Source of the DNA: a virus
Direction: 5' to 3' (one strand)
Virus record (IMG/VR): IMGVR_UViG_3300042876_000282
Coordinates: 23,238-87,237 of that record
Length of the DNA: 64,000 bases
The notes beneath the pieces are model-generated. The model was not told where the DNA came from. It saw nothing but the letters and a program-made list of their open reading frames with translations, and did no database searches. The position numbers and the translations under genes were made by a program. Position 1 is the first letter of the stretch, and the number at the start of each line of letters is the position of its first letter. This document shows positions 1 to 64,000 of the stretch, one piece after another.

Positions 1-17
1 ACAATCGCGCGCCGTTC

Positions 18-659
18 GTGGCGTTCGAGCCGGAAGCGGATGCGCGACGACGCTTCGATTTGTGGTGGATGGTCCCGAGGCTGAATCGCGACGAAGACAC
101 GACGCGCGATCTCTACAAGTTCCTCGCGATTTTGCAGGAAGTGGTCGACACCTTGCTCGCGGACGTCGACCGCTGGCCGGAGATCCTCGACGTCGACACC
201 GCCGCGGACGCGTACCTCGACCAAATGCTGATCGGGCTCGGGAACCCGTTCGCGTTCGACTTGTCGACGATCGACAAGCGACGGCTGATCCGTGTGCTCG
301 TCACGATGTACCGGCAGAAAGGGACGAAGGTCGGGATCATCAACGCGATCCGGTTCTTCGTCGGCGTCGAAGTCACGATCACGGCGTTGAACGACGAAGG
401 ATGGATCCTCGGCGAAGACGAGCTAGGGATCGACACCTACCTCGCGCCGTCGTCTTCGTTCGCGCTCTACGCGTTCGAGGTGAACTCGCCGGTGACTCTC
501 ACGGACGAGCAACGCTCACAGATCGATTCGATCGTCGACTACCTCAAGCCGGCGCATACTCACCACGTCCGAACGAACGAACCGACTCCGCCGGTGGTGA
601 TCGACCACGTCGAGCTTGGTCTCTCCGAACTCGGCGACGAGTTCACTCTTCACGCGTAA
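18..659 (+). CDS. Phage tail protein, P2 gpI / TIGR02242-like
   Basis: The 213-residue product resembles the phage tail protein family TIGR02242 (P2 gpI-like), which sits at the baseplate or tail tip. The support is the YLDQMLIGLGNPF segment near residue 70, the following RLIRVLVTMYRQKGTKVG segment, and a C-terminal stretch ending in YLKPAHTHH, typical of this family. The GTG at 18 has no clear ribosome binding site and the frame is open to the window edge, so the true start may lie upstream. It is followed after 12 bases by a fibre-like gene, the usual tail order. Family assignment rests on motif recognition only. Confidence 0.75.
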   Translation: MAFEPEADARRRFDLWWMVPRLNRDEDTTRDLYKFLAILQEVVDTLLADVDRWPEILDVDTAADAYLDQMLIGLGNPFAFDLSTIDKRRLIRVLVTMYRQKGTKVGIINAIRFFVGVEVTITALNDEGWILGEDELGIDTYLAPSSSFALYAFEVNSPVTLTDEQRSQIDSIVDYLKPAHTHHVRTNEPTPPVVIDHVELGLSELGDEFTLHA

Positions 660-671
660 GGAGCACGCATC

Positions 672-2978
672 ATGGATCGCAAAGATTTCTACTTTCGGCA
701 GAAGGTCACGGAGGCTGAACTCGATGCAGCGTTCGACGAGACCGAGGAAGCGATCGATCGCGTGTTCACGGACCTCGGGATCGTCGGAGTCGTCGCCGGA
801 CTCGACGTGACGCAACAGGTCTCGCCGAACATGACGGTGCAGGTCTCGGGGCCGGGCGTCGCGATCGATCAGAACGGGAGTCGCATCGCGATCGCGAGCA
901 CGCAGAACGTCGATCTCTCGGTCGACGAGTCGGCGGTCGCTACGACGGTGATCACGCCGGGCAACTCGAAGATCCTTTCGATCTTCGCAGAGTTCGATCG
1001 CGCGCTCTCGGATCCCCGCGTCGACGGCAACGCGGTCACGATCTACTACGAGCGCGCGGAGTCGTTCCGGCTGAACGTCGCGCAGGGCTCGGAAGCGGTG
1101 ACGCCGGTCGCGCCGGCGCTTCGTGCGGACGAGATCCTACTCGCGGACGTGACGATCACGTACGGCACGACGCAGATCACGAACGGCATGATCTCGACCG
1201 CGCGCCGCGAAGTCGTGTTCTCGATCTCGGACAACCCGCGATCGATCTCCGCGGAGTCGCTCGCGGATGCACTCGGGCAACTTCTCGGGTTCTACAACGA
1301 CCACGCGAGCGCGACGGCGGATCGCCACAACGCGACCGCGATCGACTACTCCGGCGGCGGTGCGTGGGCCGACGGTTCGACGAATCCCGCGGCTACGGTC
1401 GCGGCGCAACTCACGAAGATCATCGCGGACCTCGCGCCGACGACGGCGAGCGCGAGCGGTGCGCGGAAGATCGGGATCGAGCAACTCGCGGCGACGTGGC
1501 AGGACGCGAGCACGGTCGCGGCTGGCACGCTCTACGCGGTGATCAACGGCATCGTCTCGACGCTCGCGAGCACGACCGCGAGCGGGAGCGGCGCTCGCAA
1601 GCTCGGGATCGAAGCGCTCACGGCATGGGCGGACGGTACCTCGAACGGTGCGACCTCGATCTATTCGCGGGTCGCTGCGATCGTCACGGGGCTCGCGAGC
1701 ACGTCGGGCGGTGGGAGCGGTGCGGCGAAGATCGGGATCGATGCGATCGCTTCGTGGGCGGACGCGTCGGCGTTCTCCGCGGGCACGTTGCGCGCGACGG
1801 TCAACAAGATCGTGGCGGACCTCGCGGCGTCGACTGGCACGGCGAAGGTCGGCGGTGCGGCGGTGTCGAGCAGCGGTCTCTCGATCGCGGCGGGTACGCT
1901 CGCGACGCAGATCACGGCGTTGCTCGGTCTCTCGAACAACGGCTACGCGTTGCAGGTCGCGCGCATGGAACTCAAGTATGTTCCGACGACGACCCGCTAC
2001 TACGACGCGATCGCATACGGCAAGGCGACCGCGGTGGTCGTGGGAGCAAGCGGGCTCTTCGCGTATTCGAAGAACTCGGGCAACGGTGATTGGACCGAAG
2101 CGACGATCGGCGGAACTCCGACCCTGAGCGCGATGCGCTACGACTCGACGAACGACCTCTTCGTCGCGGTCGGTTCGGCGGGTGCGATCTACACCGCTCC
2201 GCCGTCGGCGTCGCTCACGTTCACGAGTCGCACGTCGGGCACGGCGAACGCGCTCACGGGGATCTTCGTCGGCGGACCGATTCGGCTGATCGCCGGCGGT
2301 GCGTCGGGCACGATCACGACCTCGCCCGACGGCGTGACGTGGACCGTCCGCACGTTCGGGTCTGCGAACTCGGCGGGGGTGCTCGGTGGTTCGGGGTCGC
2401 TTGCGGTCGCGAGCGATGCGACGAACGTCCGCACGTCCACCGATGGGATCACTTGGACCGCGCGATCGTTGACCAGCGGCATGACGACGAACGCGATCCA
2501 CTACAACGGAACGAACTACATCGTCGGGCAGGGAACGAACCTCACGACGGCGGGTCGGATCCACACGTCGCCGGATGGCGTGACGTGGACGCTGCGAGAC
2601 TCGCCGACGGATTGCGTGCTCTCGTTCGCGAGCAACGGCGCGCTCGTCGTCGCGGGATGCGCGGACGGGCTGATCAAGTATTCGACCGACTCCGGCGTGA
2701 CGTGGTCGACCGCGACGGTCCCGACTACCCCCACGCTCTCGCACGTTCGACGCGTCGAGTATGACTCGACGCGCGGTGTGTTCTTCGCGTTCGGCGAAGC
2801 GGGCGCGGTGCTGAAATCCCTCGACGGGATCAAGTGGGTGCTCGATCGCTACGACTCGAACTCCGGCGGGATCAACGCGTCGTGCACCGGCGACGGGCAG
2901 GTCTTCGCGCTGAACATCAGCGGGTACGGTGCGGCGTGGTACGGCACCGGAGCGACGGTCATCGGAACCGCAAGCTGA
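672..2978 (+). CDS. Tail fibre / receptor-binding candidate with beta-propeller
   Basis: A 768-residue structural protein. The N-terminal 200 residues look like a baseplate-attachment domain. Residues about 210-410 hold three degenerate repeats of roughly 50 residues, each with a TTASGSGARK-type turn followed by an IGIE or IGID segment and an alanine/tryptophan-rich part. The last 330 residues contain repeated Asp-box-like motifs (SPDGVTWT twice, STDGITWT, STDSGVTWS, SLDGIKWV), as in BNR/sialidase-type propellers. It follows a tail gene directly, with a ribosome site AAGGAG before ATG. Host recognition is inferred from position and fold; no enzymatic residues are recognised. Confidence 0.7.
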   Translation: MDRKDFYFRQKVTEAELDAAFDETEEAIDRVFTDLGIVGVVAGLDVTQQVSPNMTVQVSGPGVAIDQNGSRIAIASTQNVDLSVDESAVATTVITPGNSKILSIFAEFDRALSDPRVDGNAVTIYYERAESFRLNVAQGSEAVTPVAPALRADEILLADVTITYGTTQITNGMISTARREVVFSISDNPRSISAESLADALGQLLGFYNDHASATADRHNATAIDYSGGGAWADGSTNPAATVAAQLTKIIADLAPTTASASGARKIGIEQLAATWQDASTVAAGTLYAVINGIVSTLASTTASGSGARKLGIEALTAWADGTSNGATSIYSRVAAIVTGLASTSGGGSGAAKIGIDAIASWADASAFSAGTLRATVNKIVADLAASTGTAKVGGAAVSSSGLSIAAGTLATQITALLGLSNNGYALQVARMELKYVPTTTRYYDAIAYGKATAVVVGASGLFAYSKNSGNGDWTEATIGGTPTLSAMRYDSTNDLFVAVGSAGAIYTAPPSASLTFTSRTSGTANALTGIFVGGPIRLIAGGASGTITTSPDGVTWTVRTFGSANSAGVLGGSGSLAVASDATNVRTSTDGITWTARSLTSGMTTNAIHYNGTNYIVGQGTNLTTAGRIHTSPDGVTWTLRDSPTDCVLSFASNGALVVAGCADGLIKYSTDSGVTWSTATVPTTPTLSHVRRVEYDSTRGVFFAFGEAGAVLKSLDGIKWVLDRYDSNSGGINASCTGDGQVFALNISGYGAAWYGTGATVIGTAS

Positions 2979-2997
2979 ACCAACGCGAGGGGGCGAC

Positions 2998-3576
2998 GTG
3001 GACGCGAGCACGATCACGAGCACGGCGGCGAGCGCGAACCCTTGGGTTCTCGGGCTTGCGATCATCGGTGCGATCTTCGGCGCCGGCGGCTTCGCGGTGC
3101 AGATCGTGCTTTGGCTCCGCGCTCGAAGCGAGAAGCACGCGGAGAACGAGGGCAAGCGGATCGAATCGACGGCGGAGGTCGAGAAGCACGAGATCGACGC
3201 CGACCTCACGGTCAACGATCGGCTCTTGAAGCGGATCGAATCGCTCGAACGTCGGATGGATCAAGAGCGCGACTCGCATCGCGACGAGATCGATCGGATG
3301 AAGAGCGATCACGAGTCGACGAAACGCACGCTCGAAGGTCGGAACGACGAGTGCGAGCGGCGATACGACGCGCTCGAACGCGAGAACAAAGAACGCGAGA
3401 GCCGCGAGAAGGAACTCCGCGACGCGAACCGGCTGATCCTCTACGCGTATCAGAACTTGCGGAACGACCTCACCTCGATTCGGAAGCACGTCGACCGCAT
3501 CGAAGACGAGAACCGAAGGCTTCGCGACGAACTCGAACGACGAACGATCCCGGCTCCGACGCCGGGCGGAGGGTGA
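2998..3576 (+). CDS. Membrane-anchored coiled-coil protein
   Basis: A 192-residue protein with one hydrophobic segment at about residues 15-38, then a long, highly charged coiled coil rich in E, R, K and D to about residue 180, ending in a proline/glycine tail. The GTG start at 2998 is preceded by GAGGGGG, which is better than the in-frame start further upstream. It lies between the fibre gene and the amidase, so an inner-membrane spanin or lysis-associated role is possible. I do not recognise a family. Confidence 0.65.
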   Translation: MDASTITSTAASANPWVLGLAIIGAIFGAGGFAVQIVLWLRARSEKHAENEGKRIESTAEVEKHEIDADLTVNDRLLKRIESLERRMDQERDSHRDEIDRMKSDHESTKRTLEGRNDECERRYDALERENKERESREKELRDANRLILYAYQNLRNDLTSIRKHVDRIEDENRRLRDELERRTIPAPTPGGG

Positions 3577-3580
3577 CGGC

Positions 3581-4276
3581 ATGAAGGCGAGCGGGTTGAT
3601 CGTAGGTGGGCGAGTCGTCGACGTCGTCGCGGACGATGGCGGCAAGATCGAGTGCTTCAACTGGCACGATCACGGGATGCAGTTCAAGCCCGGCGACGGT
3701 GCGCGTCGTCGCGTGATCTCGAAGACGCCGCTCCGCAAGAAGGTCTGGCATTGGACCGGCGGCGAGGGGACGGCGCGCGCGCTCTTCCGCGTGCTCGACG
3801 GTCGCGAACTCGGGATCGAGACCGCGATCGATGCCGACGGCTTGCTCTGGCAGTTCGCCGATCCGATCGAGGTCGACACCTACGACGCCGGCCCGTGGAA
3901 TCCGGAGTCGTGGGGGACCGAGATCACGAACTACGGCTTCACGGGACCGGGGCGCTCGTCTCCGAACCCGAAGCGCGGGATGTACCGCACGACGATGAAC
4001 GGGCGGTCGCGCGAGTTCGCGCGGTTCTTCCCCGCGCAGATCCGGACCGCGCTCGCGCTGGCGCGCGCGGTGTCGAAGGCGGTGCCGACGATCGCGCTCG
4101 CGGTGCCGGTGGGCACGGATGGGAAGCTCTACCCCAACGTCGCGCCGCGTGACTTCCTGCGACGCTTCTCGGGGCACCTCGGGCACTACCACCTCACGGA
4201 CAACAAAGCCGATCCGGGGCACGATCTTCTCGGCGCGTTCCGTGCCGCGGGCTTCGAGGGCGCGAAGGTGGGTTGA
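3581..4276 (+). CDS. N-acetylmuramoyl-L-alanine amidase (endolysin)
   Basis: A 231-residue amidase of the amidase_2/PGRP fold, which cuts between N-acetylmuramate and the stem peptide of peptidoglycan. A WHWTGGEG motif near residue 57 supplies the first zinc histidine, and a C-terminal GHYHLTDNKADPGHD segment supplies the others and the catalytic region. There is no signal peptide, so release presumably depends on a holin from the small membrane proteins just downstream. The start at 3581 follows the previous gene by 4 bases. Confidence 0.85.
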   Translation: MKASGLIVGGRVVDVVADDGGKIECFNWHDHGMQFKPGDGARRRVISKTPLRKKVWHWTGGEGTARALFRVLDGRELGIETAIDADGLLWQFADPIEVDTYDAGPWNPESWGTEITNYGFTGPGRSSPNPKRGMYRTTMNGRSREFARFFPAQIRTALALARAVSKAVPTIALAVPVGTDGKLYPNVAPRDFLRRFSGHLGHYHLTDNKADPGHDLLGAFRAAGFEGAKVG

Positions 4277-4307
4277 CGACGACGGTCGCGACGGGCACGA
4301 TCCGATC

Positions 4308-4697
4308 ATGCCGGATTGGTTGCCTCACGTCGTCGAGCAGGGTTGGTCGTTCGTCGCGGTCGCGTTGCTCGTGTACCAGATCGGGGTCGCGTCGAAGGCG
4401 ATCGCGACTCGCTTCGGGTGGCGCGGTCCGGGGTCGTGGTACGACCTCACGCTCCGACTTCACCCGCTCGCCGGTGGCGCGCTCTTCGGGCTGATCCCGC
4501 TTCCGACGCTCGATGCGATCGACTCGATCGAAGGAACGGCTGCGCGCATCGCGGCGCGGTGCGGGTGGTTCCTGTTAGCCGGTGCGGTGTGCGGGCAGGT
4601 CTACGAGTCGGTGAAGTTCGGGAGCCGATGGCTTCAAGTGCGCGCGGGCATCCGCGCGACGATGTCGCCGTCGCAACCTCCGGACGGTGAAGCGTGA
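4308..4697 (+). CDS. Small membrane protein, holin candidate
   Basis: A 129-residue protein. Hydrophobic stretches lie at about residues 12-32, 48-65 and 82-100. The ATG at 4308 was chosen over upstream in-frame starts because those lie inside the amidase gene. Its stop overlaps the GTG of the next gene. Position immediately after the endolysin and the multiple membrane segments fit a holin, but holins share little sequence and none is recognised here. Confidence 0.6.
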   Translation: MPDWLPHVVEQGWSFVAVALLVYQIGVASKAIATRFGWRGPGSWYDLTLRLHPLAGGALFGLIPLPTLDAIDSIEGTAARIAARCGWFLLAGAVCGQVYESVKFGSRWLQVRAGIRATMSPSQPPDGEA

Positions 4698-5179
4698 AGC
4701 GGCTCGGCTTCCTTCGGTACGCGATCACGGCACCGAGCGATCTCGTCGCGGTGCTGATCGTGCTCTTCGTCCGCGCGGCATGGGGCTCGAAGCTCTCTCG
4801 CGAAGGCGGGTGTCTCGTCGTCGACCTCGATCCGAAGTCGTGGCCGATGCGGTCGTGGTACCGCGGATGGGGTGGCACCACGTTCGGGCACGCGATCATG
4901 CTCGCGCCGCTCGACCCCGTTCGACGCGCGGAGGTCTTCCACCACGAACTCGTGCACGTCGAGCAAATCGAGGCGCACGCGCTCATGGCGCTCGTCTACG
5001 CGATCCCGATCGCGGTGACGTGGCATCCGCTGGCGGGGCTCGCGGCGTGGGCGACCTCGTCGTGGATCTCGTATTGGTCCGCGGGGCTCGTCGCGGTGCT
5101 ACGCGGCGAGAGCTTCTATCACGGGAACACGAACGAGGAAGCGGCGTACGCGCAGACGCCGGGCGAGGGGGCACGATGA
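4694..5179 (+). CDS. Membrane protein with HExxH zinc-protease-like motif
   Basis: A 161-residue protein with a hydrophobic N-terminus (residues about 12-30), a motif FHHELVHVEQ near residue 80 that contains the HExxH signature of zincins, and further hydrophobic stretches after it. The conserved downstream segment NTNEEAAYAQ could supply a third zinc ligand. GTG start overlaps the previous stop by four bases. Similar small HELVHxxQ proteins occur in other phages and in toxin-delivery loci, but a function in this lysis cassette is unproven. Confidence 0.6.
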   Translation: MKRLGFLRYAITAPSDLVAVLIVLFVRAAWGSKLSREGGCLVVDLDPKSWPMRSWYRGWGGTTFGHAIMLAPLDPVRRAEVFHHELVHVEQIEAHALMALVYAIPIAVTWHPLAGLAAWATSSWISYWSAGLVAVLRGESFYHGNTNEEAAYAQTPGEGAR

Positions 5180-5352
5180 CGAAGAGCGAGAAGGTTCGAG
5201 CGGCGGCGGTTCTCGGAGTGCCGCTCGTGCTGGCAGCGCTGGGCGTGGTCTACGCGCCCGACCTCGACGCGAAGATGCTCACGACCTACGGCTTCGTGCT
5301 CGGACTCTTCGAGGGCGCGGTCGTCATGTCGTACGCGACGCGGCGGTCGTGA
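5176..5352 (+). CDS. 58-residue membrane protein
   Basis: A very small protein with two predicted hydrophobic segments (residues about 9-27 and 35-52) joined by a short polar turn containing PDLDAK. It overlaps both neighbours by four bases (ATGA, GTGA), so it is translated as part of the lysis operon. Two-helix hairpins of this size are typical of class II holins or antiholins, which makes it as good a holin candidate as the 4308 gene. Confidence 0.55.
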   Translation: MTKSEKVRAAAVLGVPLVLAALGVVYAPDLDAKMLTTYGFVLGLFEGAVVMSYATRRS

Positions 5353-5711
5353 ACGCGAAGACGTTCGGGATCGGTGCCGCGGTGCTCGCGCTCGCGATGC
5401 TCGTCGGGTTCGCCGGCGGTCGTTCGTGTTCGCCGACGACGCCGCATGTTCCGGACAAGCCGCTCCCGCCGGCGAGCATCGATGCCGGTGTCGCGGAGGC
5501 GCGGATCGATGACGAGCTACGGCGACGGCTCGACGAGATCGAGGGGCGCGTCGGTGAGATCGAAGCGGAGCAAGCGCGAAGGCGCGCCGGCTTCGCGAAC
5601 TCGCAACGCGCGGAGCTTGCGCGGGTGCGCGATGGTGGACGGGGGGCGGTGTCGGAATGGCTGAACGACTTCGATCGATCGCTGCAATCGGGTTCTTCGT
5701 CGTCGCCTTGA
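5349..5711 (+). CDS. Spanin-like protein, N-terminal membrane anchor
   Basis: A 120-residue protein with an N-terminal hydrophobic segment (residues 6-24), a cysteine at about residue 27 followed by a proline-rich stretch, then a charged helix (residues 55-85). The cysteine context GGRSC is a poor lipobox, so lipid attachment is doubtful. The last 55 bases overlap the start of the next gene in another frame, the arrangement often seen for Rz/Rz1 spanin pairs of Gram-negative phages. Confidence 0.5.
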   Translation: MNAKTFGIGAAVLALAMLVGFAGGRSCSPTTPHVPDKPLPPASIDAGVAEARIDDELRRRLDEIEGRVGEIEAEQARRRAGFANSQRAELARVRDGGRGAVSEWLNDFDRSLQSGSSSSP

Positions 5712-6124
5712 CGGCGGCGTTCGGCGTGCGAGCGCAGGAACCTCGGATCGTGTCTCTCGAACCGCGCGAGCCCGCGCCGTTCGCGGGGATGCTACTTCCC
5801 GACGACGTCGCGATCCGATGGCGGCAAGAGATCGAGCGATTGCGCTTCGAGCTTGATCTCGCGGCGCAACGCGCGGCGGCGTTGCAGGCGATCCACGCCG
5901 ACGAGATCTCGGCGCGTGACGCCGCGGCCGCGGAGCGGCTCCGACTCCGCGATGAACTCTGGACCGCGCGAGCGGAAGAACTCCGCGCGGCGGCGGCGGA
6001 CGCTCGACGAGAGCGCGACGCGGCGCGCCGGCGCGCGGGGCCGCGGTGGTGGCAGCGTCCGGGGCTATGGTTCGCGCTCGGTGCGGGTAGCGCTGGCGCG
6101 TTGGCGGTGGTTCTCTCACGGTAG
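5657..6124 (+). CDS. Secreted coiled-coil protein with C-terminal membrane helix
   Basis: A 155-residue protein with a signal peptide (cleavage likely after GVRA, residue 26), a PAPFAGMLLPDD segment, an Arg/Glu/Ala-rich coiled coil (about 50-125) and a C-terminal hydrophobic helix. Its start lies inside the previous gene, 55 bases before that gene's stop. A periplasmic coiled coil anchored at one end is what spanins need, but no lipobox cysteine is present, so a unimolecular spanin is not fully matched. Confidence 0.55.
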   Translation: MAERLRSIAAIGFFVVALTAAFGVRAQEPRIVSLEPREPAPFAGMLLPDDVAIRWRQEIERLRFELDLAAQRAAALQAIHADEISARDAAAAERLRLRDELWTARAEELRAAAADARRERDAARRRAGPRWWQRPGLWFALGAGSAGALAVVLSR

Positions 6125-6139
6125 GAAAGCAGGCGGGGC

Positions 6140-6355
6140 ATGGATTCGGTCAAGTTCGAGAACTCGTCGCACCTCACGGAAGCGACATACGACGCGGAGC
6201 GCTCGAAGCTCCGCGTGACGTTCCGCGGTGGTTCGTCGTACGTCTACGACGGCGTGCCGGCGGCGGTGTGGGAGGGGTTGATCGCGTCGCCGTCGGCGGG
6301 GAAGTTCCTCGCGGCTGAGATCAAGCCGGCGTACGCGTGCGAGCGCGTGTCGTGA
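6140..6355 (+). CDS. KTSC-domain protein
   Basis: A 71-residue protein resembling the KTSC domain: a small beta fold with the pattern Y-D-x-x-x-x-x-L-x-V-x-F-x-x-G-x-x-Y-x-Y-x-x-V-P (here ATYDAERSKLRVTFRGG followed by SSYVYDGVP), then a short helix and a KFL motif. KTSC domains occur in phages and beside lysyl-tRNA synthetases; their role is not established. It is preceded by AGGAAAGCAGG and overlaps the next gene by four bases. Confidence 0.75.
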   Translation: MDSVKFENSSHLTEATYDAERSKLRVTFRGGSSYVYDGVPAAVWEGLIASPSAGKFLAAEIKPAYACERVS

Positions 6356-6855
6356 CGACCTCCGGAGACGTCGAGAAGGCGAGTTCCGGCGATGGGGGCG
6401 GGGATGGTAGCGGCGACGACGTCACGCGCCGTCTCGCGGCGGAGGCTGGCGAGGCCGAGGTCGATGCCGAAGTCGTGGTCGCGGTGGTCGAGGGCGTCGC
6501 GCGGAGGATCTCGGACGTGATCGCGAACCGTGGCGAGACCTCGATCCGCGCGGCGGTGCTCGAAGCGCTCGAAGGCGAAGCCGGAGCGCTCGCGGTGCTG
6601 GCGTCGGCGTACGACGAAGGGCGAGAAGATGCGACGCGTGACGCGTTGATCGGGTCGCGCGTGCTCGACGCCGCCGACATCGATCCCGGATGGGGTGACG
6701 TCGACGGAGTCGGACTTCGGAAGACGATCCAACGCGAGACGAACGCGTGCGAGCGGTGTTCGCACGCGACGGTGTGCGTGGTCGCTCGCACGATCCCGCC
6801 GGAGTTTCTGATCGTGGTCTCGCGGTGTCTCGCGTTTGCCCCGCGGGCGGAGTAG
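6352..6855 (+). CDS. Unknown protein with C-terminal cysteine cluster
   Basis: A 167-residue product. The first 30 residues are glycine/aspartate-rich and low complexity, the middle is acidic and helical, and the end has a CERCSHATVC cluster and a further cysteine, suggesting a small metal site. The GTG at 6352 overlaps the KTSC stop by four bases; an in-frame GTG at 6337 is an alternative. No family is recognised. It is the last gene before the hairpin terminator. Confidence 0.55.
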   Translation: MTTSGDVEKASSGDGGGDGSGDDVTRRLAAEAGEAEVDAEVVVAVVEGVARRISDVIANRGETSIRAAVLEALEGEAGALAVLASAYDEGREDATRDALIGSRVLDAADIDPGWGDVDGVGLRKTIQRETNACERCSHATVCVVARTIPPEFLIVVSRCLAFAPRAE

Positions 6856-6865
6856 AATCGACTCC

Positions 6866-6940
6866 GACGCCGGCTCGAACGCGTCGCGGTCTCACCTCCC
6901 CCCTGCTACCGCGACGACCGAGCCGGCGTCACTTTTTCTT
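6866..6940 (+). terminator. Long hairpin terminator
   Basis: A 12-bp arm GACGCCGGCTCG at 6866 pairs with CGAGCCGGCGTC ending at 6930. Inside it a second arm GTCGCGGT pairs with ACCGCGAC. The run TTTTTCTT follows at 6933. This ends the lysis operon before the promoterless-looking spacer of the next gene. Confidence 0.8.
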
Positions 6941-6974
6941 GGTCGTCGTCGGCGACGTGGTAGTACGACCGCCT

Positions 6975-7694
6975 ATGGTTCGATTCGCTCTCGCTCGTGT
7001 GCTGACTTCGACGGCTCTTCTCGTGACGCTCTCGATCGGCGCAACCTACGACCGACCCGCGGCGACGGTGTCTCCGCCGGAGACACGCGCGGCGCCGAAG
7101 ACGGCTGAACGTGTCGAGCCGGTGCTGGTGGTGCCGGAGATCGCGACGCCGAAGACGCGACCGATCCCGGATTGTGCATGGACGCCGGCGGCGAAGGCGT
7201 CGCTCGTCGCGATGGTGCGGATCGAGTCGTCGTCGGGGAAGGATGCGGCGGCGATCGCGTGGACGATGACGCGACGCTGGCTCGGGCTGGCGCGGTTCCG
7301 CGGGCGATCGTTCGCGGACTACATCGTCGACACCTCCGCGCCGCTCCGCGCGCATCGTCGCGGCGAGTTCGAGTCGCTCACGGGTTATCAGGCGTGTGTG
7401 CTGGGAGTGCCACGGCTCGACGAGCGCGGTCGCGACGCGTGTCGGATCTTCGAGGGCGAGCGGAAAGCCGCGGAGGTGGGCGCGGTGCTCGACGCGTGGG
7501 CGGCGGGTGACGTTCCCGATCCGTGCGGGGGCGAGTCGTTCATGTGGTTCGCGCCGTGGTACCGCTCGACGCAGCGCACGCGAGTCGTCTCGTGCGGTGA
7601 CACCGCGAACCGCTTCCACACGTTGCCCGAGATCTCGCACGCGACGGTGCTCGAACGCGTGTCGACGCCGGTCGATCTGCGAACGTGTCGGTAG
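6975..7694 (+). CDS. Secreted protein, possible cell-wall hydrolase
   Basis: A 239-residue protein with a signal peptide (residues 1-23), a proline/threonine-rich linker, and a C-terminal domain of about 180 residues. The segment VRIESSSGKDAAAIAWTMTRRW places a glutamate before a helix in a way that loosely recalls SleB-type or transglycosylase cell-wall hydrolases, and four cysteines could form disulfides. This is weak similarity only. One copy of the 19-bp palindrome lies in the linker. It stands alone between the terminator and the helicase gene. Confidence 0.5.
   Translation: MVRFALARVLTSTALLVTLSIGATYDRPAATVSPPETRAAPKTAERVEPVLVVPEIATPKTRPIPDCAWTPAAKASLVAMVRIESSSGKDAAAIAWTMTRRWLGLARFRGRSFADYIVDTSAPLRAHRRGEFESLTGYQACVLGVPRLDERGRDACRIFEGERKAAEVGAVLDAWAAGDVPDPCGGESFMWFAPWYRSTQRTRVVSCGDTANRFHTLPEISHATVLERVSTPVDLRTCR
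7068..7086. repeat. 19-bp palindrome, copy 1 (perfect)
   Basis: GTGTCTCCGCCGGAGACAC is a perfect palindrome around a central C. It encodes VSPPET in the linker just after the signal peptide of the 6975 gene. Confidence 0.85.
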
Positions 7695-7739
7695 GTCGTT
7701 CCGTTCGGGTGCGGACGGCGGATGATAGGGGGGCCGGCG

Positions 7740-9179
7740 ATGATCACCGTTCGTCTCGACACCCGAATCCGACTCCCCGCGGGGCTCCCGAAGAGCTTCG
7801 TGCGAGACCTCCGCGCAGCGTTCACGCACGCGAACCCGGAGTTCTCGAAGAAACGCGCGATCGGCTTCGCATCGTACGGCGTGCCATCGCGGATCGTGAC
7901 GTGCACCGTGAACGCGGACGGCTCGATCACGCTTCCGCGTGGTGGTACGGCGACGCTTCGCAAGCTCGCGCGCGAGCACGGGATCCAGATCCGATGGATC
8001 GACGATCGAGAAGAGCAGCCGGCGGTCGCGTGGCCGAAGCCGAGCGTCGAGCTTCGACCGTACCAAGCCGCGGCGCTCGACGCGTGCCTCTTGCGAGAGC
8101 AGGGGATCGTCCGCGCTCCGACGGGATCGGGTAAGACTACGATCGCGCTCGCGGTCGCGGCGGCGTTGCAGCAGCCGGCGCTCGTGATCATGCGGGACTC
8201 GAACTTGCTCGATCAGTGGAAGGACCGCGCCGTGCGCGAGCTTGGGCTGCACGCGCGCGAGATCGGGATCTTGCGCGGAGGGTCGAAGCTACAGATCGGG
8301 CCGCGTCTCACGCTCGCGCTTCAGCAGACCTTGAACTCGGGCGCGTTCCCGCTGGGCAAGGTCGCGCGCGAGTTCGGTGCGGTGCTCGTCGACGAAGTGC
8401 ACGGCGTCGCGGCGAAGACGTTTCAGACGGTGATCGACGAGTTCCCGGCGCGGTATCGTCTCGGGTTCAGCGCGGACGAAACGCGGAAAGACGGGAAAGA
8501 GTTTTTGGTCTACGACCAGTTCGGTTCGGTGCTCTACGAAGTCGAGCGCGACGAACTCGAACGCGACGGCGTGATCGTGCCGGTGCGCGTGCGTCTCGTG
8601 CCGACGACGTTCTCCGCGGATTGGTACCGCGACGCGTCGAGCGGAGAGCGCGACTTCAATCGGTTCCTCGAAGAGTCGACGAACGACGAAGAGCGCAACG
8701 CGCAACTCGTCGGGCTCGTGCGCCGACTCGTCTCCGACGGTACGCGACCGATCTTCGTCTTCACGCATCGCGTGGAACACGCGCGATGGATCGCGGACGT
8801 CGGTCTCTTCGCGGTGGGCGTGCGTGCCGGGCTCATGCTGGGCGGTAAGCCGAACGCGGTCCGCTTCGCGGAAGATAAGTCGCGACTCGCACGCGGCGAC
8901 CTCGACGCGGCCGCGGGAACGTACAACGCGATCGGAACCGGAATCGACGTGCCGGCGGTCGCGGCTGGCGTCATGGCGACGCCGATCGGGAACAACGCGC
9001 AGTTCTTCAATCAGGTTCGCGGGCGAATCTGCCGACCCGCGCCGGGCAAGCGCGAGGGCGTGCTGTTCGTGTTGTGGGATCGAAACGTCTTCCCGGATGC
9101 TCCGGCGAAGTTCAAGAAGTGGAACCGCGGCAACGTCGAGATCCTCGACGACGCGGGACGATGGATCGCGGTCCGTTGA
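7740..9179 (+). CDS. SF2 DNA helicase (UvsW/XPB-like)
   Basis: A 479-residue helicase. After an N-terminal domain of about 95 residues come ELRPYQ (Q-type motif), Walker A PTGSGKTT, DEVH (motif II) and NQVRGRICRP (motif VI), the order of superfamily 2 enzymes such as T4 UvsW, which unwind branched DNA using ATP. The ATG at 7740 is preferred over one at 7722 because AGGGGGG lies 7 bases before it. It starts the replication block. Confidence 0.85.
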   Translation: MITVRLDTRIRLPAGLPKSFVRDLRAAFTHANPEFSKKRAIGFASYGVPSRIVTCTVNADGSITLPRGGTATLRKLAREHGIQIRWIDDREEQPAVAWPKPSVELRPYQAAALDACLLREQGIVRAPTGSGKTTIALAVAAALQQPALVIMRDSNLLDQWKDRAVRELGLHAREIGILRGGSKLQIGPRLTLALQQTLNSGAFPLGKVAREFGAVLVDEVHGVAAKTFQTVIDEFPARYRLGFSADETRKDGKEFLVYDQFGSVLYEVERDELERDGVIVPVRVRLVPTTFSADWYRDASSGERDFNRFLEESTNDEERNAQLVGLVRRLVSDGTRPIFVFTHRVEHARWIADVGLFAVGVRAGLMLGGKPNAVRFAEDKSRLARGDLDAAAGTYNAIGTGIDVPAVAAGVMATPIGNNAQFFNQVRGRICRPAPGKREGVLFVLWDRNVFPDAPAKFKKWNRGNVEILDDAGRWIAVR

Positions 9180-9198
9180 TCGTTCGGAGGTAGCAGGG

Positions 9199-9498
9199 AT
9201 GGAACGTCGAAGGAAAGTCACGCGCGAAGGCGCGGAGGTCGAGGTCGGTTCGGAGTTCGTCGCGCGCGACGGCGACACGCTCACGGTCTCGTATCCCGAG
9301 GTCAAGCTCCCGCTCCGCGCGAAGTTCGCGATCGTCGACGTCGGCGGCGTCTCGTACACGCGTGCGCTCCGCGACGGCGACGACGTCGGAGCGGAGTACG
9401 ATCGGATCTACTCGTTCCTCCGGCAGCGTGCCGAACGCGACGCGGTCGAGAAGGTGCGGATGTGGAACGCGGAGTTCGGCGACGGTGGTTCGAAATGA
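9199..9498 (+). CDS. Unknown 99-residue protein
   Basis: A basic N-terminus (MERRRKVTREG) precedes a beta-rich middle and an acidic helix near the end. GGAGGTAGCAGGG lies before the ATG. The stop overlaps the next start (ATGA). No family is recognised; the operon position among helicase genes suggests a DNA-metabolism accessory. Confidence 0.6.
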   Translation: MERRRKVTREGAEVEVGSEFVARDGDTLTVSYPEVKLPLRAKFAIVDVGGVSYTRALRDGDDVGAEYDRIYSFLRQRAERDAVEKVRMWNAEFGDGGSK

Positions 9499-10055
9499 AA
9501 GTTCGGACCAAGAAACCCGCGGGCTGGACGCCGACACCGCGCGCGGTGCCTTCCACGATGCCGACGCCGGCGCGCGTACCATCGCCGAAGGTCGCGGACG
9601 CTCCGCGTGCATACCTCGCGGGCTTCCTCGCGGAACGTGCGAAGCCGAGCGGGGTGCGCGAACGAAAGAAGACGAGCGCGGAGGTCGCCGAAGCCGACGC
9701 GAAGCGTCGCGCGCAGACCGGCGAGTGGGAAGACGCGAAGCCGTCGACGCTCGTCGGTCTCTATTCGGTGTGTCATCGGATGGTCTACGGCGTTGCGCCG
9801 ATCGAGTTCGAGGACAACGCAGAATTCGCGAGTGCGACGCGCGCGGCGTCGGCGTTGCTCACGTCGCAGTTCGGCGGTGACGCGGTGGAGTTCGCGGCGT
9901 TCGTGCGCTGGGCATGGACGCGCGAGAAGAACCGCGCGAAGTGGGCGCGCGACAATGGGCGGGACATCAATCGGATGGTGTGGCGCTTCGTGTTCGCGCG
10001 CGCGAAGGTGGGGGACTACCGCGTCGACCTCGCGAATCGGGGGAGGCGTGCGTGA
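9495..10055 (+). CDS. Unknown protein, replication-operon
   Basis: A 186-residue protein with a proline/threonine-rich basic N-terminal 40 residues and a helical C-terminal domain (residues 75-186) rich in tryptophan and arginine, including FVRWAWTREKNRAKW. It overlaps the following DnaB-like gene by four bases. That position is used by helicase loaders in many phages, but there is no sequence support for that role. Confidence 0.6.
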   Translation: MKVRTKKPAGWTPTPRAVPSTMPTPARVPSPKVADAPRAYLAGFLAERAKPSGVRERKKTSAEVAEADAKRRAQTGEWEDAKPSTLVGLYSVCHRMVYGVAPIEFEDNAEFASATRAASALLTSQFGGDAVEFAAFVRWAWTREKNRAKWARDNGRDINRMVWRFVFARAKVGDYRVDLANRGRRA

Positions 10056-11494
10056 GCGAATCGAAGTCGAAGACGAAGGACGAGATCACCTACGACCCGA
10101 CGAACGAGCGGATCGTGATCGGGATGGCTCTCGCAGATCGGAAGCGACGAGACACGTTGACGCGTACGATCGCAGCGGACGAGTTCCTCGTGCCGCAACA
10201 TGCCGCGCTCTGGCGCGCTCTCCGCGTGATGACAGACAAGGGACTCGAACACGATCCCGCGGTGTTCCTTCGCATCGCGCTCGCGGAGTCTCCCGACCTC
10301 GACGCCGACTACACGAGCGGGCTTGAAGCACAAGCGACGATCCCGACCAACCCGGATTGGTACGTCGAGACGCTTCGATGGGATGCGACGCGCGCTCGCG
10401 TGATCAAGGGGCCAGCACCGGAGCTTATCAAAGACCTCCGCGATCCGAAGGCGACGCCGGAGAAGGTCGCGAGTGCAGCGCGCGCGGTGCTTCGTGCGAT
10501 CGAAGGCGGCGGCGGTCGGAGTTTCATTCGACGACCCGACGAACTCGCGCGCTCGTTCTCGGCGGAGATCGAAGCGCGCAAGGCTTCGGGCAACTTTTGG
10601 CCGACGGGCTTCGATGCGATGGACGCGAAGCTCGTCGAAGGCGCGATGCCGAAGCGAACCGCGGTCGTCGCGGGGCTTCCCGGATCTGGCAAGTCGACGT
10701 TCTCCGGAGACTTCGCGATCCGACTCGCGAAGGCCGGTCGTCGGCCGCTCGTCGGATGCTGGGAAATGGGCGCGGAGTCGACGCTCGACGTCATGGTTTC
10801 GGGCTTGCTCGGTCTCGAACTCGAACGCGTGGTCCAGGGCAACCTCACGAGCGACGAAGTCGCGCGCGTGAACAAGGCGACGCGCTGGATCACGCAGCGG
10901 GTCAAGTTCATGGAGAACGCTTTCTTCGGCGACGAGCTACGCCGCGGCGCGGGGAAGCGCTCGAACGATCGATCGCTCGACGTGCTCGAAGGCTACATCG
11001 CTGAGAGCGGATGCGACGTCGGGATTTGGGATCTCTGGGAGCGGTGTCTCGTCGATCTCTCGTATGACGGGGTCACGACCGCGCTCTATCGCCAGCAGGA
11101 AATGCACGCGCGTTACAATATCTATGGCGTGATCTGCCACCAGCTGAGACTCAAAGACGTCGAGAAGCGCGCGGACAAGCGACCGACGCGCGAAGCGATC
11201 AAGGGCACCGGCGCGTTCGTCGAGGTCGCGGATCAGATCTTCGGCGTCCATCGCGACGCGCAATTCAAGGCGGTACCGGACGACTCGCTCGAAATCATTT
11301 GCCTGAAACAGCGCAAGGGAAAGGCGAATTGGGCGGCGCGCTTCGAGTGGGATGGTGCTCGCGCGCAGATCACGGGAGGCGAGGAAGTGCCCTACGATCC
11401 GGGGTTGGAGTCGAGCACGCAGTTCGGAGGGGACATCGGCGACGTGAAGATCGAACGCTCGTCGCGAAAGAAGCCGAGTCGGAGGGACGGATGA
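10052..11494 (+). CDS. DnaB-like replicative helicase
   Basis: A 480-residue protein with an N-terminal DnaB-type helical domain (residues about 15-110), a linker, and a RecA-like ATPase domain. GLPGSGKST near residue 210 is Walker A; GIWDLWER near 325 is a Walker B-like strand; the later HQLRLKD and TGAFVEVADQ segments match DnaB family layout. It would unwind the fork 5' to 3' as a hexamer. GTG start overlaps the preceding stop. The primase follows one small gene later. Confidence 0.85.
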   Translation: MSESKSKTKDEITYDPTNERIVIGMALADRKRRDTLTRTIAADEFLVPQHAALWRALRVMTDKGLEHDPAVFLRIALAESPDLDADYTSGLEAQATIPTNPDWYVETLRWDATRARVIKGPAPELIKDLRDPKATPEKVASAARAVLRAIEGGGGRSFIRRPDELARSFSAEIEARKASGNFWPTGFDAMDAKLVEGAMPKRTAVVAGLPGSGKSTFSGDFAIRLAKAGRRPLVGCWEMGAESTLDVMVSGLLGLELERVVQGNLTSDEVARVNKATRWITQRVKFMENAFFGDELRRGAGKRSNDRSLDVLEGYIAESGCDVGIWDLWERCLVDLSYDGVTTALYRQQEMHARYNIYGVICHQLRLKDVEKRADKRPTREAIKGTGAFVEVADQIFGVHRDAQFKAVPDDSLEIICLKQRKGKANWAARFEWDGARAQITGGEEVPYDPGLESSTQFGGDIGDVKIERSSRKKPSRRDG

Positions 11495-11694
11495 GCACGA
11501 TGGCGGAAGAGCAGCCGACGCGAGCGATCGCGAACGCGGTCGAACGAATCCGTGCCGCGGTTCGCGCTGCGAAGCCGTTGCTCGAAGACCCGCGCGACGT
11601 CGCGGTCTTGGAGTTCCTCGAAGAGACGATCGACGAAGAGGGCGCGATCATCGATCGCGCGTTGACGGCATGTCGCGCGACGTCGCACGCGTAG
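11491..11694 (+). CDS. Small helical protein (67 residues)
   Basis: An acidic, mostly helical protein squeezed between helicase and primase genes, overlapping both (4 bases and 25 bases). GGAGGGACGG precedes the ATG. The context suggests an adaptor of the replisome, but nothing in the sequence proves it. Confidence 0.55.
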   Translation: MSTMAEEQPTRAIANAVERIRAAVRAAKPLLEDPRDVAVLEFLEETIDEEGAIIDRALTACRATSHA

Positions 11695-12629
11695 ACGTGT
11701 CGGAGCTACTCCGCGCGCTGGGCATCGAAGCGAAGCGCGACGGGAAGCGATGGGTCGCGAAGTGTCCGAACCCGGATCACGCGGACCGATCGCCGTCGTG
11801 GTCGATCGTCGACACCGGCTCGCACTACTGTTTCGCGTGCGGGTTGCAGGGTGGCCCGTGGGAACTCGTCGCGTCGGTGCGGTCGTGTTCGCTCGCGGAT
11901 GCTGGGAAGTGGATCGCGGCGAACGTCGGACGGCTCGACCTCGACGACGGGCTGCCGACGATTCGGATCGGAGAGCCGACGCGTGCGGAGTTCGCGCTTC
12001 CGTGGGGGGTGCAGATCCCGAGCGTGGACGGGAGCGAATGGTTTCGGCCGGCGCTCGACTACCTCGATCGACGCGGGGTCACGCGCGCGCAGATCGAACG
12101 ATGGCGCATCGGGTTCGCGATCTCGGGGCGGTGCGCGATGCGCGTCGTCGTGCCGGTGGTGACGCGTCGTCGCTTGCTCTCGTACGTCGCGCGCGCGTTC
12201 GTGAACGACGGTCGAGCGCGGTACGACACGCCGCCGCGAGACGAGCCCGGTGTGAATCCCGCGGCCGCGATCTTCGGCGAACCCGCGTTCGAGCCGCTCG
12301 ACGCGGAGGGAAGGCGCGGGACGGTGACGGTGACGGAGGGTGTCTTCAAGTCGCTCGCGATGGAACGCGCAGGCGCGCCGAACCCGTGCGCGATCCTCGG
12401 TGCGAAGAACATGGGGCCGGAGAAGATCGCAACGCTCGCGACGTTCCGACGAGTGCTCGTCGCGACCGATCCGGACTCCGCCGGTGACCGAGCCTTCGAC
12501 GCGCTCGCGGAATCTCTGGCGAGATACTCCGACGTCCGACGCGTACCGCTCGACCTCGCGCCGGATGATGCAGACGACGACACGAACCGCGCCGCATGGA
12601 TTGCAGCGGCGAGACGGAGGGTAAGATGA
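11670..12629 (+). CDS. DNA primase, CHC2 zinc finger plus Toprim
   Basis: A 319-residue primase. The N-terminus has a CHC2-type zinc finger (CPNPDHADRSPSW, then YCFACG near residues 31-57). The C-terminal half has a Toprim fold: VTVTEGVFKSLA with the catalytic glutamate, and ATDPDSAGDRAF with the DxD-like pair. The central catalytic part is shorter than in bacterial DnaG. It would make RNA primers with the DnaB-like helicase encoded just upstream. Confidence 0.85.
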   Translation: MSRDVARVDVSELLRALGIEAKRDGKRWVAKCPNPDHADRSPSWSIVDTGSHYCFACGLQGGPWELVASVRSCSLADAGKWIAANVGRLDLDDGLPTIRIGEPTRAEFALPWGVQIPSVDGSEWFRPALDYLDRRGVTRAQIERWRIGFAISGRCAMRVVVPVVTRRRLLSYVARAFVNDGRARYDTPPRDEPGVNPAAAIFGEPAFEPLDAEGRRGTVTVTEGVFKSLAMERAGAPNPCAILGAKNMGPEKIATLATFRRVLVATDPDSAGDRAFDALAESLARYSDVRRVPLDLAPDDADDDTNRAAWIAAARRRVR

Positions 12630-13018
12630 CGGCTCCGACTGGAAGACCGAAGGGAAGACCGAAGGGCGCGAAGACCGCGGCTCACGCGTACGCGTTCCGC
12701 AAGCTCGCGAAGCTCGCGCCGAACTCCGCGCGCGAGCGACTACGTCGCGCGATCATCGTCACGGGTGGGAGCTACATCGCGACCGCGGTGGTGATCGGCT
12801 ACTCGCCGGCGTCGACGAAAGAGATCCAGCGCTGGATCGCGAAGTGGAACCTCGAAGACGAGGTCCGCGAAGCGAAGCGACGGGGCGCGACTCGGAACCG
12901 CGCCGGCAAGCTCACGAACAAGTCGAGCGCGATCCGCAAGACCAACGCGTCGATCGTGCGCGACGCGAAGCGCAAGCTCGAAAAGCTCGCGAAAATCCGG
13001 GAGCTTTTGCAGACGTGA
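12626..13018 (+). CDS. Basic DNA-binding protein with AT-hook-like start
   Basis: A 130-residue, strongly basic protein. The GRPKGRPKG repeat near the N-terminus looks like a double AT-hook. Residues 45-85 form a likely helix-turn-helix (IATAVVIGYSPASTKEIQRW). The C-terminal third is lysine/arginine-rich. GGAGGGTAAG precedes the ATG at 12626. It overlaps the primase by four bases and ends the operon before the first hairpin-leader promoter. Transcription or nucleoid function is inferred. Confidence 0.6.
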   Translation: MTAPTGRPKGRPKGAKTAAHAYAFRKLAKLAPNSARERLRRAIIVTGGSYIATAVVIGYSPASTKEIQRWIAKWNLEDEVREAKRRGATRNRAGKLTNKSSAIRKTNASIVRDAKRKLEKLAKIRELLQT

Positions 13019-13028
13019 CGATTCCCCC

Positions 13029-13100
13029 TTGCACGGTTCCGCGGCTCGTGTATATCTAGGCTCACCAACGGGGCTCGCCCCGAGAAAGAGAAGAACTCCG
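13029..13100 (+). promoter_or_regulatory. Hairpin-leader promoter P1
   Basis: TTGCAC at 13029, a 16-base spacer, then TATATC at 13051. The leader carries the stem-loop CGGGG-CTCG-CCCCG (13069-13082) and the purine stretch AGAAAGAGAAG before ATG 13101. Confidence 0.8.
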
Positions 13101-15071
13101 ATGACGAAGAACCTCACGCAGACGATCGCGACCCTGAACCCCGAGCAGCGCGACGTCGTCGAGCACGTTCGCGGGCCGATCATCGTCGGCGCCGTTGCCG
13201 GTGCGGGGAAGACGACCGCGCTCGTCGCGCGCATCGCGAACCTCGTCGAGAACCACGGGGTCGACCCGCGGCGGATCCTCGCGGTGACGTTCAGCGCGAA
13301 GGCGGCGGGTGAGATGAACGAGCGGCTCCGCGCGATGATCGGCGAGAGCGACGCGCGGGTCGGTACCTTTCACTCGCTCGCGAATCAGATCGTGCGCGAA
13401 GAGAAGCTGGCGCCCGGCTACCGGCTCGACGAGCGCGACCGCTACCGCACGCTGATCAAGGACGCGCTCGGCTTCCGCGGCATGAAGTGGGATAGCGCCG
13501 ACCTCACGACGGTCTCGGCGTACATCGGACGGGCGAAGGCTTCGTGCGCGCTTCCCGGTACGCCGGAGGCTCTCGCAGTCGCGCGCAAGTTCTACGACGT
13601 GAACCCGTGCGGGCAGCGCTCGCCGGAGCTTCTCGCGGAGGCATACGCGCGGACCGAGGTCGCGCGCCGCGAGACGATGCTGATGACGTTCGACGACATG
13701 CTCCTCGACGCGTGGCACGCGCTCGCGACGAACGAGAGCACGCGTGCGCGCTGGGCGTCGCGCTGGGATTTCGTCATGCAGGACGAGTGTCAAGACGAGA
13801 ACTTGGTTCAGCGCGAGATCGCTTCGATGCTCGCTCGCGACCATCGGAACTACATGGTGGTCGGCGACCCCGCACAAGCGATCTACGGCTTCCGCGGCTC
13901 CGACCCGAGCGGGCTTCTCGCGTTCGCGTCGACGTGGGGCGCGCGGGTGGTCTACATGCACCGGAACTACCGCTGCGGCGACGCGATCGCGAGCGCTGCG
14001 AACGGCGTGCTCGGTGCGATGGCTCCGACTGCGAAGCTCGACATGTCGATCACGGCGGAGCGCGGCGTCGCCGGTGACGTGGTCGCGACTCGCTTCGTCG
14101 ACATGGACGCGGAAGCCGGTGGCGTCGTCGCGGAGATCCTCGCACGCGGTACGGACGGCGCGAAGTGGTCGAGCATGGCCGCGCTCTACCGCACGAACGC
14201 GCAGAGTCGCGCGCTCGAAGAGGCGCTGCTGTCGAACCGGATCCCGTACGTGGTGATCGGCGGGACCAACTTCTACGACCGGAAGGAAATCAAGGATCTT
14301 CTCGGCTACCTCCGGATCGCGAGCGGTCGCGGCGAGTTCGACGACGTGCGCCGGTGCATCAACGCCCCGTTCCGCTTCCTCGGAAAAGCCTTCGTCGAGA
14401 AGGTGGATTCGATGCACGTCGAGTCGAATACGTGGACCGACACGGTTCGTCGTACCGCGGCGACCGGCGGCTTGCAGTCGCGGCAGCGCACGAGCGCGCT
14501 CGAATGGTGCACGCTCGTCGACGTGCTCGCGAAGCGCATCGCGGCCGGCGGCGACGATGCGAAGCCCGCGGCGCTGATCGAAGAGGTGCTCTCGGAGACC
14601 GACTTCGTCCGGTGGATCACGCGTGACGAGGGCACCGAGAGCCCCGAGAACTCGCGGGTCTCGAACATTCGCGAACTCGTTCGAGCGTCGGAGCGCTTCG
14701 TCACGGTCGACGATCTTCTCGACTACGTCGACGAGCAGATCGAGGCGAGCAAGCGAGCGAAGGTCGGGCAGGATGCGAACCGCGTGACCCTCATGTCGAT
14801 CCATCGCTCGAAGGGGCTCGAATGGTCGACGGTGTTCGTCATCGGCGCGAACGAGAAGATCCTCCCGCACGCGCGTTGCGAAGACGTCGAGGAAGAGCGG
14901 CGGCTCGCGTACGTCGCCTTCACGCGTGCGCGTGACGTTCTCCGCGTCTCGTGCGTGGCGAACGCTGCGATCGGCCCGAAGGTCGTCACGCTCTCGCCGT
15001 CGCGGTTCGTGGTCGAGGCCGGGCTGCAGGTCGTCAACGCGGCGTGCGCAGCGCTCGAAGCCGCGGAGTGA
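13101..15071 (+). CDS. UvrD/PcrA-like SF1 helicase
   Basis: A 656-residue superfamily 1A helicase. Motifs in order: LNPEQRDVV (Q motif), AVAGAGKTT (Walker A, residue 31), TFSAKAAGEM (Ia), MQDECQDEN (II), VGDPAQAIYGFRG (III), MSIHRSKGLEW (V) and YVAFTRARD (VI). Such enzymes move 3' to 5' and act in repair, recombination or Rep-like replication. Unlike the surrounding replication genes it has its own hairpin-leader promoter, so its dose is set separately. Confidence 0.9.
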   Translation: MTKNLTQTIATLNPEQRDVVEHVRGPIIVGAVAGAGKTTALVARIANLVENHGVDPRRILAVTFSAKAAGEMNERLRAMIGESDARVGTFHSLANQIVREEKLAPGYRLDERDRYRTLIKDALGFRGMKWDSADLTTVSAYIGRAKASCALPGTPEALAVARKFYDVNPCGQRSPELLAEAYARTEVARRETMLMTFDDMLLDAWHALATNESTRARWASRWDFVMQDECQDENLVQREIASMLARDHRNYMVVGDPAQAIYGFRGSDPSGLLAFASTWGARVVYMHRNYRCGDAIASAANGVLGAMAPTAKLDMSITAERGVAGDVVATRFVDMDAEAGGVVAEILARGTDGAKWSSMAALYRTNAQSRALEEALLSNRIPYVVIGGTNFYDRKEIKDLLGYLRIASGRGEFDDVRRCINAPFRFLGKAFVEKVDSMHVESNTWTDTVRRTAATGGLQSRQRTSALEWCTLVDVLAKRIAAGGDDAKPAALIEEVLSETDFVRWITRDEGTESPENSRVSNIRELVRASERFVTVDDLLDYVDEQIEASKRAKVGQDANRVTLMSIHRSKGLEWSTVFVIGANEKILPHARCEDVEEERRLAYVAFTRARDVLRVSCVANAAIGPKVVTLSPSRFVVEAGLQVVNAACAALEAAE

Positions 15072-15088
15072 AACTCGCGCGGGGGCTC

Positions 15089-15161
15089 TTGCGAAGGTGC
15101 TCCCGCGCATCGTAGGTTCTGCACCCCAAACGACACGGGCTAGCCCGAGAAGGATCACGAC
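15089..15161 (+). promoter_or_regulatory. Hairpin-leader promoter P2 (variant)
   Basis: TTGCGA at 15089, an 18-base spacer, then TAGGTT at 15113 instead of TATATC. The leader stem-loop CGGG-CTAG-CCCG lies at 15136-15147, followed by AGAAGGATCACGAC and ATG. A GC-rich hairpin (15077-15108) overlaps the -35 region. This is the most divergent member of the family. Confidence 0.65.
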
Positions 15162-15737
15162 ATGGCGAAGTTCAGGCAAGCACGCTCGACGTTCCTCGCG
15201 TACCGCGAAGGGCGAGCGACGTTCGATGATGTCTACCGCGTGGTCGCGGAAGACGTGGCAGCGATCGCGGCGTACTTCGGCAAGCGCTGGCGGTGTCGCC
15301 TTCACGCTTCCGCCGACATCCGGCAAGAGATCACGATCGCGATCTGGCGCGCGCTCGACGAATGGGATCCGACGCGCGGCGTCGAGATCGATGCCTACGT
15401 CTACTTCCAGGTCGGGCGCTACGCAGAGAAGCGGCTGGCGAAGGCCGCGGGCTGGCCGCGCAAGGGACGCCGTCCGCCGGCGCGCGCCGTCACCTACGCG
15501 GACACGTACGAGCCCGGCGCGCCGGCTACGCAGGAAGCGACGGTCTCTCTTCGGCTCGCGCTCGAATCCGATCCGTGGTTCGCGCGTGCCGCGGTGTTCA
15601 TGGTCGAGACCGACGGGAATCTTCGCGGTGCAGCGCGCAACGCGTCGACGTCGTCGGATGATAGGTCGTGGGAGTTCGAGCGCGCATACCGCGCGGCGGC
15701 TCGCCGGCTCCAAGGTGAAGTGCTCGAAGCGAGGTAA
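15162..15737 (+). CDS. Sigma-70-family-like protein
   Basis: A 191-residue protein. Residues about 48-90 (ADIRQEITIAIWRALDEWDP, then a segment ending YVYFQVGRYAEKRLAK) match the pattern of sigma region 2, which binds core RNA polymerase and the -10 element. The C-terminal part could form a region 4-like helix-turn-helix (NLRGAARNAS) but is weak. The gene has its own hairpin-leader promoter with a different -10. This makes it a candidate for switching transcription to the other phage promoters; that is inference. Confidence 0.65.
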   Translation: MAKFRQARSTFLAYREGRATFDDVYRVVAEDVAAIAAYFGKRWRCRLHASADIRQEITIAIWRALDEWDPTRGVEIDAYVYFQVGRYAEKRLAKAAGWPRKGRRPPARAVTYADTYEPGAPATQEATVSLRLALESDPWFARAAVFMVETDGNLRGAARNASTSSDDRSWEFERAYRAAARRLQGEVLEAR

Positions 15738-15740
15738 ATC

Positions 15741-16982
15741 ATGGTCGAGAAGAAGGCAGGGGCGACGAAGAAGAAGACCGGCAGCGCATCGGCGGACGAC
15801 GCCGCGATCACGCTCGCCAACGGGCAGCGCGCGAACGAAGCCGCGGTCGATGACGGGCTGGCGTGCTACGGGCTCGACCCGTCCGGCGATCTCCCCTCGA
15901 AGCTCGCGCGGCTCCGCGCGCACCTCGCGGACGAGCTACTCCCGACGATTCCGGTCGACGAGCACGTCCGGTGCGAGGTGTGCGGCGAGGTCGGGACCGA
16001 CGACACGAGCGCGTGTCCGTTCTGCGGCGACGCGGGGGTCGACGAGGATACCCCCGCGGCGGCTCCCGAAGAGCCCGAGAAGGCGCCCGAGCCGGTTCCC
16101 GAGCCCGAGCCCGCGGTGAAGCCCGAGAAGGGCAAGAAGGGCAAGCCCGCGCCGGCGGAGACCGAGACGAAGACGAAGCCCGAGAAGGGCAAGAAGGGCA
16201 AGCCCGCGCCGGTGGACGAGCCCGCGCCGGCGGTGTCTTCGTCGGAGACACCGGGCGAGCCCGAGGTCTCCGGGGGCGCGATGGTGGCGAGCGCTTCCGA
16301 GGTGGCGGAAGGGATGGCGGCGAAGGTCGCGGACCTCGACGCAGCGGTCGCGCGGATCGCCGCGCTCGCGGCGAACGCGGTCGCGAACTACTACGACCTC
16401 GGGATCGAGATCGCGCGGGTGCATCGCGACGAACTCTGGAAGGCGCGCGGGCATGCGTCGTTCAAGGCGTGGATCGAGACCGAACTCCCGATCGCGCGCT
16501 CGACGTGCTACCGGCTGATCGAGGTCGTCGGGCAGTTCGACCGCGACACCTACGCGCGGGTCGGACTGCACAAGCTCGCGCTGATCGCGGGTGGCGAAGA
16601 CGACGACGCGCGCGCGACGGCGCTCGAAGCTGCGAAGGCTGGCGCGAGTGCTCGCGACGTTCAGCGGATCGCGGCGGGTGACGTGGAGCCGGAGACCGAG
16701 AAGCCCGCGCGCGCGAAGCCGGAGCGCGAGAAGACCGAGCGTGAGAAGCCGAAGCGCGAGGGCAAGATCTCGCTGGTGGTGAAGGTCGACGGCGACCCGA
16801 AGACGTACGGCTGGAAGAGTGCGAAGAACGGCAAGGCGATCAAGGTGCACGCGCCGGACTCGTACGTCGAGATCCCGATCGCCGACGGCGTGGTCCAGCG
16901 CATCGGGCTCAAGCTCGACGGCGAGAAGATCATCGGCGCGACGGTGGCGTTCGTGCGCATCGCGGAGCCCGACGAAGGATGA
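15741..16982 (+). CDS. Multi-domain protein with zinc ribbon and KPEKGKKGKPAP repeats
   Basis: A 413-residue protein. Residues about 35-70 look SAP-like; CEVCGE and CPFCGD (near 83-100) form a zinc ribbon; then comes a long proline/glutamate/lysine linker with two copies of KPEKGKKGKPAP. Residues 185-310 form a helical domain with an RSTCYRLIEVVGQF helix-turn-helix-like segment, and the last 70 residues are beta-rich. It has the general look of a DNA-binding regulator or ParB/DUF3102-like protein. A 19-bp palindrome lies in the linker. Confidence 0.55.
   Translation: MVEKKAGATKKKTGSASADDAAITLANGQRANEAAVDDGLACYGLDPSGDLPSKLARLRAHLADELLPTIPVDEHVRCEVCGEVGTDDTSACPFCGDAGVDEDTPAAAPEEPEKAPEPVPEPEPAVKPEKGKKGKPAPAETETKTKPEKGKKGKPAPVDEPAPAVSSSETPGEPEVSGGAMVASASEVAEGMAAKVADLDAAVARIAALAANAVANYYDLGIEIARVHRDELWKARGHASFKAWIETELPIARSTCYRLIEVVGQFDRDTYARVGLHKLALIAGGEDDDARATALEAAKAGASARDVQRIAAGDVEPETEKPARAKPEREKTEREKPKREGKISLVVKVDGDPKTYGWKSAKNGKAIKVHAPDSYVEIPIADGVVQRIGLKLDGEKIIGATVAFVRIAEPDEG
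16233..16251. repeat. 19-bp palindrome, copy 2
   Basis: GTGTCTTCGTCGGAGACAC inside the linker of the 15741 gene, where it encodes VSSSET. Confidence 0.85.
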
Positions 16983-17203
16983 TGCGACCCGGTGGGTCGG
17001 TCTATCCCCCGGCGGTTCGAGCGGGTCTCGAACGTCGGGGGCTTCCTGTAGACGGCGACGTCGAGGAAGCGGTCGCGCGCTTGCGTGTGGAGATCGCGAG
17101 GTCGCGACGCGGAGAACGCACCGGGCGATTGTGTCTCGTGTGCTTCGAGGTCTCGGACATCGTCGTCGATAGTTCGTGTCCGTTCTGCGGTGCGGAGTTC
17201 TGA
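16979..17203 (+). CDS. Zinc-ribbon protein (74 residues)
   Basis: A small protein ending in a zinc ribbon made by CLVCFE and CPFCGAEF (residues about 52-74). The N-terminal half is a short amphipathic helix. It overlaps the previous gene by four bases (ATGATG start) and precedes the DNA polymerase by 9 bases. Such ribbons are common in this genome (also at 15741, 17213, 20595). Function unknown. Confidence 0.6.
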   Translation: MMRPGGSVYPPAVRAGLERRGLPVDGDVEEAVARLRVEIARSRRGERTGRLCLVCFEVSDIVVDSSCPFCGAEF

Positions 17204-17212
17204 GGGGGTCGC

Positions 17213-19750
17213 ATGGAGATCGTGAGCGGGTGGAGCGACGATCGTTTCGTCTACTTCGTCGAGCGCATCGGCGAAGACGTGAGGGTTCGTCGCACGCGCG
17301 CGAAGTGGTCGGCGTTCTTCGTCGGACTCGACGACGCAGATCGGAAGACGTTGCAGCGCTCGCGCGAAGTCGAGGGGCTCTCGGTCGAAGGGAAGTACAC
17401 TCGCGTCGACTTCGCATCGAAGTGGGCACGGCTCGAAGCGGTGCGCCGAATCGGTGAGGTGTTCCGAGGCGCGAGCATGGCTCGCGATGCCCCCGAACTC
17501 GCGATCCTCGAAGCGGACGTCGGCCCGCTGCGACGTGCTCTCACGGACCACGGTACGATCCAGGTCTCCGCGAACCCGCGCATGGGATGGTTCGATCTCG
17601 AAACCGATTCGCGAAAGAGCTTCAACGATGCACGCGACGGCAAGGCGCGGATCTTGTCGTGGGCGCTCGTCGACGATCGCGGTCGAGAGATCGTCGAGGT
17701 GCTCGACGAAGACACCGATGCAGCGGAGCGCGCGCTCGTCGGTCGGTTCTTCGATGCGGTTCGAGATCTGGACGTGCTTCTCGCGTGGAACGGCGACGGC
17801 TTCGACTTCCCGGTGTTGGAGAACCGATCGAACTTCCTCCGCGTGCGTCACGCGAACGGTCGACCCCCGATCTGGAATCGGTGGTGTTGGCTCGACGCGA
17901 TGCAGGTCTTCAAGAAGTACAATCAGGCGCACGACTCCGGCGAAGAGCGCGCATCGTTCAGCTTGAACGCGATCGCGAACCACGTTCTCGGGGAAGGCAA
18001 AGACGCGTTCGATGCGTCGAAGACGTGGGAGGCGTGGGTCGCCGGCGGCGAAGAGCGCGAACGACTCGTGCGATACAACCTCCGCGACACGACGCTTCTT
18101 CCGCGCATCGAAGCGAAGACCGGATTCGTCGCGCTGCACATGGCGGTCTGCCGTGTCACGCGATGCGTTCCGGATTCGGCGTCGCTCGGTGCAGCGCAAC
18201 AGGGCGACGGGTTCCTGCTACGACTCGGCGCGGAGCGCGGCTACCGCTTCGCGTCGAAGGTGTTCCGCGATGGTGCGGAGGGCTTCGAGAAGTTCGCGGG
18301 CGCGTACGTCATGGAACCGCGCAAGCTCGGCGTGATCGACGGCGTGCATGTCTGCGACTTCGCGGGGCTGTACCCATCGATCATGCGGTCGTGGAACATG
18401 TCACCCGACACGCTCGCGGGTAGGTTCGAGGCGAAGTCGGGCGCGGTGCAGACGTGCAAGCTACCGGACCGGGACGTGTACTTCCGGACCGACTTCCGCG
18501 GAGTGATCCCGCTCGCGCTCGATCAACTCGTGGCGCAGCGCGCGGAGTACACGAAGCGCGCGGATGCAGCGGAGCCGGGTTCGGAAGAATGGGATCGGTT
18601 CAAGCGGCTATCGAGCGCGTTCAAGATCGTGGCGAACTCGTTCTACGGGATCGTGGGCTCGCCGTTCACGCGGTTCTTCGATCGCACGATCGCGGAGGGC
18701 GTCACGCAGACCGGCGCGTGGTTGATCAAACACGTTGCTCGCACGAGCGAAGCCGCGGGGCTGGCGCCGTTCTACGGCGACACGGACTCGGTCTTCGTCG
18801 AGGGCGATCGCGAGGTGTTCGCGCGCGTGGTCGCGACGTTGAACGAGGGCTGGCCGGCAACGCTCGCAGACATGGGGTGCACCGAGTCGCGGATCAAGCT
18901 CGAATACGAGAAGTCGTTTCGACGGCTCGTCATGGTGAGCGCGAAGCGCTACGCGGGGAAGTTCGCGATCTACAAGGGGAAGAACGCGCCCGACGACATG
19001 AAGCCCGAGGTCAAGGGCTTGGAGTACAAGCGCGGCGATGCGATCCGACTCGCGCGCGAAATGCAGGCGGAGGCGATCGCGATGCTCCTACGCCCGGAGA
19101 TCCCCGACGTCGAAGAGTTTCGAGCGTTCGTCGACGCGTGGCGCTCGCGCGTGCTCGTCGGCGATCTCTCGCGTGAAGACCTCGTGCTCTCGCAGTCGGT
19201 GAAGGGGCTCGACGAATACGCGGACCGATTCACGACCGCGGAGTGCGGCGCGAAGATCGGGAAGGGGAAGAGCGCGACGAAGTGCGGGTACGTCTTCCGC
19301 GAAGGGACCACGCGCACGAAGCGCGCAGAGACCGAGTGCCCACAATGCGGGACGCCGCGCAAGGTCTCGACGCTCCCCGCGCACGTTCGGGTCGCGAAGA
19401 TTCTCGCGGCGCGTGGCGAGGCGATCGTCGAAGGCTCGCGGGTCTCGTACTTCGTCGTGACCCCCGGTCCCGAGGATGACGCCGGCGGGAACTTGCTCGC
19501 GCTCCCCGCGGATGATCCAGGCGCGTTCGAGCGCGTCGACCGCGGCTACTACTGGGATTCTCGCGTCTACCCCCCGACGCGTCGATTGCTCGACATCGTC
19601 TATCCAGGGCGCGATTGGGAAGCGCTGGCGGTGCCGAAGCCGCCGAAGCCGCCGAAGGTCGAACCCTCGCCCGATGCACCGAGGAAGGCGACGCGGAAAC
19701 GGAAGACGACCGCCGATGTTCTTCCGCTCTTCGGTGACGACGTCGGATGA
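17213..19750 (+). CDS. Family B DNA polymerase with proofreading exonuclease
   Basis: An 845-residue replicative polymerase. Exonuclease motifs: FDLET (ExoI, near residue 126), NGDGFDFP (ExoII) and YNLRDTTLL (ExoIII). Polymerase motifs: DFAGLYPSIM (A), KIVANSFYG (B), YGDTDSVF (C) and LEYKRGD (KxY-like). A four-cysteine ribbon (ECGAKIG, KCGYVF, ECPQCG) is inserted in the thumb region near residues 678-720, which most phage PolB enzymes lack. The start follows GAGGGGGTCGC. Together with the DnaB-like helicase and primase it forms the replisome. Confidence 0.92.
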   Translation: MEIVSGWSDDRFVYFVERIGEDVRVRRTRAKWSAFFVGLDDADRKTLQRSREVEGLSVEGKYTRVDFASKWARLEAVRRIGEVFRGASMARDAPELAILEADVGPLRRALTDHGTIQVSANPRMGWFDLETDSRKSFNDARDGKARILSWALVDDRGREIVEVLDEDTDAAERALVGRFFDAVRDLDVLLAWNGDGFDFPVLENRSNFLRVRHANGRPPIWNRWCWLDAMQVFKKYNQAHDSGEERASFSLNAIANHVLGEGKDAFDASKTWEAWVAGGEERERLVRYNLRDTTLLPRIEAKTGFVALHMAVCRVTRCVPDSASLGAAQQGDGFLLRLGAERGYRFASKVFRDGAEGFEKFAGAYVMEPRKLGVIDGVHVCDFAGLYPSIMRSWNMSPDTLAGRFEAKSGAVQTCKLPDRDVYFRTDFRGVIPLALDQLVAQRAEYTKRADAAEPGSEEWDRFKRLSSAFKIVANSFYGIVGSPFTRFFDRTIAEGVTQTGAWLIKHVARTSEAAGLAPFYGDTDSVFVEGDREVFARVVATLNEGWPATLADMGCTESRIKLEYEKSFRRLVMVSAKRYAGKFAIYKGKNAPDDMKPEVKGLEYKRGDAIRLAREMQAEAIAMLLRPEIPDVEEFRAFVDAWRSRVLVGDLSREDLVLSQSVKGLDEYADRFTTAECGAKIGKGKSATKCGYVFREGTTRTKRAETECPQCGTPRKVSTLPAHVRVAKILAARGEAIVEGSRVSYFVVTPGPEDDAGGNLLALPADDPGAFERVDRGYYWDSRVYPPTRRLLDIVYPGRDWEALAVPKPPKPPKVEPSPDAPRKATRKRKTTADVLPLFGDDVG

Positions 19751-19767
19751 TGGGGACGAGGTGAACG

Positions 19768-20514
19768 ATGGGTAGCGCGCACGATCACGACGAACACGAT
19801 CCCGACTACGAAGCCGAACGCGGCTACGAAGAGGGGCACGACGCGACTCCGCGCCGGCGACGGCGGAAGGTCTCGTCGGCGGAAGCCGCGGCAGCGGCGG
19901 CGGCGATCATCCCGGATGGTCCGCGACCGCCGGTCGAGACTCGCGCGGCGACGTCCAGCGGGGCCGAGAAGGGCGGCGACGACGTCGAGACGGGCGAGGG
20001 TAGCGGCTCGCCGGTCGCGGGCGCTGGCGAAGCCGTGGGCGGCGCGTGGGGGCGCATCGTCGAGACCGTCTACGCGCTCAACCCCGAGGACACCTACGCG
20101 CGGCTCGTGTCGGACCTCCGACTCGGGACCGACGCGACGAGCTACGGCGCGGTGCTCCCCGCGCTCGACCGCGCGGAGCGGAACTACTTCGACGCGGTGC
20201 GGCTCGCTCGTATGGCGAAGCTCGAAGACGAAGAGGTCACGCGCGCTGCGAACTCCGAACTCGAAATTCTTCGCACGACCGCGCGCGCAGAACTCGACGC
20301 GGAGAAGGCGAGCGGCAAGCGCTCGAAGGCTCCGACGATCCAGGACGTCGAAGACCGGATCCTCGCCAACTGGCCCGACCGAAGCTCGCGGCTCGCGCGC
20401 AAGCGCGCGGCGATGCACGGCGCGCTGCGGTCGGTCGAGGGGCTCGTCGACGCGTGGCGCTCGCGGTGCTCGACGCTGCGAGTGATCGCGGAGAAAGTTT
20501 CGCCGAACCGCTGA
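19768..20514 (+). CDS. Helical protein, possible recombination mediator
   Basis: A 248-residue protein. The first 95 residues are low complexity (His/Asp, then Arg, Ala and Gly-rich). The rest is a long helical region with regularly spaced hydrophobics, ending in a segment like the helical mediator proteins (UvsY type) that load RecA-like recombinases. The gene lies directly before the SSB-like and RecA-like genes, as such mediators often do. The similarity is architectural only. Confidence 0.5.
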   Translation: MGSAHDHDEHDPDYEAERGYEEGHDATPRRRRRKVSSAEAAAAAAAIIPDGPRPPVETRAATSSGAEKGGDDVETGEGSGSPVAGAGEAVGGAWGRIVETVYALNPEDTYARLVSDLRLGTDATSYGAVLPALDRAERNYFDAVRLARMAKLEDEEVTRAANSELEILRTTARAELDAEKASGKRSKAPTIQDVEDRILANWPDRSSRLARKRAAMHGALRSVEGLVDAWRSRCSTLRVIAEKVSPNR

Positions 20515-20594
20515 GTTCGGCGGATGATAGAGACGACGACCGGCAAAGCCGAACCGAACGACGACACGAAGACGAACACGAACGAGGTAGGTAT

Positions 20595-21968
20595 ATGGGT
20601 TTGCTCGATGGGTTCCTGAGTGACACGGGCCGCGGTGGTTCCGCATGGCTCTCGAAGTGGAAGGACGCGGGGAAGATCGTGGTCTGGCTCCACACGAAGA
20701 CGAGCCCGGTGAAGGTCTACGCGCATTCATTCATCATCGAAGACGAGATCAAGGACGACGAGAGCGGGCGGAAGAAGAAGATCCTCCGCTTCCCGAAGTT
20801 CGTCGGTCCCGACTCCGCGGAGGTCTACGATAAGCAGTTCTTCCGGAACCGCGACCACGGCGGACCGGAGCGCGCGCCGGATCGGGATCCGTTCCTGATC
20901 CTCCGCGAGTGGCTCCGCGTGAAGTGCGAAGCCGGCGACCTCGCGCACGACGACGCGGTCTTCGAGTGGACCGATCACAAGAACTCGGCGATCATCAAGT
21001 GGACCGCCGGCGAACTCTCGGGGCTCGTGAAGACGGGGAAGCGCAACTTCAACCACACGCTCGCGGCGAAGTGCGAGTACATCCTCGCGGTGGTCGACGA
21101 CGCGCATCCGGACAAGGGCGCGCAGATCGCGCGCGAGTCGAAGCTCCTCGGGGACAAGCTCCGCGAAGAGATCAAGAATCAGATCGAGAGCGACGGCGAC
21201 GACGGCAATCCGGAGACGAACCCGTACGCGTTCAAGTGGACGTTCGACGGTGGCGCCGCGGTCGCGAACATGTATGGGGTGTCGCGCTTCAACCGCGCGA
21301 AGCTCACTCCCGAGATCCGCGACGCGCTCGAATCCGATCCGCCGGACATCGCGAAGTACGCGGAGGTTCACCCCGACGACATGACGAAGATCCGTGCGGC
21401 GTTCGAGGCGGCAGCGCAGATCGATCTCCCGCTCGATCAGATCTTCTCGGAGGATCCCGCGGTGCGTCGCGCGATCATGCGCGGTGACGTCGTGAAGAGC
21501 GGCGGGACCGCGGGGCGCCGTGCCCCCGAGCGTGAGCGCGCGAAGTCGCACGACGACGAGCCCGCACCGGCAGCGCGTACGCGCAAGGTCGAGCGCGCGA
21601 CCGAGACCGACGACGAGCCCGAGCCCGCGCCGGCGACGCGTACGCGGAAGCGGAAGGAAGAGCCGAAGCCCGAGCCGAAGCGCATCCCGTGCGACGAGTG
21701 CGGGCACATGATGCTCCCGACGGAGTCGAAGTGTCCGAAGTGCGGAGCCGAGTACGAGGTCGACGGCGACGCCGCTCCGACTCCCGAGCCGGCGAAGCCC
21801 GCGGCGAAGCCGACGACGAAGGCAGCGGCGAAGCCCGCGGACGACGACGACGAGCCCGCGGCGAAGTCGTGCTGGTCGTGCGGCTCGACGAAGATCAAGA
21901 AGAACGCGGACGGTGACGAGGTGTGCGCCAACTGCGGCGTGGACATCGGCGACGATATCCCGTTCTGA
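20595..21968 (+). CDS. SSB-like protein with two zinc ribbons and DDIPF tail
   Basis: A 457-residue protein. The N-terminal 260 residues resemble phage single-strand binding proteins of the T4 gp32 kind in layout (basic start, aromatic-rich core). Two zinc ribbons follow (CDECGHMM with CPKCGAEY, and CWSCGS with CANCG), separated by Pro/Lys/Asp-rich linkers. The protein ends in GDDIPF, which matches the tip of bacterial SSB that recruits partner proteins. GAGGTAGGT precedes the ATG. It sits between PolB and the RecA-like gene. Confidence 0.7.
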   Translation: MGLLDGFLSDTGRGGSAWLSKWKDAGKIVVWLHTKTSPVKVYAHSFIIEDEIKDDESGRKKKILRFPKFVGPDSAEVYDKQFFRNRDHGGPERAPDRDPFLILREWLRVKCEAGDLAHDDAVFEWTDHKNSAIIKWTAGELSGLVKTGKRNFNHTLAAKCEYILAVVDDAHPDKGAQIARESKLLGDKLREEIKNQIESDGDDGNPETNPYAFKWTFDGGAAVANMYGVSRFNRAKLTPEIRDALESDPPDIAKYAEVHPDDMTKIRAAFEAAAQIDLPLDQIFSEDPAVRRAIMRGDVVKSGGTAGRRAPERERAKSHDDEPAPAARTRKVERATETDDEPEPAPATRTRKRKEEPKPEPKRIPCDECGHMMLPTESKCPKCGAEYEVDGDAAPTPEPAKPAAKPTTKAAAKPADDDDEPAAKSCWSCGSTKIKKNADGDEVCANCGVDIGDDIPF

Positions 21969-21987
21969 ACGCAGCGCGGAAGCGCTC

Positions 21988-22036
21988 GACCGACCTCGAA
22001 CGGTTCACGCGGGTTCGATTCCCGCACGAGGTTCCG
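21988..22036 (+). ncRNA. tRNA-like leader RNA element, copy 1
   Basis: A hairpin GACCG-ACCTCGAA-CGGTT (21988-22005) is followed by a T-arm-like hairpin GCGGG-TTCGATT-CCCGC (22009-22025). The loop of the first hairpin (ACCTCG) is complementary to CGAGGT at 22027, just after the T-arm. TCCG follows. No full acceptor stem or cloverleaf can be built, so this is not an ordinary tRNA. It lies 25-30 bases upstream of the RecA-like start. Confidence 0.55.
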
Positions 22037-22060
22037 CACGTCCTAAACACGGAGATCACG

Positions 22061-23194
22061 ATGGCGAAGACGCGAACGAAGACGACGAAGACGAAGCCCG
22101 AGAAGGGCGAGGGGCTCGACCTCGCGAAGCTCCCCGCGCCGGTCGAGAAGCCGCGCGGGATCGGCGCGTTGCCGAAGGGCTGGCAGACTGCCGACGACGT
22201 TCTCGATCGTGTGCGCGCGGTGCCGACTCGGTTCGCCGACTTCAATCGCGGATCGCGAGTCGGCGGTCTCCCGGTGCGTCGGATTCATACCGTGCACGGG
22301 CCGACGCACGGAGGGAAGACGGCGTTCGTCGGTGGGCTCGTCGAGTCGTTCGTGTCGCAGGGGCATGTCGGCGCGTACGTCGACGCGGAGCACGCGACAC
22401 CGAACGAGTTCTTCGAGGAACTTTTCCGGAAGCCGCTCCGCGACGTGCCGAACTTCCTCGCGGACCGACCGAAGAGCTACGAGGAAACGATCGACAAGGT
22501 CGACACGTTCCTGCGATGGGTCGCGGACGAAAAGAAGAGCGCTCCCGACCTCGCGTCGATTCTCGTCGTCGACTCGATCAACAAGCTCGTGCCGGAGCGC
22601 GAACTCGAAAAGCTCCGGAAGGAAGGCGCGGACGCGATCGACAAGGGATGGGGTCGCTATCGCGCTGCGATGAATCAGGCGTGGCTCGACCACCTCACGC
22701 CGATGCTCGCGGCCGCGGATTGCGCGCTCGTCGTGATCGCGCAGGAACGCGACGAGCAAGAGCAGGGCTTCGGCTATCAGGAAGAGTTCAAGGTCAAGGG
22801 CGGCGCGGCGTTGCTCTTCGACGCGTCGATGGTCATGCGCGTGAGCAAGGGCACGGCGATCAAAGAAGGCGAAGGAAAGGACGCGAAGATCTACGGATTC
22901 CGGCATCGGGTTCGGATCTGGAAGTCGAAGGTCGCGCACATGGACGGGCGCTATACCGACATCGCTTTCCACCTCTCGAACGGCTCGCTCACGCCGGCAG
23001 GCTTCGACGTCGCTCGCGACTTGCTCCACGTCGGGCGCGTGGTCGGAGTGATCGAAGCCGCGGGTTCTTGGCTCTCGTTCGCGAAGCGACGCTGGCAGGG
23101 TGAGCAGCGCGCGATCCTCGCGATCGCCGAAGACGAGTCGATCCAGGTCGCGCTCCGTTCCGCGATCGACAACGTGATCCGGAAGGTGACGTGA
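22061..23194 (+). CDS. RecA/UvsX-like recombinase
   Basis: A 377-residue RecA-fold ATPase. HGPTHGGKTAF near residue 80 is Walker A, VGAYVDAEH supplies the conserved glutamate region, and SILVVDSINKLV is Walker B. The L2-type region and a QEQGFGYQEEFKVKGG stretch follow. The layout fits phage UvsX/RecA proteins that pair single strands with duplexes during recombination-dependent replication. The start at 22061 follows GGAGATCACG. Neighbours are SSB-like and SbcCD-like genes. Confidence 0.85.
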   Translation: MAKTRTKTTKTKPEKGEGLDLAKLPAPVEKPRGIGALPKGWQTADDVLDRVRAVPTRFADFNRGSRVGGLPVRRIHTVHGPTHGGKTAFVGGLVESFVSQGHVGAYVDAEHATPNEFFEELFRKPLRDVPNFLADRPKSYEETIDKVDTFLRWVADEKKSAPDLASILVVDSINKLVPERELEKLRKEGADAIDKGWGRYRAAMNQAWLDHLTPMLAAADCALVVIAQERDEQEQGFGYQEEFKVKGGAALLFDASMVMRVSKGTAIKEGEGKDAKIYGFRHRVRIWKSKVAHMDGRYTDIAFHLSNGSLTPAGFDVARDLLHVGRVVGVIEAAGSWLSFAKRRWQGEQRAILAIAEDESIQVALRSAIDNVIRKVT

Positions 23195-23448
23195 TGGCGA
23201 AGGGTGCAGGCAAGCGACCGAGTGCACGTCGGCGCGATCGTGCGGACGAGGAACTCGAACGGCTCCGCGCGATCGACCGCTCGGGGTACGCGGAGATCGT
23301 GATCGTCACGGATCTCGACGACGACGAGCCGACGGCGCTGATCGTCAACGGTGTTCCGCACGTCGAGGTCGAAGGGCGCGACGTGGTCGCGGTGCTCCGC
23401 AAGTTCGCCGATCTTCTCGAAGCGTCACGCTCGGAGGTCGTGTCGTGA
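23194..23448 (+). CDS. Unknown 84-residue protein
   Basis: A basic N-terminal 30 residues precede a compact beta-alpha domain (IVIVTDLDDDEPTALIVNG and a closing helix). It overlaps the recombinase stop and the HNH start by short overlaps. No family recognised. Confidence 0.55.
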   Translation: MAKGAGKRPSARRRDRADEELERLRAIDRSGYAEIVIVTDLDDDEPTALIVNGVPHVEVEGRDVVAVLRKFADLLEASRSEVVS

Positions 23449-23891
23449 ACGACACCGCTCGATTCCACACGAAGACGCGGCTCGTTCAGTCGGGTTGCAT
23501 CGAATGGACCGGCGCGACGCGCAACGGCTACGGGCATTTCGCGATGCCCGGTGGTCCGGTGTACGCGCATCGGTACGCGTTCGAGACCGTGCACGGTCCG
23601 ATCCCGAAGGGGTTCGATATCTGCCACAAGTGCGACAATCGACGATGCGTCAACGTCGAGCACCTCTTCCTCGGTACGCGTGCCGATAACATGGCCGACG
23701 CCAAGCGGAAGGGTCGCACGACGGCGGGCGAGAAGCATGGTCGCGCGAAGATCTGCGATGCGGTGGTTCGGGAGATCCGTTCGCTACGAAAGCAGGGCCA
23801 GACGTTTCAAGGCATCGCGGATCGATTCTCGGTTAGCACGGCGACGGTATCGAACATCCTCACGGGGAAAAGCTGGGGGCACGTACGATGA
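23445..23891 (+). CDS. HNH endonuclease (HNH_3) with C-terminal HTH
   Basis: A 148-residue protein. Residues 17-95 form an HNH_3-type nuclease: CIEWTGATRNGYGHF, YAHRYAFE and CHKCDNRRCVNVEHLFLG, which carry the catalytic histidines and metal ligands. The C-terminus has a helix-turn-helix (FQGIADRFSVSTATVSNIL). Such free-standing enzymes are usually homing endonucleases that insert between phage genes. It overlaps both neighbours by four bases and splits the RecA-like and SbcD-like genes. Confidence 0.85.
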   Translation: MNDTARFHTKTRLVQSGCIEWTGATRNGYGHFAMPGGPVYAHRYAFETVHGPIPKGFDICHKCDNRRCVNVEHLFLGTRADNMADAKRKGRTTAGEKHGRAKICDAVVREIRSLRKQGQTFQGIADRFSVSTATVSNILTGKSWGHVR

Positions 23892-24646
23892 AAGCTCTTT
23901 TGTCGAGCGACTGGCACATCGACGCGTCGACTGCCGGCGTCGAACGCTTCGATGAACTCGCGGCGTACGTCGACACGATCGCGACCGCTGCGACCGCGGA
24001 GGGCGTCGACGTCGTGTGCTTCGGTGGCGACGCGTTCGATCCGGGCTCGCTCCACGAATCGAAGTGGTCGGCATTCATGGTGCGCGCCGCTGCGAAGCTC
24101 GCGAGCGCTGCGAAGTACGGCGCGGTCCTGATCCCTGGGAACCATGACGTGCTCGACGTCTCCGAACCGTGCTCGGTTCTCTCCCCGCTCGCGGCAGCGG
24201 TCGAGAGCTTCGACGTCAACGGCGTCGTGCTCGCGGAGCTTCCGCGATGGATCGAGATCCACGGCAGCGACGGCGGCGTGCTCGCGCTCCCGTACGTGTC
24301 GCGCGCGGTCGAGCGGACCGAGGTCTACCGCTCGACGCTGGCGAAGGCGATGGGCGAAGCGCGCGAAGCGCGCGAGCGTGGCGCGAAGGTGCTCGCGCTC
24401 GGGCACTACACGATCCCCGGAATCGATCCCGGTAGCGAGGGCGAGATGGTTCGCGGTCGCGATCTTCTCTTCCCGTCGGCGATGCTCCGCGAAGTGCGAC
24501 CGACGTTGATCACGAACGGGCACTACCACGCGCAGCAGACGCACACCGTCGACGGGCTCCGCGTCGAGATCATCGGCGCGCCGGTGCGCTTCACGTTCGG
24601 CGAACGCGACGACGGTCCGCGCGGCTTCCTACTGGCGGAGGTGTGA
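23888..24646 (+). CDS. SbcD/Mre11-like nuclease subunit (T4 gp47-like)
   Basis: A 252-residue calcineurin-type metallophosphoesterase. Metal-binding motifs are in order: SDWHID, GGDAFD, GNHD, GHYTIP and NGHYHAQQ. It matches the nuclease half of SbcCD/Mre11-Rad50, and T4 gp47 is the phage version. The ATPase partner is at 26111. The complex would resect double-strand ends for the RecA-like protein. Confidence 0.85.
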   Translation: MKALLSSDWHIDASTAGVERFDELAAYVDTIATAATAEGVDVVCFGGDAFDPGSLHESKWSAFMVRAAAKLASAAKYGAVLIPGNHDVLDVSEPCSVLSPLAAAVESFDVNGVVLAELPRWIEIHGSDGGVLALPYVSRAVERTEVYRSTLAKAMGEAREARERGAKVLALGHYTIPGIDPGSEGEMVRGRDLLFPSAMLREVRPTLITNGHYHAQQTHTVDGLRVEIIGAPVRFTFGERDDGPRGFLLAEV

Positions 24647-24648
24647 TC

Positions 24649-24879
24649 GTGGGCAAACGACAAGACATGTTCGAGGTCTTCCGCGCGTTGTGGGAACTCG
24701 CGATCGCGGTTCTCAACCTCGGCATCCACGGGTTCGTGATCTGGAATCTCTTCGCGATCGTGACGTCGGAGCGTGGAAGCGTGGACGAGCACAACGCGAT
24801 CCGCGGCGCGGTGTCGTGGATCCTCGTGCTCTCAATCTCGACGTACGCTCGCGTCGCGAAAATGGAGAGCAAGCGATGA
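24649..24879 (+). CDS. Small membrane protein (76 residues)
   Basis: One or two hydrophobic segments (residues about 12-38 and 52-68) in a short protein inside the recombination operon. The GTG at 24649 is preferred because GGCGGAGG lies 8 bases before it; an in-frame GTG at 24643 is possible. Function unknown. Confidence 0.55.
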   Translation: MGKRQDMFEVFRALWELAIAVLNLGIHGFVIWNLFAIVTSERGSVDEHNAIRGAVSWILVLSISTYARVAKMESKR

Positions 24880-25625
24880 AGACCCGCACGCGAAAGCCGA
24901 AGGCGGCTCCGCTCTTCGATCGTCCGGACGAGACCGAGCCGTTCGAGTCGTTCCCGCTCATGGGTACGCATTGTGGCGCGTGCGGCGAACCGCAACGTAT
25001 GACGCCGGGCGGTGCGTCGTGCGCGAACGGACACGGCGGTGCGGCAGCGCTCGAAGACACTCGGGCACCGATGCCGGGCTCGACGCCGGCGACACGAACG
25101 CACGTCGACTCCGTCGCGGTGATCGCGTCGGCGTACGCGGAAGCGTCGAAGGTGTTCGGGTTCGCGGTGTCTCCGACGAAGACACGCGCCTACCACGATC
25201 CCGAGACACCGAACGCGAAGAGGCCGGCGACCGCGGCTCACTTCGAGGGCGTTCGGCTCTTCGAGGTTCCGACGACGCCGCTCGTGCAGATCGACCGCTG
25301 GCCGATGCCGGCCGGGCTCGACGTACGCGGCGCGCTCGTGAAGCTCTCTCCGGTGATCAAGTCGAGCGAGCGCGCGGGCTTCGATGCTGCGAGCGCGAAG
25401 CGCGAACTTCTCGCCGCTGGCGCGCTCGCGGTCTCACTCGCGCCGAAGGTCGTTCCCGATGGCATCGTGACGTCGCGGCGCGATGCTGCGATCCGACGTG
25501 CGGCGGCTCCGCACGATGCGATCTCCGCGTGGTTCGAGACCGCCGCGGGGCTCGACGCAGGGCAACGGGCAGCGGCAACGGATGCCGCGCTCGCGATCTA
25601 CGACTCCGCGCTCGCGGCGAAGTAG
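24876..25625 (+). CDS. Unknown protein with N-terminal zinc-ribbon-like cysteines
   Basis: A 249-residue protein. CGACGE and a later CANGH suggest a metal site near residues 33-52. A linker with a 19-bp palindrome follows, then a helical domain of about 150 residues rich in alanine. ATG overlaps the previous stop. Its place between the two SbcCD genes suggests a role in recombination, but nothing else supports that. Confidence 0.55.
   Translation: MKTRTRKPKAAPLFDRPDETEPFESFPLMGTHCGACGEPQRMTPGGASCANGHGGAAALEDTRAPMPGSTPATRTHVDSVAVIASAYAEASKVFGFAVSPTKTRAYHDPETPNAKRPATAAHFEGVRLFEVPTTPLVQIDRWPMPAGLDVRGALVKLSPVIKSSERAGFDAASAKRELLAAGALAVSLAPKVVPDGIVTSRRDAAIRRAAAPHDAISAWFETAAGLDAGQRAAATDAALAIYDSALAAK
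25167..25185. repeat. 19-bp palindrome, copy 3
   Basis: GTGTCTCCGACGAAGACAC inside the linker of the 24876 gene, encoding VSPTKT. Confidence 0.85.
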
Positions 25626-25651
25626 GCGAACAAAGCAGGGAAGGTGTAGAC

Positions 25652-26032
25652 ATGGCAAAGAAGATGGACCCCAACGTCAAGATCACGAACGCGATTTCGG
25701 ATGCGCTCTTCGCGGTGGTGCGTGCGAGCAACTCCGATCCCGCCGGGCTCGTGATCTCGAAGGGCGGTCGCTCCGCTCTTCAACGGATCAAGTCGCTCGC
25801 GGACGCGATCACCGTTCCGACCGACGCCGACGTCGAGCGGATCGCGCACGAGCGCAAGCTCGCGCTCGCCGCGTTCGCGCTCAAGGCGAAGGCGAAGGCC
25901 GACCGCGAGAAGGCGAAGGCCAAGCGCGCGAAGAACACCGCGGCCGCTGCGAAGCGCTCCGGCAAGCGCGGCAAGGCGAAGGCCGCGAAGCGCTCGAAGG
26001 CGAAGACCTCCGACGCGAACGCGACTCACTGA
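25652..26032 (+). CDS. Protein with histone H1-like lysine/alanine tail
   Basis: A 126-residue protein with a structured N-terminal half and a C-terminal tail of Ala/Lys repeats (AKAKADREKAKAKRAK and similar), like bacterial or viral H1-like proteins that bind DNA non-specifically. Start follows CAGGGAAGGTG. A tRNA-like leader element for the next gene begins right after its stop. Confidence 0.6.
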   Translation: MAKKMDPNVKITNAISDALFAVVRASNSDPAGLVISKGGRSALQRIKSLADAITVPTDADVERIAHERKLALAAFALKAKAKADREKAKAKRAKNTAAAAKRSGKRGKAKAAKRSKAKTSDANATH

Positions 26033-26033
26033 A

Positions 26034-26087
26034 CGAAGACGCCGCGGGATGGTCTTCGGCTGGGTTCGACTCCCGGCTCGCGGTCCG
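26034..26087 (+). ncRNA. tRNA-like leader RNA element, copy 2
   Basis: A 7-bp hairpin CGAAGAC / GTCTTCG (26034-26058, loop of 11) is followed at once by a T-arm-like hairpin GCTGGG-TTCGACT-CCCGGC (26059-26077). The first loop (CCGCG) can pair with CGCGG at 26079. TCCG follows. Same plan as copy 1 with different stem sequences, and the same distance to the start codon (26111). Confidence 0.55.
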
Positions 26088-26110
26088 ATGACGAAGAGCA
26101 GGGGAAGCCG

Positions 26111-28063
26111 ATGCGACTAACACGAATCACGTTCGAGGATTGGATGGCGTACGCCGGGGTGCAGGACGTCGAACTCCCGCCCGGTCCGATCGCGGTCGTC
26201 GCGCGCTACGTCGGCGATCCGCGGCGAAGCAATTGGGCAGGGAAGACCGCGCTTCTCGAAGCGATCGGATGGGCGCTCCATGGCACGCACCGGAAGCGGC
26301 TCGACGACGGGGTCATCCGCAACGGCTGCGAGTCGACCACGGTCCGGCTCGTGTTCGACAACGGCGTCGCGATCCGCCGAAGCCGCCGGCGCGGCAAGGC
26401 GTCAACGCTCGACGTCTCGATCGACAACGGCGCGACGATGCTCGAAGGATCGACCGCGCAGGATGCGATCGACCGCTTGCTCCGGCTCACGTCCGCCGAC
26501 CTCGAAGCGACGTCGTGGTTCAAACAAGGCGACGCCGAAGCGATCGTCGGGCAGACGAGCGGCAAGCGTCGCGCGGTCGTCGCGCGATGGCTCGAACTCG
26601 ACGCGTGGGATCGTGCGTTCGCGATGGCGAAGGCGAAGGCGGTGCAGGCTGCGACGAAGGTCGAGACCGAAGCGCGGGTCGTCGCGGAACTCACGGCGGC
26701 AGCGCTCGACGACGCGACCGCGGCAGCGCTCCGCGCCGAACGCGAACGGCTCGAAGGCGAAGCCGGCGTCTTCAACGCGGAGGCGACGCAGTCGAGCGCG
26801 TGGCGTTCGGTGCTCGACGCGGAACGGCAGGCGGAGATCCTCGCGGCGAACGCGCGCGACGCCGCGAACCGCGCACGCGAAGCACGAGCGGATGTCGCCG
26901 GGCTCGACAAGCCCGACGTCGACCTCGACGCGTTGCGACGCTCGCACGCGCAAGCCGAAGACTTCGTCGGCCGCGCGCGGCAGGATGAACGCGAAGCGCG
27001 CGCGCTCGTCGGCGGTGAGTTCGATGGGCGGTGCCCGGTCATGCGGGCGGCTTGTCCGGCCGCGGACCATGTTCGGGGTGCAGGCGACGCCGCACGCGCG
27101 CGACTCGCGGACGCGCGCGCCGCGATCGCGAAGCTCGAAGCGGTCGAGCGCGAGACCCGCGCGGACCTCGAAGTCGCGACGACGAAGAGCACGCGGCACG
27201 CTCGCGCGGTCGAGCGGTACAACGTCGCGCTCGACGCCGCACGCGGGGCGAAGGCACGGCTCGACGCGTTCGCGACTCCGTCGCCGGCGGAGGTCGAAGC
27301 CGCACGCGCGAAGCTCGAAGCCGCGGAGGCGGCGCGTGCTGAGTACGCGCGGGTGTCGCGTCGGCTGGGCGAGATCGATGCGACGCTCGACGGCGAACGG
27401 AAGCGACGCGCGCGGCTCGACGCCGCGAAGACGAAGGAAGCGGAAGCCGTGGCCGAACACGCGATCGCGATGCTCGTCTCGAAGGCGTTCGCTCCGTCGG
27501 GCATCCCGGCGCGCATCGCGGCGGAGCAACTTCTCGGGCTCGAAGAGCGGGCGAACGCGTTGCTCGCGGGCTCGGGGCTCTCGTTCACGTTCGGCTGGGA
27601 GCGCGAGCTTCGAGACCTCGCGCCAACCTGCGACGCGTGCGGGTTCACGTTCAAGGGGCAGCGCGAGAAGACGTGTCCGCGGTGCTCGACGCCGCGCGCG
27701 ATGAAGCGCACGGACGAGCTAGAGATCCTCGTCGACGACGGCAGCGGCGACCCCGAAGACGTCGGCGCGAAGTCGGGCGGGGCGAAGGTGCTCGTCGCAG
27801 CCGCGATTCGTCTCGCCGGTGGGATGATGCTTCGAGAGCTTCGAGGTTCTCCGGTGTCGTGGGCGGTGGTCGACGAGCCCTTCGGGTTCCTCGACGCGAC
27901 GAACCGCGAAGCGCTGGCGCGCACGTTCTCGGCGATGCTCGGGGCGGTCGGACTCGATCAAGCGTTCGTGGTCTCGCATGACGCCGCGCTGCTGGACTCG
28001 CTCCCGTCGCGGCTCGTGATCGTGCGAGACGGCGACGCGTCGCGCTTGGAGATCGAAGCGTGA
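26111..28063 (+). CDS. SbcC/Rad50-like ATPase (T4 gp46-like)
   Basis: A 650-residue SMC-type ATPase. The N-terminal nucleotide-binding half has RSNWAGKTALLEAIGWAL (Walker A-like). The centre is a long Ala/Arg/Glu coiled coil with CPVMRAAC near residue 310, a possible zinc-hook-like turn. A second cysteine cluster (CDACGF, CPRCST) lies near 505. The C-terminal half has the SGGAKVL signature and WAVVDEPFGFLD (Walker B). It would pair with the SbcD-like nuclease at 23888. Confidence 0.85.
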   Translation: MRLTRITFEDWMAYAGVQDVELPPGPIAVVARYVGDPRRSNWAGKTALLEAIGWALHGTHRKRLDDGVIRNGCESTTVRLVFDNGVAIRRSRRRGKASTLDVSIDNGATMLEGSTAQDAIDRLLRLTSADLEATSWFKQGDAEAIVGQTSGKRRAVVARWLELDAWDRAFAMAKAKAVQAATKVETEARVVAELTAAALDDATAAALRAERERLEGEAGVFNAEATQSSAWRSVLDAERQAEILAANARDAANRAREARADVAGLDKPDVDLDALRRSHAQAEDFVGRARQDEREARALVGGEFDGRCPVMRAACPAADHVRGAGDAARARLADARAAIAKLEAVERETRADLEVATTKSTRHARAVERYNVALDAARGAKARLDAFATPSPAEVEAARAKLEAAEAARAEYARVSRRLGEIDATLDGERKRRARLDAAKTKEAEAVAEHAIAMLVSKAFAPSGIPARIAAEQLLGLEERANALLAGSGLSFTFGWERELRDLAPTCDACGFTFKGQREKTCPRCSTPRAMKRTDELEILVDDGSGDPEDVGAKSGGAKVLVAAAIRLAGGMMLRELRGSPVSWAVVDEPFGFLDATNREALARTFSAMLGAVGLDQAFVVSHDAALLDSLPSRLVIVRDGDASRLEIEA

Positions 28064-28539
28064 ACGCGAAGACCTATGACCCCGCGAAGCTCTCGATCGA
28101 GATCAACGGGCTTCGCTTGAACCGAGAAAGCAGGGACGACATGGAAAGCAGACGACACGACCTCGCGCCGCTGGCGACGACCGAGACCTCGAAGCCGGCG
28201 ACGGCGACGACGAAGAACCGGAAACAGAAACGCGCGGAGCAAGCCGCGCACAATCGCGCGGTGCGCAAGCTCGGCGGTCCGACGATGGCGGCGGCGGGTG
28301 TGCTCTTGAAGCAACGCGCGGTGCTGGCGCGCTTGCTCTCCGCGATGGTGGCGAAGCACGGCGGCTCGGTGCGGCTCACGGTCGAAGACCTCGACGCCGC
28401 GCGCAACGTCGGGCTCGTCGCGGAGAAGAACGCGGAGGGCGAGCCGGTGCTGCTGATCGCGAACGGCGACGCGGGCGAGCCGCTCGGGATGTCGGTCGTC
28501 GACCTCGTCACCTTGCTCGCCATCGGTGGCAAGGCGTGA
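28060..28539 (+). CDS. Unknown 159-residue protein
   Basis: A basic N-terminal third, then a helical middle and a compact end (AEGEPVLLIANGD). GTG at 28060 overlaps the SbcC-like stop, but ATG at 28141 with AAGCAGGGAC before it is an equally good start (132 residues). It overlaps the RuvC-like gene. No family recognised. Confidence 0.5.
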   Translation: MNAKTYDPAKLSIEINGLRLNRESRDDMESRRHDLAPLATTETSKPATATTKNRKQKRAEQAAHNRAVRKLGGPTMAAAGVLLKQRAVLARLLSAMVAKHGGSVRLTVEDLDAARNVGLVAEKNAEGEPVLLIANGDAGEPLGMSVVDLVTLLAIGGKA

Positions 28540-29324
28540 CGATCTCACGCGCCGAAGCATGGGCGCTCGCGCCGGTGTCGCGGCGCGTGGTGCTCGGCAT
28601 CGATCCCGGTGAACGTGCGGGCGCGAGTCTCGTCGTCGTGAACGATGACGGCGGAGTCGATCTCGTGTGGTCGCACGAGGTCGACACGATGACGCGCGAG
28701 GTCGAGACCGTGCTCGCGCACGCGTTCGCGCTCGCGCGCGAAGCGGGGACCAAGGTCGTGATCGTGGCCGAGGAATGGGGCCGCGGCGGACCGCTCGGTC
28801 TCGAACAATGGATGGGGCTCGGGATGCACGTCGGCGCGTGGCGACGCGCGGCTTTCATCGCTCACGCCGAAGGTGCGTCGGACGCGTTCGCGAAGTCGTC
28901 GGGGTTCGTGCGCGTCGGCATGTCGTCGTGGCGTGCTGCGATGCTCCCCGGTGTCGCGGTCGAGGCGAAGCGCGCGAAGGGATCGAAGGCGAAGACCGAG
29001 GTCTGGAAGCGTGCGGCAACGCGGCGCGTGCTCGAACTCTGGCCGGGGCTCGACCCGCGGAGGTTCGGCGCGAACGCGGCAGAGTCGGCGCTGATCGCGC
29101 TCTTCGCGACGCGTGACGTCGACGCCGGCGAAGCCGCGGCGAAGGCTACGAAGGCGGCGGCGAAGGCTACGAAGGCGGCGGCGAAGGCGGAGCGCGCGAC
29201 GAAGTCGAAGACCTCGAAGTCGCGACGCAAGCGCGAGACGTTGCCGGTGCCGAAGCCTGAACCGCGGGTACGCCGGCGGATGCAGATCGAGCGACTCCCG
29301 CTCCCGCCGAAGCTCCCCGAGTAG
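28536..29324 (+). CDS. RuvC-like Holliday-junction resolvase
   Basis: A 262-residue protein with an RNase H-like fold. LGIDPGERAGAS near residue 20 has the first catalytic aspartate, VVIVAEEW has the second acidic strand, and NAAESALIALFA near the end supplies the closing acidic residues. A lysine/alanine tail (with a twice-repeated KATKAAA unit) and a basic C-terminus follow. It would cut branched DNA left by the recombination genes upstream. It is the last gene of the replication block. Confidence 0.75.
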   Translation: MTISRAEAWALAPVSRRVVLGIDPGERAGASLVVVNDDGGVDLVWSHEVDTMTREVETVLAHAFALAREAGTKVVIVAEEWGRGGPLGLEQWMGLGMHVGAWRRAAFIAHAEGASDAFAKSSGFVRVGMSSWRAAMLPGVAVEAKRAKGSKAKTEVWKRAATRRVLELWPGLDPRRFGANAAESALIALFATRDVDAGEAAAKATKAAAKATKAAAKAERATKSKTSKSRRKRETLPVPKPEPRVRRRMQIERLPLPPKLPE

Positions 29325-29364
29325 GGGATTCGACCCGCCCCGAAAAAAAAGTTTCGCCGAACGC

Positions 29365-29437
29365 TTGACGCGCTCGGGGCGTGGTCGTATATCTAGGCTC
29401 ACCAACGGGGCTCGCCCCGAGAAAGAGAAGCCCGAGA
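29365..29437 (+). promoter_or_regulatory. Hairpin-leader promoter P3
   Basis: TTGACG at 29365, 17-base spacer, TATATC at 29388, stem-loop CGGGG-CTCG-CCCCG at 29406-29419, then AGAAAGAGAAG and ATG 29438. An A-tract (CGAAAAAAAAG) lies upstream at 29341, a possible UP element. Confidence 0.8.
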
Positions 29438-29626
29438 ATGACCCGCTCCTACATCCTCACCGTCGACGGCGACGAAGTCGGACCGACGACCCTCGACGAG
29501 TTCGTCGCTGCGAACCCCGATCTCGACGAGTCGATTGTCGCGGACCTCCGCATCATGCGGATCGGATCGCACTACACCGAGGGCGGCGGAGCCGCTCCCG
29601 TGTGGACCCTCACCCGTACCGCGTGA
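29438..29626 (+). CDS. Small acidic protein (62 residues)
   Basis: A short beta-rich, acidic protein read from promoter P3. The pattern resembles GYF_2-like or small phage early proteins in size only. No family recognised; expression is supported by the promoter directly upstream. Confidence 0.6.
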   Translation: MTRSYILTVDGDEVGPTTLDEFVAANPDLDESIVADLRIMRIGSHYTEGGGAAPVWTLTRTA

Positions 29627-29635
29627 GAAGAGCCG

Positions 29636-30082
29636 ATGAGAATCACACCCCGAGGAACGTACTACCCCGCGCTGAACGAGACCGCGCTCGCGAACGTGAC
29701 CGCGATCGGTCGCGGTGTCGCGGGCTCGAAGATCCCGGTGTTCGCGCTTGCTTCGATGCTCGTCGCGCGATGCACGGATCCGCGACACCGCACGGCGATC
29801 GGATCGTTCGGCGACCTCGCGCTCGCGCTCGCGTACTTCGGAGCGCTGAACGCACCGAACGCGACCGCGCTCCGCTCGACGTTGTCGCGGCTCACGCCGG
29901 CAGCGCTCGACGCGCTCGACGACTTGCTCGCGCTGGCGCCGGGTTCGGCGTTCGTGTCGAACGTGCTCGACGCTGAACGGATGCAACGCGCGGGGATGCT
30001 CTCGGCGCCGTGGTTCTTCGAGGTCGTGGGGACTCGCGTTCGCATCGGTGCGATCGTGACGACGCCGACCGCCAACGCGTGA
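29636..30082 (+). CDS. Unknown 148-residue protein
   Basis: A mainly helical, alanine-rich protein. Ten bases separate it from the P3-driven small gene, so it is probably in the same transcript. No motif recognised. Confidence 0.55.
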   Translation: MRITPRGTYYPALNETALANVTAIGRGVAGSKIPVFALASMLVARCTDPRHRTAIGSFGDLALALAYFGALNAPNATALRSTLSRLTPAALDALDDLLALAPGSAFVSNVLDAERMQRAGMLSAPWFFEVVGTRVRIGAIVTTPTANA

Positions 30083-30092
30083 GGGGGCGACG

Positions 30093-30281
30093 ATGGAAGC
30101 GATGATCATGCGGTACGAAGCGGTGCTCGAAGCGATGCAGGTCGACGCGCGGAAGTACGTCGGCGGCTTCGAGGTCGTTCGATTCGGTGAAGACGAGTTC
30201 GAGATCCGACGCGGGCTCGCGTCGTGGTCCGGTCTCACGCTGGGCAGCGCGGCCGCGCTCGTCGCGGGGGGTGTGTCGTGA
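30093..30281 (+). CDS. Unknown 62-residue protein
   Basis: A short protein with an N-terminal helix and a C-terminal small-residue segment that is weakly hydrophobic. GAGGGGGCGACG precedes ATG. It overlaps the RadC-like gene by four bases. Confidence 0.5.
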   Translation: MEAMIMRYEAVLEAMQVDARKYVGGFEVVRFGEDEFEIRRGLASWSGLTLGSAAALVAGGVS

Positions 30282-30760
30282 AGGATGGAACGTGGATGCT
30301 ACGCGAAGCCGTGATCACGTATCGGCGGACCGAGTTCTCGCTCGACGCACCGAGCGCGCTCGGTCGCATGGTGCGGTCGTCGATCGATATCTCGCGCATC
30401 GCGAGCGAATGGATCGGCTCCGGGATCGTGGAGTCGTTCGTGGTCTTCGGACTCGACGCGAAGCTCCGGATCGTGGCGGCGTGCATGGTCTCGCGCGGTG
30501 GCGAGACTTCGACCTCGATCTCCATGGCGGAGGTCGCGCGCTTCGCGGTGCTCTCCGCGTCGACGGGGCTCGTCTTCGCTCACAACCATCCGAGCGGGGA
30601 TGCTACACCTTCGCCCGATGATATCGAGTTCACGCGCAAGGCTCGCGAGACGTTGCGCGCGCTCGGGATTCAGCTTCTCGATCACGTCGTCGTGACAGAC
30701 GATCCGAACCGCGCGGTGTCGTTCATGGATAGGGGGTTGCTCGATGGCTCTACCAAGTAA
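30278..30760 (+). CDS. RadC-like JAB/MPN-domain protein
   Basis: A 160-residue protein with HNHPSGDATPSPDD near residue 108, the HxHPSG...D signature of JAB/MPN metal-binding proteins of the RadC/YeeS group, and a closing LDHVVVTD. RadC-like proteins are common in phages and plasmids; their function is not settled despite the old link to repair. GTG start overlaps the previous stop. Confidence 0.85.
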   Translation: MKDGTWMLREAVITYRRTEFSLDAPSALGRMVRSSIDISRIASEWIGSGIVESFVVFGLDAKLRIVAACMVSRGGETSTSISMAEVARFAVLSASTGLVFAHNHPSGDATPSPDDIEFTRKARETLRALGIQLLDHVVVTDDPNRAVSFMDRGLLDGSTK

Positions 30761-31229
30761 GAAGAAGCTCAAGGCGAAGCCGAAGAAGACGAAGCCGAAG
30801 AAGCGGAAGCCGAGGAAGCGAGCGGCGAAGAGGCATCGTGCGCCGCTCGTCGAGTGCCTTGGACGACCGACGTTCTACGGCGCGCGGATGACGGCGAAGG
30901 TCTACGTCGACCTCACGCAAGAGCAGGCGACGGTGGTCGTCGCGTTCTGCCGTGCGAAGTGGTTCGTCGTCAACGCACTCGCTCGCGAGACCGCGCTTGC
31001 CGCGGCAGGCATCGAAGGCAATGGCGTTCTCTCGGCGCGGAAGAACGCGGCTCCGAAGATCGCAGATCCGGTCGGCACGATCTCGCGTCCGATCATGTTC
31101 TCCGAAGTGCAACGCAACGCGATCGCGGAGCACGCTGCGAGCGTGGGCATGACGACTTCCGGGTTCATCCGCTGGGCCTTGCTCGCGTACGTCGGGCGCG
31201 CAGATCTCACGGAGGCGGCGCCGACATGA
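30744..31229 (+). CDS. Basic protein with C-terminal RHH/arc-like segment
   Basis: A 161-residue protein. The first 33 residues are an almost pure Lys/Arg/Pro run. The end (MFSEVQRNAIAEHAASVGM) has the strand-helix-helix spacing of Arc/MetJ-type DNA-binding proteins. DNA-binding is likely, target unknown. Confidence 0.55.
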   Translation: MALPSKKKLKAKPKKTKPKKRKPRKRAAKRHRAPLVECLGRPTFYGARMTAKVYVDLTQEQATVVVAFCRAKWFVVNALARETALAAAGIEGNGVLSARKNAAPKIADPVGTISRPIMFSEVQRNAIAEHAASVGMTTSGFIRWALLAYVGRADLTEAAPT

Positions 31230-31696
31230 ACGAGCGAGAGATTCGGATCTACGTGTGCGGTGCGAGCTACGAAGCCGAGCGTTCCGCGAGAGCGATCGCA
31301 GCGCTTCGCGAACGCGGCGCGATGGTGACGCACGACTGGACGACGTCCGCGATCGCGATGCGACCGCACGGCGGCGACTCCGGGCTCGACGCGGTCTTGC
31401 GCTGGCGAGCAACGCTCGAAGATCTGGCAGCGGTCGACGCCGCGCACGTCGTCCTATGGCTCGTGCCGGAACGCGGCTCGACGGGTGCAGGCTTCGAGGC
31501 CGGCTACGCGTTCGCGCGTGGGGTGACGGTGATCGCGGCCGGCCCGCATACCACGGCGACGATCTTCTCCGCGGTCGCGACGACGACCGCGCTCGACGAC
31601 GAGACCGGAGTCGAGATCGCGGTCCGTGCCGCACGACGCATCGCGAAGCGAACAAGCGATCCGCGCGCGAGCACGATTCGATTGGTCGAGGAATGA
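31226..31696 (+). CDS. Nucleoside 2-deoxyribosyltransferase-like protein
   Basis: A 156-residue protein beginning IRIYVCGASYEAERS, with a conserved VVLWLVPERGSTGAGFEAGYAFARG-type region split here as DAAHVVLWLVPERG and GAGFEAGYA. The glutamate in GAGFEAG is the usual nucleophile. The family exchanges bases between deoxynucleosides or cleaves nucleotides, so it may alter the host nucleotide pool. It lies near the dCTP deaminase. Confidence 0.7.
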   Translation: MNEREIRIYVCGASYEAERSARAIAALRERGAMVTHDWTTSAIAMRPHGGDSGLDAVLRWRATLEDLAAVDAAHVVLWLVPERGSTGAGFEAGYAFARGVTVIAAGPHTTATIFSAVATTTALDDETGVEIAVRAARRIAKRTSDPRASTIRLVEE

Positions 31697-31908
31697 AGAC
31701 ACGAACGAAGGTCGAGGCGTGTCCCGTATGCAGGATCAAGCCCGTCGCGGAATCGCTCCCGGTGTGCGCGTCATGCTGGCGCGGAGTTCCGCACGCGGAA
31801 TCGATCGCGTACTTCGCCGCGGTCGACCGCGCGATCTTCGCCGTCGATCCTGCGAAAGCGATTCGACAAGCGCGAGCGCGTGTCGCGTTCGTGCTCCGCG
31901 GCAGATGA
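31693..31908 (+). CDS. Zinc-ribbon-like protein (71 residues)
   Basis: CPVCR and CASCW (residues about 10-32) make a small four-cysteine site, followed by a basic helix. ATG overlaps the previous stop. No function assigned. Confidence 0.55.
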   Translation: MKTRTKVEACPVCRIKPVAESLPVCASCWRGVPHAESIAYFAAVDRAIFAVDPAKAIRQARARVAFVLRGR

Positions 31909-31922
31909 TAGGACGAGGCACG

Positions 31923-32450
31923 ATGCGAACACGAACGAAGAAAGCCGAACCCATGACGCACGAACCCACGAAGCCGGTCGAGCCCGAGACGAAGTCGAAG
32001 GCGGCGCGGGTCGATCCCGCTGCACCGTCGCCGGACAAGAACTTGGTCGTGTTCCTCGGCGAAGCGTTCGCGGTCGAGCGCACGGACTCGCTCAACTGGA
32101 CGGCGAAGCAACGTCGAGAGATCGATGCGTCGCACCACCTCGCACGCGGCGGCGGCTATCGGTGGGAGGTCGCCGGCTACTACTCGTCTCCGGGCGCGGC
32201 GTTCCGCAAGCTGGCGTCTCTCATGCTCGACACGCCGGCAGCGGTCGACGTGCGCGAGTTCGGCGATCGTGTCGACGCGCTCTTCGAGAAGTTCACGCCG
32301 GCGGTGCTACTCGCCGAACGGTCGAAGGCTCTCGCCGATGCGGCGGAAGAGTTCGACGGCGACACGCGCGCGAAGCTCGAAGCGTCGGCGCGTGCGCTCG
32401 CGGTGCGTGCCGGTCTGATCGTGGAAGAGGTGAGCCGTGATCCTGAGTGA
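31923..32450 (+). CDS. Unknown 175-residue protein
   Basis: A proline/lysine-rich first 35 residues, then a mixed domain (residues 40-100) and an acidic helix. It overlaps the dCTP deaminase gene by 14 bases. No family recognised. Confidence 0.5.
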   Translation: MRTRTKKAEPMTHEPTKPVEPETKSKAARVDPAAPSPDKNLVVFLGEAFAVERTDSLNWTAKQRREIDASHHLARGGGYRWEVAGYYSSPGAAFRKLASLMLDTPAAVDVREFGDRVDALFEKFTPAVLLAERSKALADAAEEFDGDTRAKLEASARALAVRAGLIVEEVSRDPE

Positions 32451-33429
32451 CATCGACATCAACGCGCGCATCGCGGCCGGCGACATCGCGATCGAACCGT
32501 TCGACGCTGCGACGCAGCTTCAACCCGCGTCGGTCGACCTCCGGCTCGGTCCCGAAGTCATCAACTGGCATCGCCCACACGACGAAGACGACGACGCGAT
32601 CGACGTCGCGAAGCCGACGCCGGAGCGCATGACGTCGAAGTACACGGCGAAGCCCGACGGGATCACCGGCGGTGCGATCCTTCTCCGCTCGGGCGAGTTC
32701 ATGCTCGGGACCACGATCGAACGTGTGCGGATTCCGCCGACGCTCGCCGCGCGTGTCGAGGGTCGCTCGTCGATCGGTCGACTCGGGATCGCGGTGCACG
32801 TCACGGCGGGGTTCATCGACCCCGGCTTCGAGGGGCAGATCACGCTGGAGATCGTGAACTTCAACCCGCGTGCGATCTGGATTCGTCCGGGGATGCGGAT
32901 CGCGCAACTCGTCTTCCACGAACTCCGCACGCCGGCGACACCCTACCGCGGGAAGTACCAGGGGCAGACGGGCACGACTGCGAGCCGAGCACATGTCGAC
33001 TTCGCTCCGCGAACGCACGACGCTCCACACGCGTACGGCGTGCCGCTCTCCGCGCTCCCCGACAGGATGCTCGAACACGCTCGCGGAGAGTTCGCTCGAC
33101 GTGCTCGCGTGGACCTTCCCACGCCGAATCCGTTCGTCGAGTTCGGCTACGCGCTCGACGAACCTACGACGCTCGACGAAGCCGAAGCGGTGCGCGAAGC
33201 GGAGGCAGCGTTTCGCAAGCTCGAAGAACGCGTCGACGGGCGGCTGATCGAGCAACGCATTCGCGACGCGTTGGGAGGGTACATCGGCACGTTGCTCACG
33301 CACGCGGCGCGTATGGAGATCCAGATCAAGGCGACGCGTGTGTTCCACGAAATCGCGAAGAGCGCAGGCGTCACGCTCACGCCGCGCGAGATGGCGCTGC
33401 TCGCGCAGTACGCGGTCGCGTTGCGATGA
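32437..33429 (+). CDS. dCTP deaminase with C-terminal extension
   Basis: A 330-residue protein. The first 185 residues match dCTP deaminase: QLQPASVDLRLG, RVEGRSSIGRLGI and TAGFIDPGFEGQITLEI, the nucleotide-binding and catalytic segments of the Dcd/dUTPase trimeric fold. It converts dCTP to dUTP. Dcd is normally under 200 residues, so the last 140 mostly helical residues are extra, of unknown use. GTG start inside the preceding gene. Confidence 0.85.
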   Translation: MILSDIDINARIAAGDIAIEPFDAATQLQPASVDLRLGPEVINWHRPHDEDDDAIDVAKPTPERMTSKYTAKPDGITGGAILLRSGEFMLGTTIERVRIPPTLAARVEGRSSIGRLGIAVHVTAGFIDPGFEGQITLEIVNFNPRAIWIRPGMRIAQLVFHELRTPATPYRGKYQGQTGTTASRAHVDFAPRTHDAPHAYGVPLSALPDRMLEHARGEFARRARVDLPTPNPFVEFGYALDEPTTLDEAEAVREAEAAFRKLEERVDGRLIEQRIRDALGGYIGTLLTHAARMEIQIKATRVFHEIAKSAGVTLTPREMALLAQYAVALR

Positions 33430-33854
33430 CGAAGGCTCGCACGCGCCGGCGTTCGTGGTGGACCGCGGGCTCGCCGTACCTCGACGGCGACGAGTTCGCG
33501 GTCGTCGATCTCACGACGTCGTTCGACCTCGAACGCGACCCGTGTCTCGTCGGCGTCGACCCCGTCGCGCTTCTCGGGATCGAGCACGCGCACCCTCGCG
33601 ACTACGAACACGCGATCGCGGAGGTGCTCGTGCGTGGACCGCGCACGTTCGCAGGGCTGGCGGCGGAGGTCGCGCGCGTGCGCGGCTCCGATGCGTGCTC
33701 GACGGCGTTCGAGTTCGCGCTGTGGGCGATGGTCGAAGCCGGCTCGGTGAAGGTCTCGCCGGAGCCGCCGGCGAAGTTCGCGGCGTGGTACTCGGTCGTG
33801 CGACCGAACTTCGCTCGCGCCTACGATCGAACGCTTGAACGGAGGTACGTGTGA
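33426..33854 (+). CDS. Unknown 142-residue protein
   Basis: A basic start, then a mixed domain with winged-helix-like spacing near residues 65-115 (FAGLAAEVARVRG, then a beta hairpin). It overlaps neighbours by four bases on both sides. Function unknown. Confidence 0.5.
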   Translation: MTKARTRRRSWWTAGSPYLDGDEFAVVDLTTSFDLERDPCLVGVDPVALLGIEHAHPRDYEHAIAEVLVRGPRTFAGLAAEVARVRGSDACSTAFEFALWAMVEAGSVKVSPEPPAKFAAWYSVVRPNFARAYDRTLERRYV

Positions 33855-34324
33855 AGCGAAGTGCGTTCCTATCGAACGACGGGGTCTACCGCTACGAACT
33901 CACGCGGACGTGGGGCGAGGGCGATCGGCTTCTCTGGGTCATGCTGAACCCGAGCACGGCGGACGCCGACCTCGACGACCCCACGATCCGACGCGTGATC
34001 GGGTTCTCGCGAGCGTGGGGGTTCAGCGGTGCGATCGTCGCGAACCTCTTCGCGTTGCGCTCCACCGATCCGAAGGTGCTTCGCACGCATCCCGATCCGG
34101 TGGGGCCGGCGAACAACGGGATGCTCGCGCAGCTAGCGCTACGCGCGCCGTTCGCGGTGTGCGCGTGGGGTGCTCACGGATGGCTTCACAATCGCGATCG
34201 CGAAGTGCTCGCGTTGCTCGAATCCGCGCGGTGTCTTCCGCGGTGTCTCGGTCGAACGTCGTCGGGTGCGCCGAAGCATCCGCTCTACCTCGCGGCTTCG
34301 ACGCCGCTTGAACCCATGCGGTGA
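33851..34324 (+). CDS. DUF1643 family protein
   Basis: A 157-residue protein with VMLNPSTADADLDDPTIRR near residue 30 and NLFALRSTDP, hallmark segments of DUF1643, a family widespread in phages and bacteria but of unknown function. GTG start overlaps the previous stop. Confidence 0.85.
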   Translation: MKRSAFLSNDGVYRYELTRTWGEGDRLLWVMLNPSTADADLDDPTIRRVIGFSRAWGFSGAIVANLFALRSTDPKVLRTHPDPVGPANNGMLAQLALRAPFAVCAWGAHGWLHNRDREVLALLESARCLPRCLGRTSSGAPKHPLYLAASTPLEPMR

Positions 34325-34328
34325 AGCG

Positions 34329-35066
34329 ATGAAGCCTGGATCGATCGTCATGGTCTCGCGCGGTGGCAGCGCAACCTTGGGCAAGGGTCGCGCGCGCAAG
34401 GTGCGCGGCGTGCTCGTCGAGTCGCACGAGACCGAGCACTCGGTCCGATTGCTCGAAGACGATCCGGACTCGACCGTCGCGGGATGGTCGAAGGCCGGTG
34501 ACGTCGGTCGGTGGTCGACGTGCGCGATCGAGGCGGTGCAGTTCCGCACGACGATGATCGATCCGCCATGGCTCGAACGTGGCAGCGGGCAGATCAAGCG
34601 CGGAGCCGACAAGCACTACCCCTTGCTCACGACGCCGAAGATCATCGACACGATCCGCGAGTGTCCGATCTTCAACCCCGCTCCCGATTCGCACCTCTAC
34701 CTCTGGACCACGAACACGTTCCTCGTCGACGCGCTGCGAGTCGTCGACGCGCTCGGGTTCCGCTACGTGACGAACGTCGTATGGACGAAGCGCCACATCG
34801 GGATCGGGCGCTACTTCCGAGGGCAGCACGAGATCTTGCTCTTCGCCGTGCGCGGTCGCGGCATGGCCGAGGACTTGATCACGGAGTCGAAGAACATCCC
34901 GAGCGTGATCAATGCCGACCACGTTCGACGCGATGGCAAGCGCGTTCACTCCGCGAAACCGCCGGAGAGCTACGCGCTGATCGAGTCGCGCTCGCGCGGA
35001 CCGTACGCTGAGATCTTCGCGCGCTCGCACCGTGCGGGCTGGGAGTCATGGGGGAACGAAGTATGA
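34329..35066 (+). CDS. MT-A70 family adenine methyltransferase
   Basis: A 245-residue protein. MIDPPWLERG near residue 77 carries the DPPW catalytic motif of MT-A70 N6-adenine methyltransferases; YPLLTTPKI and LYLWTTNTFL are the usual neighbouring segments. The first 70 residues form a small beta domain not common in the family. It would mark the phage DNA or RNA at adenine, perhaps against restriction. ATG at 34329 is the first good start. Confidence 0.85.
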   Translation: MKPGSIVMVSRGGSATLGKGRARKVRGVLVESHETEHSVRLLEDDPDSTVAGWSKAGDVGRWSTCAIEAVQFRTTMIDPPWLERGSGQIKRGADKHYPLLTTPKIIDTIRECPIFNPAPDSHLYLWTTNTFLVDALRVVDALGFRYVTNVVWTKRHIGIGRYFRGQHEILLFAVRGRGMAEDLITESKNIPSVINADHVRRDGKRVHSAKPPESYALIESRSRGPYAEIFARSHRAGWESWGNEV

Positions 35067-36040
35067 TGGTGCTCGTTTGCAAGCCGCTGGGAACCAAGCT
35101 CACGCGCTCCGCGTGCGGTACTCGACACGAAGCCGCCGCGCGTGCCGGAGAGCGAAGGCAACTCGGGAACACGAAGGTCGCGTGCTCGACGTGCGCGACA
35201 TGTCCAGTCGGGCGCGCGCATCATGCCGGCGACCGGCCGGAACACTGGCCCGATGGATCGCCGATCGAGGTCGTAGAGATCGAAGCCGCGTCGACCGAGC
35301 GGATCGGACCTCCGCGCCCGACTCCGGCGAAGCCGCGGTCTCGCTTCGAGCGTGCGTCGTTCGACTCGCCGACGAAGACGCCGCCGGTTCCGCCGGCAGA
35401 GATCGCGGCGCGTGCTCGCGCGGTGCTGGCGGAGCGCGCGAAGATCAAGCCGGTGACGCGTACGAAGATCGAGCCGGTGCCCGATGCGGTGCAGGCTGAA
35501 CCCGAGCGTGTCTCCGACGAAGACACGCAGGTCGAGCAACCCTCGACGAGACCCGCGCGGCGGATCGTGCGCGTGGTCGACGCCGGAGAGATCAAGGTCG
35601 AGCCAGCGCGCGGTCGACTCGTCGAGATCGAGGGTGTCTCGCGCACGATCCCGGAATGGGCGAAGGTCGCGGGGATCCACCCGAACGCGGTCTACGAACG
35701 GATCCGCCGAAACTGGCCGCTCACGCTCGCGTGCACGGCTCCGCGTGGTGCTACCTACGAACACGCGATCGCGGTCGCGAAGCCGAAGCGAGAGCGGCTC
35801 GGAAGCTCGCCGATCGAGAAGCTCCCCGAGGTCGACGCCGATGCGCCGGCGACCGAGTCGGCGCACGAACCCGAGCCCGAGATCGAGAAGAGCGAACGAG
35901 GTGCAGTCGTCGACGCGCTCTCGAAGCTCTTCGGCGCGGTGCTCTCGCCGCGTGCGGTTCTCGAAGCCGCGGGCTTCGAGGTCGTGTCGTCGGGGCTCGT
36001 GCATACGGGGACGATGCTGATCGTTCGGAGGCGGTCGTGA
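35063..36040 (+). CDS. Cys-rich/HTH protein, tandem paralogue 1
   Basis: A 325-residue protein with three parts: an N-terminal cysteine cluster (SACGTRHEA, CSTCATCPVGRAH, then WPDGSPIEV); a long Pro/Lys linker with a 19-bp palindrome; and a helix-turn-helix (IPEWAKVAGIHPNAVYERI) plus a small beta end. The next gene has the same plan, so this is a duplicated pair. It may bind DNA through the HTH. ATG overlaps the MT-A70 stop. Confidence 0.6.
   Translation: MMVLVCKPLGTKLTRSACGTRHEAAARAGERRQLGNTKVACSTCATCPVGRAHHAGDRPEHWPDGSPIEVVEIEAASTERIGPPRPTPAKPRSRFERASFDSPTKTPPVPPAEIAARARAVLAERAKIKPVTRTKIEPVPDAVQAEPERVSDEDTQVEQPSTRPARRIVRVVDAGEIKVEPARGRLVEIEGVSRTIPEWAKVAGIHPNAVYERIRRNWPLTLACTAPRGATYEHAIAVAKPKRERLGSSPIEKLPEVDADAPATESAHEPEPEIEKSERGAVVDALSKLFGAVLSPRAVLEAAGFEVVSSGLVHTGTMLIVRRRS
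35508..35526. repeat. 19-bp palindrome, copy 4
   Basis: GTGTCTCCGACGAAGACAC in the linker of the 35063 gene, read as RVSDEDT, a different reading frame from the other coding copies. Confidence 0.85.
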
Positions 36041-36972
36041 CGACCGCGGGGATCGTCGCGTTCGTGTGCGTGCCGATGGACGGCGCGCGCTTGCTTCGCT
36101 CCGCGTGCGCGGCACGCTCTCGTGCCGCGACGCGTGAAGCCCGCGCCGGCGAACCCGCGCTTCGCTTCCCGGTGTGCCGGGGGTGCGTGGTCGGCAAGGC
36201 TCACGACAAGGGCACGATCCCGAAGCGCTGGCCGGACGGCTCTCCGATCGTCGAGATCCGGCTCACGACCCACGGCTCGCCGCCGACCAACCCCGCACCG
36301 GCGAAGCGACCGAAGACGAAGCCGGCGCGCGGGTCGACGACCCCGACGCCGCCGGCTGCACCGATCCCGACGCCGCCGGTGGTCGAGACCTCGAAGCCCG
36401 CGCCGGTGCCGGCCGAACCCGTGCGCGTGACGATCCGCGGGCAGCTATCGCTCGGGCTCCCCGGACTCACGAGGAAGCCCGAGAAGGGCGCCGAAGCTCG
36501 GGCAGGGGGGAACACCGCGGCAACGGCGGAGCGCGTCGTCTCGGGCCTGCTAGGCGGCGGGATGGCGCACGCGTTCGAGGGAGCGCTGGATAGCGATCCG
36601 GAAGTGAGCGAACCTTCCCGTATGTCACGGCGCGCGGGCAAGGCTCCACGGTGGATCGTCGCGAATGGGATCCGCGACTCGGTCGCGGGCTGGGCTCGAA
36701 GACTCGGGGTCGCGCATACGGTGATCGCGGAGCGGCTCCGCCGCGGCTGGCCGGAAGCGCTGGCGGTGACGATGCCGAAGGGCGCGACGATGGGAGCGAA
36801 GCCCGCGAGGGTTGCTCGCGAGTCGGTGCCGTTGTCGGCGTACGAACTCGCGCGCGCGCTCGACGCGCTCCGCCGCGAAGGCTTCGAGGTCGAGCGGATC
36901 GGACTCTCGCCCCGAGGTGACGTGCTCGTAATCCGAACGGAGGAACGCCATGCTGGATCGATCGCAAGCTGA
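36037..36972 (+). CDS. Cys-rich/HTH protein, tandem paralogue 2
   Basis: A 311-residue paralogue of the 35063 product. It keeps SACAARSRA, FPVCRGCVVGKAH and KRWPDGSPIVEI at the N-terminus, a Pro/Thr-rich linker, a helix-turn-helix (WARRLGVAHTVIAERLRRGW) and a C-terminal beta segment GDVLVIR matching GTMLIVR of the first copy. GTG start overlaps the first copy's stop. It holds one copy of a 48-bp repeat also found at 42549. Confidence 0.6.
   Translation: MTTAGIVAFVCVPMDGARLLRSACAARSRAATREARAGEPALRFPVCRGCVVGKAHDKGTIPKRWPDGSPIVEIRLTTHGSPPTNPAPAKRPKTKPARGSTTPTPPAAPIPTPPVVETSKPAPVPAEPVRVTIRGQLSLGLPGLTRKPEKGAEARAGGNTAATAERVVSGLLGGGMAHAFEGALDSDPEVSEPSRMSRRAGKAPRWIVANGIRDSVAGWARRLGVAHTVIAERLRRGWPEALAVTMPKGATMGAKPARVARESVPLSAYELARALDALRREGFEVERIGLSPRGDVLVIRTEERHAGSIAS
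36472..36519. repeat. 48-bp dispersed repeat, copy A
   Basis: Starts AGGAAGCCCGAGAAGGGC and ends GGGGGGAACACCGCG; aligned by eye with 42549-42596 it has only a few mismatches. Here it is read in frame as RKPEKG...RAGGNTA. Confidence 0.7.
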
Positions 36973-37177
36973 AGCCGCGGCAAGGCTTGCCGCGGACGCC
37001 GAAGAACTCGCACACGAGATCGAGACGAAGAGCGGTGACGACATCGCGCGCGTTCGTGAGATCCTCCCCGAACTCGACGAAGCCGCGATCGCGATCGGGA
37101 TCTTGATCGACCACTTCGCGATCGTGCGAGAGAAGCTCGACGCCGTTCGTCGACGACTCCGCGAAGCATCGAAGTAG
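36950..37177 (+). CDS. Small helical protein (75 residues)
   Basis: An acidic, helical protein overlapping the end of the previous gene by 23 bases, with GGAGGAACGCC before the ATG. It may form a coiled coil. No family recognised. Confidence 0.55.
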   Translation: MLDRSQAEAAARLAADAEELAHEIETKSGDDIARVREILPELDEAAIAIGILIDHFAIVREKLDAVRRRLREASK

Positions 37178-37203
37178 ACGAACCTCCGCCGCGCTGGCAC
37201 GCT
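37175..37203 (+). promoter_or_regulatory. Possible leaderless promoter for 37210 gene
   Basis: TAGACG at 37175, 17-base spacer, CACGCT at 37198, then exactly six bases to ATG. Weak but matches the spacing of other leaderless starts here. Confidence 0.4.
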
Positions 37204-37209
37204 CGCGCG

Positions 37210-37380
37210 ATGCGTACGTTCGTGAACTCCAATCGGTTGCTCGTGACGTGGACCCCGCGCTCCGAATGGGCGCGCGCGTGTGGACGCTGGGCCGACCTCG
37301 AACTCGGAACCGGCAAGCGCTACGCGTACGCGCGCGCGCTGGGATTCGAGTTCGTATGGTTCCGCGAACCACGCAGGTAA
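37210..37380 (+). CDS. Small protein (56 residues)
   Basis: An open frame of 56 codons beginning MRTFVNSNRLLVTW and ending FREPRR. Codon use (many GCG, CTC, CGC) matches neighbours, and it fills an otherwise empty gap before the promoter of the next operon. No ribosome site is visible; a -10-like CACGCT six bases before ATG suggests a leaderless start. Function unknown. Confidence 0.5.
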   Translation: MRTFVNSNRLLVTWTPRSEWARACGRWADLELGTGKRYAYARALGFEFVWFREPRR

Positions 37381-37383
37381 CGC

Positions 37384-37420
37384 TTGCTCGCGCGACCCCT
37401 CGCGTATATCTTACGCGTAG
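37384..37420 (+). promoter_or_regulatory. Promoter with overlapping palindromic operator
   Basis: TTGCTC at 37384 and TATCTT at 37407 with a 17-base spacer. The -10 sits inside the perfect inverted repeat CGCGTA-TATCT-TACGCG (37401-37417), a good operator for the dimeric RHH protein encoded downstream. Confidence 0.6.
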
Positions 37421-37432
37421 CAAGGGGAACGC

Positions 37433-37675
37433 ATGACGAACGACGAGACCGAGACGATTCGCTCCGCGGTGCGGAGCGCTCGCGCGGCAGCGCGACGCGA
37501 AGACGCGAAGCTCACGATCGCGATCGGCGTCGACGCCGCCGGCGCGCCGGTGCTCGACCTCGACGTCGGTCGATTGCGACTCCCCGCGCGTTGCATCGGT
37601 TCCGCGCTCCGCACGATCGCGGACGCGTACGAAGACGAAGCCGCGATCGTGCGGCATGAACGGAGACCACGATGA
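37433..37675 (+). CDS. Unknown 80-residue protein
   Basis: A compact alpha/beta protein (IAIGVDAAGAPVLDLDVG in the middle) read from the palindromic-operator promoter. AAGGGGAACGC before ATG. It overlaps the RHH repressor gene by four bases, so the two are co-expressed. Confidence 0.55.
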   Translation: MTNDETETIRSAVRSARAAARREDAKLTIAIGVDAAGAPVLDLDVGRLRLPARCIGSALRTIADAYEDEAAIVRHERRPR

Positions 37676-37983
37676 GCAGCGATACCCTGATCCCGATCCG
37701 ACTGAACCCCGAAGCTCGCGCGAAGCTCGCACGCATCGCCATCGATCGGGAGACCTCGATCAACGGCGTGCTCGCGGCCGCGGCCGCGGACCTCGCCGGT
37801 GTGCGCGACGAAGTGCGCCGACGACCATCGCGAGCCGACACCGCTCGCGACCCCTCGAAGGTCTCGTCGCTCACCCTTCGGATCTCCGCGCCGATGCTCG
37901 CCGCGCTCGAAGCCCGCGCAGCGCGAGACCGGACCACGGTTTCGAGCATGGTCCGGAACCACGCTCTCGAACTCGACGCGTGA
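37672..37983 (+). CDS. Tandem ribbon-helix-helix DNA-binding protein
   Basis: A 103-residue protein with two Arc/MetJ-like units. The first has LIPIRLNPEARAKLARIA with ETSINGVLAAAA; the second has SSLTLRISAPMLAALEARA with DRTTVSSMVRNHAL. Each has the strand-helix-turn-helix spacing of RHH proteins. It probably represses, and may bind the CGCGTA...TACGCG operator at its own promoter. It is a candidate binder of phage-wide palindromes too. Confidence 0.7.
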   Translation: MSSDTLIPIRLNPEARAKLARIAIDRETSINGVLAAAAADLAGVRDEVRRRPSRADTARDPSKVSSLTLRISAPMLAALEARAARDRTTVSSMVRNHALELDA

Positions 37984-37987
37984 GAAT

Positions 37988-38037
37988 CCCCCGGAAATCT
38001 AGGGCTCGAAACTTTTTTTCGGGGGGTGCGTCTTTTT
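37988..38037 (+). terminator. Cassette terminator
   Basis: CCCCCGGAAA pairs with TTTTCGGGGG (10 bp including one G-T pair) around TCTAGGGCTCGAAACTTT, followed by TCTTTTT. It starts four bases after the RHH stop and leads straight into P4. Confidence 0.7.
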
Positions 38038-38040
38038 CCC

Positions 38041-38111
38041 TTGCACCGTATATCTAGGCGAGGCATACATAGGGGGTCAGACGGGCTCGCCCGAGAAAGA
38101 GAAGACCGACC
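38041..38111 (+). promoter_or_regulatory. Hairpin-leader promoter P4 (short-spacer class)
   Basis: TTGCAC at 38041 lies only two bases before TATATC at 38049, then GGCGAGGCATACATAGGGGG. The stem-loop CGGG-CTCG-CCCG is at 38082-38093, followed by AGAAAGAGAAG and ATG 38112. Confidence 0.7.
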
Positions 38112-38333
38112 ATGTACATCGCCGCCATCGACCCCAACGTCCGCAGCGCCGCCTCGAAGCTGAGCGACGCCGACCTCGTCGCGATGCTCAACTCGAAGAC
38201 GGTTCACGAGGGGCTTCGCACCTTCACCGGACCCGCGCTCGAAGGTCTCGGTCAGATCGTTCTCGCGTGCTGCGAAGAGCATCGCGAGCGAACCGCGCTC
38301 CGCGCGCTCTACGCGACCGGGGGCTGCGACTGA
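38112..38333 (+). CDS. Unknown 73-residue protein
   Basis: A small helical protein read from P4. Cysteines appear only near the end (CC and CD). No family recognised; the promoter, leader and start context strongly support expression. Confidence 0.6.
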   Translation: MYIAAIDPNVRSAASKLSDADLVAMLNSKTVHEGLRTFTGPALEGLGQIVLACCEEHRERTALRALYATGGCD

Positions 38334-38426
38334 GAGCGGCGCGCGTGTAGCGCGCTCGGTGCTCGACCGAGGTCGAACTTCGAGCCGGCCACACGACCCG
38401 GACTTGTCCACCGAACGGAGACCGCC

Positions 38427-38999
38427 ATGTACACGAAGACCACGGCAGAGAAGATCGAGAAGGCGCGCGCGAAGTACGCGGTGCGCGAGCGCGTATACGC
38501 TCACCCGGTCGGACACTTCGAGATCCGGATCGGGTCGTCGGACACGGACGGGCAGGTCTCCATGCCGTCGAAGTTCGGGAAGGCGATCCGCGCCATCGGT
38601 GGCGACTACTGCGACGCGCGCTCGATCTACTCGTCCGACCGCGTCGTGCTCGTGCCGATGGACGCCGCCGGCGTCGACATGGCGATCGACTTGATCAACC
38701 TCTATCCGTTGCTCGACCGGCGCACGGGCGCGGTGATCGTGTCTCGCCCCGCTGCGAAGGCCGGTCCCTACTCCTCGACCGCGGTGCACTACGAGCGCAA
38801 GGTCCGCGACCTCGAAGCGACGCTGCAGGCGGAGATCGGTCGCGCGGCCGGGCTCGTGTTCGCCGCGAACGAAGCGCGGTCCGAAGAGCTTCGAGAGTCG
38901 CAAGCGCGCCGGCCCGCGATGCTCCGCGAAGAGCGCGCGCGCTTGCTCGCACGACTGGCCGAGATCGATGCCGAGATCGATGCCGAACTCGGTGCGTGA
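38427..38999 (+). CDS. Unknown 190-residue protein
   Basis: A mixed N-terminal domain (residues 1-100) followed by a coiled coil rich in Glu, Arg and Ala to the end. AACGGAGACCGCC precedes the ATG. Codon use fits the region. No recognised family. Confidence 0.6.
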   Translation: MYTKTTAEKIEKARAKYAVRERVYAHPVGHFEIRIGSSDTDGQVSMPSKFGKAIRAIGGDYCDARSIYSSDRVVLVPMDAAGVDMAIDLINLYPLLDRRTGAVIVSRPAAKAGPYSSTAVHYERKVRDLEATLQAEIGRAAGLVFAANEARSEELRESQARRPAMLREERARLLARLAEIDAEIDAELGA

Positions 39000-39038
39000 A
39001 CGATGACGAAGGGCGAAGCCCGGAAAGGAACGGAGACC

Positions 39039-39506
39039 ATGTCGAAGAACGAGAAGACGAAGAACGAGAAGCCGATGACGACCGAGGAAGTCGAGAGCGT
39101 CGCGAACTACGTGCGGAGCTTGATCGGTGCAGCGCGTGCGCGCGCTGCGATGATCTCGCCGTGGCTCGTGTTCGACGTCGGTCGATACGAGAGCTATTTC
39201 CGCGGGCGGATCGATGCGTCGTTCTCGCATCCCGCGCGTGGTACGTGGTTCGCAGTCGACGCTCGGATCGTGGGCATGAATGGCGACGAACTCGAACGCG
39301 TGATCGAGTCGCGGGTCGCGACGTCGTCGTACGTCGGGAGTGCTGGCGATGTCGGTTCGATGGCGGCAACGCTCACCGCGATCGCGAACGCGATCCCAGA
39401 ACTCGAAGCGATCGCCGGCGAGATCCTCCGGATCTCGAAGAGCAGCGCCACGCACGCGACGATCGTTCGGAACATGCTCGACGAAGCTCGCGAGGTCGCG
39501 CGATGA
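39039..39506 (+). CDS. Unknown 155-residue protein
   Basis: A lysine-rich start, then a helical and beta mix. ATG 39039 is chosen because AAAGGAAC with a GACC just before ATG matches the recurring local ribosome site; ATG 39003 is an alternative in the same frame. It overlaps the next gene by four bases. Confidence 0.55.
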   Translation: MSKNEKTKNEKPMTTEEVESVANYVRSLIGAARARAAMISPWLVFDVGRYESYFRGRIDASFSHPARGTWFAVDARIVGMNGDELERVIESRVATSSYVGSAGDVGSMAATLTAIANAIPELEAIAGEILRISKSSATHATIVRNMLDEAREVAR

Positions 39507-39880
39507 CCCGCAAGCCGAAGACACCGCCGAAGAAGCCCGACGTCTCGCCGCTCGTCGTCGACGCGTTCTCGGTAGCGATCGAGTCGCGGTCGCTTGCGTG
39601 GGAGCGTAACGAGAGCGCGAGGCGAGTGCAGGTCGCGCTCGACCGCGTCGCGCGTTTCGTCGAGACCGCGCGAGCCGACACCGCCGACGGTCACGCGGTC
39701 GCAACCTGCGACTGGCGGAACCTCTTCGCCGTCGTCACCGAAGGGCTCGAAGCCGCGTCGCGTCGAGACGCGCTCGACGCCGCGCAGACCGCGCTCCGGA
39801 ACGCTACCGCCGCGCTCCCCGATGCCGACACGGAAGAGGGGCAGGAAGGCCCGCAAGGGCGCGCGGAGGTGTCGAGGTAG
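39503..39880 (+). CDS. Unknown 125-residue protein
   Basis: A basic, proline-rich start precedes a helical domain ending in an acidic, glutamine-rich tail. No family recognised. Operon position with the previous gene is clear from the ATGA overlap. Confidence 0.55.
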   Translation: MTRKPKTPPKKPDVSPLVVDAFSVAIESRSLAWERNESARRVQVALDRVARFVETARADTADGHAVATCDWRNLFAVVTEGLEAASRRDALDAAQTALRNATAALPDADTEEGQEGPQGRAEVSR

Positions 39881-39957
39881 CGTCGACCGCTTCGAGCGCC
39901 ACGAAGGGCGCGCTGGGTCTCGACGAAGGGCTCGACGTGCGGGAGAATCTCCGAACC

Positions 39958-40224
39958 ATGCGAGCAGTATTCCGACCCGATCCTTCCCGCTTCGATGCTG
40001 AGTGGTGGCGATTCGCGCGCGCGCGTGTCGACGATTGCCCAGCGGCAAGTCTCGCCGTCATGCTGTACGGCGGACCGCGCGAAGGCGCGGTCGCGTACGT
40101 GCCGGTCTCGGTCGCTACCGCCGCGCTCGAATGGTGCGCGACGATCCCCGGATGGGCGGACCCATCCGGGATCCTGCCGTTGCCCTTGCGAATCGACCTC
40201 GACGAGACCGAGCCCGACGAGTAA
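39958..40224 (+). CDS. Unknown 88-residue protein
   Basis: A compact protein with FDAEWWRFARAR near the start and an acidic end. GGGAGAATCTCC precedes the ATG; the in-frame GTG at 39937 is less likely. Its end is followed at once by a cassette terminator. Confidence 0.55.
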   Translation: MRAVFRPDPSRFDAEWWRFARARVDDCPAASLAVMLYGGPREGAVAYVPVSVATAALEWCATIPGWADPSGILPLPLRIDLDETEPDE

Positions 40225-40228
40225 TCGA

Positions 40229-40277
40229 CCCTGATTTCTAGGGCTCGAAACTTTTTTTCGGGGGGTGCGTCTTTTTC
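40229..40277 (+). terminator. Cassette terminator
   Basis: CCCT-GATTTCT-AGGG small stem, then CGAAA / TTTCG, GGGGG and TCTTTTT. Same element as at 37988 with a shorter main stem. Confidence 0.55.
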
Positions 40278-40279
40278 CC

Positions 40280-40350
40280 TTGCACCGTATATCTAGGCAA
40301 GGCATAGATAGGGGGTCAAACGGGCTCGCCCGAGAAAGAGAAGAACTCCG
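40280..40350 (+). promoter_or_regulatory. Hairpin-leader promoter P5 (short-spacer class)
   Basis: TTGCAC at 40280, TATATC at 40288, TAGATA at 40305, stem-loop CGGG-CTCG-CCCG at 40321-40332, then ATG 40351. Confidence 0.7.
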
Positions 40351-40527
40351 ATGACGAACACGAACCTCCCCCTCGAAACGATCGACCTCGGAAACAACGA
40401 GAGCATGTCGCGCGGCATCGTCGCGGAGACCGACGGCACCTACCTCGCGTTCACGTTCACGCAGTCGAAGAGCTTCAAGACCCTCGCCGGCGCGCAGCGC
40501 TGGCTCGCGCGGAAGCTCGGGCGCTGA
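40351..40527 (+). CDS. Small protein (58 residues)
   Basis: A 58-codon frame, read from P5, beginning MTNTNLPLETIDLGNNE and ending RKLGR. The middle (TYLAFTFTQSKSFKTLAGA) looks like a beta-hairpin and helix found in several small phage proteins. It is below common length cut-offs but has a promoter, leader and stop of its own. Confidence 0.65.
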   Translation: MTNTNLPLETIDLGNNESMSRGIVAETDGTYLAFTFTQSKSFKTLAGAQRWLARKLGR

Positions 40528-40565
40528 ACCTCGAACACGAACGCAACGCAGGAAGGGATCCGACC

Positions 40566-40805
40566 ATGCCGATCAAGTTCTCGAAGACGACGACGAAGCG
40601 CCACAACGGACAACCCGAGGGCGAGGTCTTGATCCTCGACGCCGACCGCGGCGAAATGTTGGGGGCGATCGTGGTGAGGTACGATGACCCGACATGGGCT
40701 CGCCGCGCGGATCGTTCCTACCACTGGCGCGTCGCGCGGTACGAGGTGACGATCTTCGCGATCGATCGCGACGACGTCGACCGCGACTTCGAGGTCGAAA
40801 TCTAG
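40566..40805 (+). CDS. Unknown 79-residue protein
   Basis: A beta-rich small protein (EVLILDADRG, then ARYEVTIFAIDRDD). AGGAAGGGATCCGACC precedes ATG. Its TAG stop is part of the next cassette's ATCTAGGGCTCGAAAC element, so gene end and terminator are fused. Confidence 0.6.
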   Translation: MPIKFSKTTTKRHNGQPEGEVLILDADRGEMLGAIVVRYDDPTWARRADRSYHWRVARYEVTIFAIDRDDVDRDFEVEI

Positions 40806-40841
40806 GGCTCGAAACTTTTTTTCGGGGGGCGTGTCTTTTTT
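40801..40841 (+). terminator. Cassette terminator (weak stem)
   Basis: CGAAA / TTTCG short stem with flanking GGGGGG and a following TCTTTTTT. Upstream C-run is missing here. Confidence 0.4.
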
Positions 40842-40843
40842 GG

Positions 40844-40915
40844 TTGCACCGTATATCTAGGCGAGGCATAGATAGGGGGTCAACGGGGCTCGCCCCGAGA
40901 AAGAGAAGACCGACC
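40844..40915 (+). promoter_or_regulatory. Hairpin-leader promoter P6 (short-spacer class)
   Basis: TTGCAC at 40844, TATATC at 40852, TAGATA at 40869, stem-loop CGGGG-CTCG-CCCCG at 40884-40897, then ATG 40916. Confidence 0.7.
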
Positions 40916-41134
40916 ATGACCCGCAAGCACCACCCGATCCCCGCGGCTCACTTCAACGCGAAGATCCTCCGCGCGCTGGCGAAGCGCGGGATCTACCTGA
41001 ACGGCTCGACGTGGCTTCCGGATGCGTCGGGTAACTTCGCGAACGGTGAAACCGGATACGAACTCGACGACAACGGAACGTGCCGGATTCGCACCTACCG
41101 CGAGGTCCGCGCGATCGCTGGCTTCGCTCTCTGA
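40916..41134 (+). CDS. Unknown 72-residue protein
   Basis: A small basic protein read from P6, with a helix (FNAKILRALAKRGI) and a beta part. No recognised family. Confidence 0.6.
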   Translation: MTRKHHPIPAAHFNAKILRALAKRGIYLNGSTWLPDASGNFANGETGYELDDNGTCRIRTYREVRAIAGFAL

Positions 41135-41156
41135 ATCACGAAGGGAACCCCCGACC

Positions 41157-41351
41157 ATGAAGAACGATCTCGCCACGCTACGCGCCAACGTCGAGACCAT
41201 CGCGCGCGAGGAAGAGCGCGACCCGCTCGAAGTCGTGACGGCTCTTCAAGCCGGCGCGGCCGCGATGGGCTTCGACGATCTCGTCTCCGACTTGTGCGAG
41301 GTCAAGCGCGCGCTCGCCGGGCTCGACCTCGACGACTCCGATCTCGCCTGA
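41157..41351 (+). CDS. Unknown 64-residue protein
   Basis: An acidic helical protein. AAGGGAACCCCCGACCATG is the recurrent ribosome-site cassette of this region. Probably co-transcribed from P6. Confidence 0.6.
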   Translation: MKNDLATLRANVETIAREEERDPLEVVTALQAGAAAMGFDDLVSDLCEVKRALAGLDLDDSDLA

Positions 41352-41378
41352 ACTCCGACCGCGAAGGAACCCCCGACC

Positions 41379-41744
41379 ATGACGGCTACGAACCCCGACC
41401 TTTGCTCGTGCGGCTGCACCTCGGTTCACGTCATCGCGCGACGTGAGACCGCCGACGGGCGCGCGCTCACCATCCTCTCCGACGGCGTGATCCTCGCCGG
41501 CCCTACGAAGCTCTCGCCGATGATCCGCGGGCTGGGCGCGCCGCGCTCGAACTACACCGCCGGGAAGCGTCTCGCCGCGGTCGCGCTCGTACTCGACGAT
41601 CTCTCGCTCTTCGACATGGCGGAGATCCCCGCCGTGATCAAGTGCGCGGAGACCACGATCGGCGCGCCGTTCACCGAGGGCGATTCCGCTCGACGCGTGT
41701 TCGTGCGTCGCTACATCGCGAAGCGTGCACGGGGGCAGGCATGA
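41379..41744 (+). CDS. Unknown 121-residue protein with N-terminal cysteines
   Basis: CSCGC near residue 9 suggests a metal site at the N-terminus. The remainder is mixed with a basic end. AAGGAACCCCCGACCATG precedes it. It overlaps the next gene by four bases. Confidence 0.6.
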   Translation: MTATNPDLCSCGCTSVHVIARRETADGRALTILSDGVILAGPTKLSPMIRGLGAPRSNYTAGKRLAAVALVLDDLSLFDMAEIPAVIKCAETTIGAPFTEGDSARRVFVRRYIAKRARGQA

Positions 41745-42550
41745 AGACCTCGACCTCGACCACTGAGCTACCGCCGCGTGCGCGTGCGCTGATCGCCGCG
41801 GTCCGCGCGCGTGGGAACGAACTCCCGCCGCGATGGGGCACGACGCCACGCGAAGACGTCGACGTCCGCGACGCTGCACACGAAGCGCACCACGCGTTCG
41901 TCGCCGATGCGCGGACGTGGGAACGCGAGACGATCCACCGACGCTTGCTCGCCGTACTCCCCGATCCCGCGTCGCGCTGGATCGATGAACTCGCCGCGCG
42001 CGTGGTAGAGCGCGAGGTCGTGATCGCGCTCGGGCTCGACCCCGGAGACTTCGAGGGATGGATCTTCACCTCGATCCGCGAAGCGGTGTCGGCGCGACTT
42101 CCGTTCGCGTCCGACTTCGAGCGCAACGTCGAGATCGCGCGGATGCTAGCGCGTCGACCCTCGACGAAGGAATCGATCGCGCGCGTGCTCGCGCTCGCCG
42201 ATGCTGCGACGCCGGCCGCGCGCGTGCCAACGCTCCCGACCTCGACGCCGCGCACGCGACGCCGCGCACGCGAGGAAGACTCGATCCGGATCTCGGGGTT
42301 GCAGCGCGACCACGAAGCCGCGCTCGAAGCCTACGCGCATCCCGCGATCCGCTCACCGGTCCCGATCGAGATCTGCGACCGTTCGCTCGTGCTCGATCCC
42401 CGCGATGCGTGGAAGGCACGCGCACGGCTGCGAGCGCTCGCCGAACGCGCGCACGACGACGGCGACGAAGACGCCGGGCACGCGCTCGCGGACTTGGCCG
42501 AACGCATCGCCGCCGCAGCCCGCTCTCGGGCTCGCGTTCTCCGCCCGTAG
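41741..42550 (+). CDS. Unknown 269-residue protein with HEAHH motif
   Basis: A helical protein. DAAHEAHHAFVADA near residue 48 contains HExxH, and ELAARVVEREV follows about 40 residues later, the spacing of some zinc metallopeptidases. This could be chance in a helical Ala/Glu/His-rich context. The C-terminus is Ala/Arg-rich. The TAG stop touches copy B of a 48-bp repeat. Confidence 0.5.
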   Translation: MKTSTSTTELPPRARALIAAVRARGNELPPRWGTTPREDVDVRDAAHEAHHAFVADARTWERETIHRRLLAVLPDPASRWIDELAARVVEREVVIALGLDPGDFEGWIFTSIREAVSARLPFASDFERNVEIARMLARRPSTKESIARVLALADAATPAARVPTLPTSTPRTRRRAREEDSIRISGLQRDHEAALEAYAHPAIRSPVPIEICDRSLVLDPRDAWKARARLRALAERAHDDGDEDAGHALADLAERIAAAARSRARVLRP

Positions 42551-42596
42551 GAAGCCCGAGAAGGGCGGCAACGCTAGGGCAGGGGGGAACACCGCG
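42549..42596. repeat. 48-bp dispersed repeat, copy B
   Basis: Starts AGGAAGCCCGAGAAGGGC and matches 36472-36519 nearly throughout, but here lies in non-coding DNA directly after the 41741 stop. Confidence 0.7.
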
Positions 42597-42656
42597 CCGC
42601 CGGCATCGGGCGCCGTGCTCGGGCGCTGGCGCGGTCGCACGCTGCACCCCTCGAAA

Positions 42657-42763
42657 CGTAGCGGTTTCCGGGAATCGACACCTACCCCGAAAAAAAGTTC
42701 GACGAAGAGCTTGCAACCCGGAACGGGGGGACGTATATCTAGGGGGTCAACGGGGCTCGCCCC
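42657..42763. repeat. 107-bp inverted repeat, left copy
   Basis: Identical base for base to the reverse complement of 54661-54767. It contains an A-tract, promoter P7 and its leader stem-loop. The flanks on both sides differ. Confidence 0.9.
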
Positions 42764-42782
42764 ACCAACCAAGGACCGCACC
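42711..42782 (+). promoter_or_regulatory. Hairpin-leader promoter P7
   Basis: TTGCAA at 42711, 17-base spacer, TATATC at 42734, stem-loop GGGG-CTCG-CCCC at 42752-42763, then ACCAACCAAGGACCGCACC and ATG 42783. Its leader end differs from the AGAAAGAGAAG of most others. Confidence 0.8.
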
Positions 42783-43043
42783 ATGACGAAGACGCAGATC
42801 AAGAACGCTCTCACGAAGGCCGGCCTGCTCACGAGCGAGACCACGGTCTACGGTCGCGGAACGAACTTCACGGTCGAGACCACGAACGCGACCGCGGCTG
42901 CGATGCTCGAAGCCGCCGGGCTCGACGTTCGCGAGCTTCGCGGATGGCAGGGCGAGAGCCGTTCCTGGCGCGCGTTCGGCGCGGGCTTCGGCTCCGACGT
43001 CGCGAGCACGACGCGCGACCTTATCGCCGCGAACGTGGACTGA
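42783..43043 (+). CDS. Unknown 86-residue protein
   Basis: A small alpha/beta protein read from P7 (KTQIKNALTKAGL then FTVETTNATAAAMLEAAG). The pattern resembles small nucleotide- or DNA-binding phage proteins but is not assigned. Confidence 0.6.
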   Translation: MTKTQIKNALTKAGLLTSETTVYGRGTNFTVETTNATAAAMLEAAGLDVRELRGWQGESRSWRAFGAGFGSDVASTTRDLIAANVD

Positions 43044-43064
43044 ACCCCGCGCGCGCTCCGGCGC

Positions 43065-43083
43065 GTGTCTCCGACGAAGACAA
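43065..43083. repeat. 19-bp palindrome, copy 5
   Basis: GTGTCTCCGACGAAGACAA, one mismatch at the last base; lies between gene stop and the next ribosome site. Confidence 0.75.
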
Positions 43084-43121
43084 CCCCGCACCGATCCCGA
43101 ACTCGAAAGGAACCCCCGACC

Positions 43122-43520
43122 ATGTCTCACGACCTCCGCACCTTCCGCGCCGCGATGGACTCCTACGTCGCGGTCGTGCTCCGCCGCGATTCGCGCCGCG
43201 ACGTCGAAGCCGTCGCGCTCGTGCTCCCCGACCGAACCGAGGTCGCGATCCCGATGGGCTTGCACGACGACGACACCGAGATGTCCGCGGGCTTCGAGTG
43301 GGGCTATGGTGGGCAGGGTCCGCACGCGCTCGCGTTCGCGCTGATCGGGGTCGTGGCGAAGCGCACGCACCGGCCGGGGGCTGAGTCGGCGATCCGCGCG
43401 ATGGGCTATCGAGTCGGCGAGTTCACGCACGGCTTCGTCGCCGGGCTCGACCGCGGAGCGCGCGAGATCGGGATCCCCCGCTGGGAACTCGAAGCCGAGG
43501 TCGCGCGCTTCCGCGCGTGA
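43122..43520 (+). CDS. Unknown 132-residue protein
   Basis: A mixed alpha/beta protein with EWGYGGQGPHALAFALIG in the middle, a segment found in small phage proteins of unknown role. GAAAGGAACCCCCGACC precedes ATG. Probably co-transcribed from P7. Confidence 0.6.
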   Translation: MSHDLRTFRAAMDSYVAVVLRRDSRRDVEAVALVLPDRTEVAIPMGLHDDDTEMSAGFEWGYGGQGPHALAFALIGVVAKRTHRPGAESAIRAMGYRVGEFTHGFVAGLDRGAREIGIPRWELEAEVARFRA

Positions 43521-43524
43521 GAAT

Positions 43525-43576
43525 CCCCCCGGAAATCTAGGGCTCGAAACTTTTTTTCGGGGGGTGTGTCTTTTTT
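43525..43576 (+). terminator. Cassette terminator (best example)
   Basis: CCCCCCGGAAA pairs with TTTTCGGGGGG (11 bp with one G-T) and TCTTTTTT follows. It begins right after the 43122 stop. Confidence 0.75.
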
Positions 43577-43578
43577 GG

Positions 43579-43647
43579 TTGCACCGTATATCTAGGCAAG
43601 GCATAGATAGGGAGTCAAACGGGCTCGCCCGAGAAAGAAGACCGACC
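43579..43647 (+). promoter_or_regulatory. Hairpin-leader promoter P8 (short-spacer class)
   Basis: TTGCAC at 43579, TATATC at 43587, TAGATA at 43604, stem-loop CGGG-CTCG-CCCG at 43620-43631, then AGAAAGAAG and ATG 43648. Confidence 0.7.
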
Positions 43648-43983
43648 ATGACCACCGCCGCCAACATCATCGTCTCGCAGATCGGCCGCACCTCGTTCGC
43701 CATGATGGGCGCGAAGAACATTGTCGCCGCTGGCGACGTGCTCTCGTTCGACATCGGCGCGAACGCGCGGAAGATCTCGCACGTCTCGATCACGCTCGAC
43801 CCCTCCGACACCTACACCGTCCGCGTCTACAAGGGCGCGCGCGAGACGACGAAGCTCGACATGAAGACCGGCGAGTTCGTGACCCGCGGCGGACGCAAGC
43901 TCGCCGGCGAGTTCTCCGACGTCTACGCCGATGCGCTGCACTCGACGATCGAGAGCGCGACCGGGCTCTACCTCCGGTTCTGA
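43648..43983 (+). CDS. Unknown 111-residue protein
   Basis: A beta-rich protein (AMMGAKNIVAAGDVLSFDIG, then TYTVRVYKGARETTKLD) read from P8. No family recognised. Confidence 0.6.
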   Translation: MTTAANIIVSQIGRTSFAMMGAKNIVAAGDVLSFDIGANARKISHVSITLDPSDTYTVRVYKGARETTKLDMKTGEFVTRGGRKLAGEFSDVYADALHSTIESATGLYLRF

Positions 43984-44002
43984 ACCCAGCGCGCTCCGGC
44001 GC

Positions 44003-44021
44003 GTGTCTCCGACGAAGACAC
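44003..44021. repeat. 19-bp palindrome, copy 6
   Basis: GTGTCTCCGACGAAGACAC between the 43648 stop and the 44045 start; upstream sequence GCGCTCCGGCGC is shared with copy 5. Confidence 0.85.
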
Positions 44022-44044
44022 CTCGACCCCGAAGGGCTCCGACC

Positions 44045-44341
44045 ATGACGAACGCACGCAAGCCGACCCGCGAAGAGTACGCCGCGCAGCTAGCAGCGGC
44101 GCACGCGCGATGCGCCGAGACGACCGCGGCGGCTCTCGCGACGATGACCGTCGAAGCGGGGCTTCGCATGGTCGAAGCCGGCGACGCGCTCCGGGCGCTG
44201 ATCGAGGCGGACCCCTACGGCTACCGCGAGACCATCGCCCCCATGGTCTCCGACGACGAACGCGCACGGCAACGCGCCGCCGACCGCCTGATCCCGACGC
44301 CGCGACGGGCGCAACGCTGGCGCGCGGTCTCCCCGCGCTAG
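44045..44341 (+). CDS. Unknown 98-residue protein
   Basis: A helical protein (EEYAAQLAAAHARCAETTAA) with a basic end. GAAGGGCTCCGACC precedes ATG. No family recognised. Confidence 0.55.
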   Translation: MTNARKPTREEYAAQLAAAHARCAETTAAALATMTVEAGLRMVEAGDALRALIEADPYGYRETIAPMVSDDERARQRAADRLIPTPRRAQRWRAVSPR

Positions 44342-44360
44342 GTCGACCCGAAGATTTATA

Positions 44361-44377
44361 CCCTAGTATTTCTAGGG
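44361..44377 (+). terminator. Short palindromic terminator-like stem
   Basis: CCCTAG-TATTT-CTAGGG is a perfect 6-bp hairpin just before P9, without a strong T-run. Confidence 0.4.
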
Positions 44378-44404
44378 CGGAACGGAAATCGACATCGGAC
44401 CCCC

Positions 44405-44475
44405 TTGCACCGTATATCTAGGCAAGGCATAGATAGGGGGTCAAACGGGCTCGCCCGAGAAAGAGAAGACCTCCG
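44405..44475 (+). promoter_or_regulatory. Hairpin-leader promoter P9 (short-spacer class)
   Basis: TTGCAC at 44405, TATATC at 44413, TAGATA at 44430, stem-loop CGGG-CTCG-CCCG at 44446-44457, then ATG 44476. Confidence 0.7.
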
Positions 44476-44757
44476 ATGACCAACGCCGCCGCCAAGCTCA
44501 CCGCCGCCGACATGATCGCGATCGCGGAGTCGAACCCGTTCGTGGTTCGCGCCGCGGTGTGGAAGGGCTCGCTCGTGTTCGTGACGCTCCGGAACGACGC
44601 CGGCTACAGCTACCGGCACCTCCGCCCCGCGCTTGTGATCGACACCGCGACCGGCCGCGTGAACCGCCGCGACGTGGTCGATAACCGGCACTCGCGCGCG
44701 ATGCTCGACGCCGTGCGCGACCTCGAAGCGACCGCCCGCGCGGGCTTCGGTGCCTGA
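44476..44757 (+). CDS. Unknown 93-residue protein
   Basis: A mixed small protein read from P9 (VRAAVWKGSLVFVTLRNDAG, then a basic helix). No family recognised. Confidence 0.6.
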   Translation: MTNAAAKLTAADMIAIAESNPFVVRAAVWKGSLVFVTLRNDAGYSYRHLRPALVIDTATGRVNRRDVVDNRHSRAMLDAVRDLEATARAGFGA

Positions 44758-44793
44758 ACCCCTCGACCCCGACGACGAAAGGAACCCCCGACC

Positions 44794-45495
44794 ATGACTC
44801 CGAATCTCACGCGCTACGCCACGATCTCGAACTCCGATCTCGACGTCGAGATCGCGCGGCTCTCCGCGCTCGCTCTCCCCGGTCCCGCGCTCGACCTCGC
44901 GATCGACGAACGCGTCCGCCGGTCGCGCTACATGGACGCGGTCCTTCACGCGGTCCGGAGCGACCTCGAACACGCCTCGATCTTCGATGACCTCGACCCC
45001 GTGCTCGACTTCGTCGGCCCGACGACGGTGCTCCGGTTCGGTTGCTCGGGCTCGACATTCGGCGTCGGCTACGCGTACAACCTCGACGACGTCGACGCGA
45101 CGGTCGCGAGTATCCGCGACGCGCTCGCGAGGATGGCCGCGACGCCGGCGAAAGCGACGACGCCGGCACCGAGCAAGGTCTCGATCCGGCTTCCTGCCGG
45201 CGGTCTCGGTCTCGTGATCGATGAACTCTCGCGCGCTCCGGAGCGTGAGAGCTACGCGCGACTCACGCTCCGCGGTAGCGTGCTCACGGGCTCACGCGAT
45301 GACCTTCGAGACCTTGCCGACGGCGTCGAAGCCGTGAACTCCGACGAAGACCTCGCGATGCGTGCGGAGACCATCGCCGCGGATTCGCGCGGACTGCCGA
45401 CCGGCGACCGGCTCGACGCCCGCGCGGAGTTCATCGCGCGGGCTCTTCGGAAGTCTCGCGACGGCTTGCTCGACCGACTGCACCGCGGACGCTGA
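44794..45495 (+). CDS. Unknown 233-residue protein
   Basis: Two mixed domains joined by a Thr/Ala-rich linker near residue 115. GAAAGGAACCCCCGACC precedes ATG. It is the last rightward gene before the convergent junction. Confidence 0.6.
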   Translation: MTPNLTRYATISNSDLDVEIARLSALALPGPALDLAIDERVRRSRYMDAVLHAVRSDLEHASIFDDLDPVLDFVGPTTVLRFGCSGSTFGVGYAYNLDDVDATVASIRDALARMAATPAKATTPAPSKVSIRLPAGGLGLVIDELSRAPERESYARLTLRGSVLTGSRDDLRDLADGVEAVNSDEDLAMRAETIAADSRGLPTGDRLDARAEFIARALRKSRDGLLDRLHRGR

Positions 45496-45501
45496 ACCTC
45501 G

Positions 45502-45520
45502 GTGTCTTCGTCGAAGACAC
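45502..45520. repeat. 19-bp palindrome, copy 7 (perfect)
   Basis: GTGTCTTCGTCGAAGACAC is a perfect palindrome with a central T. It lies between the two convergent gene ends (45495 and 45543). Confidence 0.9.
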
Positions 45521-45542
45521 GCACCGCGCCGCGCTCGGGCGC

Positions 45543-46361
45543 TCACCCCGCGAGTTCGGGAATCGGTGTGCCGTCGAGAACGGTCGAACGCAGCGCACGC
45601 CGGGCGAACGCTTTGTTCGCGATCTCAAGCCAGCGCTGGCCCTCTTCCGGCGACATGTCCGCAAGCTGAGGGTCGGGTAGCGCTCCGACATGCCCGACGA
45701 TCGAGGTCGGCTCCCCGGCCGCGAGCCGCTCAAGCTGCACCGCGATCCGCGCGGTCTCCGCGGTCGTCTTCGCGATGGTCGAGACCATGGTCAAGGCGCG
45801 CAGGGCCTTGGTCGCGTCCATGCCGCTTCCACCGGCAAGCTCGCGACCAACGATCTCCGACAGCGCGACCGCGCCCCGGAGTAGGTTCGCGTTCAAGGTC
45901 GCCATCGCCAACGCCGTCGTCCGATTCGCCTTCGCCAGACGCGCTTCGTCGGACTTGCTCACGACACCGGCGCCGATCGCTTTCACGACCCGATCGGCTT
46001 CCACCTTCGCAGTCTGAACCCGTACCTCCGCGAGTTCTTCCGCCGACCGCGCCAACGTCGCGCGGCGCTCAAGCTCCGGATCGTCGCCGACCATCGCCGC
46101 GCGTAGTTTCATCCGCTCACGTTCGAGCAACGGCGGCAACCCCGCCGACGGCAACCCCACTAGCTCGAACTCTTCGACCTCCGCGACGCCGATCCCCGTA
46201 CGGACCGCGATCTCTGCGGTCTCGACACCTCGACGGTACATCGCCCACACCCGTGCATAGCGACGCTCCGCTGCGATGTCCACGCTAGGACCGATCGCGC
46301 TCGCGTTCGTGCTCGGGACTCGTGTTCGCGTTCGTGCTCGGGGCTCGCTTGGGTTCGTCAT
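45543..46361 (-). CDS. HTH protein, candidate terminase small subunit
   Basis: A 272-residue protein. Residues about 32-60 form a helix-turn-helix-like unit (RYARVWAMYRRGVETAEIA then TGIGVAEVEEFEL), and the rest is a long helical region ending with VSTIAKTTAETARIAVQLE. Small terminases combine an N-terminal HTH with helical oligomerisation parts. It sits 9 kb from the large terminase and on the other strand, which is unusual. A good TATACT -10 lies eight bases before its ATG, suggesting a near-leaderless mRNA. Confidence 0.5.
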   Translation of the reverse strand: MTNPSEPRARTRTRVPSTNASAIGPSVDIAAERRYARVWAMYRRGVETAEIAVRTGIGVAEVEEFELVGLPSAGLPPLLERERMKLRAAMVGDDPELERRATLARSAEELAEVRVQTAKVEADRVVKAIGAGVVSKSDEARLAKANRTTALAMATLNANLLRGAVALSEIVGRELAGGSGMDATKALRALTMVSTIAKTTAETARIAVQLERLAAGEPTSIVGHVGALPDPQLADMSPEEGQRWLEIANKAFARRALRSTVLDGTPIPELAG

Positions 46362-46369
46362 GCACCGAG

Positions 46370-46375
46370 AGTATA
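46370..46375 (-). promoter_or_regulatory. -10 for 45543 gene
   Basis: TATACT on the minus strand, eight bases before ATG. A matching -35 is weak. Confidence 0.5.
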
Positions 46376-46628
46376 CCGCGCCGCGGTCACGTACCAGGGC
46401 TTGACCACCGACAACCCCACGCGAACCACGCACCGACCACCACCGAATCCCCCCGCCGAACCCGCGAGATCCTCGGTTTCAGGCAGAACACGCAGATTTC
46501 GGTACCCACGAAGGGGTTCCCCCGCGACCTCGGCGCCGCCGGCGCTTCGCCGACTGCCGACCGGAAACCCCCTGAAATCAAGCTCCCCCCGCGTGCGGCT
46601 CGATCTCGCGTGCTCCCGGCGCGCGAAC

Positions 46629-46647
46629 GTGTCTCCGACGAAGACAC
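46629..46647. repeat. 19-bp palindrome, copy 8
   Basis: GTGTCTCCGACGAAGACAC in the non-coding region. Confidence 0.85.
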
Positions 46648-46687
46648 GCGCTCCGCGCAGCATCCCCGCTCGACGTGCTCGGGCTCG

Positions 46688-46706
46688 GTGTCTCCGACGA
46701 AGACAC
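46688..46706. repeat. 19-bp palindrome, copy 9
   Basis: GTGTCTCCGACGAAGACAC, 59 bases after copy 8. Confidence 0.85.
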
Positions 46707-46827
46707 CGCCGCGGCTCGACGTGCTCGACCTCGGCTCCCGCCGGTGCGTGCGAGGTAGGGCGCCGGACTCGGGGTGTGCTCCCGCCGGTGCTCGTGCTCG
46801 GGGTCGACCTCGGCTCGTGCTCGGTGC

Positions 46828-46846
46828 GTGTCTTCGTCGGAGACAC
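46828..46846. repeat. 19-bp palindrome, copy 10
   Basis: GTGTCTTCGTCGGAGACAC, opposite orientation to copies 8 and 9. Confidence 0.85.
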
Positions 46847-47022
46847 CGTCGGCGCACTACCCCCGGACATGCTCCCCGGCGTCGGGTGCTCGGGACCGCT
46901 GGCGCCCCGCTACGGGCTCCGCCGGGCTCCGGACGGCGCGAGGTAGCGACCCGACCCGCCGGGCGCCTTCTCGCCCCCTTGCCGGGCCGGCGTCGGGGTA
47001 TCCCGCTCGGGGTGCTCGGTGC

Positions 47023-47041
47023 GTGTCTTCGTCGGAGACAC
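47023..47041. repeat. 19-bp palindrome, copy 11
   Basis: GTGTCTTCGTCGGAGACAC, in the same GTGCGTG context as copy 10. Confidence 0.85.
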
Positions 47042-47701
47042 CTCCGCCGGGCTCGGTGCTCGACGTGCTCGGGCTCCGACTCGGGCCGTCGGCCGGCGTC
47101 GGGCTCGGGGTGCTCCCCCTCGGGCTCGGTGCTCGGTGCTCCCCGACCGCTCCGACGCTCCCCGAACCACGGGCCGGAAACCCCCCGAACCCCGGAAAAT
47201 CCCCCGACCGAAGGGGTCTATAAGCGCGCGTAAGACAGAGTAGTTACTCTTACTTCTAGATCTGTATCTGGCGCGCCGCCGAGCGCGTGCCCGCGTGCGC
47301 GTAAGAGCACCGATCGTGCCAACCCCGGAACGTCGACCCAACCCCGGACCTCGACGCCGAATCCCCCGGCAACCCCGACCCAGGGCACGACCCCCCATCG
47401 CCGACCCCGATTCCCGCCCCGAGAAGCCCCCTAGAAGCCGCGTTCGCGACCTCGACGCCACAACCCCCGCACCCCGACCCCCAAACGCCAGGAAGACCCC
47501 TTCTCGTCGCATCCCCCGAAATCCTTACCTTGTCCTACATCGCCGGACCCCCAGGGGGGCGGGGGTCGCGTGCACGCGTGCGCGCGCGTGCACGAGGGTA
47601 GCCTCCCACACTCCCCGTGCCCGTACAGAAATCGAGGACTACCCCGAAAATAAGGGCCGAAAAGGTCGGGGGTGGGGTTCGCGCGGGGTCCGGGAGGTCG
47701 C

Positions 47702-47718
47702 GATTTTTGCGAAAAATC
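47702..47718 (-). terminator. Palindromic terminator of the leftward operon
   Basis: GATTTTT-GCG-AAAAATC is a perfect 7-bp palindrome overlapping the last bases of the 47717 gene, the end of the leftward cluster. It lacks a GC-rich stem, so the assignment is tentative. Confidence 0.4.
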
Positions 47719-48085
47719 AGAACGGGCAATCCGGGTCATCGGGCGAGCGTGTCTCCGACGAAGACACAGGCTCGGGCTCCGACTCCGGCGCGGGCTTGCG
47801 ACCGATGGGGATGCAGCGGAGCGCGAGATCGCGGAGGTGAGCGTTCATCCGGTTGCGGGCGTCGAAGACCTTCGCCGCGGGCGTCGGACCGACGGGCGCG
47901 AACGCGACCCATGCGACGGCTTGCAGGCGAAGAAGTTCGTCGGCGAGGGGTTCGAGTTCTTCGATCCGAGCAAGAGCCCGCGCGGGGTCGTTCGCGATCT
48001 CGATCCGGGCTTGCGCTTCGCAGCGTAGACACCGGCTCGGACGCAAGCCCTCGATCTCGACACCGTGAATACAGAACGTGGTCAT
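47717..48085 (-). CDS. Unknown protein with N-terminal cysteines (122 residues)
   Basis: CLRCEA near residue 20 and a cysteine before it suggest a small metal site. A helical middle follows and a Pro/Glu/Ser tail that contains a 19-bp palindrome. Its ATG overlaps the stop of the upstream gene. Function unknown. Confidence 0.55.
   Translation of the reverse strand: MTTFCIHGVEIEGLRPSRCLRCEAQARIEIANDPARALARIEELEPLADELLRLQAVAWVAFAPVGPTPAAKVFDARNRMNAHLRDLALRCIPIGRKPAPESEPEPVSSSETRSPDDPDCPF
47749..47767. repeat. 19-bp palindrome, copy 12
   Basis: GTGTCTCCGACGAAGACAC; read on the minus strand inside the 47717 gene's tail as VSSSET. Confidence 0.85.
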
Positions 48086-48531
48086 GGTGCGACCTCGCGT
48101 CGGAGGCGGTCGGCGGTGTGGCGAGGGAGGTCGGCGCGAGCGTGGTCGAGTTCGTCGAGCGCTTGTCGGCCGAGTGGGTTGATGAACCCGCGGAAGGTCT
48201 CGACGGTCAAGCCGCCGGCGATCGAGATCAGCCCTTCGCGAGCGAGGCATCGGCAGGCGCGAGAGATCGAAGCACGTTCAGCCGGCGAGAACGTGCTGCG
48301 GGTCGTGGGAACCTTGCGAAAGACCACCAGCCCGATCTGCCCTCCCGTTGCCGTCGTCGACTCCGACACAAGCGCAAGCGCTCGAAGGCAGCGCTCCGCG
48401 GTCGTGATCTGCCGAAGCCGTAGCGCAGTCGGACACTCACACCGCATCGGATCATGCGCCCTCGCAACGCACACCGGCGCGCCGCTCTCGCACCGGCGTC
48501 GGCGAATCAGGCTCTCACTCCGCGTCGTCAC
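48082..48531 (-). CDS. Unknown 149-residue protein, possibly winged-helix
   Basis: A basic, cysteine-containing N-terminal third (RRRRCESGAPVCVARAHD, MRCECP) and a C-terminal part with helix-turn-helix-like spacing (FSPAERASISRACRCLAREG). The GTG at 48531 overlaps the end of the upstream gene; an ATG at 48447 is an alternative. Regulator function is a guess. Confidence 0.5.
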   Translation of the reverse strand: MTTRSESLIRRRRCESGAPVCVARAHDPMRCECPTALRLRQITTAERCLRALALVSESTTATGGQIGLVVFRKVPTTRSTFSPAERASISRACRCLAREGLISIAGGLTVETFRGFINPLGRQALDELDHARADLPRHTADRLRREVAP

Positions 48532-48991
48532 CGAGTACCTCGATCGTGAGCTTCCCGAGTAGCTCTCCGAACTCGTGTTCGAGAACCCTCGCGACTTCCT
48601 TCGACCCTCGATCACGTTCGTGCTCGACACGTTCGAGCGCGATCCGCGAGAACGACGCCGCGACCTTCGCGAACGCTCTCACCTCGTCCGATGCGGTCGC
48701 GCTCTCGCTCGACGACTTCGACTCCGACACGAGGCACTCGCACACGAGACACGGTCGGTCCGATTCGTCGATCTCGTCGCAGACACACGCCGGCTCGGCG
48801 CTCGCGTCGTCGAGCAACGGCAGAACGTCGTCCGGCCATGTCGCATCGCGCCACGCCTCGAACGCCCGATCTTTCGCGTGAAGATTTTCGAGCGCGCGGT
48901 CTTCGTCGTACGTCTTCCACGCGCTCGCGGCAGCTTCTCCCAACTGCCGAAGACGCGCGATGGATTCGGCTCGGCTTCGTGCGTGGTTCAT
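48515..48991 (-). CDS. Unknown 158-residue protein
   Basis: An acidic helical protein with CVCDEIDESDRPCLVCECLV in the middle (four cysteines, possible metal site) and a coiled-coil end. It overlaps both neighbours. Confidence 0.55.
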   Translation of the reverse strand: MNHARSRAESIARLRQLGEAAASAWKTYDEDRALENLHAKDRAFEAWRDATWPDDVLPLLDDASAEPACVCDEIDESDRPCLVCECLVSESKSSSESATASDEVRAFAKVAASFSRIALERVEHERDRGSKEVARVLEHEFGELLGKLTIEVLGDDAE

Positions 48992-49842
48992 CGCGAGCCT
49001 CCCTCGGTGTCGTCGAGCTTCAACGCATGACGAAGGTTGTCGGCCGCGATGCGAAGCGCGAGTTCGCCGGCGCGCGTGCTCGGCTCCGGCAGCGCTCGAA
49101 CCCGTTCGAGGTCGGTCGGCGTCGGGGGCGTGGGTTCGACGTCGTCGAGCAAATCGCGGAGCGTGGACTTCGTCCAACGCACGCCGTCGCCGAACGAATC
49201 CGACCACGGTCCGCGTGGCACGAGGTCTTCGCCGTAGGTGCTGGCGAAGGTCGAGATCTTCGCCAGCGTGTTCGACATCGTCGTGAACTCCGCGAGCTTC
49301 GGCGCCGCGATCACGACCGCGCCACGAACGAGTTTGGCGTTGGCGTCGCGCAGCCCTTCGTACTTCCGCACGAGTTCGCCGACCGCGCGAAGGGCTTGCC
49401 CGTTGTGGTAGGCGGGTTCGACCGCCCACGCGAGCGCGGCGGAAGCGTCGAGCTTGATCGAGCGAAGCTCTTCCAGCACGTCGTCGAGTTCGCGACGAAC
49501 CTTCTCGACCTCGCCCGAGAGTCGAACCTGCTGATCTCCGCGAGACCTCGCCAATGCCTGAGCGGTCGCGAGTTCTTCTCGAAGTCGATCCACGCGCAGC
49601 CGTTCGAGGTCACGCTCTTTCACGGCGAGGTCGTTGAACTTGTTCGCGAGGTCAAGCTCCAGGCGAAGGCTCACGACCTCGCGCGTGAGCGCCAGCGGAT
49701 CGAGAGCTTGCGGCTTCGGCGAGTTCGTGGGGTGTCGCCGATGCGCGCCGGCGATGACGCCGCACGCTGGGCAGACGTCCGCGGGTTCGAGCGCGACGAG
49801 CGGCAGAGAGCAAGCGCTGGGATTGATCATGTCGTCGGTCAT
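48988..49842 (-). CDS. Unknown coiled-coil protein (284 residues)
   Basis: CPACGV near the N-terminus is a half zinc ribbon. Residues about 55-140 form a long coiled coil, followed by a compact helical domain. Function unknown. It overlaps its upstream neighbour by four bases, part of a single leftward transcript. Confidence 0.55.
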   Translation of the reverse strand: MTDDMINPSACSLPLVALEPADVCPACGVIAGAHRRHPTNSPKPQALDPLALTREVVSLRLELDLANKFNDLAVKERDLERLRVDRLREELATAQALARSRGDQQVRLSGEVEKVRRELDDVLEELRSIKLDASAALAWAVEPAYHNGQALRAVGELVRKYEGLRDANAKLVRGAVVIAAPKLAEFTTMSNTLAKISTFASTYGEDLVPRGPWSDSFGDGVRWTKSTLRDLLDDVEPTPPTPTDLERVRALPEPSTRAGELALRIAADNLRHALKLDDTEGGSR

Positions 49843-50411
49843 GGTTCCTCCGGTAGTCCAAGGCGATTGCGAAGGGCGCGGATCTCGTTTCCGATCGCTC
49901 GCGTCGTTCGACCCCGACCCGCGGAGTCGTCGCCGGCGAGCACGACCGCGATCTCACTGAACGCATCGAGCCGTGCTCGGGCTCGCAGGCTTTCGAGCCA
50001 ACGTCCGAACGCGTCACCGTTCGACGCGACCGCCATCGCTCGAAGCGCCATCACTTCGTCGTCCGTCCAATCTCGATCTCCGCCGACGCCGCCGTTGTGC
50101 GGGCTCTTGTGAATCCGCTCGATCGCGTTCAGCGCGCGAACGTTCACGCGTTGACGCTCCGCACGCGCTCGAAGCTCCGGCGTCGGGATTTCGAGCGCTG
50201 GCGCGGAGTAGTGGCGATCGCCGACGGGGCGCCCGTACTTCCGCGAGTAGCGAACGCCGCCGACCACGATCTGAGTCGCGGTCGCGTGCTCGACCTTCCC
50301 GAACCTGATCGTCGATTCCCGTTGGGAAAGGAAGCCCGCGCGCGAGTCGCGCCACGCGACTTCGTCGCCGACCTTCAAGTCGTCGCGCCAGTGTTGTTCG
50401 ATGGTCTTCAC
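49839..50411 (-). CDS. Unknown 190-residue protein
   Basis: The N-terminal part (HWRDDLKVGDEVAWRDSRAG) looks like a small SH3-like beta barrel. A helical Arg/Ala-rich C-terminus follows. It overlaps both neighbours by four bases. No family recognised. Confidence 0.55.
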   Translation of the reverse strand: MKTIEQHWRDDLKVGDEVAWRDSRAGFLSQRESTIRFGKVEHATATQIVVGGVRYSRKYGRPVGDRHYSAPALEIPTPELRARAERQRVNVRALNAIERIHKSPHNGGVGGDRDWTDDEVMALRAMAVASNGDAFGRWLESLRARARLDAFSEIAVVLAGDDSAGRGRTTRAIGNEIRALRNRLGLPEEP

Positions 50412-50740
50412 GAGTTCGCACCCTTCCCGTCGACGACACGCCCTTCCCGACGACGCACCCGCGCGTCGTCGAGTTCCGCGCGGAGCTTCTCGACCTCACC
50501 GTCGACGACGCGCCAACCCCTCGGTGAGTAGTAGATCAGCGTCCCGGACTTGCGGAGCGCCTGCAGCCGCTTCTCGACGACGCTGATCGCGGCATAGCCC
50601 GCGGTGTCGAATCCGTAGCGAGCGCCGACGGCTTCGATGGTCTCCCGCACGAGCGGGACGATCACGCGCGTTCGTCGGTTCCCCGCGCGGATGGTCTCGA
50701 CGATCTTCGCGTCGATCTCTTCGTAGTGGTGGTGATTCAT
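50408..50740 (-). CDS. Unknown 110-residue protein, winged-helix-like
   Basis: Residues 10-75 (KIVETIRAGNRRTRVIVPLV, then a helix and a beta hairpin GTLIYYSPRGWRVV) have winged-helix-like spacing. The start at 50740 follows AGGAAAGATCG on the minus strand. DNA-binding role possible. Confidence 0.55.
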   Translation of the reverse strand: MNHHHYEEIDAKIVETIRAGNRRTRVIVPLVRETIEAVGARYGFDTAGYAAISVVEKRLQALRKSGTLIYYSPRGWRVVDGEVEKLRAELDDARVRRREGRVVDGKGANS

Positions 50741-50922
50741 CGTTCGATCTTTCCTCGTGTGACGTGCCATCGGTGGCACACCGGGCATAGGTACGAGCGC
50801 AGTCGTGCGCCGTTGGTTCGGTTCGCGCGACGCGCTTGCTTCTCGCTCGCGTATCCGCGCTCGCGGCAGGTAGGGATCACGACATCGGTTCGCCGCGCGT
50901 CGCGCGGCTCGTCGTCGTTCAT
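50737..50922 (-). CDS. Zinc-ribbon protein with CPVCHRWH motif (61 residues)
   Basis: A short protein with one upstream cysteine (PTCRERGY) and CPVCHRWHVT near the end. Small phage proteins with this pattern are common and bind zinc; their role is unknown. It overlaps the flanking genes by four bases. Confidence 0.6.
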   Translation of the reverse strand: MNDDEPRDARRTDVVIPTCRERGYASEKQARRANRTNGARLRSYLCPVCHRWHVTRGKIER

Positions 50923-51620
50923 CGGCCCCTCGCTTTCATCGCAGCCGACACGAGACCGAGAGCACGCACGATCTCGAAGCCGCGCGCGGTGTCGTCGGGA
51001 CCGAGCGGCGCGCCGGCGTCGTTCGGGTCGAGAAACGCGATCGCTTGCTCGACGTCTTCGGAGGTCGCGCCGGCGGTCTCGAACACCTCCGGCGCGGAGG
51101 GCAGCCCGACACCGCGCAGCCGATCCACGGCGTCGTCGATCCGTGCTTCGAGTCGCTTCACGCGCGCGCACCATCGCGCGTTCTCTCGCTCGCTCTCCGC
51201 GAGCTTCTCGCGAAGCTCTTCGACCGAGATCGCGGAGAGCTTCCGCTCGGTGTCCAAGCCTTCGATCGCGAGCGCGACGCGTTGCAGCGCTTCACGCGTT
51301 CGCGTGTCGCCGTGGTCGATCGCGCGCTCGATCACGATCAGGTCGATCACGACGTTGTGGACACTGACGTTCATCGCTTCCAGCCTTTCCGCGCGCTTCC
51401 TCGCGACACGTTCCCGAGCCGCGCGCGCGATCTCTCCGGAGCGTGGAAGTTCGAGAACGAGCTTCGCGAGCGCGGCTCGTTCGGTGTCGTTCATCCAGTC
51501 GTGTTCCGTGGGGTAGAGCATGAGCGACGCCGGTGCAGCCGAACGCATCCGCAAGCGCGCCGGCGCGAGCACGCGATCGATCTCCGCGCCGATGCGCTCG
51601 ATCCGCTCGACGTCATCCAT
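50919..51620 (-). CDS. Unknown helical protein (233 residues)
   Basis: A largely helical and coiled-coil protein (residues 110-165). The ATG at 51620 overlaps the upstream stop (ATGGATGA). No family recognised. Confidence 0.55.
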   Translation of the reverse strand: MDDVERIERIGAEIDRVLAPARLRMRSAAPASLMLYPTEHDWMNDTERAALAKLVLELPRSGEIARAARERVARKRAERLEAMNVSVHNVVIDLIVIERAIDHGDTRTREALQRVALAIEGLDTERKLSAISVEELREKLAESERENARWCARVKRLEARIDDAVDRLRGVGLPSAPEVFETAGATSEDVEQAIAFLDPNDAGAPLGPDDTARGFEIVRALGLVSAAMKARGR

Positions 51621-52338
51621 CGTCGCGTGCCTTCCTCGCGGCATCGATCCACGCCGCCAGCGCTTCGAGCTTCTCCGCGTTCGCGGTGCGCTCGTCGTGC
51701 GAGAGTTCGACGGCGTCGGAGCGCTCGACCACGCACGCGAGAAGTTCGAGCACGCCGGGATCGGGGAAGGTGTCGAAGTCGGGATCCTTCACGCGACGAA
51801 GCGCGGCGTTGTCGAGTTCGAGCGTGCGAGCGTATTCGTGTGCGGTCGCGAGCACGTCGTCGAGCTTCTCGATCCGCGCGTGCAAGTTCGCGATCGGTCC
51901 ACACTCGCCCGAGATCTTCACGAGGTCCGCGTCCGACGTTTCGAGGTGGTAGCGCGTGCGGAGTTCGTGAAGAGCGCTTCCGATCTCACCGAGTTCGGAG
52001 TCGACGCGAACCGACTCGCGATCGAACGTCGTCACGGAATCGCGCAAGCCCTCGAACCCGATCACGGCTTCGCGCGCGAGAACCGTTACGACCTCCGGCG
52101 GCAGCGTGTAGCGCTTCAAGTCGTCGGCGAGCCGACGCGCTTCGTCGCGGAAGAGGTTCGAGCGATTCTCTTGCGTGGTCGCGCGACGCTCGGCTGCGAC
52201 GCGTGCCGCGTGTTCCGCGCGCAGCGCGGCGACGAGTTCGCGCCCGATGCGGCGGTACGCACCGAACGAGAACCCGCGGTTGAGCTTCTCTTCGATCGCG
52301 TCGAGGTTCAGGACATGGATCTTCGGATCGTCGGTCAT
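51613..52338 (-). CDS. Unknown helical protein (241 residues)
   Basis: Coiled-coil rich throughout, similar in style to the two other long helical proteins of this cluster (48988, 50919), though not obviously homologous. Operon context only. Confidence 0.55.
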   Translation of the reverse strand: MTDDPKIHVLNLDAIEEKLNRGFSFGAYRRIGRELVAALRAEHAARVAAERRATTQENRSNLFRDEARRLADDLKRYTLPPEVVTVLAREAVIGFEGLRDSVTTFDRESVRVDSELGEIGSALHELRTRYHLETSDADLVKISGECGPIANLHARIEKLDDVLATAHEYARTLELDNAALRRVKDPDFDTFPDPGVLELLACVVERSDAVELSHDERTANAEKLEALAAWIDAARKARDDG

Positions 52339-52604
52339 CGTGGGGGCGTTCCTTTCGCGGGCTTGGCGCCGTATGCAGCAAGCGCAGCGTGCGCACGCAT
52401 GACGGCTTGGACGAGATCAGCGGGCACGCTCACGCGCGCGAGGAAGTCGAGCGGCGTCCCGACGTCGAAGTCGGCTCGACCCGAGCGGAGCGCGGACTCG
52501 ACGAGCGCGCGCTCCGCGGTCTCGACATCGCGCACGAGATCAGCGCGACGGCTCGCACGGCGAAGACGATCGGAGGTGTAGCTTCTTTGCTTCGTGGTCG
52601 GCAT
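52335..52604 (-). CDS. Unknown 89-residue protein
   Basis: A basic N-terminal 25 residues and a helical remainder. ATGA overlap with its downstream neighbour; 16 bases separate it from the next gene upstream. No family recognised. Confidence 0.55.
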   Translation of the reverse strand: MPTTKQRSYTSDRLRRASRRADLVRDVETAERALVESALRSGRADFDVGTPLDFLARVSVPADLVQAVMRAHAALAAYGAKPAKGTPPR

Positions 52605-52620
52605 CGTTCGCCCCGAACCA

Positions 52621-52941
52621 TCATCCGACGCTCGGAAGGGAACGCGAGCGCGAACGAATCCGCGGACGGTTCTCGGTGTCGAACTCGGGCCGACGCTCGA
52701 ACTCGACGCGGTCGAACTCGACGCTCTCTCGCAGCGCGCGGATCGAATCGAAGCCGTCGACGTCGCGAGAGAGCAGCGCGCGAACCGAACGCTCTCCGAC
52801 GCCGGTCTCGTACGCGGTGGTGCAGCCGGAGATTCGAGCCGCGTGCTTCGAGAGCGACGCGCGAACCTGATTCGCGCGGATGTCCACGATCACGGGAACG
52901 AACTTCGAGCGCTTGCGGATGATGTAGACGGTCGTGGACAT
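52621..52941 (-). CDS. Unknown 106-residue protein
   Basis: A beta-rich start (TTVYIIRKRSKFVPVIVDIR) and an Arg-rich end. GAAAGGAACCCCGTCATG in sense is the local ribosome-site cassette. Function unknown. Confidence 0.6.
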   Translation of the reverse strand: MSTTVYIIRKRSKFVPVIVDIRANQVRASLSKHAARISGCTTAYETGVGERSVRALLSRDVDGFDSIRALRESVEFDRVEFERRPEFDTENRPRIRSRSRSLPSVG

Positions 52942-53030
52942 GACGGGGTTCCTTTCGATGCGAGCCGCGGAGGTCGCGGGCTTCGTGCGAGCGTCGAGCG
53001 CGTCGACGACCGAGGCGAAGCGCGCGACGT

Positions 53031-53369
53031 TCAGCCGACGATCTCGATCGTGTTCTTCGTGACGGAGGTCTCGACCTCGTTCGCGTTCGACCAGAACGTG
53101 ATCGACTCGAAGCGCGGGTCGTCGTGCGACACGAGCGGGAACACGAGAACGAGATCGCCCTTCTCGCCGGCGGTTCCGAGCTTCGTGCGAACGTCGCGAC
53201 GAAGGCGACCGATGCGCGCGCCGGCGACGCGCCCGAGGTAGAACCCGCGGTTCTGAGACTGGCCTGGATGCCGCGCGATCAAGGCTTCGATCGCGTTCTG
53301 ATAGCTCGCGACGAGCGACGAAAGAACGCAGGCGCGAGCGGCAACGGAGAGCGTGGTGGTGTTCGTCAT
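53031..53369 (-). CDS. Unknown 112-residue protein
   Basis: A mixed alpha/beta protein read from leftward promoter P10. Codon use fits the cluster. No family recognised. Confidence 0.6.
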   Translation of the reverse strand: MTNTTTLSVAARACVLSSLVASYQNAIEALIARHPGQSQNRGFYLGRVAGARIGRLRRDVRTKLGTAGEKGDLVLVFPLVSHDDPRFESITFWSNANEVETSVTKNTIEIVG

Positions 53370-53442
53370 CGGAGGTCTTCTCTTTCTCGGGGCGAGCCCC
53401 GTCGGTGAGCTTAGATATACGTCGAAACGGTGGGGGCGTCAA
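53370..53442 (-). promoter_or_regulatory. Hairpin-leader promoter P10 (minus)
   Basis: On the minus strand: TTGACG (53437-53442), 17-base spacer, TATATC (53414-53419), stem-loop CGGGG-CTCG-CCCCG at 53388-53401, AGAAAGAGAAG, then ATG at 53369. Confidence 0.8.
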
Positions 53443-53458
53443 GCGTCCCGTACGCGAA

Positions 53459-53689
53459 TCAGTCGAAGCACGCGATCGCGGCTTCGAGTTCGGGGAGCCG
53501 ATGCCCCGCATCCTCGATCTTCGAGAACTCGAACGCGATCCCGTGCATCGCGGAGACGACGTCGACGGGCGAGCCCGCTTTCCACGAGCGGTGGATCGAA
53601 CTCACGAACCCGTTTCCGGTTTCGATGTCCAGCATCCCGGCGAAGCGGTAGGCGATGCGGATGGCAGCGATCTGCGAAAGCGTGAACAT
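53459..53689 (-). CDS. Unknown 76-residue protein
   Basis: A small helical protein read from P11. The TLSQIAAIRIAYRFAGMLD start is amphipathic. No family recognised. Confidence 0.6.
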   Translation of the reverse strand: MFTLSQIAAIRIAYRFAGMLDIETGNGFVSSIHRSWKAGSPVDVVSAMHGIAFEFSKIEDAGHRLPELEAAIACFD

Positions 53690-53763
53690 GCGGGAGACTC
53701 CGGGTTGGTGGGGCGTGCCCCGTTGGTGAGATTAGATATACGCTAGACCGCGGGAGCCCGCAA
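53690..53763 (-). promoter_or_regulatory. Hairpin-leader promoter P11 (minus)
   Basis: Minus strand: TTGCGG, 17-base spacer, TATATC (53735-53740), stem-loop GGGG-CACG-CCCC at 53710-53721, then ATG 53689. A different loop (CACG) from most. Confidence 0.75.
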
Positions 53764-53779
53764 GCGGGAATCGACCGCT

Positions 53780-53818
53780 CCCCGAAAAAAAGTTTCGAGC
53801 CCTAGATTTCCGGAAGGA
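53780..53818 (-). terminator. Cassette terminator (minus)
   Basis: Reverse of the 37988 element; stem CCGGAAA / TTTTCGG, T-run on the minus strand. It follows the 53822 stop. Confidence 0.5.
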
Positions 53819-53821
53819 TTC

Positions 53822-54301
53822 TCACGCGGCCGCGGCGGAGTCGTGCACGACCTCGACGTTGCGAGCGTCGATCCAGATCGGATCGTCGGAGCCGGCGGTC
53901 TTGAACCCCACGCGCCAGCCGAACTTCGTTTCGCCGTACCAGAACACGATCCCGGCGGTACCCTTCGCGACCTTGCGACCGCGGACGACCACGATCGAGC
54001 GACCGCGCAGCGGAAGCGCGGCTTCGCGTGCGGCTTCCTCCGCGGCAACCCGCGCGGCTTCCTCCGCGCGCTTCGCAGCGTGTGCAGCGCGCACGGCTTC
54101 GATCTCCGCGTGGTACGCCGCGACGACGTCCGCCGGTGCGTCGACCTGAACTTGCGCGGGGTTCGAGACGTAGACCGAAGCGCGCGCGCCATCGGCGCCC
54201 ATGACGATCGCGTAGTAGTCGGTGATCCCGTCGTCGTAGTAGCGCTCGATCGCGATGGTGGTTCCGACGTGCGAGAAGGTGTCGTTGTGGTGGCGGATCA
54301 T
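53822..54301 (-). CDS. Unknown 159-residue protein
   Basis: A mixed N-terminal domain, a helical Ala/Glu middle (HAAKRAEEAARVAAEEAA) and a beta-rich C-terminal part. Read from P12. No family recognised. Confidence 0.6.
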   Translation of the reverse strand: MIRHHNDTFSHVGTTIAIERYYDDGITDYYAIVMGADGARASVYVSNPAQVQVDAPADVVAAYHAEIEAVRAAHAAKRAEEAARVAAEEAAREAALPLRGRSIVVVRGRKVAKGTAGIVFWYGETKFGWRVGFKTAGSDDPIWIDARNVEVVHDSAAAA

Positions 54302-54375
54302 GGTGCGGTCTCCGGGTTGGTGGGGCGAGCCCCGTTGGTGAGATTAGATATACGGGCGATCGGTTCGGGTGTCAA
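54302..54375 (-). promoter_or_regulatory. Hairpin-leader promoter P12 (minus)
   Basis: Minus strand: TTGACA (54370-54375, consensus -35), 17-base spacer, TATATC (54347-54352), stem-loop GGGG-CTCG-CCCC at 54322-54333. Upstream lies the A-tract CCGAAAAAAAGTTTCG shared with P3. Confidence 0.85.
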
Positions 54376-54404
54376 GCGTTCGGCGAAACTTTTTTTCGGG
54401 GGGT

Positions 54405-54641
54405 TCAGTTCCAGCCGATCGCGAGACCGAGGTCGGAGACCTCTTCGACGTAGTCCGCGCCGGCGTCGGGGAAGGTGACGTACCAGCGTTCGACCGCCGC
54501 GGAGTCGACGCCGGCGAAGCCGAGGATCGTCGCGTTGCGACCGTCGGTCCGCACCATCGAACCGGGGGCGAAGCGGTGCCACGCGCGGAACGGGGGGACG
54601 AAGAGGTTCGAGCGGTTCGCGGTGCGGATCGTGTTCGACAT
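54405..54641 (-). CDS. Unknown 78-residue protein
   Basis: A beta-rich small protein read from P13 (SMVRTDGRNATILGFAGVD). It ends just before the UP-like A-tract of P12. No family recognised. Confidence 0.6.
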   Translation of the reverse strand: MSNTIRTANRSNLFVPPFRAWHRFAPGSMVRTDGRNATILGFAGVDSAAVERWYVTFPDAGADYVEEVSDLGLAIGWN

Positions 54642-54713
54642 CGGAGGTCTTCTCTTTCTCGGGGCGAGCCCCGTTGACCCCCTAGATATACGTCCCCCCG
54701 TTCCGGGTTGCAA
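54642..54713 (-). promoter_or_regulatory. Hairpin-leader promoter P13 (minus)
   Basis: Minus strand: TTGCAA (54708-54713), 17-base spacer, TATATC (54685-54690), stem-loop at 54660-54673, AGAAAGAGAAG, ATG 54641. Same core as P7; both are inside the 107-bp repeat. Confidence 0.8.
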
Positions 54714-54767
54714 GCTCTTCGTCGAACTTTTTTTCGGGGTAGGTGTCGATTCCCGGAAACCGCTACG
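54661..54767. repeat. 107-bp inverted repeat, right copy
   Basis: Exact reverse complement of 42657-42763. The two copies point inward and bracket about 12 kb. Confidence 0.9.
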
Positions 54768-54797
54768 AATCAGGGGGTCAAGCGTGCGGTTCGACGT

Positions 54798-55154
54798 TCA
54801 GCCGTGGGCCTTCCCATGGTTCCGACCGCCGCACGCGCACTCGCACTTGTGGCCGGTCGCGTGCTCGCAACGCGAATCGCAAGCGATCGAAGCGACCACG
54901 CGCCCGAGAACGGGCTTCAGCGTGATCCGAGTTCCGCACGCGCACGGGACCACGCACGCGACTTGCGGTGAACCGTAGGTGCCGGGCGCGAGTCGCGCGC
55001 CGGTGTCGGTCACGCCGACGATGTTCGAGTAGCTTCCGACGTATTCGATCGCGGTGAGCAGCGCGGAGCGCTTCGCGCCGCACGCTTTGCACTTGCCGTT
55101 CATGCGGCGGGGGCGGATCGCATCGGTGCGGAGCGTGGTCGAGTCGGTGGTCAT
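54798..55154 (-). CDS. Cysteine-rich protein (118 residues)
   Basis: Two possible zinc sites: CKACGAKR near residue 22 and CACGTR plus CDSRCEHATGHKCECACGG toward the end. A basic, His-containing tail. Read from P14. No family recognised. Confidence 0.6.
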   Translation of the reverse strand: MTTDSTTLRTDAIRPRRMNGKCKACGAKRSALLTAIEYVGSYSNIVGVTDTGARLAPGTYGSPQVACVVPCACGTRITLKPVLGRVVASIACDSRCEHATGHKCECACGGRNHGKAHG

Positions 55155-55221
55155 CGTCGTTCTTCCTTCCGGGGCGAGCCCCTGATTCCCCGAACGTATA
55201 TCTAACCTCGTGCCCCGTCAA
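55155..55221 (-). promoter_or_regulatory. Hairpin-leader promoter P14 (minus, inverted box)
   Basis: Minus strand: TTGACG (55216-55221), 17-base spacer, TACGTT (55193-55198), stem-loop GGGG-CTCG-CCCC at 55171-55182, then ATG 55154. The TATATCTA box is present but on the opposite strand. Confidence 0.65.
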
Positions 55222-55247
55222 GCGGGGTGTCGAAGAAAGTTCGGGGC

Positions 55248-55266
55248 GTGTCTCCGACGAAGACAC
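55248..55266. repeat. 19-bp palindrome, copy 13
   Basis: GTGTCTCCGACGAAGACAC between divergent P14 and the terminase start, 46 bases before ATG. Confidence 0.85.
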
Positions 55267-55299
55267 GCGCCGGCGATCGCGCTCTTCGAGCGCTCGCGG

Positions 55300-55305
55300 T
55301 ACGCT
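55300..55305 (+). promoter_or_regulatory. -10 for large terminase, leaderless
   Basis: TACGCT exactly six bases before ATG 55312, so the transcript probably starts at or near the start codon. Confidence 0.5.
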
Positions 55306-55311
55306 GGCGCC

Positions 55312-56811
55312 ATGACGCAGGGCAACGGGGCGAGTGCGCCCGAAGAGCAGGATCCGGGGATCGTAGCGTGGCGCTCGCTCGTCGCGTTGTGTCGAACCGA
55401 CTTCCACGCGTTCGCGGAGTTCGTGATCCGCGATCAGACGACCGACGTTCCGATCGAGCAGGCGCCGATGCACGTCGCCATGCACGAAGCGATCGACACG
55501 ACGGGGCGCGTCGTGATCATGGCGCATCCCGAGAGCGGGAAGACCTCGCAGATCGCGATCGCTCGTGTGCTTTGGGAACTCGGGCGCGACCCGACGAAGC
55601 AAGTCGCGATCATCGGGAATACGCAGGACGCGGCGAAGAAAACGCTGAGCGCGATCAAGCTCTACATCGAGAAGAGCGCGGAGCTTCGCGCGGTGTTCCC
55701 GAAGCTCGTTCCCGGCAAGCTATGGCGCGACGACAAGATCGAGATCGAGCGACCGACGATCTCGAAAGACCCTTCGATTCAATGCGTGGGCTTCCACGGG
55801 CAGATCGTCGGCTCGCGCGTCGACATCGTGATCGCGGACGACTTGCTCGACTACGAGAACACGCGCACGGCATACACGCGGACCGACGTCTCGAAGTGGT
55901 TTCGATCGTCGGTCATGTCGCGTCTATCAGCGCGAGCGTGGGTCGCGTTCCTGACAAACGCGTGGCATCGCGACGACCTCGCGCACGAACTCGAACGCGA
56001 CGGGTGGAAGACGCTTCGGTTCCCGGTGTGGGATCGCGAGAAGCGTCCGACGTGGCCGGAGCGCTGGCCGATCGAGCGCATCCGGCAAGCGCAGGTCGAC
56101 ATGGGTCCGAACGACTTCGCGCGTTCGTTCGAGTGCAAGCCGCGCGACGACTCCGCGAAGATCTTCCCGGAGGAAGCGATCGAGCGTTGCACGCGCAACG
56201 GGCGCGGCTATCGGCTCGTCGACTTCCTCGACGACGACGAACTCGAAGCGGGCTCGGTGATCGTGCACGGTGTCGACATCGCGACGAGCAAGCGCGCGAC
56301 CGGCGCGGTGTCGTGCGTCTTCACGTTGCTCGTTCATCCGAACGGCGAACGCCAGCCGATCGCGATTCGCTCGGGGCGTTGGAGCGCGAAGGAACTTCTC
56401 TCCGCGTTGCGCGACGCCGCGGAGCGCTTCGGCGGTGTCGCCGTCGTCGAAGACAACGGCGCGCAGAAGTTCGTGGTCGACGTCGCGCAGAACGCCGACG
56501 AAGAGATCCCGATCCCGGTGCTTCCGTTCGCGACCGGGCGGAACAAGGTCGACCCCGTCACGGGGATCGAAGGCATGGCGGCGGAGTTCGATGCCGGCCG
56601 ATGGATCGTTCCGAGCGGCCGCGACGGGCGAACGCTAGACCCCGAGATCCGCGCATGGCTTCTCGAACTCGACGATTTCGATCCGGCAGCGCACGCCGGC
56701 GACCGACTCATGGCGTCGTGGATGGCGCGCACGTACGCGCTTCGCAAGCTCCGCAAGCGTCGACCGGGGGTCGACGACGGCGGAGACGTGCGGGTCTCGG
56801 TCATCGGATAG
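55312..56811 (+). CDS. terL: Terminase large subunit
   Basis: A 499-residue packaging ATPase/nuclease. MAHPESGKTSQ near residue 70 is a variant Walker A (serine-glycine before GKT), and VDIVIADDLLDYE is Walker B. The C-terminal nuclease has VHGVDIATSKRATG (first aspartate), VAVVEDNGAQK and DRLMASWMA (RNase H-like strands). It cuts and packages phage DNA into the portal. Start follows a leaderless-type -10. Confidence 0.9.
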   Translation: MTQGNGASAPEEQDPGIVAWRSLVALCRTDFHAFAEFVIRDQTTDVPIEQAPMHVAMHEAIDTTGRVVIMAHPESGKTSQIAIARVLWELGRDPTKQVAIIGNTQDAAKKTLSAIKLYIEKSAELRAVFPKLVPGKLWRDDKIEIERPTISKDPSIQCVGFHGQIVGSRVDIVIADDLLDYENTRTAYTRTDVSKWFRSSVMSRLSARAWVAFLTNAWHRDDLAHELERDGWKTLRFPVWDREKRPTWPERWPIERIRQAQVDMGPNDFARSFECKPRDDSAKIFPEEAIERCTRNGRGYRLVDFLDDDELEAGSVIVHGVDIATSKRATGAVSCVFTLLVHPNGERQPIAIRSGRWSAKELLSALRDAAERFGGVAVVEDNGAQKFVVDVAQNADEEIPIPVLPFATGRNKVDPVTGIEGMAAEFDAGRWIVPSGRDGRTLDPEIRAWLLELDDFDPAAHAGDRLMASWMARTYALRKLRKRRPGVDDGGDVRVSVIG

Positions 56812-56813
56812 CG

Positions 56814-56860
56814 CCTGATTTCTAGGGCTCGAAACTTTTTTTCGGGGGCATGTCGTTTTT
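56814..56860 (+). terminator. Cassette terminator after terL
   Basis: TTTCTAGGGCTCGAAACTTT, then TTTTCGGGGG, a short stem and TCGTTTTTCTC just after the terminase stop. Confidence 0.5.
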
Positions 56861-56863
56861 CTC

Positions 56864-56932
56864 TTGCGAGGGGGAACGGGGGGACGTATATCTAGGACAT
56901 CAAACGGGCTCGCCCGAGAAAGTAGAACGACA
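56864..56932 (+). promoter_or_regulatory. Hairpin-leader promoter P15
   Basis: TTGCGA at 56864, 17-base spacer, TATATC at 56887, stem-loop CGGG-CTCG-CCCG at 56905-56916, then AGAAAGTAGAACGACA and ATG. Confidence 0.8.
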
Positions 56933-57280
56933 ATGACCACGATCAACGCGCTTCTCTCCGCCGTCCGCGCCACCCTCACGATGGTCGCCTACGCGACGAT
57001 CTCTCGCGAGCTTCTCGCGGCGAAGGCCGCGGATTACATCGCGTCGCGCTACGTCGCGACTCAATCCTGGACCTTCGACGGGGGCGAGGCGATCGTCGTT
57101 CAGACGAACTCGATCTACGAAGCCCCGAGCTTCGTCTTCCTCTTCCGCATCGGCGGAGAGATCATCCGCGCCGAGGGCGCGAGCTACATGGGGATCGATG
57201 GCGTTCTCGCCAACCCCCCGATGCGGATCGTCGACGCTCTCGCTCGCGTTCGCGGCGCGACGTTCGCGGAGGCGGCTTGA
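56933..57280 (+). CDS. Unknown 115-residue protein
   Basis: An alpha/beta protein (helical start, then FVFLFRIGGEIIRAEG) read from P15. It sits between the terminase and the late genes. No family recognised. Confidence 0.6.
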   Translation: MTTINALLSAVRATLTMVAYATISRELLAAKAADYIASRYVATQSWTFDGGEAIVVQTNSIYEAPSFVFLFRIGGEIIRAEGASYMGIDGVLANPPMRIVDALARVRGATFAEAA

Positions 57281-57312
57281 TTCAGCGCACCGATGCGGTG
57301 CGGGAGGTATCG

Positions 57313-57639
57313 ATGAGCATGGGCCGAGTGAGGGTGAAGAGCTTTCAGTTCGCGGGGTTCTCGATCACGTTCGAGGTCTCGACGATCGAGGGTGCGAACG
57401 CAGCGCGCGCGGTGGTCGATCGGATCGCGGAGCTTCCCGGACTCGAAGGCTGGCGCGTGCAACGGCTCGGGTCGTTCGGATGCGTCGGGGGCGTGAGCGC
57501 GTACTTCGAGCCGACGACGTCGACGCCGGCGGACGGTCCCGCGCGGAAGACGCGCAAGGCAGCGGCGAAGCAAGTCGCGCGCGACCACGGCTTCGAGGTC
57601 GTGTCGGAGTCGACGCCGATCGCGGGGCAGGTTCGATAG
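57313..57639 (+). CDS. Unknown 108-residue protein
   Basis: ATG at 57313 is preferred because CGGGAGGTATCG precedes it, over TTG at 57277. A mixed domain (FQFAGFSITFEVSTIEG) and a basic C-terminal helix. No family recognised. Confidence 0.55.
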   Translation: MSMGRVRVKSFQFAGFSITFEVSTIEGANAARAVVDRIAELPGLEGWRVQRLGSFGCVGGVSAYFEPTTSTPADGPARKTRKAAAKQVARDHGFEVVSESTPIAGQVR

Positions 57640-58052
57640 CCGTTCCCGGCGCGCGGAGGTGTCTACACGGGCTTCCCGAGCCCGAGGTGGGGCGAGGGTA
57701 GCTCCGCGACCGCCGAAGCCCTCGTGCGGGCGCTGGGCGGCTTCCGCCGCGGAGCCCGGCGCGGGTCGCGCGCGCACGTCCTTATACGCGCGTGCGCGAC
57801 CTTATACACGCGTGCGCGTGCGCGCGCGCTAGAAGCTACAGGCACCTATTCGAAACAGTAGAGAATCATGGGTTCTTCGTTCTTCGATCCAATAGGAGAT
57901 AGGGGAAAAGGGAGGGTGTGGGAGGGAAAGGGGGGGACAATGTTCGGGGGTACCTCGAACGTCGACGGTCGCTCCGCGACGCGTCGACGTGCGGGGGGTC
58001 TACGACCCCCCGATGAAACGAAGACGGTGTGGGACGTCGAGAGCGTGAGTGC

Positions 58053-58071
58053 GTGTCTCCGACGAAGACAC
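58053..58071. repeat. 19-bp palindrome, copy 14
   Basis: GTGTCTCCGACGAAGACAC covering -46 to -28 of the leaderless promoter of the 58099 gene; AAGACA of the site can serve as -35. Confidence 0.85.
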
Positions 58072-58086
58072 GCAGGGCGGAGGTGG

Positions 58087-58092
58087 TAGGAT
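58087..58092 (+). promoter_or_regulatory. -10 for 58099 gene, leaderless
   Basis: TAGGAT exactly six bases before ATG. Confidence 0.5.
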
Positions 58093-58098
58093 TCGAGG

Positions 58099-58815
58099 AT
58101 GCGACGACGAGCGATCCGACGAGACGATCCGCGGGCTGAGTTCAAGGGAAGCGAGGCGGCGCTCTGCGACGTGCTCGCGGAGCGAGCGAAGCGGGAGGGG
58201 TTCCGCGTGGTGCCGGAGTGCTCGGGCTGGGACATGATCCTCGTCGAGCCGGAGACCGAAGAGCAGATCGGGGTTCAGGCGAAGCTACGCGCCGGGCTCG
58301 ACGTGCTCGGGCAGTCGATCGTCGCTCCGCGCCGGCGGTCGCCGGACGTGGTCGCGGTGCTCGTGCCGGCGGTGACGGTTCCGTTCTCGCGGATCGCGAG
58401 CGAGCTTCGGATCGGAGTCTTCACGCCGCGGAACTTGCGAGCGGGTCTCGGGCCGGTGTGGATGCTTCGCAGCGGGCCGCGGCGCGAGATCGTCGCGGGG
58501 CGGTGTTGGGTTCCGCCGGTGGGAGTCGAGGTCGAGATCCCGGCGGGGGTTCCGAGCCCGCGCACGATCTCGCCGTGGAAGCTCGCGGCCGCGCGATTGT
58601 GTCTTCGGCTCCGCGCGGGTGAGGTGCTCACGCGATCGGACTTCGCGAGTGCAGGCGTGCGAGTCGACAACTGGATTCGAGCGAAGCAAGTCGTGCGAGT
58701 CGACGGCGAGCGCGGTCGATACGTCATCGGTGGGCCGGAGGTCGGCGGACTTCCGCTTCCCGACGAGCGCATGCCGGAAGTCGTGGAAGCGATTCGGCGC
58801 TCTCTCGCGGCGTGA
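58099..58815 (+). CDS. Possible PD-(D/E)XK nuclease
   Basis: A 238-residue protein. SEAALCDVLAERAKREG (glutamate), WDMILVE (aspartate) and VQAKLRAG (QxK) near residues 17-60 fit the restriction-like PD-(D/E)XK core. The remaining 150 residues are unassigned with a winged-helix-like end. A nuclease for DNA or a restriction/repair function is inferred. Confidence 0.5.
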   Translation: MRRRAIRRDDPRAEFKGSEAALCDVLAERAKREGFRVVPECSGWDMILVEPETEEQIGVQAKLRAGLDVLGQSIVAPRRRSPDVVAVLVPAVTVPFSRIASELRIGVFTPRNLRAGLGPVWMLRSGPRREIVAGRCWVPPVGVEVEIPAGVPSPRTISPWKLAAARLCLRLRAGEVLTRSDFASAGVRVDNWIRAKQVVRVDGERGRYVIGGPEVGGLPLPDERMPEVVEAIRRSLAA

Positions 58816-58851
58816 GGTGCTAGGCTCGGCTCTCGCAGGTAGGAGGAACCC

Positions 58852-60297
58852 ATGGCAGAGAGCCCGAAGCGGCGACGCGTGCGCGCGCCGGAGACGTCGG
58901 TCGTCGACGAGACACCGCGGATCGAACTCGTCGCGCTGACAGAGATCGCGCGCTGGCCGCGCAACCCGAAGAAGCACGACCTCGACGAGATCGAGGCGAG
59001 CCTCCGTCGATTCGGCTTCGTCGATCCGATCGTGTTCGACGAAGGAACGAAGCGCATCGTCGCGGGGCATGGTCGAGCGGAGACGCTCGAACGGATGCGC
59101 GAGCGCGGGCTTCCTCCGCCGCGGCGCGTGCGTGTGCGCGACGACGGCGAGTGGTGTGCGCCGGTGCTTCGTGGCGTCGGCTTCGCGAACGAGCACGAGG
59201 CGGAGGCGTATCTCGTCGCGAGCAATCGCTTGGTCGAAATCGGCGGCTGGGATGACGCGGGGCTGGCCGCGATCCTCGAAGACCAGCGCGCGCTCGACGC
59301 GCTCGAAGGAACCGGCTTCGACACGAGCGCGCTCGACGAGCTTCTCGAAGACATCGGCGGCGACACTGGCGACGACGTCGACGAGAAGAGCGAGCGGTCG
59401 AAGGCGCTCGAAGACCTCGCGGGAGGTCGACGCGGAAAGAAGCGCACGATCACGGCGGAAGACGTCGAAGAGCGCGCGGCGGCGGCGGATGCGTACTACG
59501 AGAAGATCTCGGCGGTGCGTCGTGCGCGCTTCGGCGACGTGTGGAAGCTCGGCGATCACTTCCTCGTGTGCGGTGACACCGGAGTTCCGACGACGCTCGA
59601 TCGAGTGCTTCCCGACGACGCGAAGGTCGACGCCGTGATCACTGATCCGCCGTACGCGATCTTCGGATCGTCGACCGGCATCGGCGCGAGCATCGCGGAC
59701 GATCGGATGGTGGTTCCGTTCTTCGAGATGATCGTGAAGACCGCCGCGCTACGTTCGCGGCTCTTCGCGCACCTTCTCTTTTTCTGCGACTGGCGTTCGT
59801 GGGCAGCGCTCGTCGAGGCGCATCGGCGCGCGTCGCTTCCGATCAAGAACATGGTCGTATGGGACAAGGGCGGCGGACTCGGTTCGATGTACGCTCAATG
59901 CCACGAACTCGTGCTGTTCTCGGTCGTCGATCCGCCGCTGACTTCGATCGCGTCGCGCAAGGTCACGGGGAATCGGATGGTGAACTCGAAGAACATCGTC
60001 CGCGAGAACCGAGCGACGGGCGACGACCGACCGCACAACGCGAGCAAGCCGATCGCGCTCGTGCGCGGCTTCGTCGAGCGACACACGGAGCCGGGCGAAC
60101 TCGTGCTGGATCTGTTCATCGGCGGCGGTACGACGTTGCTCGCGTGCGAACTCACGGGGCGCCGTTGCATCGGTGTCGACGTCGAACCGAAGTGGATCGA
60201 CGTCGTGATCGCGCGATGGGAGAAGCTCACGGATCGCAAGGCTGAACTCCACTACCGTTCGCCCGATTCCGCCGTCGTGGCGGATGATGGGGCATGA
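58852..60297 (+). CDS. ParB-domain plus DNA methyltransferase fusion
   Basis: A 481-residue protein. Residues 20-140 are a ParB-like nuclease/CTPase-type domain (RNPKKHDLDEIEASLRRFG, then GHGRAETLERM). Residues about 205-475 are a beta-class methyltransferase: VITDPPYAIF (motif IV), then VLDLFIGGGTTLLACELTG (motif I). Such fusions are common in phages and modify adenine or cytosine amino groups. AGGAGG precedes the ATG. Confidence 0.85.
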   Translation: MAESPKRRRVRAPETSVVDETPRIELVALTEIARWPRNPKKHDLDEIEASLRRFGFVDPIVFDEGTKRIVAGHGRAETLERMRERGLPPPRRVRVRDDGEWCAPVLRGVGFANEHEAEAYLVASNRLVEIGGWDDAGLAAILEDQRALDALEGTGFDTSALDELLEDIGGDTGDDVDEKSERSKALEDLAGGRRGKKRTITAEDVEERAAAADAYYEKISAVRRARFGDVWKLGDHFLVCGDTGVPTTLDRVLPDDAKVDAVITDPPYAIFGSSTGIGASIADDRMVVPFFEMIVKTAALRSRLFAHLLFFCDWRSWAALVEAHRRASLPIKNMVVWDKGGGLGSMYAQCHELVLFSVVDPPLTSIASRKVTGNRMVNSKNIVRENRATGDDRPHNASKPIALVRGFVERHTEPGELVLDLFIGGGTTLLACELTGRRCIGVDVEPKWIDVVIARWEKLTDRKAELHYRSPDSAVVADDGA

Positions 60298-60839
60298 CGG
60301 GAAGAGCAGCGCGCGCATACGGGAAGAGCGAGATCGACACGATCTTCGAGCTACGTCGGCAGGGGAAGACCTACCGCGAGATCGCGGAAGTCATCGACCG
60401 AACTCCGAAGGCGATCGAGGTCTTCTACAACTCGCACAAGGCGCGCACGAGCACGGCACCGATGCAACCTCGGGTTCGAGTTCGCCGCGACCGCGTGTCT
60501 TCGTCGGAGACACCGCCGGCGAACTCGTGCGCGTTCACGTTGACGCCGCCGCTCGAAGTCGTCGAGCAAGCCGGCGGCGTCGATCGATTCGTGGCCGAGG
60601 TCGTGTCGCGCGTTCCGGTGCCGGGCTGGCGCGTGCGCGTCGCGCGCGGTGACGATGCGCAGCACCACGCGCTGATCACGGCACGCGCAGCGGCGGCGAG
60701 TCGCGGAGCCGAGATCGTGGTCTTCGACCGCGAACGATCGATCGTCGCGGAGCGACCGTCGCACGCGTGGGATCGGACGCCGGAGGAACTCCGCGGCGAT
60801 GCGTACGTCGTGATCCCGATCGTGTTTGAGAGAGCTTGA
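60294..60839 (+). CDS. HTH DNA-binding protein
   Basis: A 181-residue protein with an N-terminal helix-turn-helix (FELRRQGKTYREIAEVIDRT). The rest is mixed, with a 19-bp palindrome in a linker near residue 70. It could be a regulator or a terminase-like small subunit. It overlaps the methylase by four bases, and its stop is part of the -35 of P16. Confidence 0.6.
   Translation: MTGRAARAYGKSEIDTIFELRRQGKTYREIAEVIDRTPKAIEVFYNSHKARTSTAPMQPRVRVRRDRVSSSETPPANSCAFTLTPPLEVVEQAGGVDRFVAEVVSRVPVPGWRVRVARGDDAQHHALITARAAAASRGAEIVVFDRERSIVAERPSHAWDRTPEELRGDAYVVIPIVFERA
60495..60513. repeat. 19-bp palindrome, copy 15
   Basis: GTGTCTTCGTCGGAGACAC inside the 60294 gene's linker, encoding VSSSET. Confidence 0.85.
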
Positions 60840-60905
60840 CGACGCGTCGCGCTTCGCATATATCTACGAGCATCGGCGGGGCTTGCCCCGGAAGGATGGT
60901 CGACG
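60836..60905 (+). promoter_or_regulatory. Hairpin-leader promoter P16
   Basis: TTGACG at 60836, 17-base spacer, TATATC at 60859, stem-loop CGGGG-CTTG-CCCCG at 60877-60890 and GGAAGGATG before ATG 60906. Loop CTTG differs from the rest. Confidence 0.75.
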
Positions 60906-61412
60906 ATGGCGAAGGGTGCTCGATACGTTTCGGTTCCGGCGGACCGCTTGCTTCGCGAGCTTCGTGAGATCGGCGAGTGCGTGAAGGCGAAGCACGGGGG
61001 CTATCGCGAAGACGTGAGCGGGTCGGAGATCGTCGCGGTGCTGATTCCCCCCGGCGGTCGGATCGTGGTGAAGTGCTACACGACGATCGCGGTCGGCGCT
61101 GCGAAGGTGCGCGGATGCGGAGACGACGCGGTTCGGATCGTGCTCGTCGCTCCGACGCCGGAGGGCGAGCGCGCGGTCTCGACGTCGACGAAGGTGCTTC
61201 GCACGGCTCCGCGCGGCGATGACGAAGGCGCGCGCGTCGAGGTGTTCGTCGCACGGCTCCGCGAAGCGCTCCGCGGGGCGTACGGCGACGCGGTGAAGCG
61301 ACCGACGTGTCCCGAGTGCGGTCGCGCGATGGCGCGCCGTGCTGGGCGTTCTGGCGAGTTCTTCGGGTGCATCGGCTTCCCGGTGTGCCGCGGGTCTCGC
61401 CCGCTCGTGTAG
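60906..61412 (+). CDS. Protein with topoisomerase-type zinc ribbon
   Basis: A 168-residue protein. The C-terminus has CPECGRAMARRAG followed by GCIGFPVCRGSRPLV, the pattern of the zinc ribbon found at the C-terminus of type IA topoisomerases and in stand-alone nucleic-acid binding proteins. The N-terminal part is beta-rich. Read from P16 ahead of the structural genes. Confidence 0.65.
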   Translation: MAKGARYVSVPADRLLRELREIGECVKAKHGGYREDVSGSEIVAVLIPPGGRIVVKCYTTIAVGAAKVRGCGDDAVRIVLVAPTPEGERAVSTSTKVLRTAPRGDDEGARVEVFVARLREALRGAYGDAVKRPTCPECGRAMARRAGRSGEFFGCIGFPVCRGSRPLV

Positions 61413-61439
61413 GGGCTCGCGCTTTCGCACGAGAGCGGC

Positions 61440-61445
61440 TATCCT
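61440..61445 (+). promoter_or_regulatory. -10 for 61452 gene, leaderless
   Basis: TATCCT exactly six bases before ATG. Confidence 0.5.
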
Positions 61446-61451
61446 CGCGGC

Positions 61452-61730
61452 ATGTCGCGAGAGTTCCGTGCGAGGGTCTTCGTCGAGGTCGAGGTCGAAC
61501 CGGGCGCGCCGCGCGCGTACCGCGAAGATCCCGCGCTCGCGTTCTCGATTCGTGCACGCACCGTCGACGGTGCAGCCGAACAAGTCGAGAAGCGGCTGCG
61601 TGCGAATCGTCGACGCGTGACGTCGATCGCTCACTCGCCGAATTGCGTCGTGGTCGCAAAGGTCGCGCGCGAGCTACTTCCGCCCGATGCACCGGGCGCG
61701 ATGGTCGTCGGCGGGATTCGCCGGCAGTAG
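61452..61730 (+). CDS. Unknown 92-residue protein
   Basis: A basic mixed protein. Starts six bases after a TATCCT -10, so a leaderless message is likely. It precedes two late-type genes. No family recognised. Confidence 0.55.
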   Translation: MSREFRARVFVEVEVEPGAPRAYREDPALAFSIRARTVDGAAEQVEKRLRANRRRVTSIAHSPNCVVVAKVARELLPPDAPGAMVVGGIRRQ

Positions 61731-61739
61731 GAGACGACG

Positions 61740-62048
61740 ATGCGAAGCGAGTTCACCACCATCGAAGTTCCGACGTCGGTCGCCAGCGGTGCGCCGATCT
61801 CGGTTCCGGATTTCACGGACCACGCGATCGCGGTGGTCGGCGCGTTCACGGGTACGATCCACGCGGAAGCGACGATCGACGGGACGAACTACGCTCGGAT
61901 CTCCGACAACGCGACGGGACCGGGCTTCCTCGTGATCCACAACCACCACCTGAACTCGTCGTTCCGCGCGATTCGGATCACGGCTTCGGCGTGGACCTCG
62001 GGCACACCGAGCGCGATGTACTCCGGGCGCAACGCGCGGATGGCGTGA
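61740..62048 (+). CDS. Small beta-rich protein, structural-type
   Basis: A 102-residue protein, mostly beta (IEVPTSVASGAPISVPDFTD), with a shape common in phage head or tail accessory proteins. It follows GGAGACGACG and precedes the portal. Assignment is from position only. Confidence 0.5.
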   Translation: MRSEFTTIEVPTSVASGAPISVPDFTDHAIAVVGAFTGTIHAEATIDGTNYARISDNATGPGFLVIHNHHLNSSFRAIRITASAWTSGTPSAMYSGRNARMA

Positions 62049-62050
62049 CG

Positions 62051-64000
62051 ATGGCAGACGGCGGCAAGAGCGGGCCGGGCATCGGCGAACGCGTCGAAGC
62101 GTTGAAGGCGTTCGTCATCGGCGACGAGACCGCGCGCGAGACGTCTCGCGCGGTGGACGAAGTCACGAAGAGCTTCGAGCAAGCCGGCGCGATCGTTCCG
62201 CCGTACGACCCGCGCGTGCTGAACGACCTCTTCGAGAACTCGTCGGCGCTACGACCGAACGTCGACGCGTACGCGACGAACATCGACGCGAACGGCTTCC
62301 ACTTGGAGCCCTCGGTCTCGCTCTCGGGCGACGATGCTCGCAAGATCGTTCGCGACGCGATCTACCTCGAACGACTCGAAGCGCGCGACAAGGGTTCAGC
62401 CGTCGATCCGATTCCGAGCGAAGACGAAGTCGCCGAACGGATCAAGCTCGTCGATCAAGCGATGGCGCTCGAACAAATGCGGGTGCTCTCGTTCTTCGAC
62501 GCGTGCACGGTCGAAGAGTCGTTCACGTCGCTTCGACGTCGCACGCGACAAGACCTCGAAGTCACGGGAAATGCGTATTGGGAGATCCTCCGCGACGACC
62601 GCGGACGCGTGACGCAGTTCGTCTATCTTCCCGTGTCCACGATGCGACTCACGACGCAGGGGCGCGAGTTCGTGCCGGTGATCGTTCCGCGTCGCCTCAC
62701 TCCGATCACGGTGATCCGCGAGAAGCGCTCGCGTCGCTTTCGACGCTTCGTGCAGATCGTCGAAGGCTCGCCGCGCTCGACGGTGTTCTTCAAAGAACTC
62801 GGCGATCCGCGAGTCATGTCGTCGAAGACCGGGACGTACTACACGAACGATCTCGCGATGAAGGCGAAGGAAGGCGCGGACGCGACGACCGCGACCGAAG
62901 TCTTCCACTTCCGGATCCCATCATCGGGAACACCGTACGGCGTTCCGCGTTGGGTCGGCGCGTTGCTCTCGGTCTTCGGTACGCGACACGCGGAAGAGGT
63001 GAACTACCTCTACTTCGAGAACAAGTCGGTTCCGCCGTTGGCGATGCTCGTGAGCGGTGGTCGCGTGTCCGCGGATTCGGTGAAGCGGATCGAGAGCTAC
63101 GTCGAGAATCAGATCAAGGGGAAGAAGAACTTCCACAAGATCCTGATCATCGAAGCCGAGCCGACCGGCGGCGACATCGAGAACAACGGTCGGATGAAGA
63201 TCGAGCTTCGTCCGCTCACGCAGGCGCAACAGTCGGACGCGCTCTTCCAGAAGTACGACGAGCGCAACGCGGACAAGGTCGGGATCATGTTCCGACTCCC
63301 GCGGATGCTCCGCGGAGACGTGCGCGACTTCAATCGTTCGACTGCCGAAGCCGCGTTGGAGTTCGCGGAGCGACAGGTCTTCGGACCCGAGCGCGTCGAG
63401 TTCGATTTCACGATCAATCGCTTCGTGCTCGCAGATCTCGACGTTCGCTACTGGAAGTTCGTGAGCAACTCGGTGCAGGTTCGCGATCCGCAAGTCATGG
63501 CGAACATCATCGCGAAGCTCAAGAGTGCGAACGTGCTCGTCGCGGCGGACGCGCGTGAACTCGTCGGCGAACTCGTCTTCGATCGCAAGCTCCCCGAGAT
63601 CGATGCGGACTGGATCTATCAGCCCGAGATGCTCACGCAGGTCGGGATTCCGTTCGACACCGAAGGCGAAGATCGGTTCATCCCGACGCGTGACGACGCG
63701 ATCCCGCCGAACGGAATCGACCCGACCGCCGACGGTGTGATCTCGCAAGCGTTGAAGGGCGGTCGCACCGAAGCTCGGACGGTGAACCTCACTCGTCGAT
63801 TCGGAGCGAAGCACGTATCGGCTCCGGATCTCGCGGCGATGGCATCGGAGATCATCGCGCTTCGCGACGCGTTGGTCGAAGCCGAGAAGGTCGGAGCGCG
63901 GAAGCGCTTCGCGGACGCAGCGGCGGCGGAGAGTGCGAGCGCGAACCCTCGCGAGTCGGTGTCGAAGAGCGACGACGACGACGGGGCGGTCGTGCTTCGC
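62051..64000 (+). CDS. Portal protein (partial, runs off window)
   Basis: At least 650 residues, cut at the window edge with no stop. It resembles the PBSX-type portal family: AYATNIDANGFHLEP early, RTRQDLEVTGNAYWEI, TPYGVPRWVGALLSVFG and EEVNYLYFENKSVPPLAML near residues 295-335. The portal forms the ring through which the terminase packages DNA. Start ATG 62051 is three bases after the previous stop. Confidence 0.8.
   Translation, partial: MADGGKSGPGIGERVEALKAFVIGDETARETSRAVDEVTKSFEQAGAIVPPYDPRVLNDLFENSSALRPNVDAYATNIDANGFHLEPSVSLSGDDARKIVRDAIYLERLEARDKGSAVDPIPSEDEVAERIKLVDQAMALEQMRVLSFFDACTVEESFTSLRRRTRQDLEVTGNAYWEILRDDRGRVTQFVYLPVSTMRLTTQGREFVPVIVPRRLTPITVIREKRSRRFRRFVQIVEGSPRSTVFFKELGDPRVMSSKTGTYYTNDLAMKAKEGADATTATEVFHFRIPSSGTPYGVPRWVGALLSVFGTRHAEEVNYLYFENKSVPPLAMLVSGGRVSADSVKRIESYVENQIKGKKNFHKILIIEAEPTGGDIENNGRMKIELRPLTQAQQSDALFQKYDERNADKVGIMFRLPRMLRGDVRDFNRSTAEAALEFAERQVFGPERVEFDFTINRFVLADLDVRYWKFVSNSVQVRDPQVMANIIAKLKSANVLVAADARELVGELVFDRKLPEIDADWIYQPEMLTQVGIPFDTEGEDRFIPTRDDAIPPNGIDPTADGVISQALKGGRTEARTVNLTRRFGAKHVSAPDLAAMASEIIALRDALVEAEKVGARKRFADAAAAESASANPRESVSKSDDDDGAVVLR

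Follow-up and report, generated by a model that had tools for sequence, protein, structure and literature searches.

The published elements closest to the repeats described here are the promoter-early stem-loops (PeSLs) of T4-type phages and, after these, the SAS/ESAS repeats of cluster K mycobacteriophages. As recounted in PMC4503421 and PMC3950731, through which the source studies of Arbiol et al. 2010 and Comeau et al. 2014 are cited here, PeSLs are multi-copy intergenic cassettes of a promoter and a stem-loop, found in an accessory region and tied to shuffling of small genes; recombination has been proposed to keep the T4 cassettes alike. SAS/ESAS repeats immediately precede small-gene start codons and for the most part share one orientation. 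An inverted repeat is present in about half of them, with a consensus that varies by subcluster, and from genome to genome the elements go with the same gene families (PMC3203893). In the haloarchaeal virus HGTV-1, a conserved promoter-like motif with an inverted repeat precedes most genes of one genome arm, and a role in shuffling was proposed (PMC3950731). The invertible region of phiCh1 is a further point of comparison: its inversion alters a tail-fibre gene product (PMC3950731).

The stretch analysed (the window, 64,000 nucleotides) comprises bases 23238–87237 of an 87,237-bp IMG/VR record. By eye, some of its proteins resemble tail sheath and tube, which would make this a tailed phage of the contractile kind. 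Its other proteins include SbcC-like, DnaB-like helicase and UvrD-like helicase proteins, and two that matter below:

22061–23194, + strand: UvsX-like recombinase, a possible agent of short-homology recombination
55312–56811, + strand: TerL, the large terminase (PHROG 38, E 1e-62)

Megablast against isolated phages gave no match, and a search of a phage collection found no close isolated relative, the matches of TerL and of the UvrD-like and DnaB-like helicases to isolates being remote. Relatives were instead found in IMG/VR with the DNA polymerase and the two helicases as queries; TerL alone retrieved none there. G001 (113.6 kb) has 53% identity in DNA polymerase and 51% in TerL; the others compared were G002 (92.5 kb), G003 (107 kb), G007 (80.8 kb) and G008 (93 kb). 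Three further candidates, G004, G005 and G006, had mainly the helicase in common and another layout, so they were dropped from the synteny comparison.

The window contains a perfect inverted repeat: 42657–42763 equals the reverse complement of 54661–54767 at 107/107 bases, and the exact match cannot be extended on either side. Outward inexact extension to 42636 and 54788 gives 128 nt at 95% identity. No exact repeat in the record is longer, and a chance match of 107 bp in 64 kb is not credible. The parts are:

42636–42656, + strand: outer extension of arm 1, pairing with 54768–54788, mismatches included
42657–42763, + strand: arm 1, with an A-tract, a -35 (CTTGCA), a 17-bp spacer, a -10 (TATATCTAGG) and a leader hairpin (GGGGCTCGCCCC); ahead of g89
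42783–43043, + strand: g89, 86 aa, behind arm 1
54405–54641, - strand: g109, 78 aa, behind arm 2
54661–54767, - strand: arm 2, the arm 1 sequence on the opposite strand; ahead of g109

The preliminary description had reported this perfect repeat, an inward-pointing promoter in each copy, and a 12-kb interval holding a candidate small terminase, a non-coding region and leftward genes. All of this held: a -35 and a -10 can be read from the sequence of each arm, and the gene map, built with a codon model, places a probable small terminase (TerS), a low-coding region and the leftward genes between the arms.

The two arms are, however, members of a larger set. They are two of about 14 copies of a promoter-and-leader cassette scattered over this phage genome. 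The core CGTATATCTAG has 14 sites at ≤1 mismatch, against 0.06 expected, and 13 copies align over their full length with a common -35, -10 and hairpin. The layout is an A-tract (CCCCGAAAAAAAG), -35 CTTGCA, a 17-bp spacer, -10 TATATCTAGG (both hexamers sigma-70-like), the G+C-rich hairpin GGGGCTCGCCCC, a leader end and a start codon, the last lying 48–66 nt downstream of a conserved CGTATATCTA in the 13-copy alignment; the leaders read GAGAAAGAGAAG or ACCAACC. Besides the arms, the family comprises:

12990–13100, + strand: cassette ahead of the UvrD-like helicase gene
29340–29437, + strand: cassette ahead of g61
37990–38111, + strand: cassette ahead of g78, of a type with a second -10-like motif inside the spacer
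40229–40350, + strand: cassette ahead of g83
40793–40915, + strand: cassette ahead of g85
43528–43647, + strand: cassette ahead of g91
44354–44475, + strand: cassette ahead of g93; mosaic
53370–53465, - strand: cassette ahead of g106
53690–53813, - strand: cassette ahead of g107
54302–54400, - strand: cassette ahead of g108
55155–55240, - strand: divergent cassette-like promoter of g110 (TTGACG, 17 bp, TACGTT), with a GGGGCTCGCCCC leader
56813–56932, + strand: cassette ahead of g112

On the gene map each copy stands immediately ahead of a gene in the same direction, rightward copies before rightward genes and leftward copies (those at 53412, 53733, 54345 and 54683, with the divergent copy near 55195) before leftward ones. 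Promoter activity of the cassettes is predicted from sequence. A generic promoter scan did not list the cassette sites, because it demands T as the final base of the -10 hexamer. A terminator scan of the window placed none at the cassettes, where the hairpin lies downstream of the promoter, and an Rfam search of 42–56 kb returned nothing. Folded as single RNAs, the leaders had unremarkable z-scores, so that the hairpin rests on conservation and not on energy; the conservation extends to G001, where the loop-closing C-G is exchanged for U-A. The hairpin may serve 5′ mRNA protection or translation.

The cassettes appear to have exchanged parts. The upstream part, promoter core and leader of one cassette have different nearest neighbours: the promoter of the copy at 44411 is 100% identical to that at 40286 (upstream part, 33%), and its leader is 100% identical to those at 54683 and 53412. 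Likewise the arms are the same through the last hairpin base and then differ, each having one of the family's two leader types; the arm 1 leader is of the 54345/53733 type, while the remainder equals arm 2. The mosaic pattern is what recombination or conversion between cassettes would produce, with the hairpin as one boundary, at which the two alternative leader ends would have been joined. Such swapping or copying of parts between sites may also have homogenised the family. Exact runs shared by other cassette pairs reach 68, 62 and 44 bases (direct repeats) and 39 bases (inverted repeat), which makes the 107-bp pair the extreme of a series; its identity may mark the most recent, or the best preserved, copying event, one that ended exactly at the leader hairpin.

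Relatives carry cassettes of their own. G001 has eight with the same plan in other sequence (CTGGCG, then TATACCTAAATC, then GGGGCTTGCCCC or GGGGTTCACCCC, then AAGGAG), all 8/8 on the gene strand. G007 has seven (beginning AAAAGTGTTGCGCG), 7/7 codirectional, two of which form a perfect 106-bp direct repeat, and in G002 a 127-bp cassette is duplicated at 98% identity, again as a direct repeat; the duplicated unit in both genomes consists of a palindrome stem-loop plus a promoter. Homologues of g83 and g91, and a weak homologue of g89, occur in G001 (r114, r48 and r50, respectively), each behind G001's own cassette and in an order that differs from the window. These homologues suggest that cassette and gene stay paired while gene order shuffles, and that the cassettes of a genome change in sequence together. 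Searches of IMG/VR with the exact cassette core and with a gapped cassette pattern matched the window's own record and no other. One cassette-search match was noted in a Henriciella genome.

Set against the published systems, the window resembles PeSLs in its many near-identical copies of a promoter plus stem-loop (14 sites) between the genes of a variable region, and in the gene shuffling evident from the G001 homologues. It differs in that the constant stem-loop here, a short leader hairpin, follows the promoter, whereas that of PeSLs, in the accounts cited above, is a terminator before the promoter; moreover the cassette sequences are genome-specific, and no match seen suggests a T4-like phage. 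Since the scan placed no terminator at the window copies, and there is no sign of a T4-like phage, we do not file them as PeSLs proper. The likeness to SAS/ESAS is one of architecture, namely repeats just ahead of small-gene starts; the cassettes have no GGGATAGGAGCCC-type motif, and the unit is longer, at ∼100–125 bp with a -35, a -10 and a leader. HGTV-1 differs in having an archaeal TATA-type motif and belonging to a different virus group. The phiCh1 region likewise has inverted repeats in a tailed-virus genome, but flipping at the arms would here alter no gene. By analogy, then, the system would work like PeSLs and SAS/ESAS: the kind is already known and ordinary, and the phage family is new.

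Why this pair should be inverted is best approached through the neighbouring gene order, for which these features are needed:

45502–45520, + strand: palindrome copy at the inferred left breakpoint, GTGTCTTCGTCGAAGACAC
45543–46283, - strand: g95, probable TerS by synteny
45543–55154, - strand: leftward gene block, inferred to be inverted relative to the ancestor
55248–55266, - strand: palindrome copy at the inferred right breakpoint, GTGTCTTCGTCGGAGACAC

In 2/2 relatives where a g95-like gene was found (G001 and G003), it immediately precedes TerL and shares its strand, which makes g95 the probable TerS. A predicted TerS fold was poor (pLDDT 48) and was set aside as evidence of identity. In the window, g95 instead stands at the far end of the leftward block, on the other strand and 9 kb from TerL. 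There are almost no leftward genes in G001, G002, G007 and G008; G003 contains separate leftward blocks, so that such blocks can arise repeatedly. Of the genes in the window's block, TerS alone connects it with an ancestral position; for the rest, no clear homologue lies ahead of TerS in the relatives. The ancestral order is read at ≤51% TerL identity from relatives that are also unisolated phages, none of them close.

Virtual re-inversion of 45.5–55.25 kb alone, at the palindromes, restores the order TerS-palindrome-TerL, as in G001, where TerS is likewise followed, at 46 bp, by a palindrome. The same operation removes the leftward block and brings both 107-bp copies onto the + strand at 42657 and 46002, as direct repeats 3.3 kb apart within one cassette cluster at 38–47 kb. 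A virtual flip at the 107-bp arms leaves TerS apart from TerL and turns six rightward genes leftward. The 107-bp repeat is thus inverted most likely because the neighbouring 9.7-kb gene block flipped at other points. To judge from the relatives, the ancestral cassettes would all have been codirectional with their genes; a separate inversion of ∼9.7 kb, with breakpoints near 45.50–45.54 and 55.16–55.31 kb, would have reversed the gene block between TerS and g110, so that cassette repeats once direct and 3.3 kb apart became inverted. We consider it likely that multi-copy cassettes kept alike by recombination, together with this separate inversion at breakpoints that carry palindromes, account for the repeat pair. 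The cassette duplication would then be older than the inversion, although it could also have followed it.

The 19-bp palindrome occurs in 17 copies, one of them in each inferred breakpoint interval (47 and 157 bp). By our estimate, which takes 10 palindromes in 8.8 kb of intergenic sequence and ignores any preference for operon ends, both intervals would contain a palindrome by chance about 0.5% of the time; with that preference ignored, a crossover at the palindromes is suggestive. A wider proposal is that every genome of the family has its own near-invariant palindrome in ∼12–34 copies, that these palindromes and not the promoter repeats are the crossover sites of block inversions, and that palindromes and cassettes co-evolve with trans-acting phage proteins; as a whole we think this rather unlikely. 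The genome-specific palindromes are a side finding that may be more interesting than the repeat pair.

The preliminary description had offered two interpretations of the repeat, a recent duplication of a promoter module and a pair of genome isomers. The first is supported, the arms belonging to a multi-copy cassette family. For the second, UvsX-type recombination between the arms would leave some members of the population with the 12-kb segment in the opposite orientation. Perfect inverted homology of 107 bp and a UvsX-like recombinase gene are both at hand, and homology of about 107 bp is generally enough for homologous recombination in phages. Flipping at the arms fails, however, to explain the orientation of the segment relative to the other genomes, whose comparison puts the inversion breakpoints elsewhere, and with its own promoter on each arm a flip would change no promoter-gene pair. 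We regard the isomers as unlikely; present-day flipping, for example by low-frequency homologous recombination, is possible but unsupported.

Less probable still, though by no means absurd, is that a metagenome assembler joined the segment the wrong way round. What speaks for it is that the record is a contig from IMG/VR and that usual reads or read pairs exceed the repeat in length, so that assembly graphs with k < 107 are ambiguous at a 107-bp repeat. Promoter-gene pairs, however, are intact in either orientation. Because neither arm orientation gives the ancestral order, an arm flip cannot have made the leftward TerS block, and the differing flanks leave no doubt that the repeat exists.

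Inverted repeats with inward promoters bear a superficial resemblance to invertible elements, and the pair might be taken for a regulated, phase-variable switch. We find this hardly credible. No match to tyrosine or serine recombinases (PF00589, PF00239) was found in the record, itself incomplete; many more cassettes lie inside and outside the segment; and at 12 kb the segment is oversized, usual invertible switches being far smaller. Promoter and leader hairpin stay beside the gene they lead, so a flip leaves every pair unchanged, no gene gains or loses a promoter, and no expression switch results. Finally, long perfect inverted repeats at both segment ends might recall the termini of a transposon or of some other mobile element 12 kb long, but the arm sequence also stands singly ahead of other genes, no target-site duplication is visible at the outer edges, no transposase was found among the block proteins scanned, and the segment includes the probable TerS, leaving this reading next to no weight.

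The inversion and its probable crossover sites can in this case be separated from the repeats nearby. Long repeats left by cassettes of this sort, whether inverted or direct, can resemble switches and should not be read as invertible elements before relatives are compared. For the phage, small accessory genes may depend on the cassettes for their transcription and translation, with short homologies for shuffling as a by-product. What the family offers is a set of ∼100-bp promoter cassettes that are near-identical within a genome, different between genomes, and attached to the same small genes.

Each of the related genomes compared, namely the window record and five unisolated phages from IMG/VR (G001–G003, G007 and G008), carries its own dispersed, nearly invariant palindrome.

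Palindromes of the related genomes
Window record: GTGTCTTCGTCGGAGACAC, 17 copies in the record
G001: GTGTTCACCCGGGTGAACAC, 21 copies
G002: ACCGCACGGCGCCGTGCGGT, 26 copies
G008: CCGCAACACGTGTTGCGG, 34 copies
G003: TTGTCGCCCCGGGGCGACAA, 12 copies
G007: CGTTTACCCGGGTAAACG, 13 copies

Window copies lie at 7068, 16233, 25167, 35508, 43065, 44003, 45502, 46629, 46688, 46828, 47023, 47749, 55248, 58053 and 60495. Placement is both intragenic and intergenic, and spacing in G001, G002 and G008 is evener than random. One possibility is that the palindromes serve as sites for a phage-encoded DNA-binding protein. A candidate for the recogniser is the product of the gene at 58852–60297, with a ParB-like N-terminal part and a DNA methyltransferase C-terminal part.

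Four palindromes fall inside 420 bp of a low-coding region (46284–47716) that adjoins the probable small terminase gene TerS, with a fifth following the cluster at 47749. In G001, too, TerS is surrounded by palindromes, three in number. This low-coding region with its palindromes may be a packaging or origin site.

Five of the dispersed promoter and leader-hairpin cassettes (38047, 40286, 40850, 43585 and 44411) contain a second -10-like motif, CGTATATCTAGG, within the spacer. In these copies the predicted -35 reads TTGCAC, and the -10 placed by the cassette alignment reads either CATAGATAGG or CATACATAGG. The extra motif may act as an operator or belong to a second promoter.

A tRNA-Ala(cgc) called on the minus strand at 41800–41883, within a rightward gene (41741–42550), is probably a false positive. 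The record seems incomplete at its right end, because comparison of 62048–64000 with G001 shows roughly 10 kb or more to be absent after gene g120; the absent sequence probably comprises head genes.

The large terminase of G003 (L041, flipped coordinates 50685–53381) is an 898-aa reading frame in which ∼340 additional residues follow the N-terminal part; this stretch is a candidate insertion, such as an intein. G003 also has leftward gene blocks at 58.8–67.0 kb and 76.7–79.5 kb, the latter containing cassette-like repeats that point either way and, at its convergent end, a CGATAGCTTAGCTATC palindrome. These blocks may represent further inversions in the phage family.
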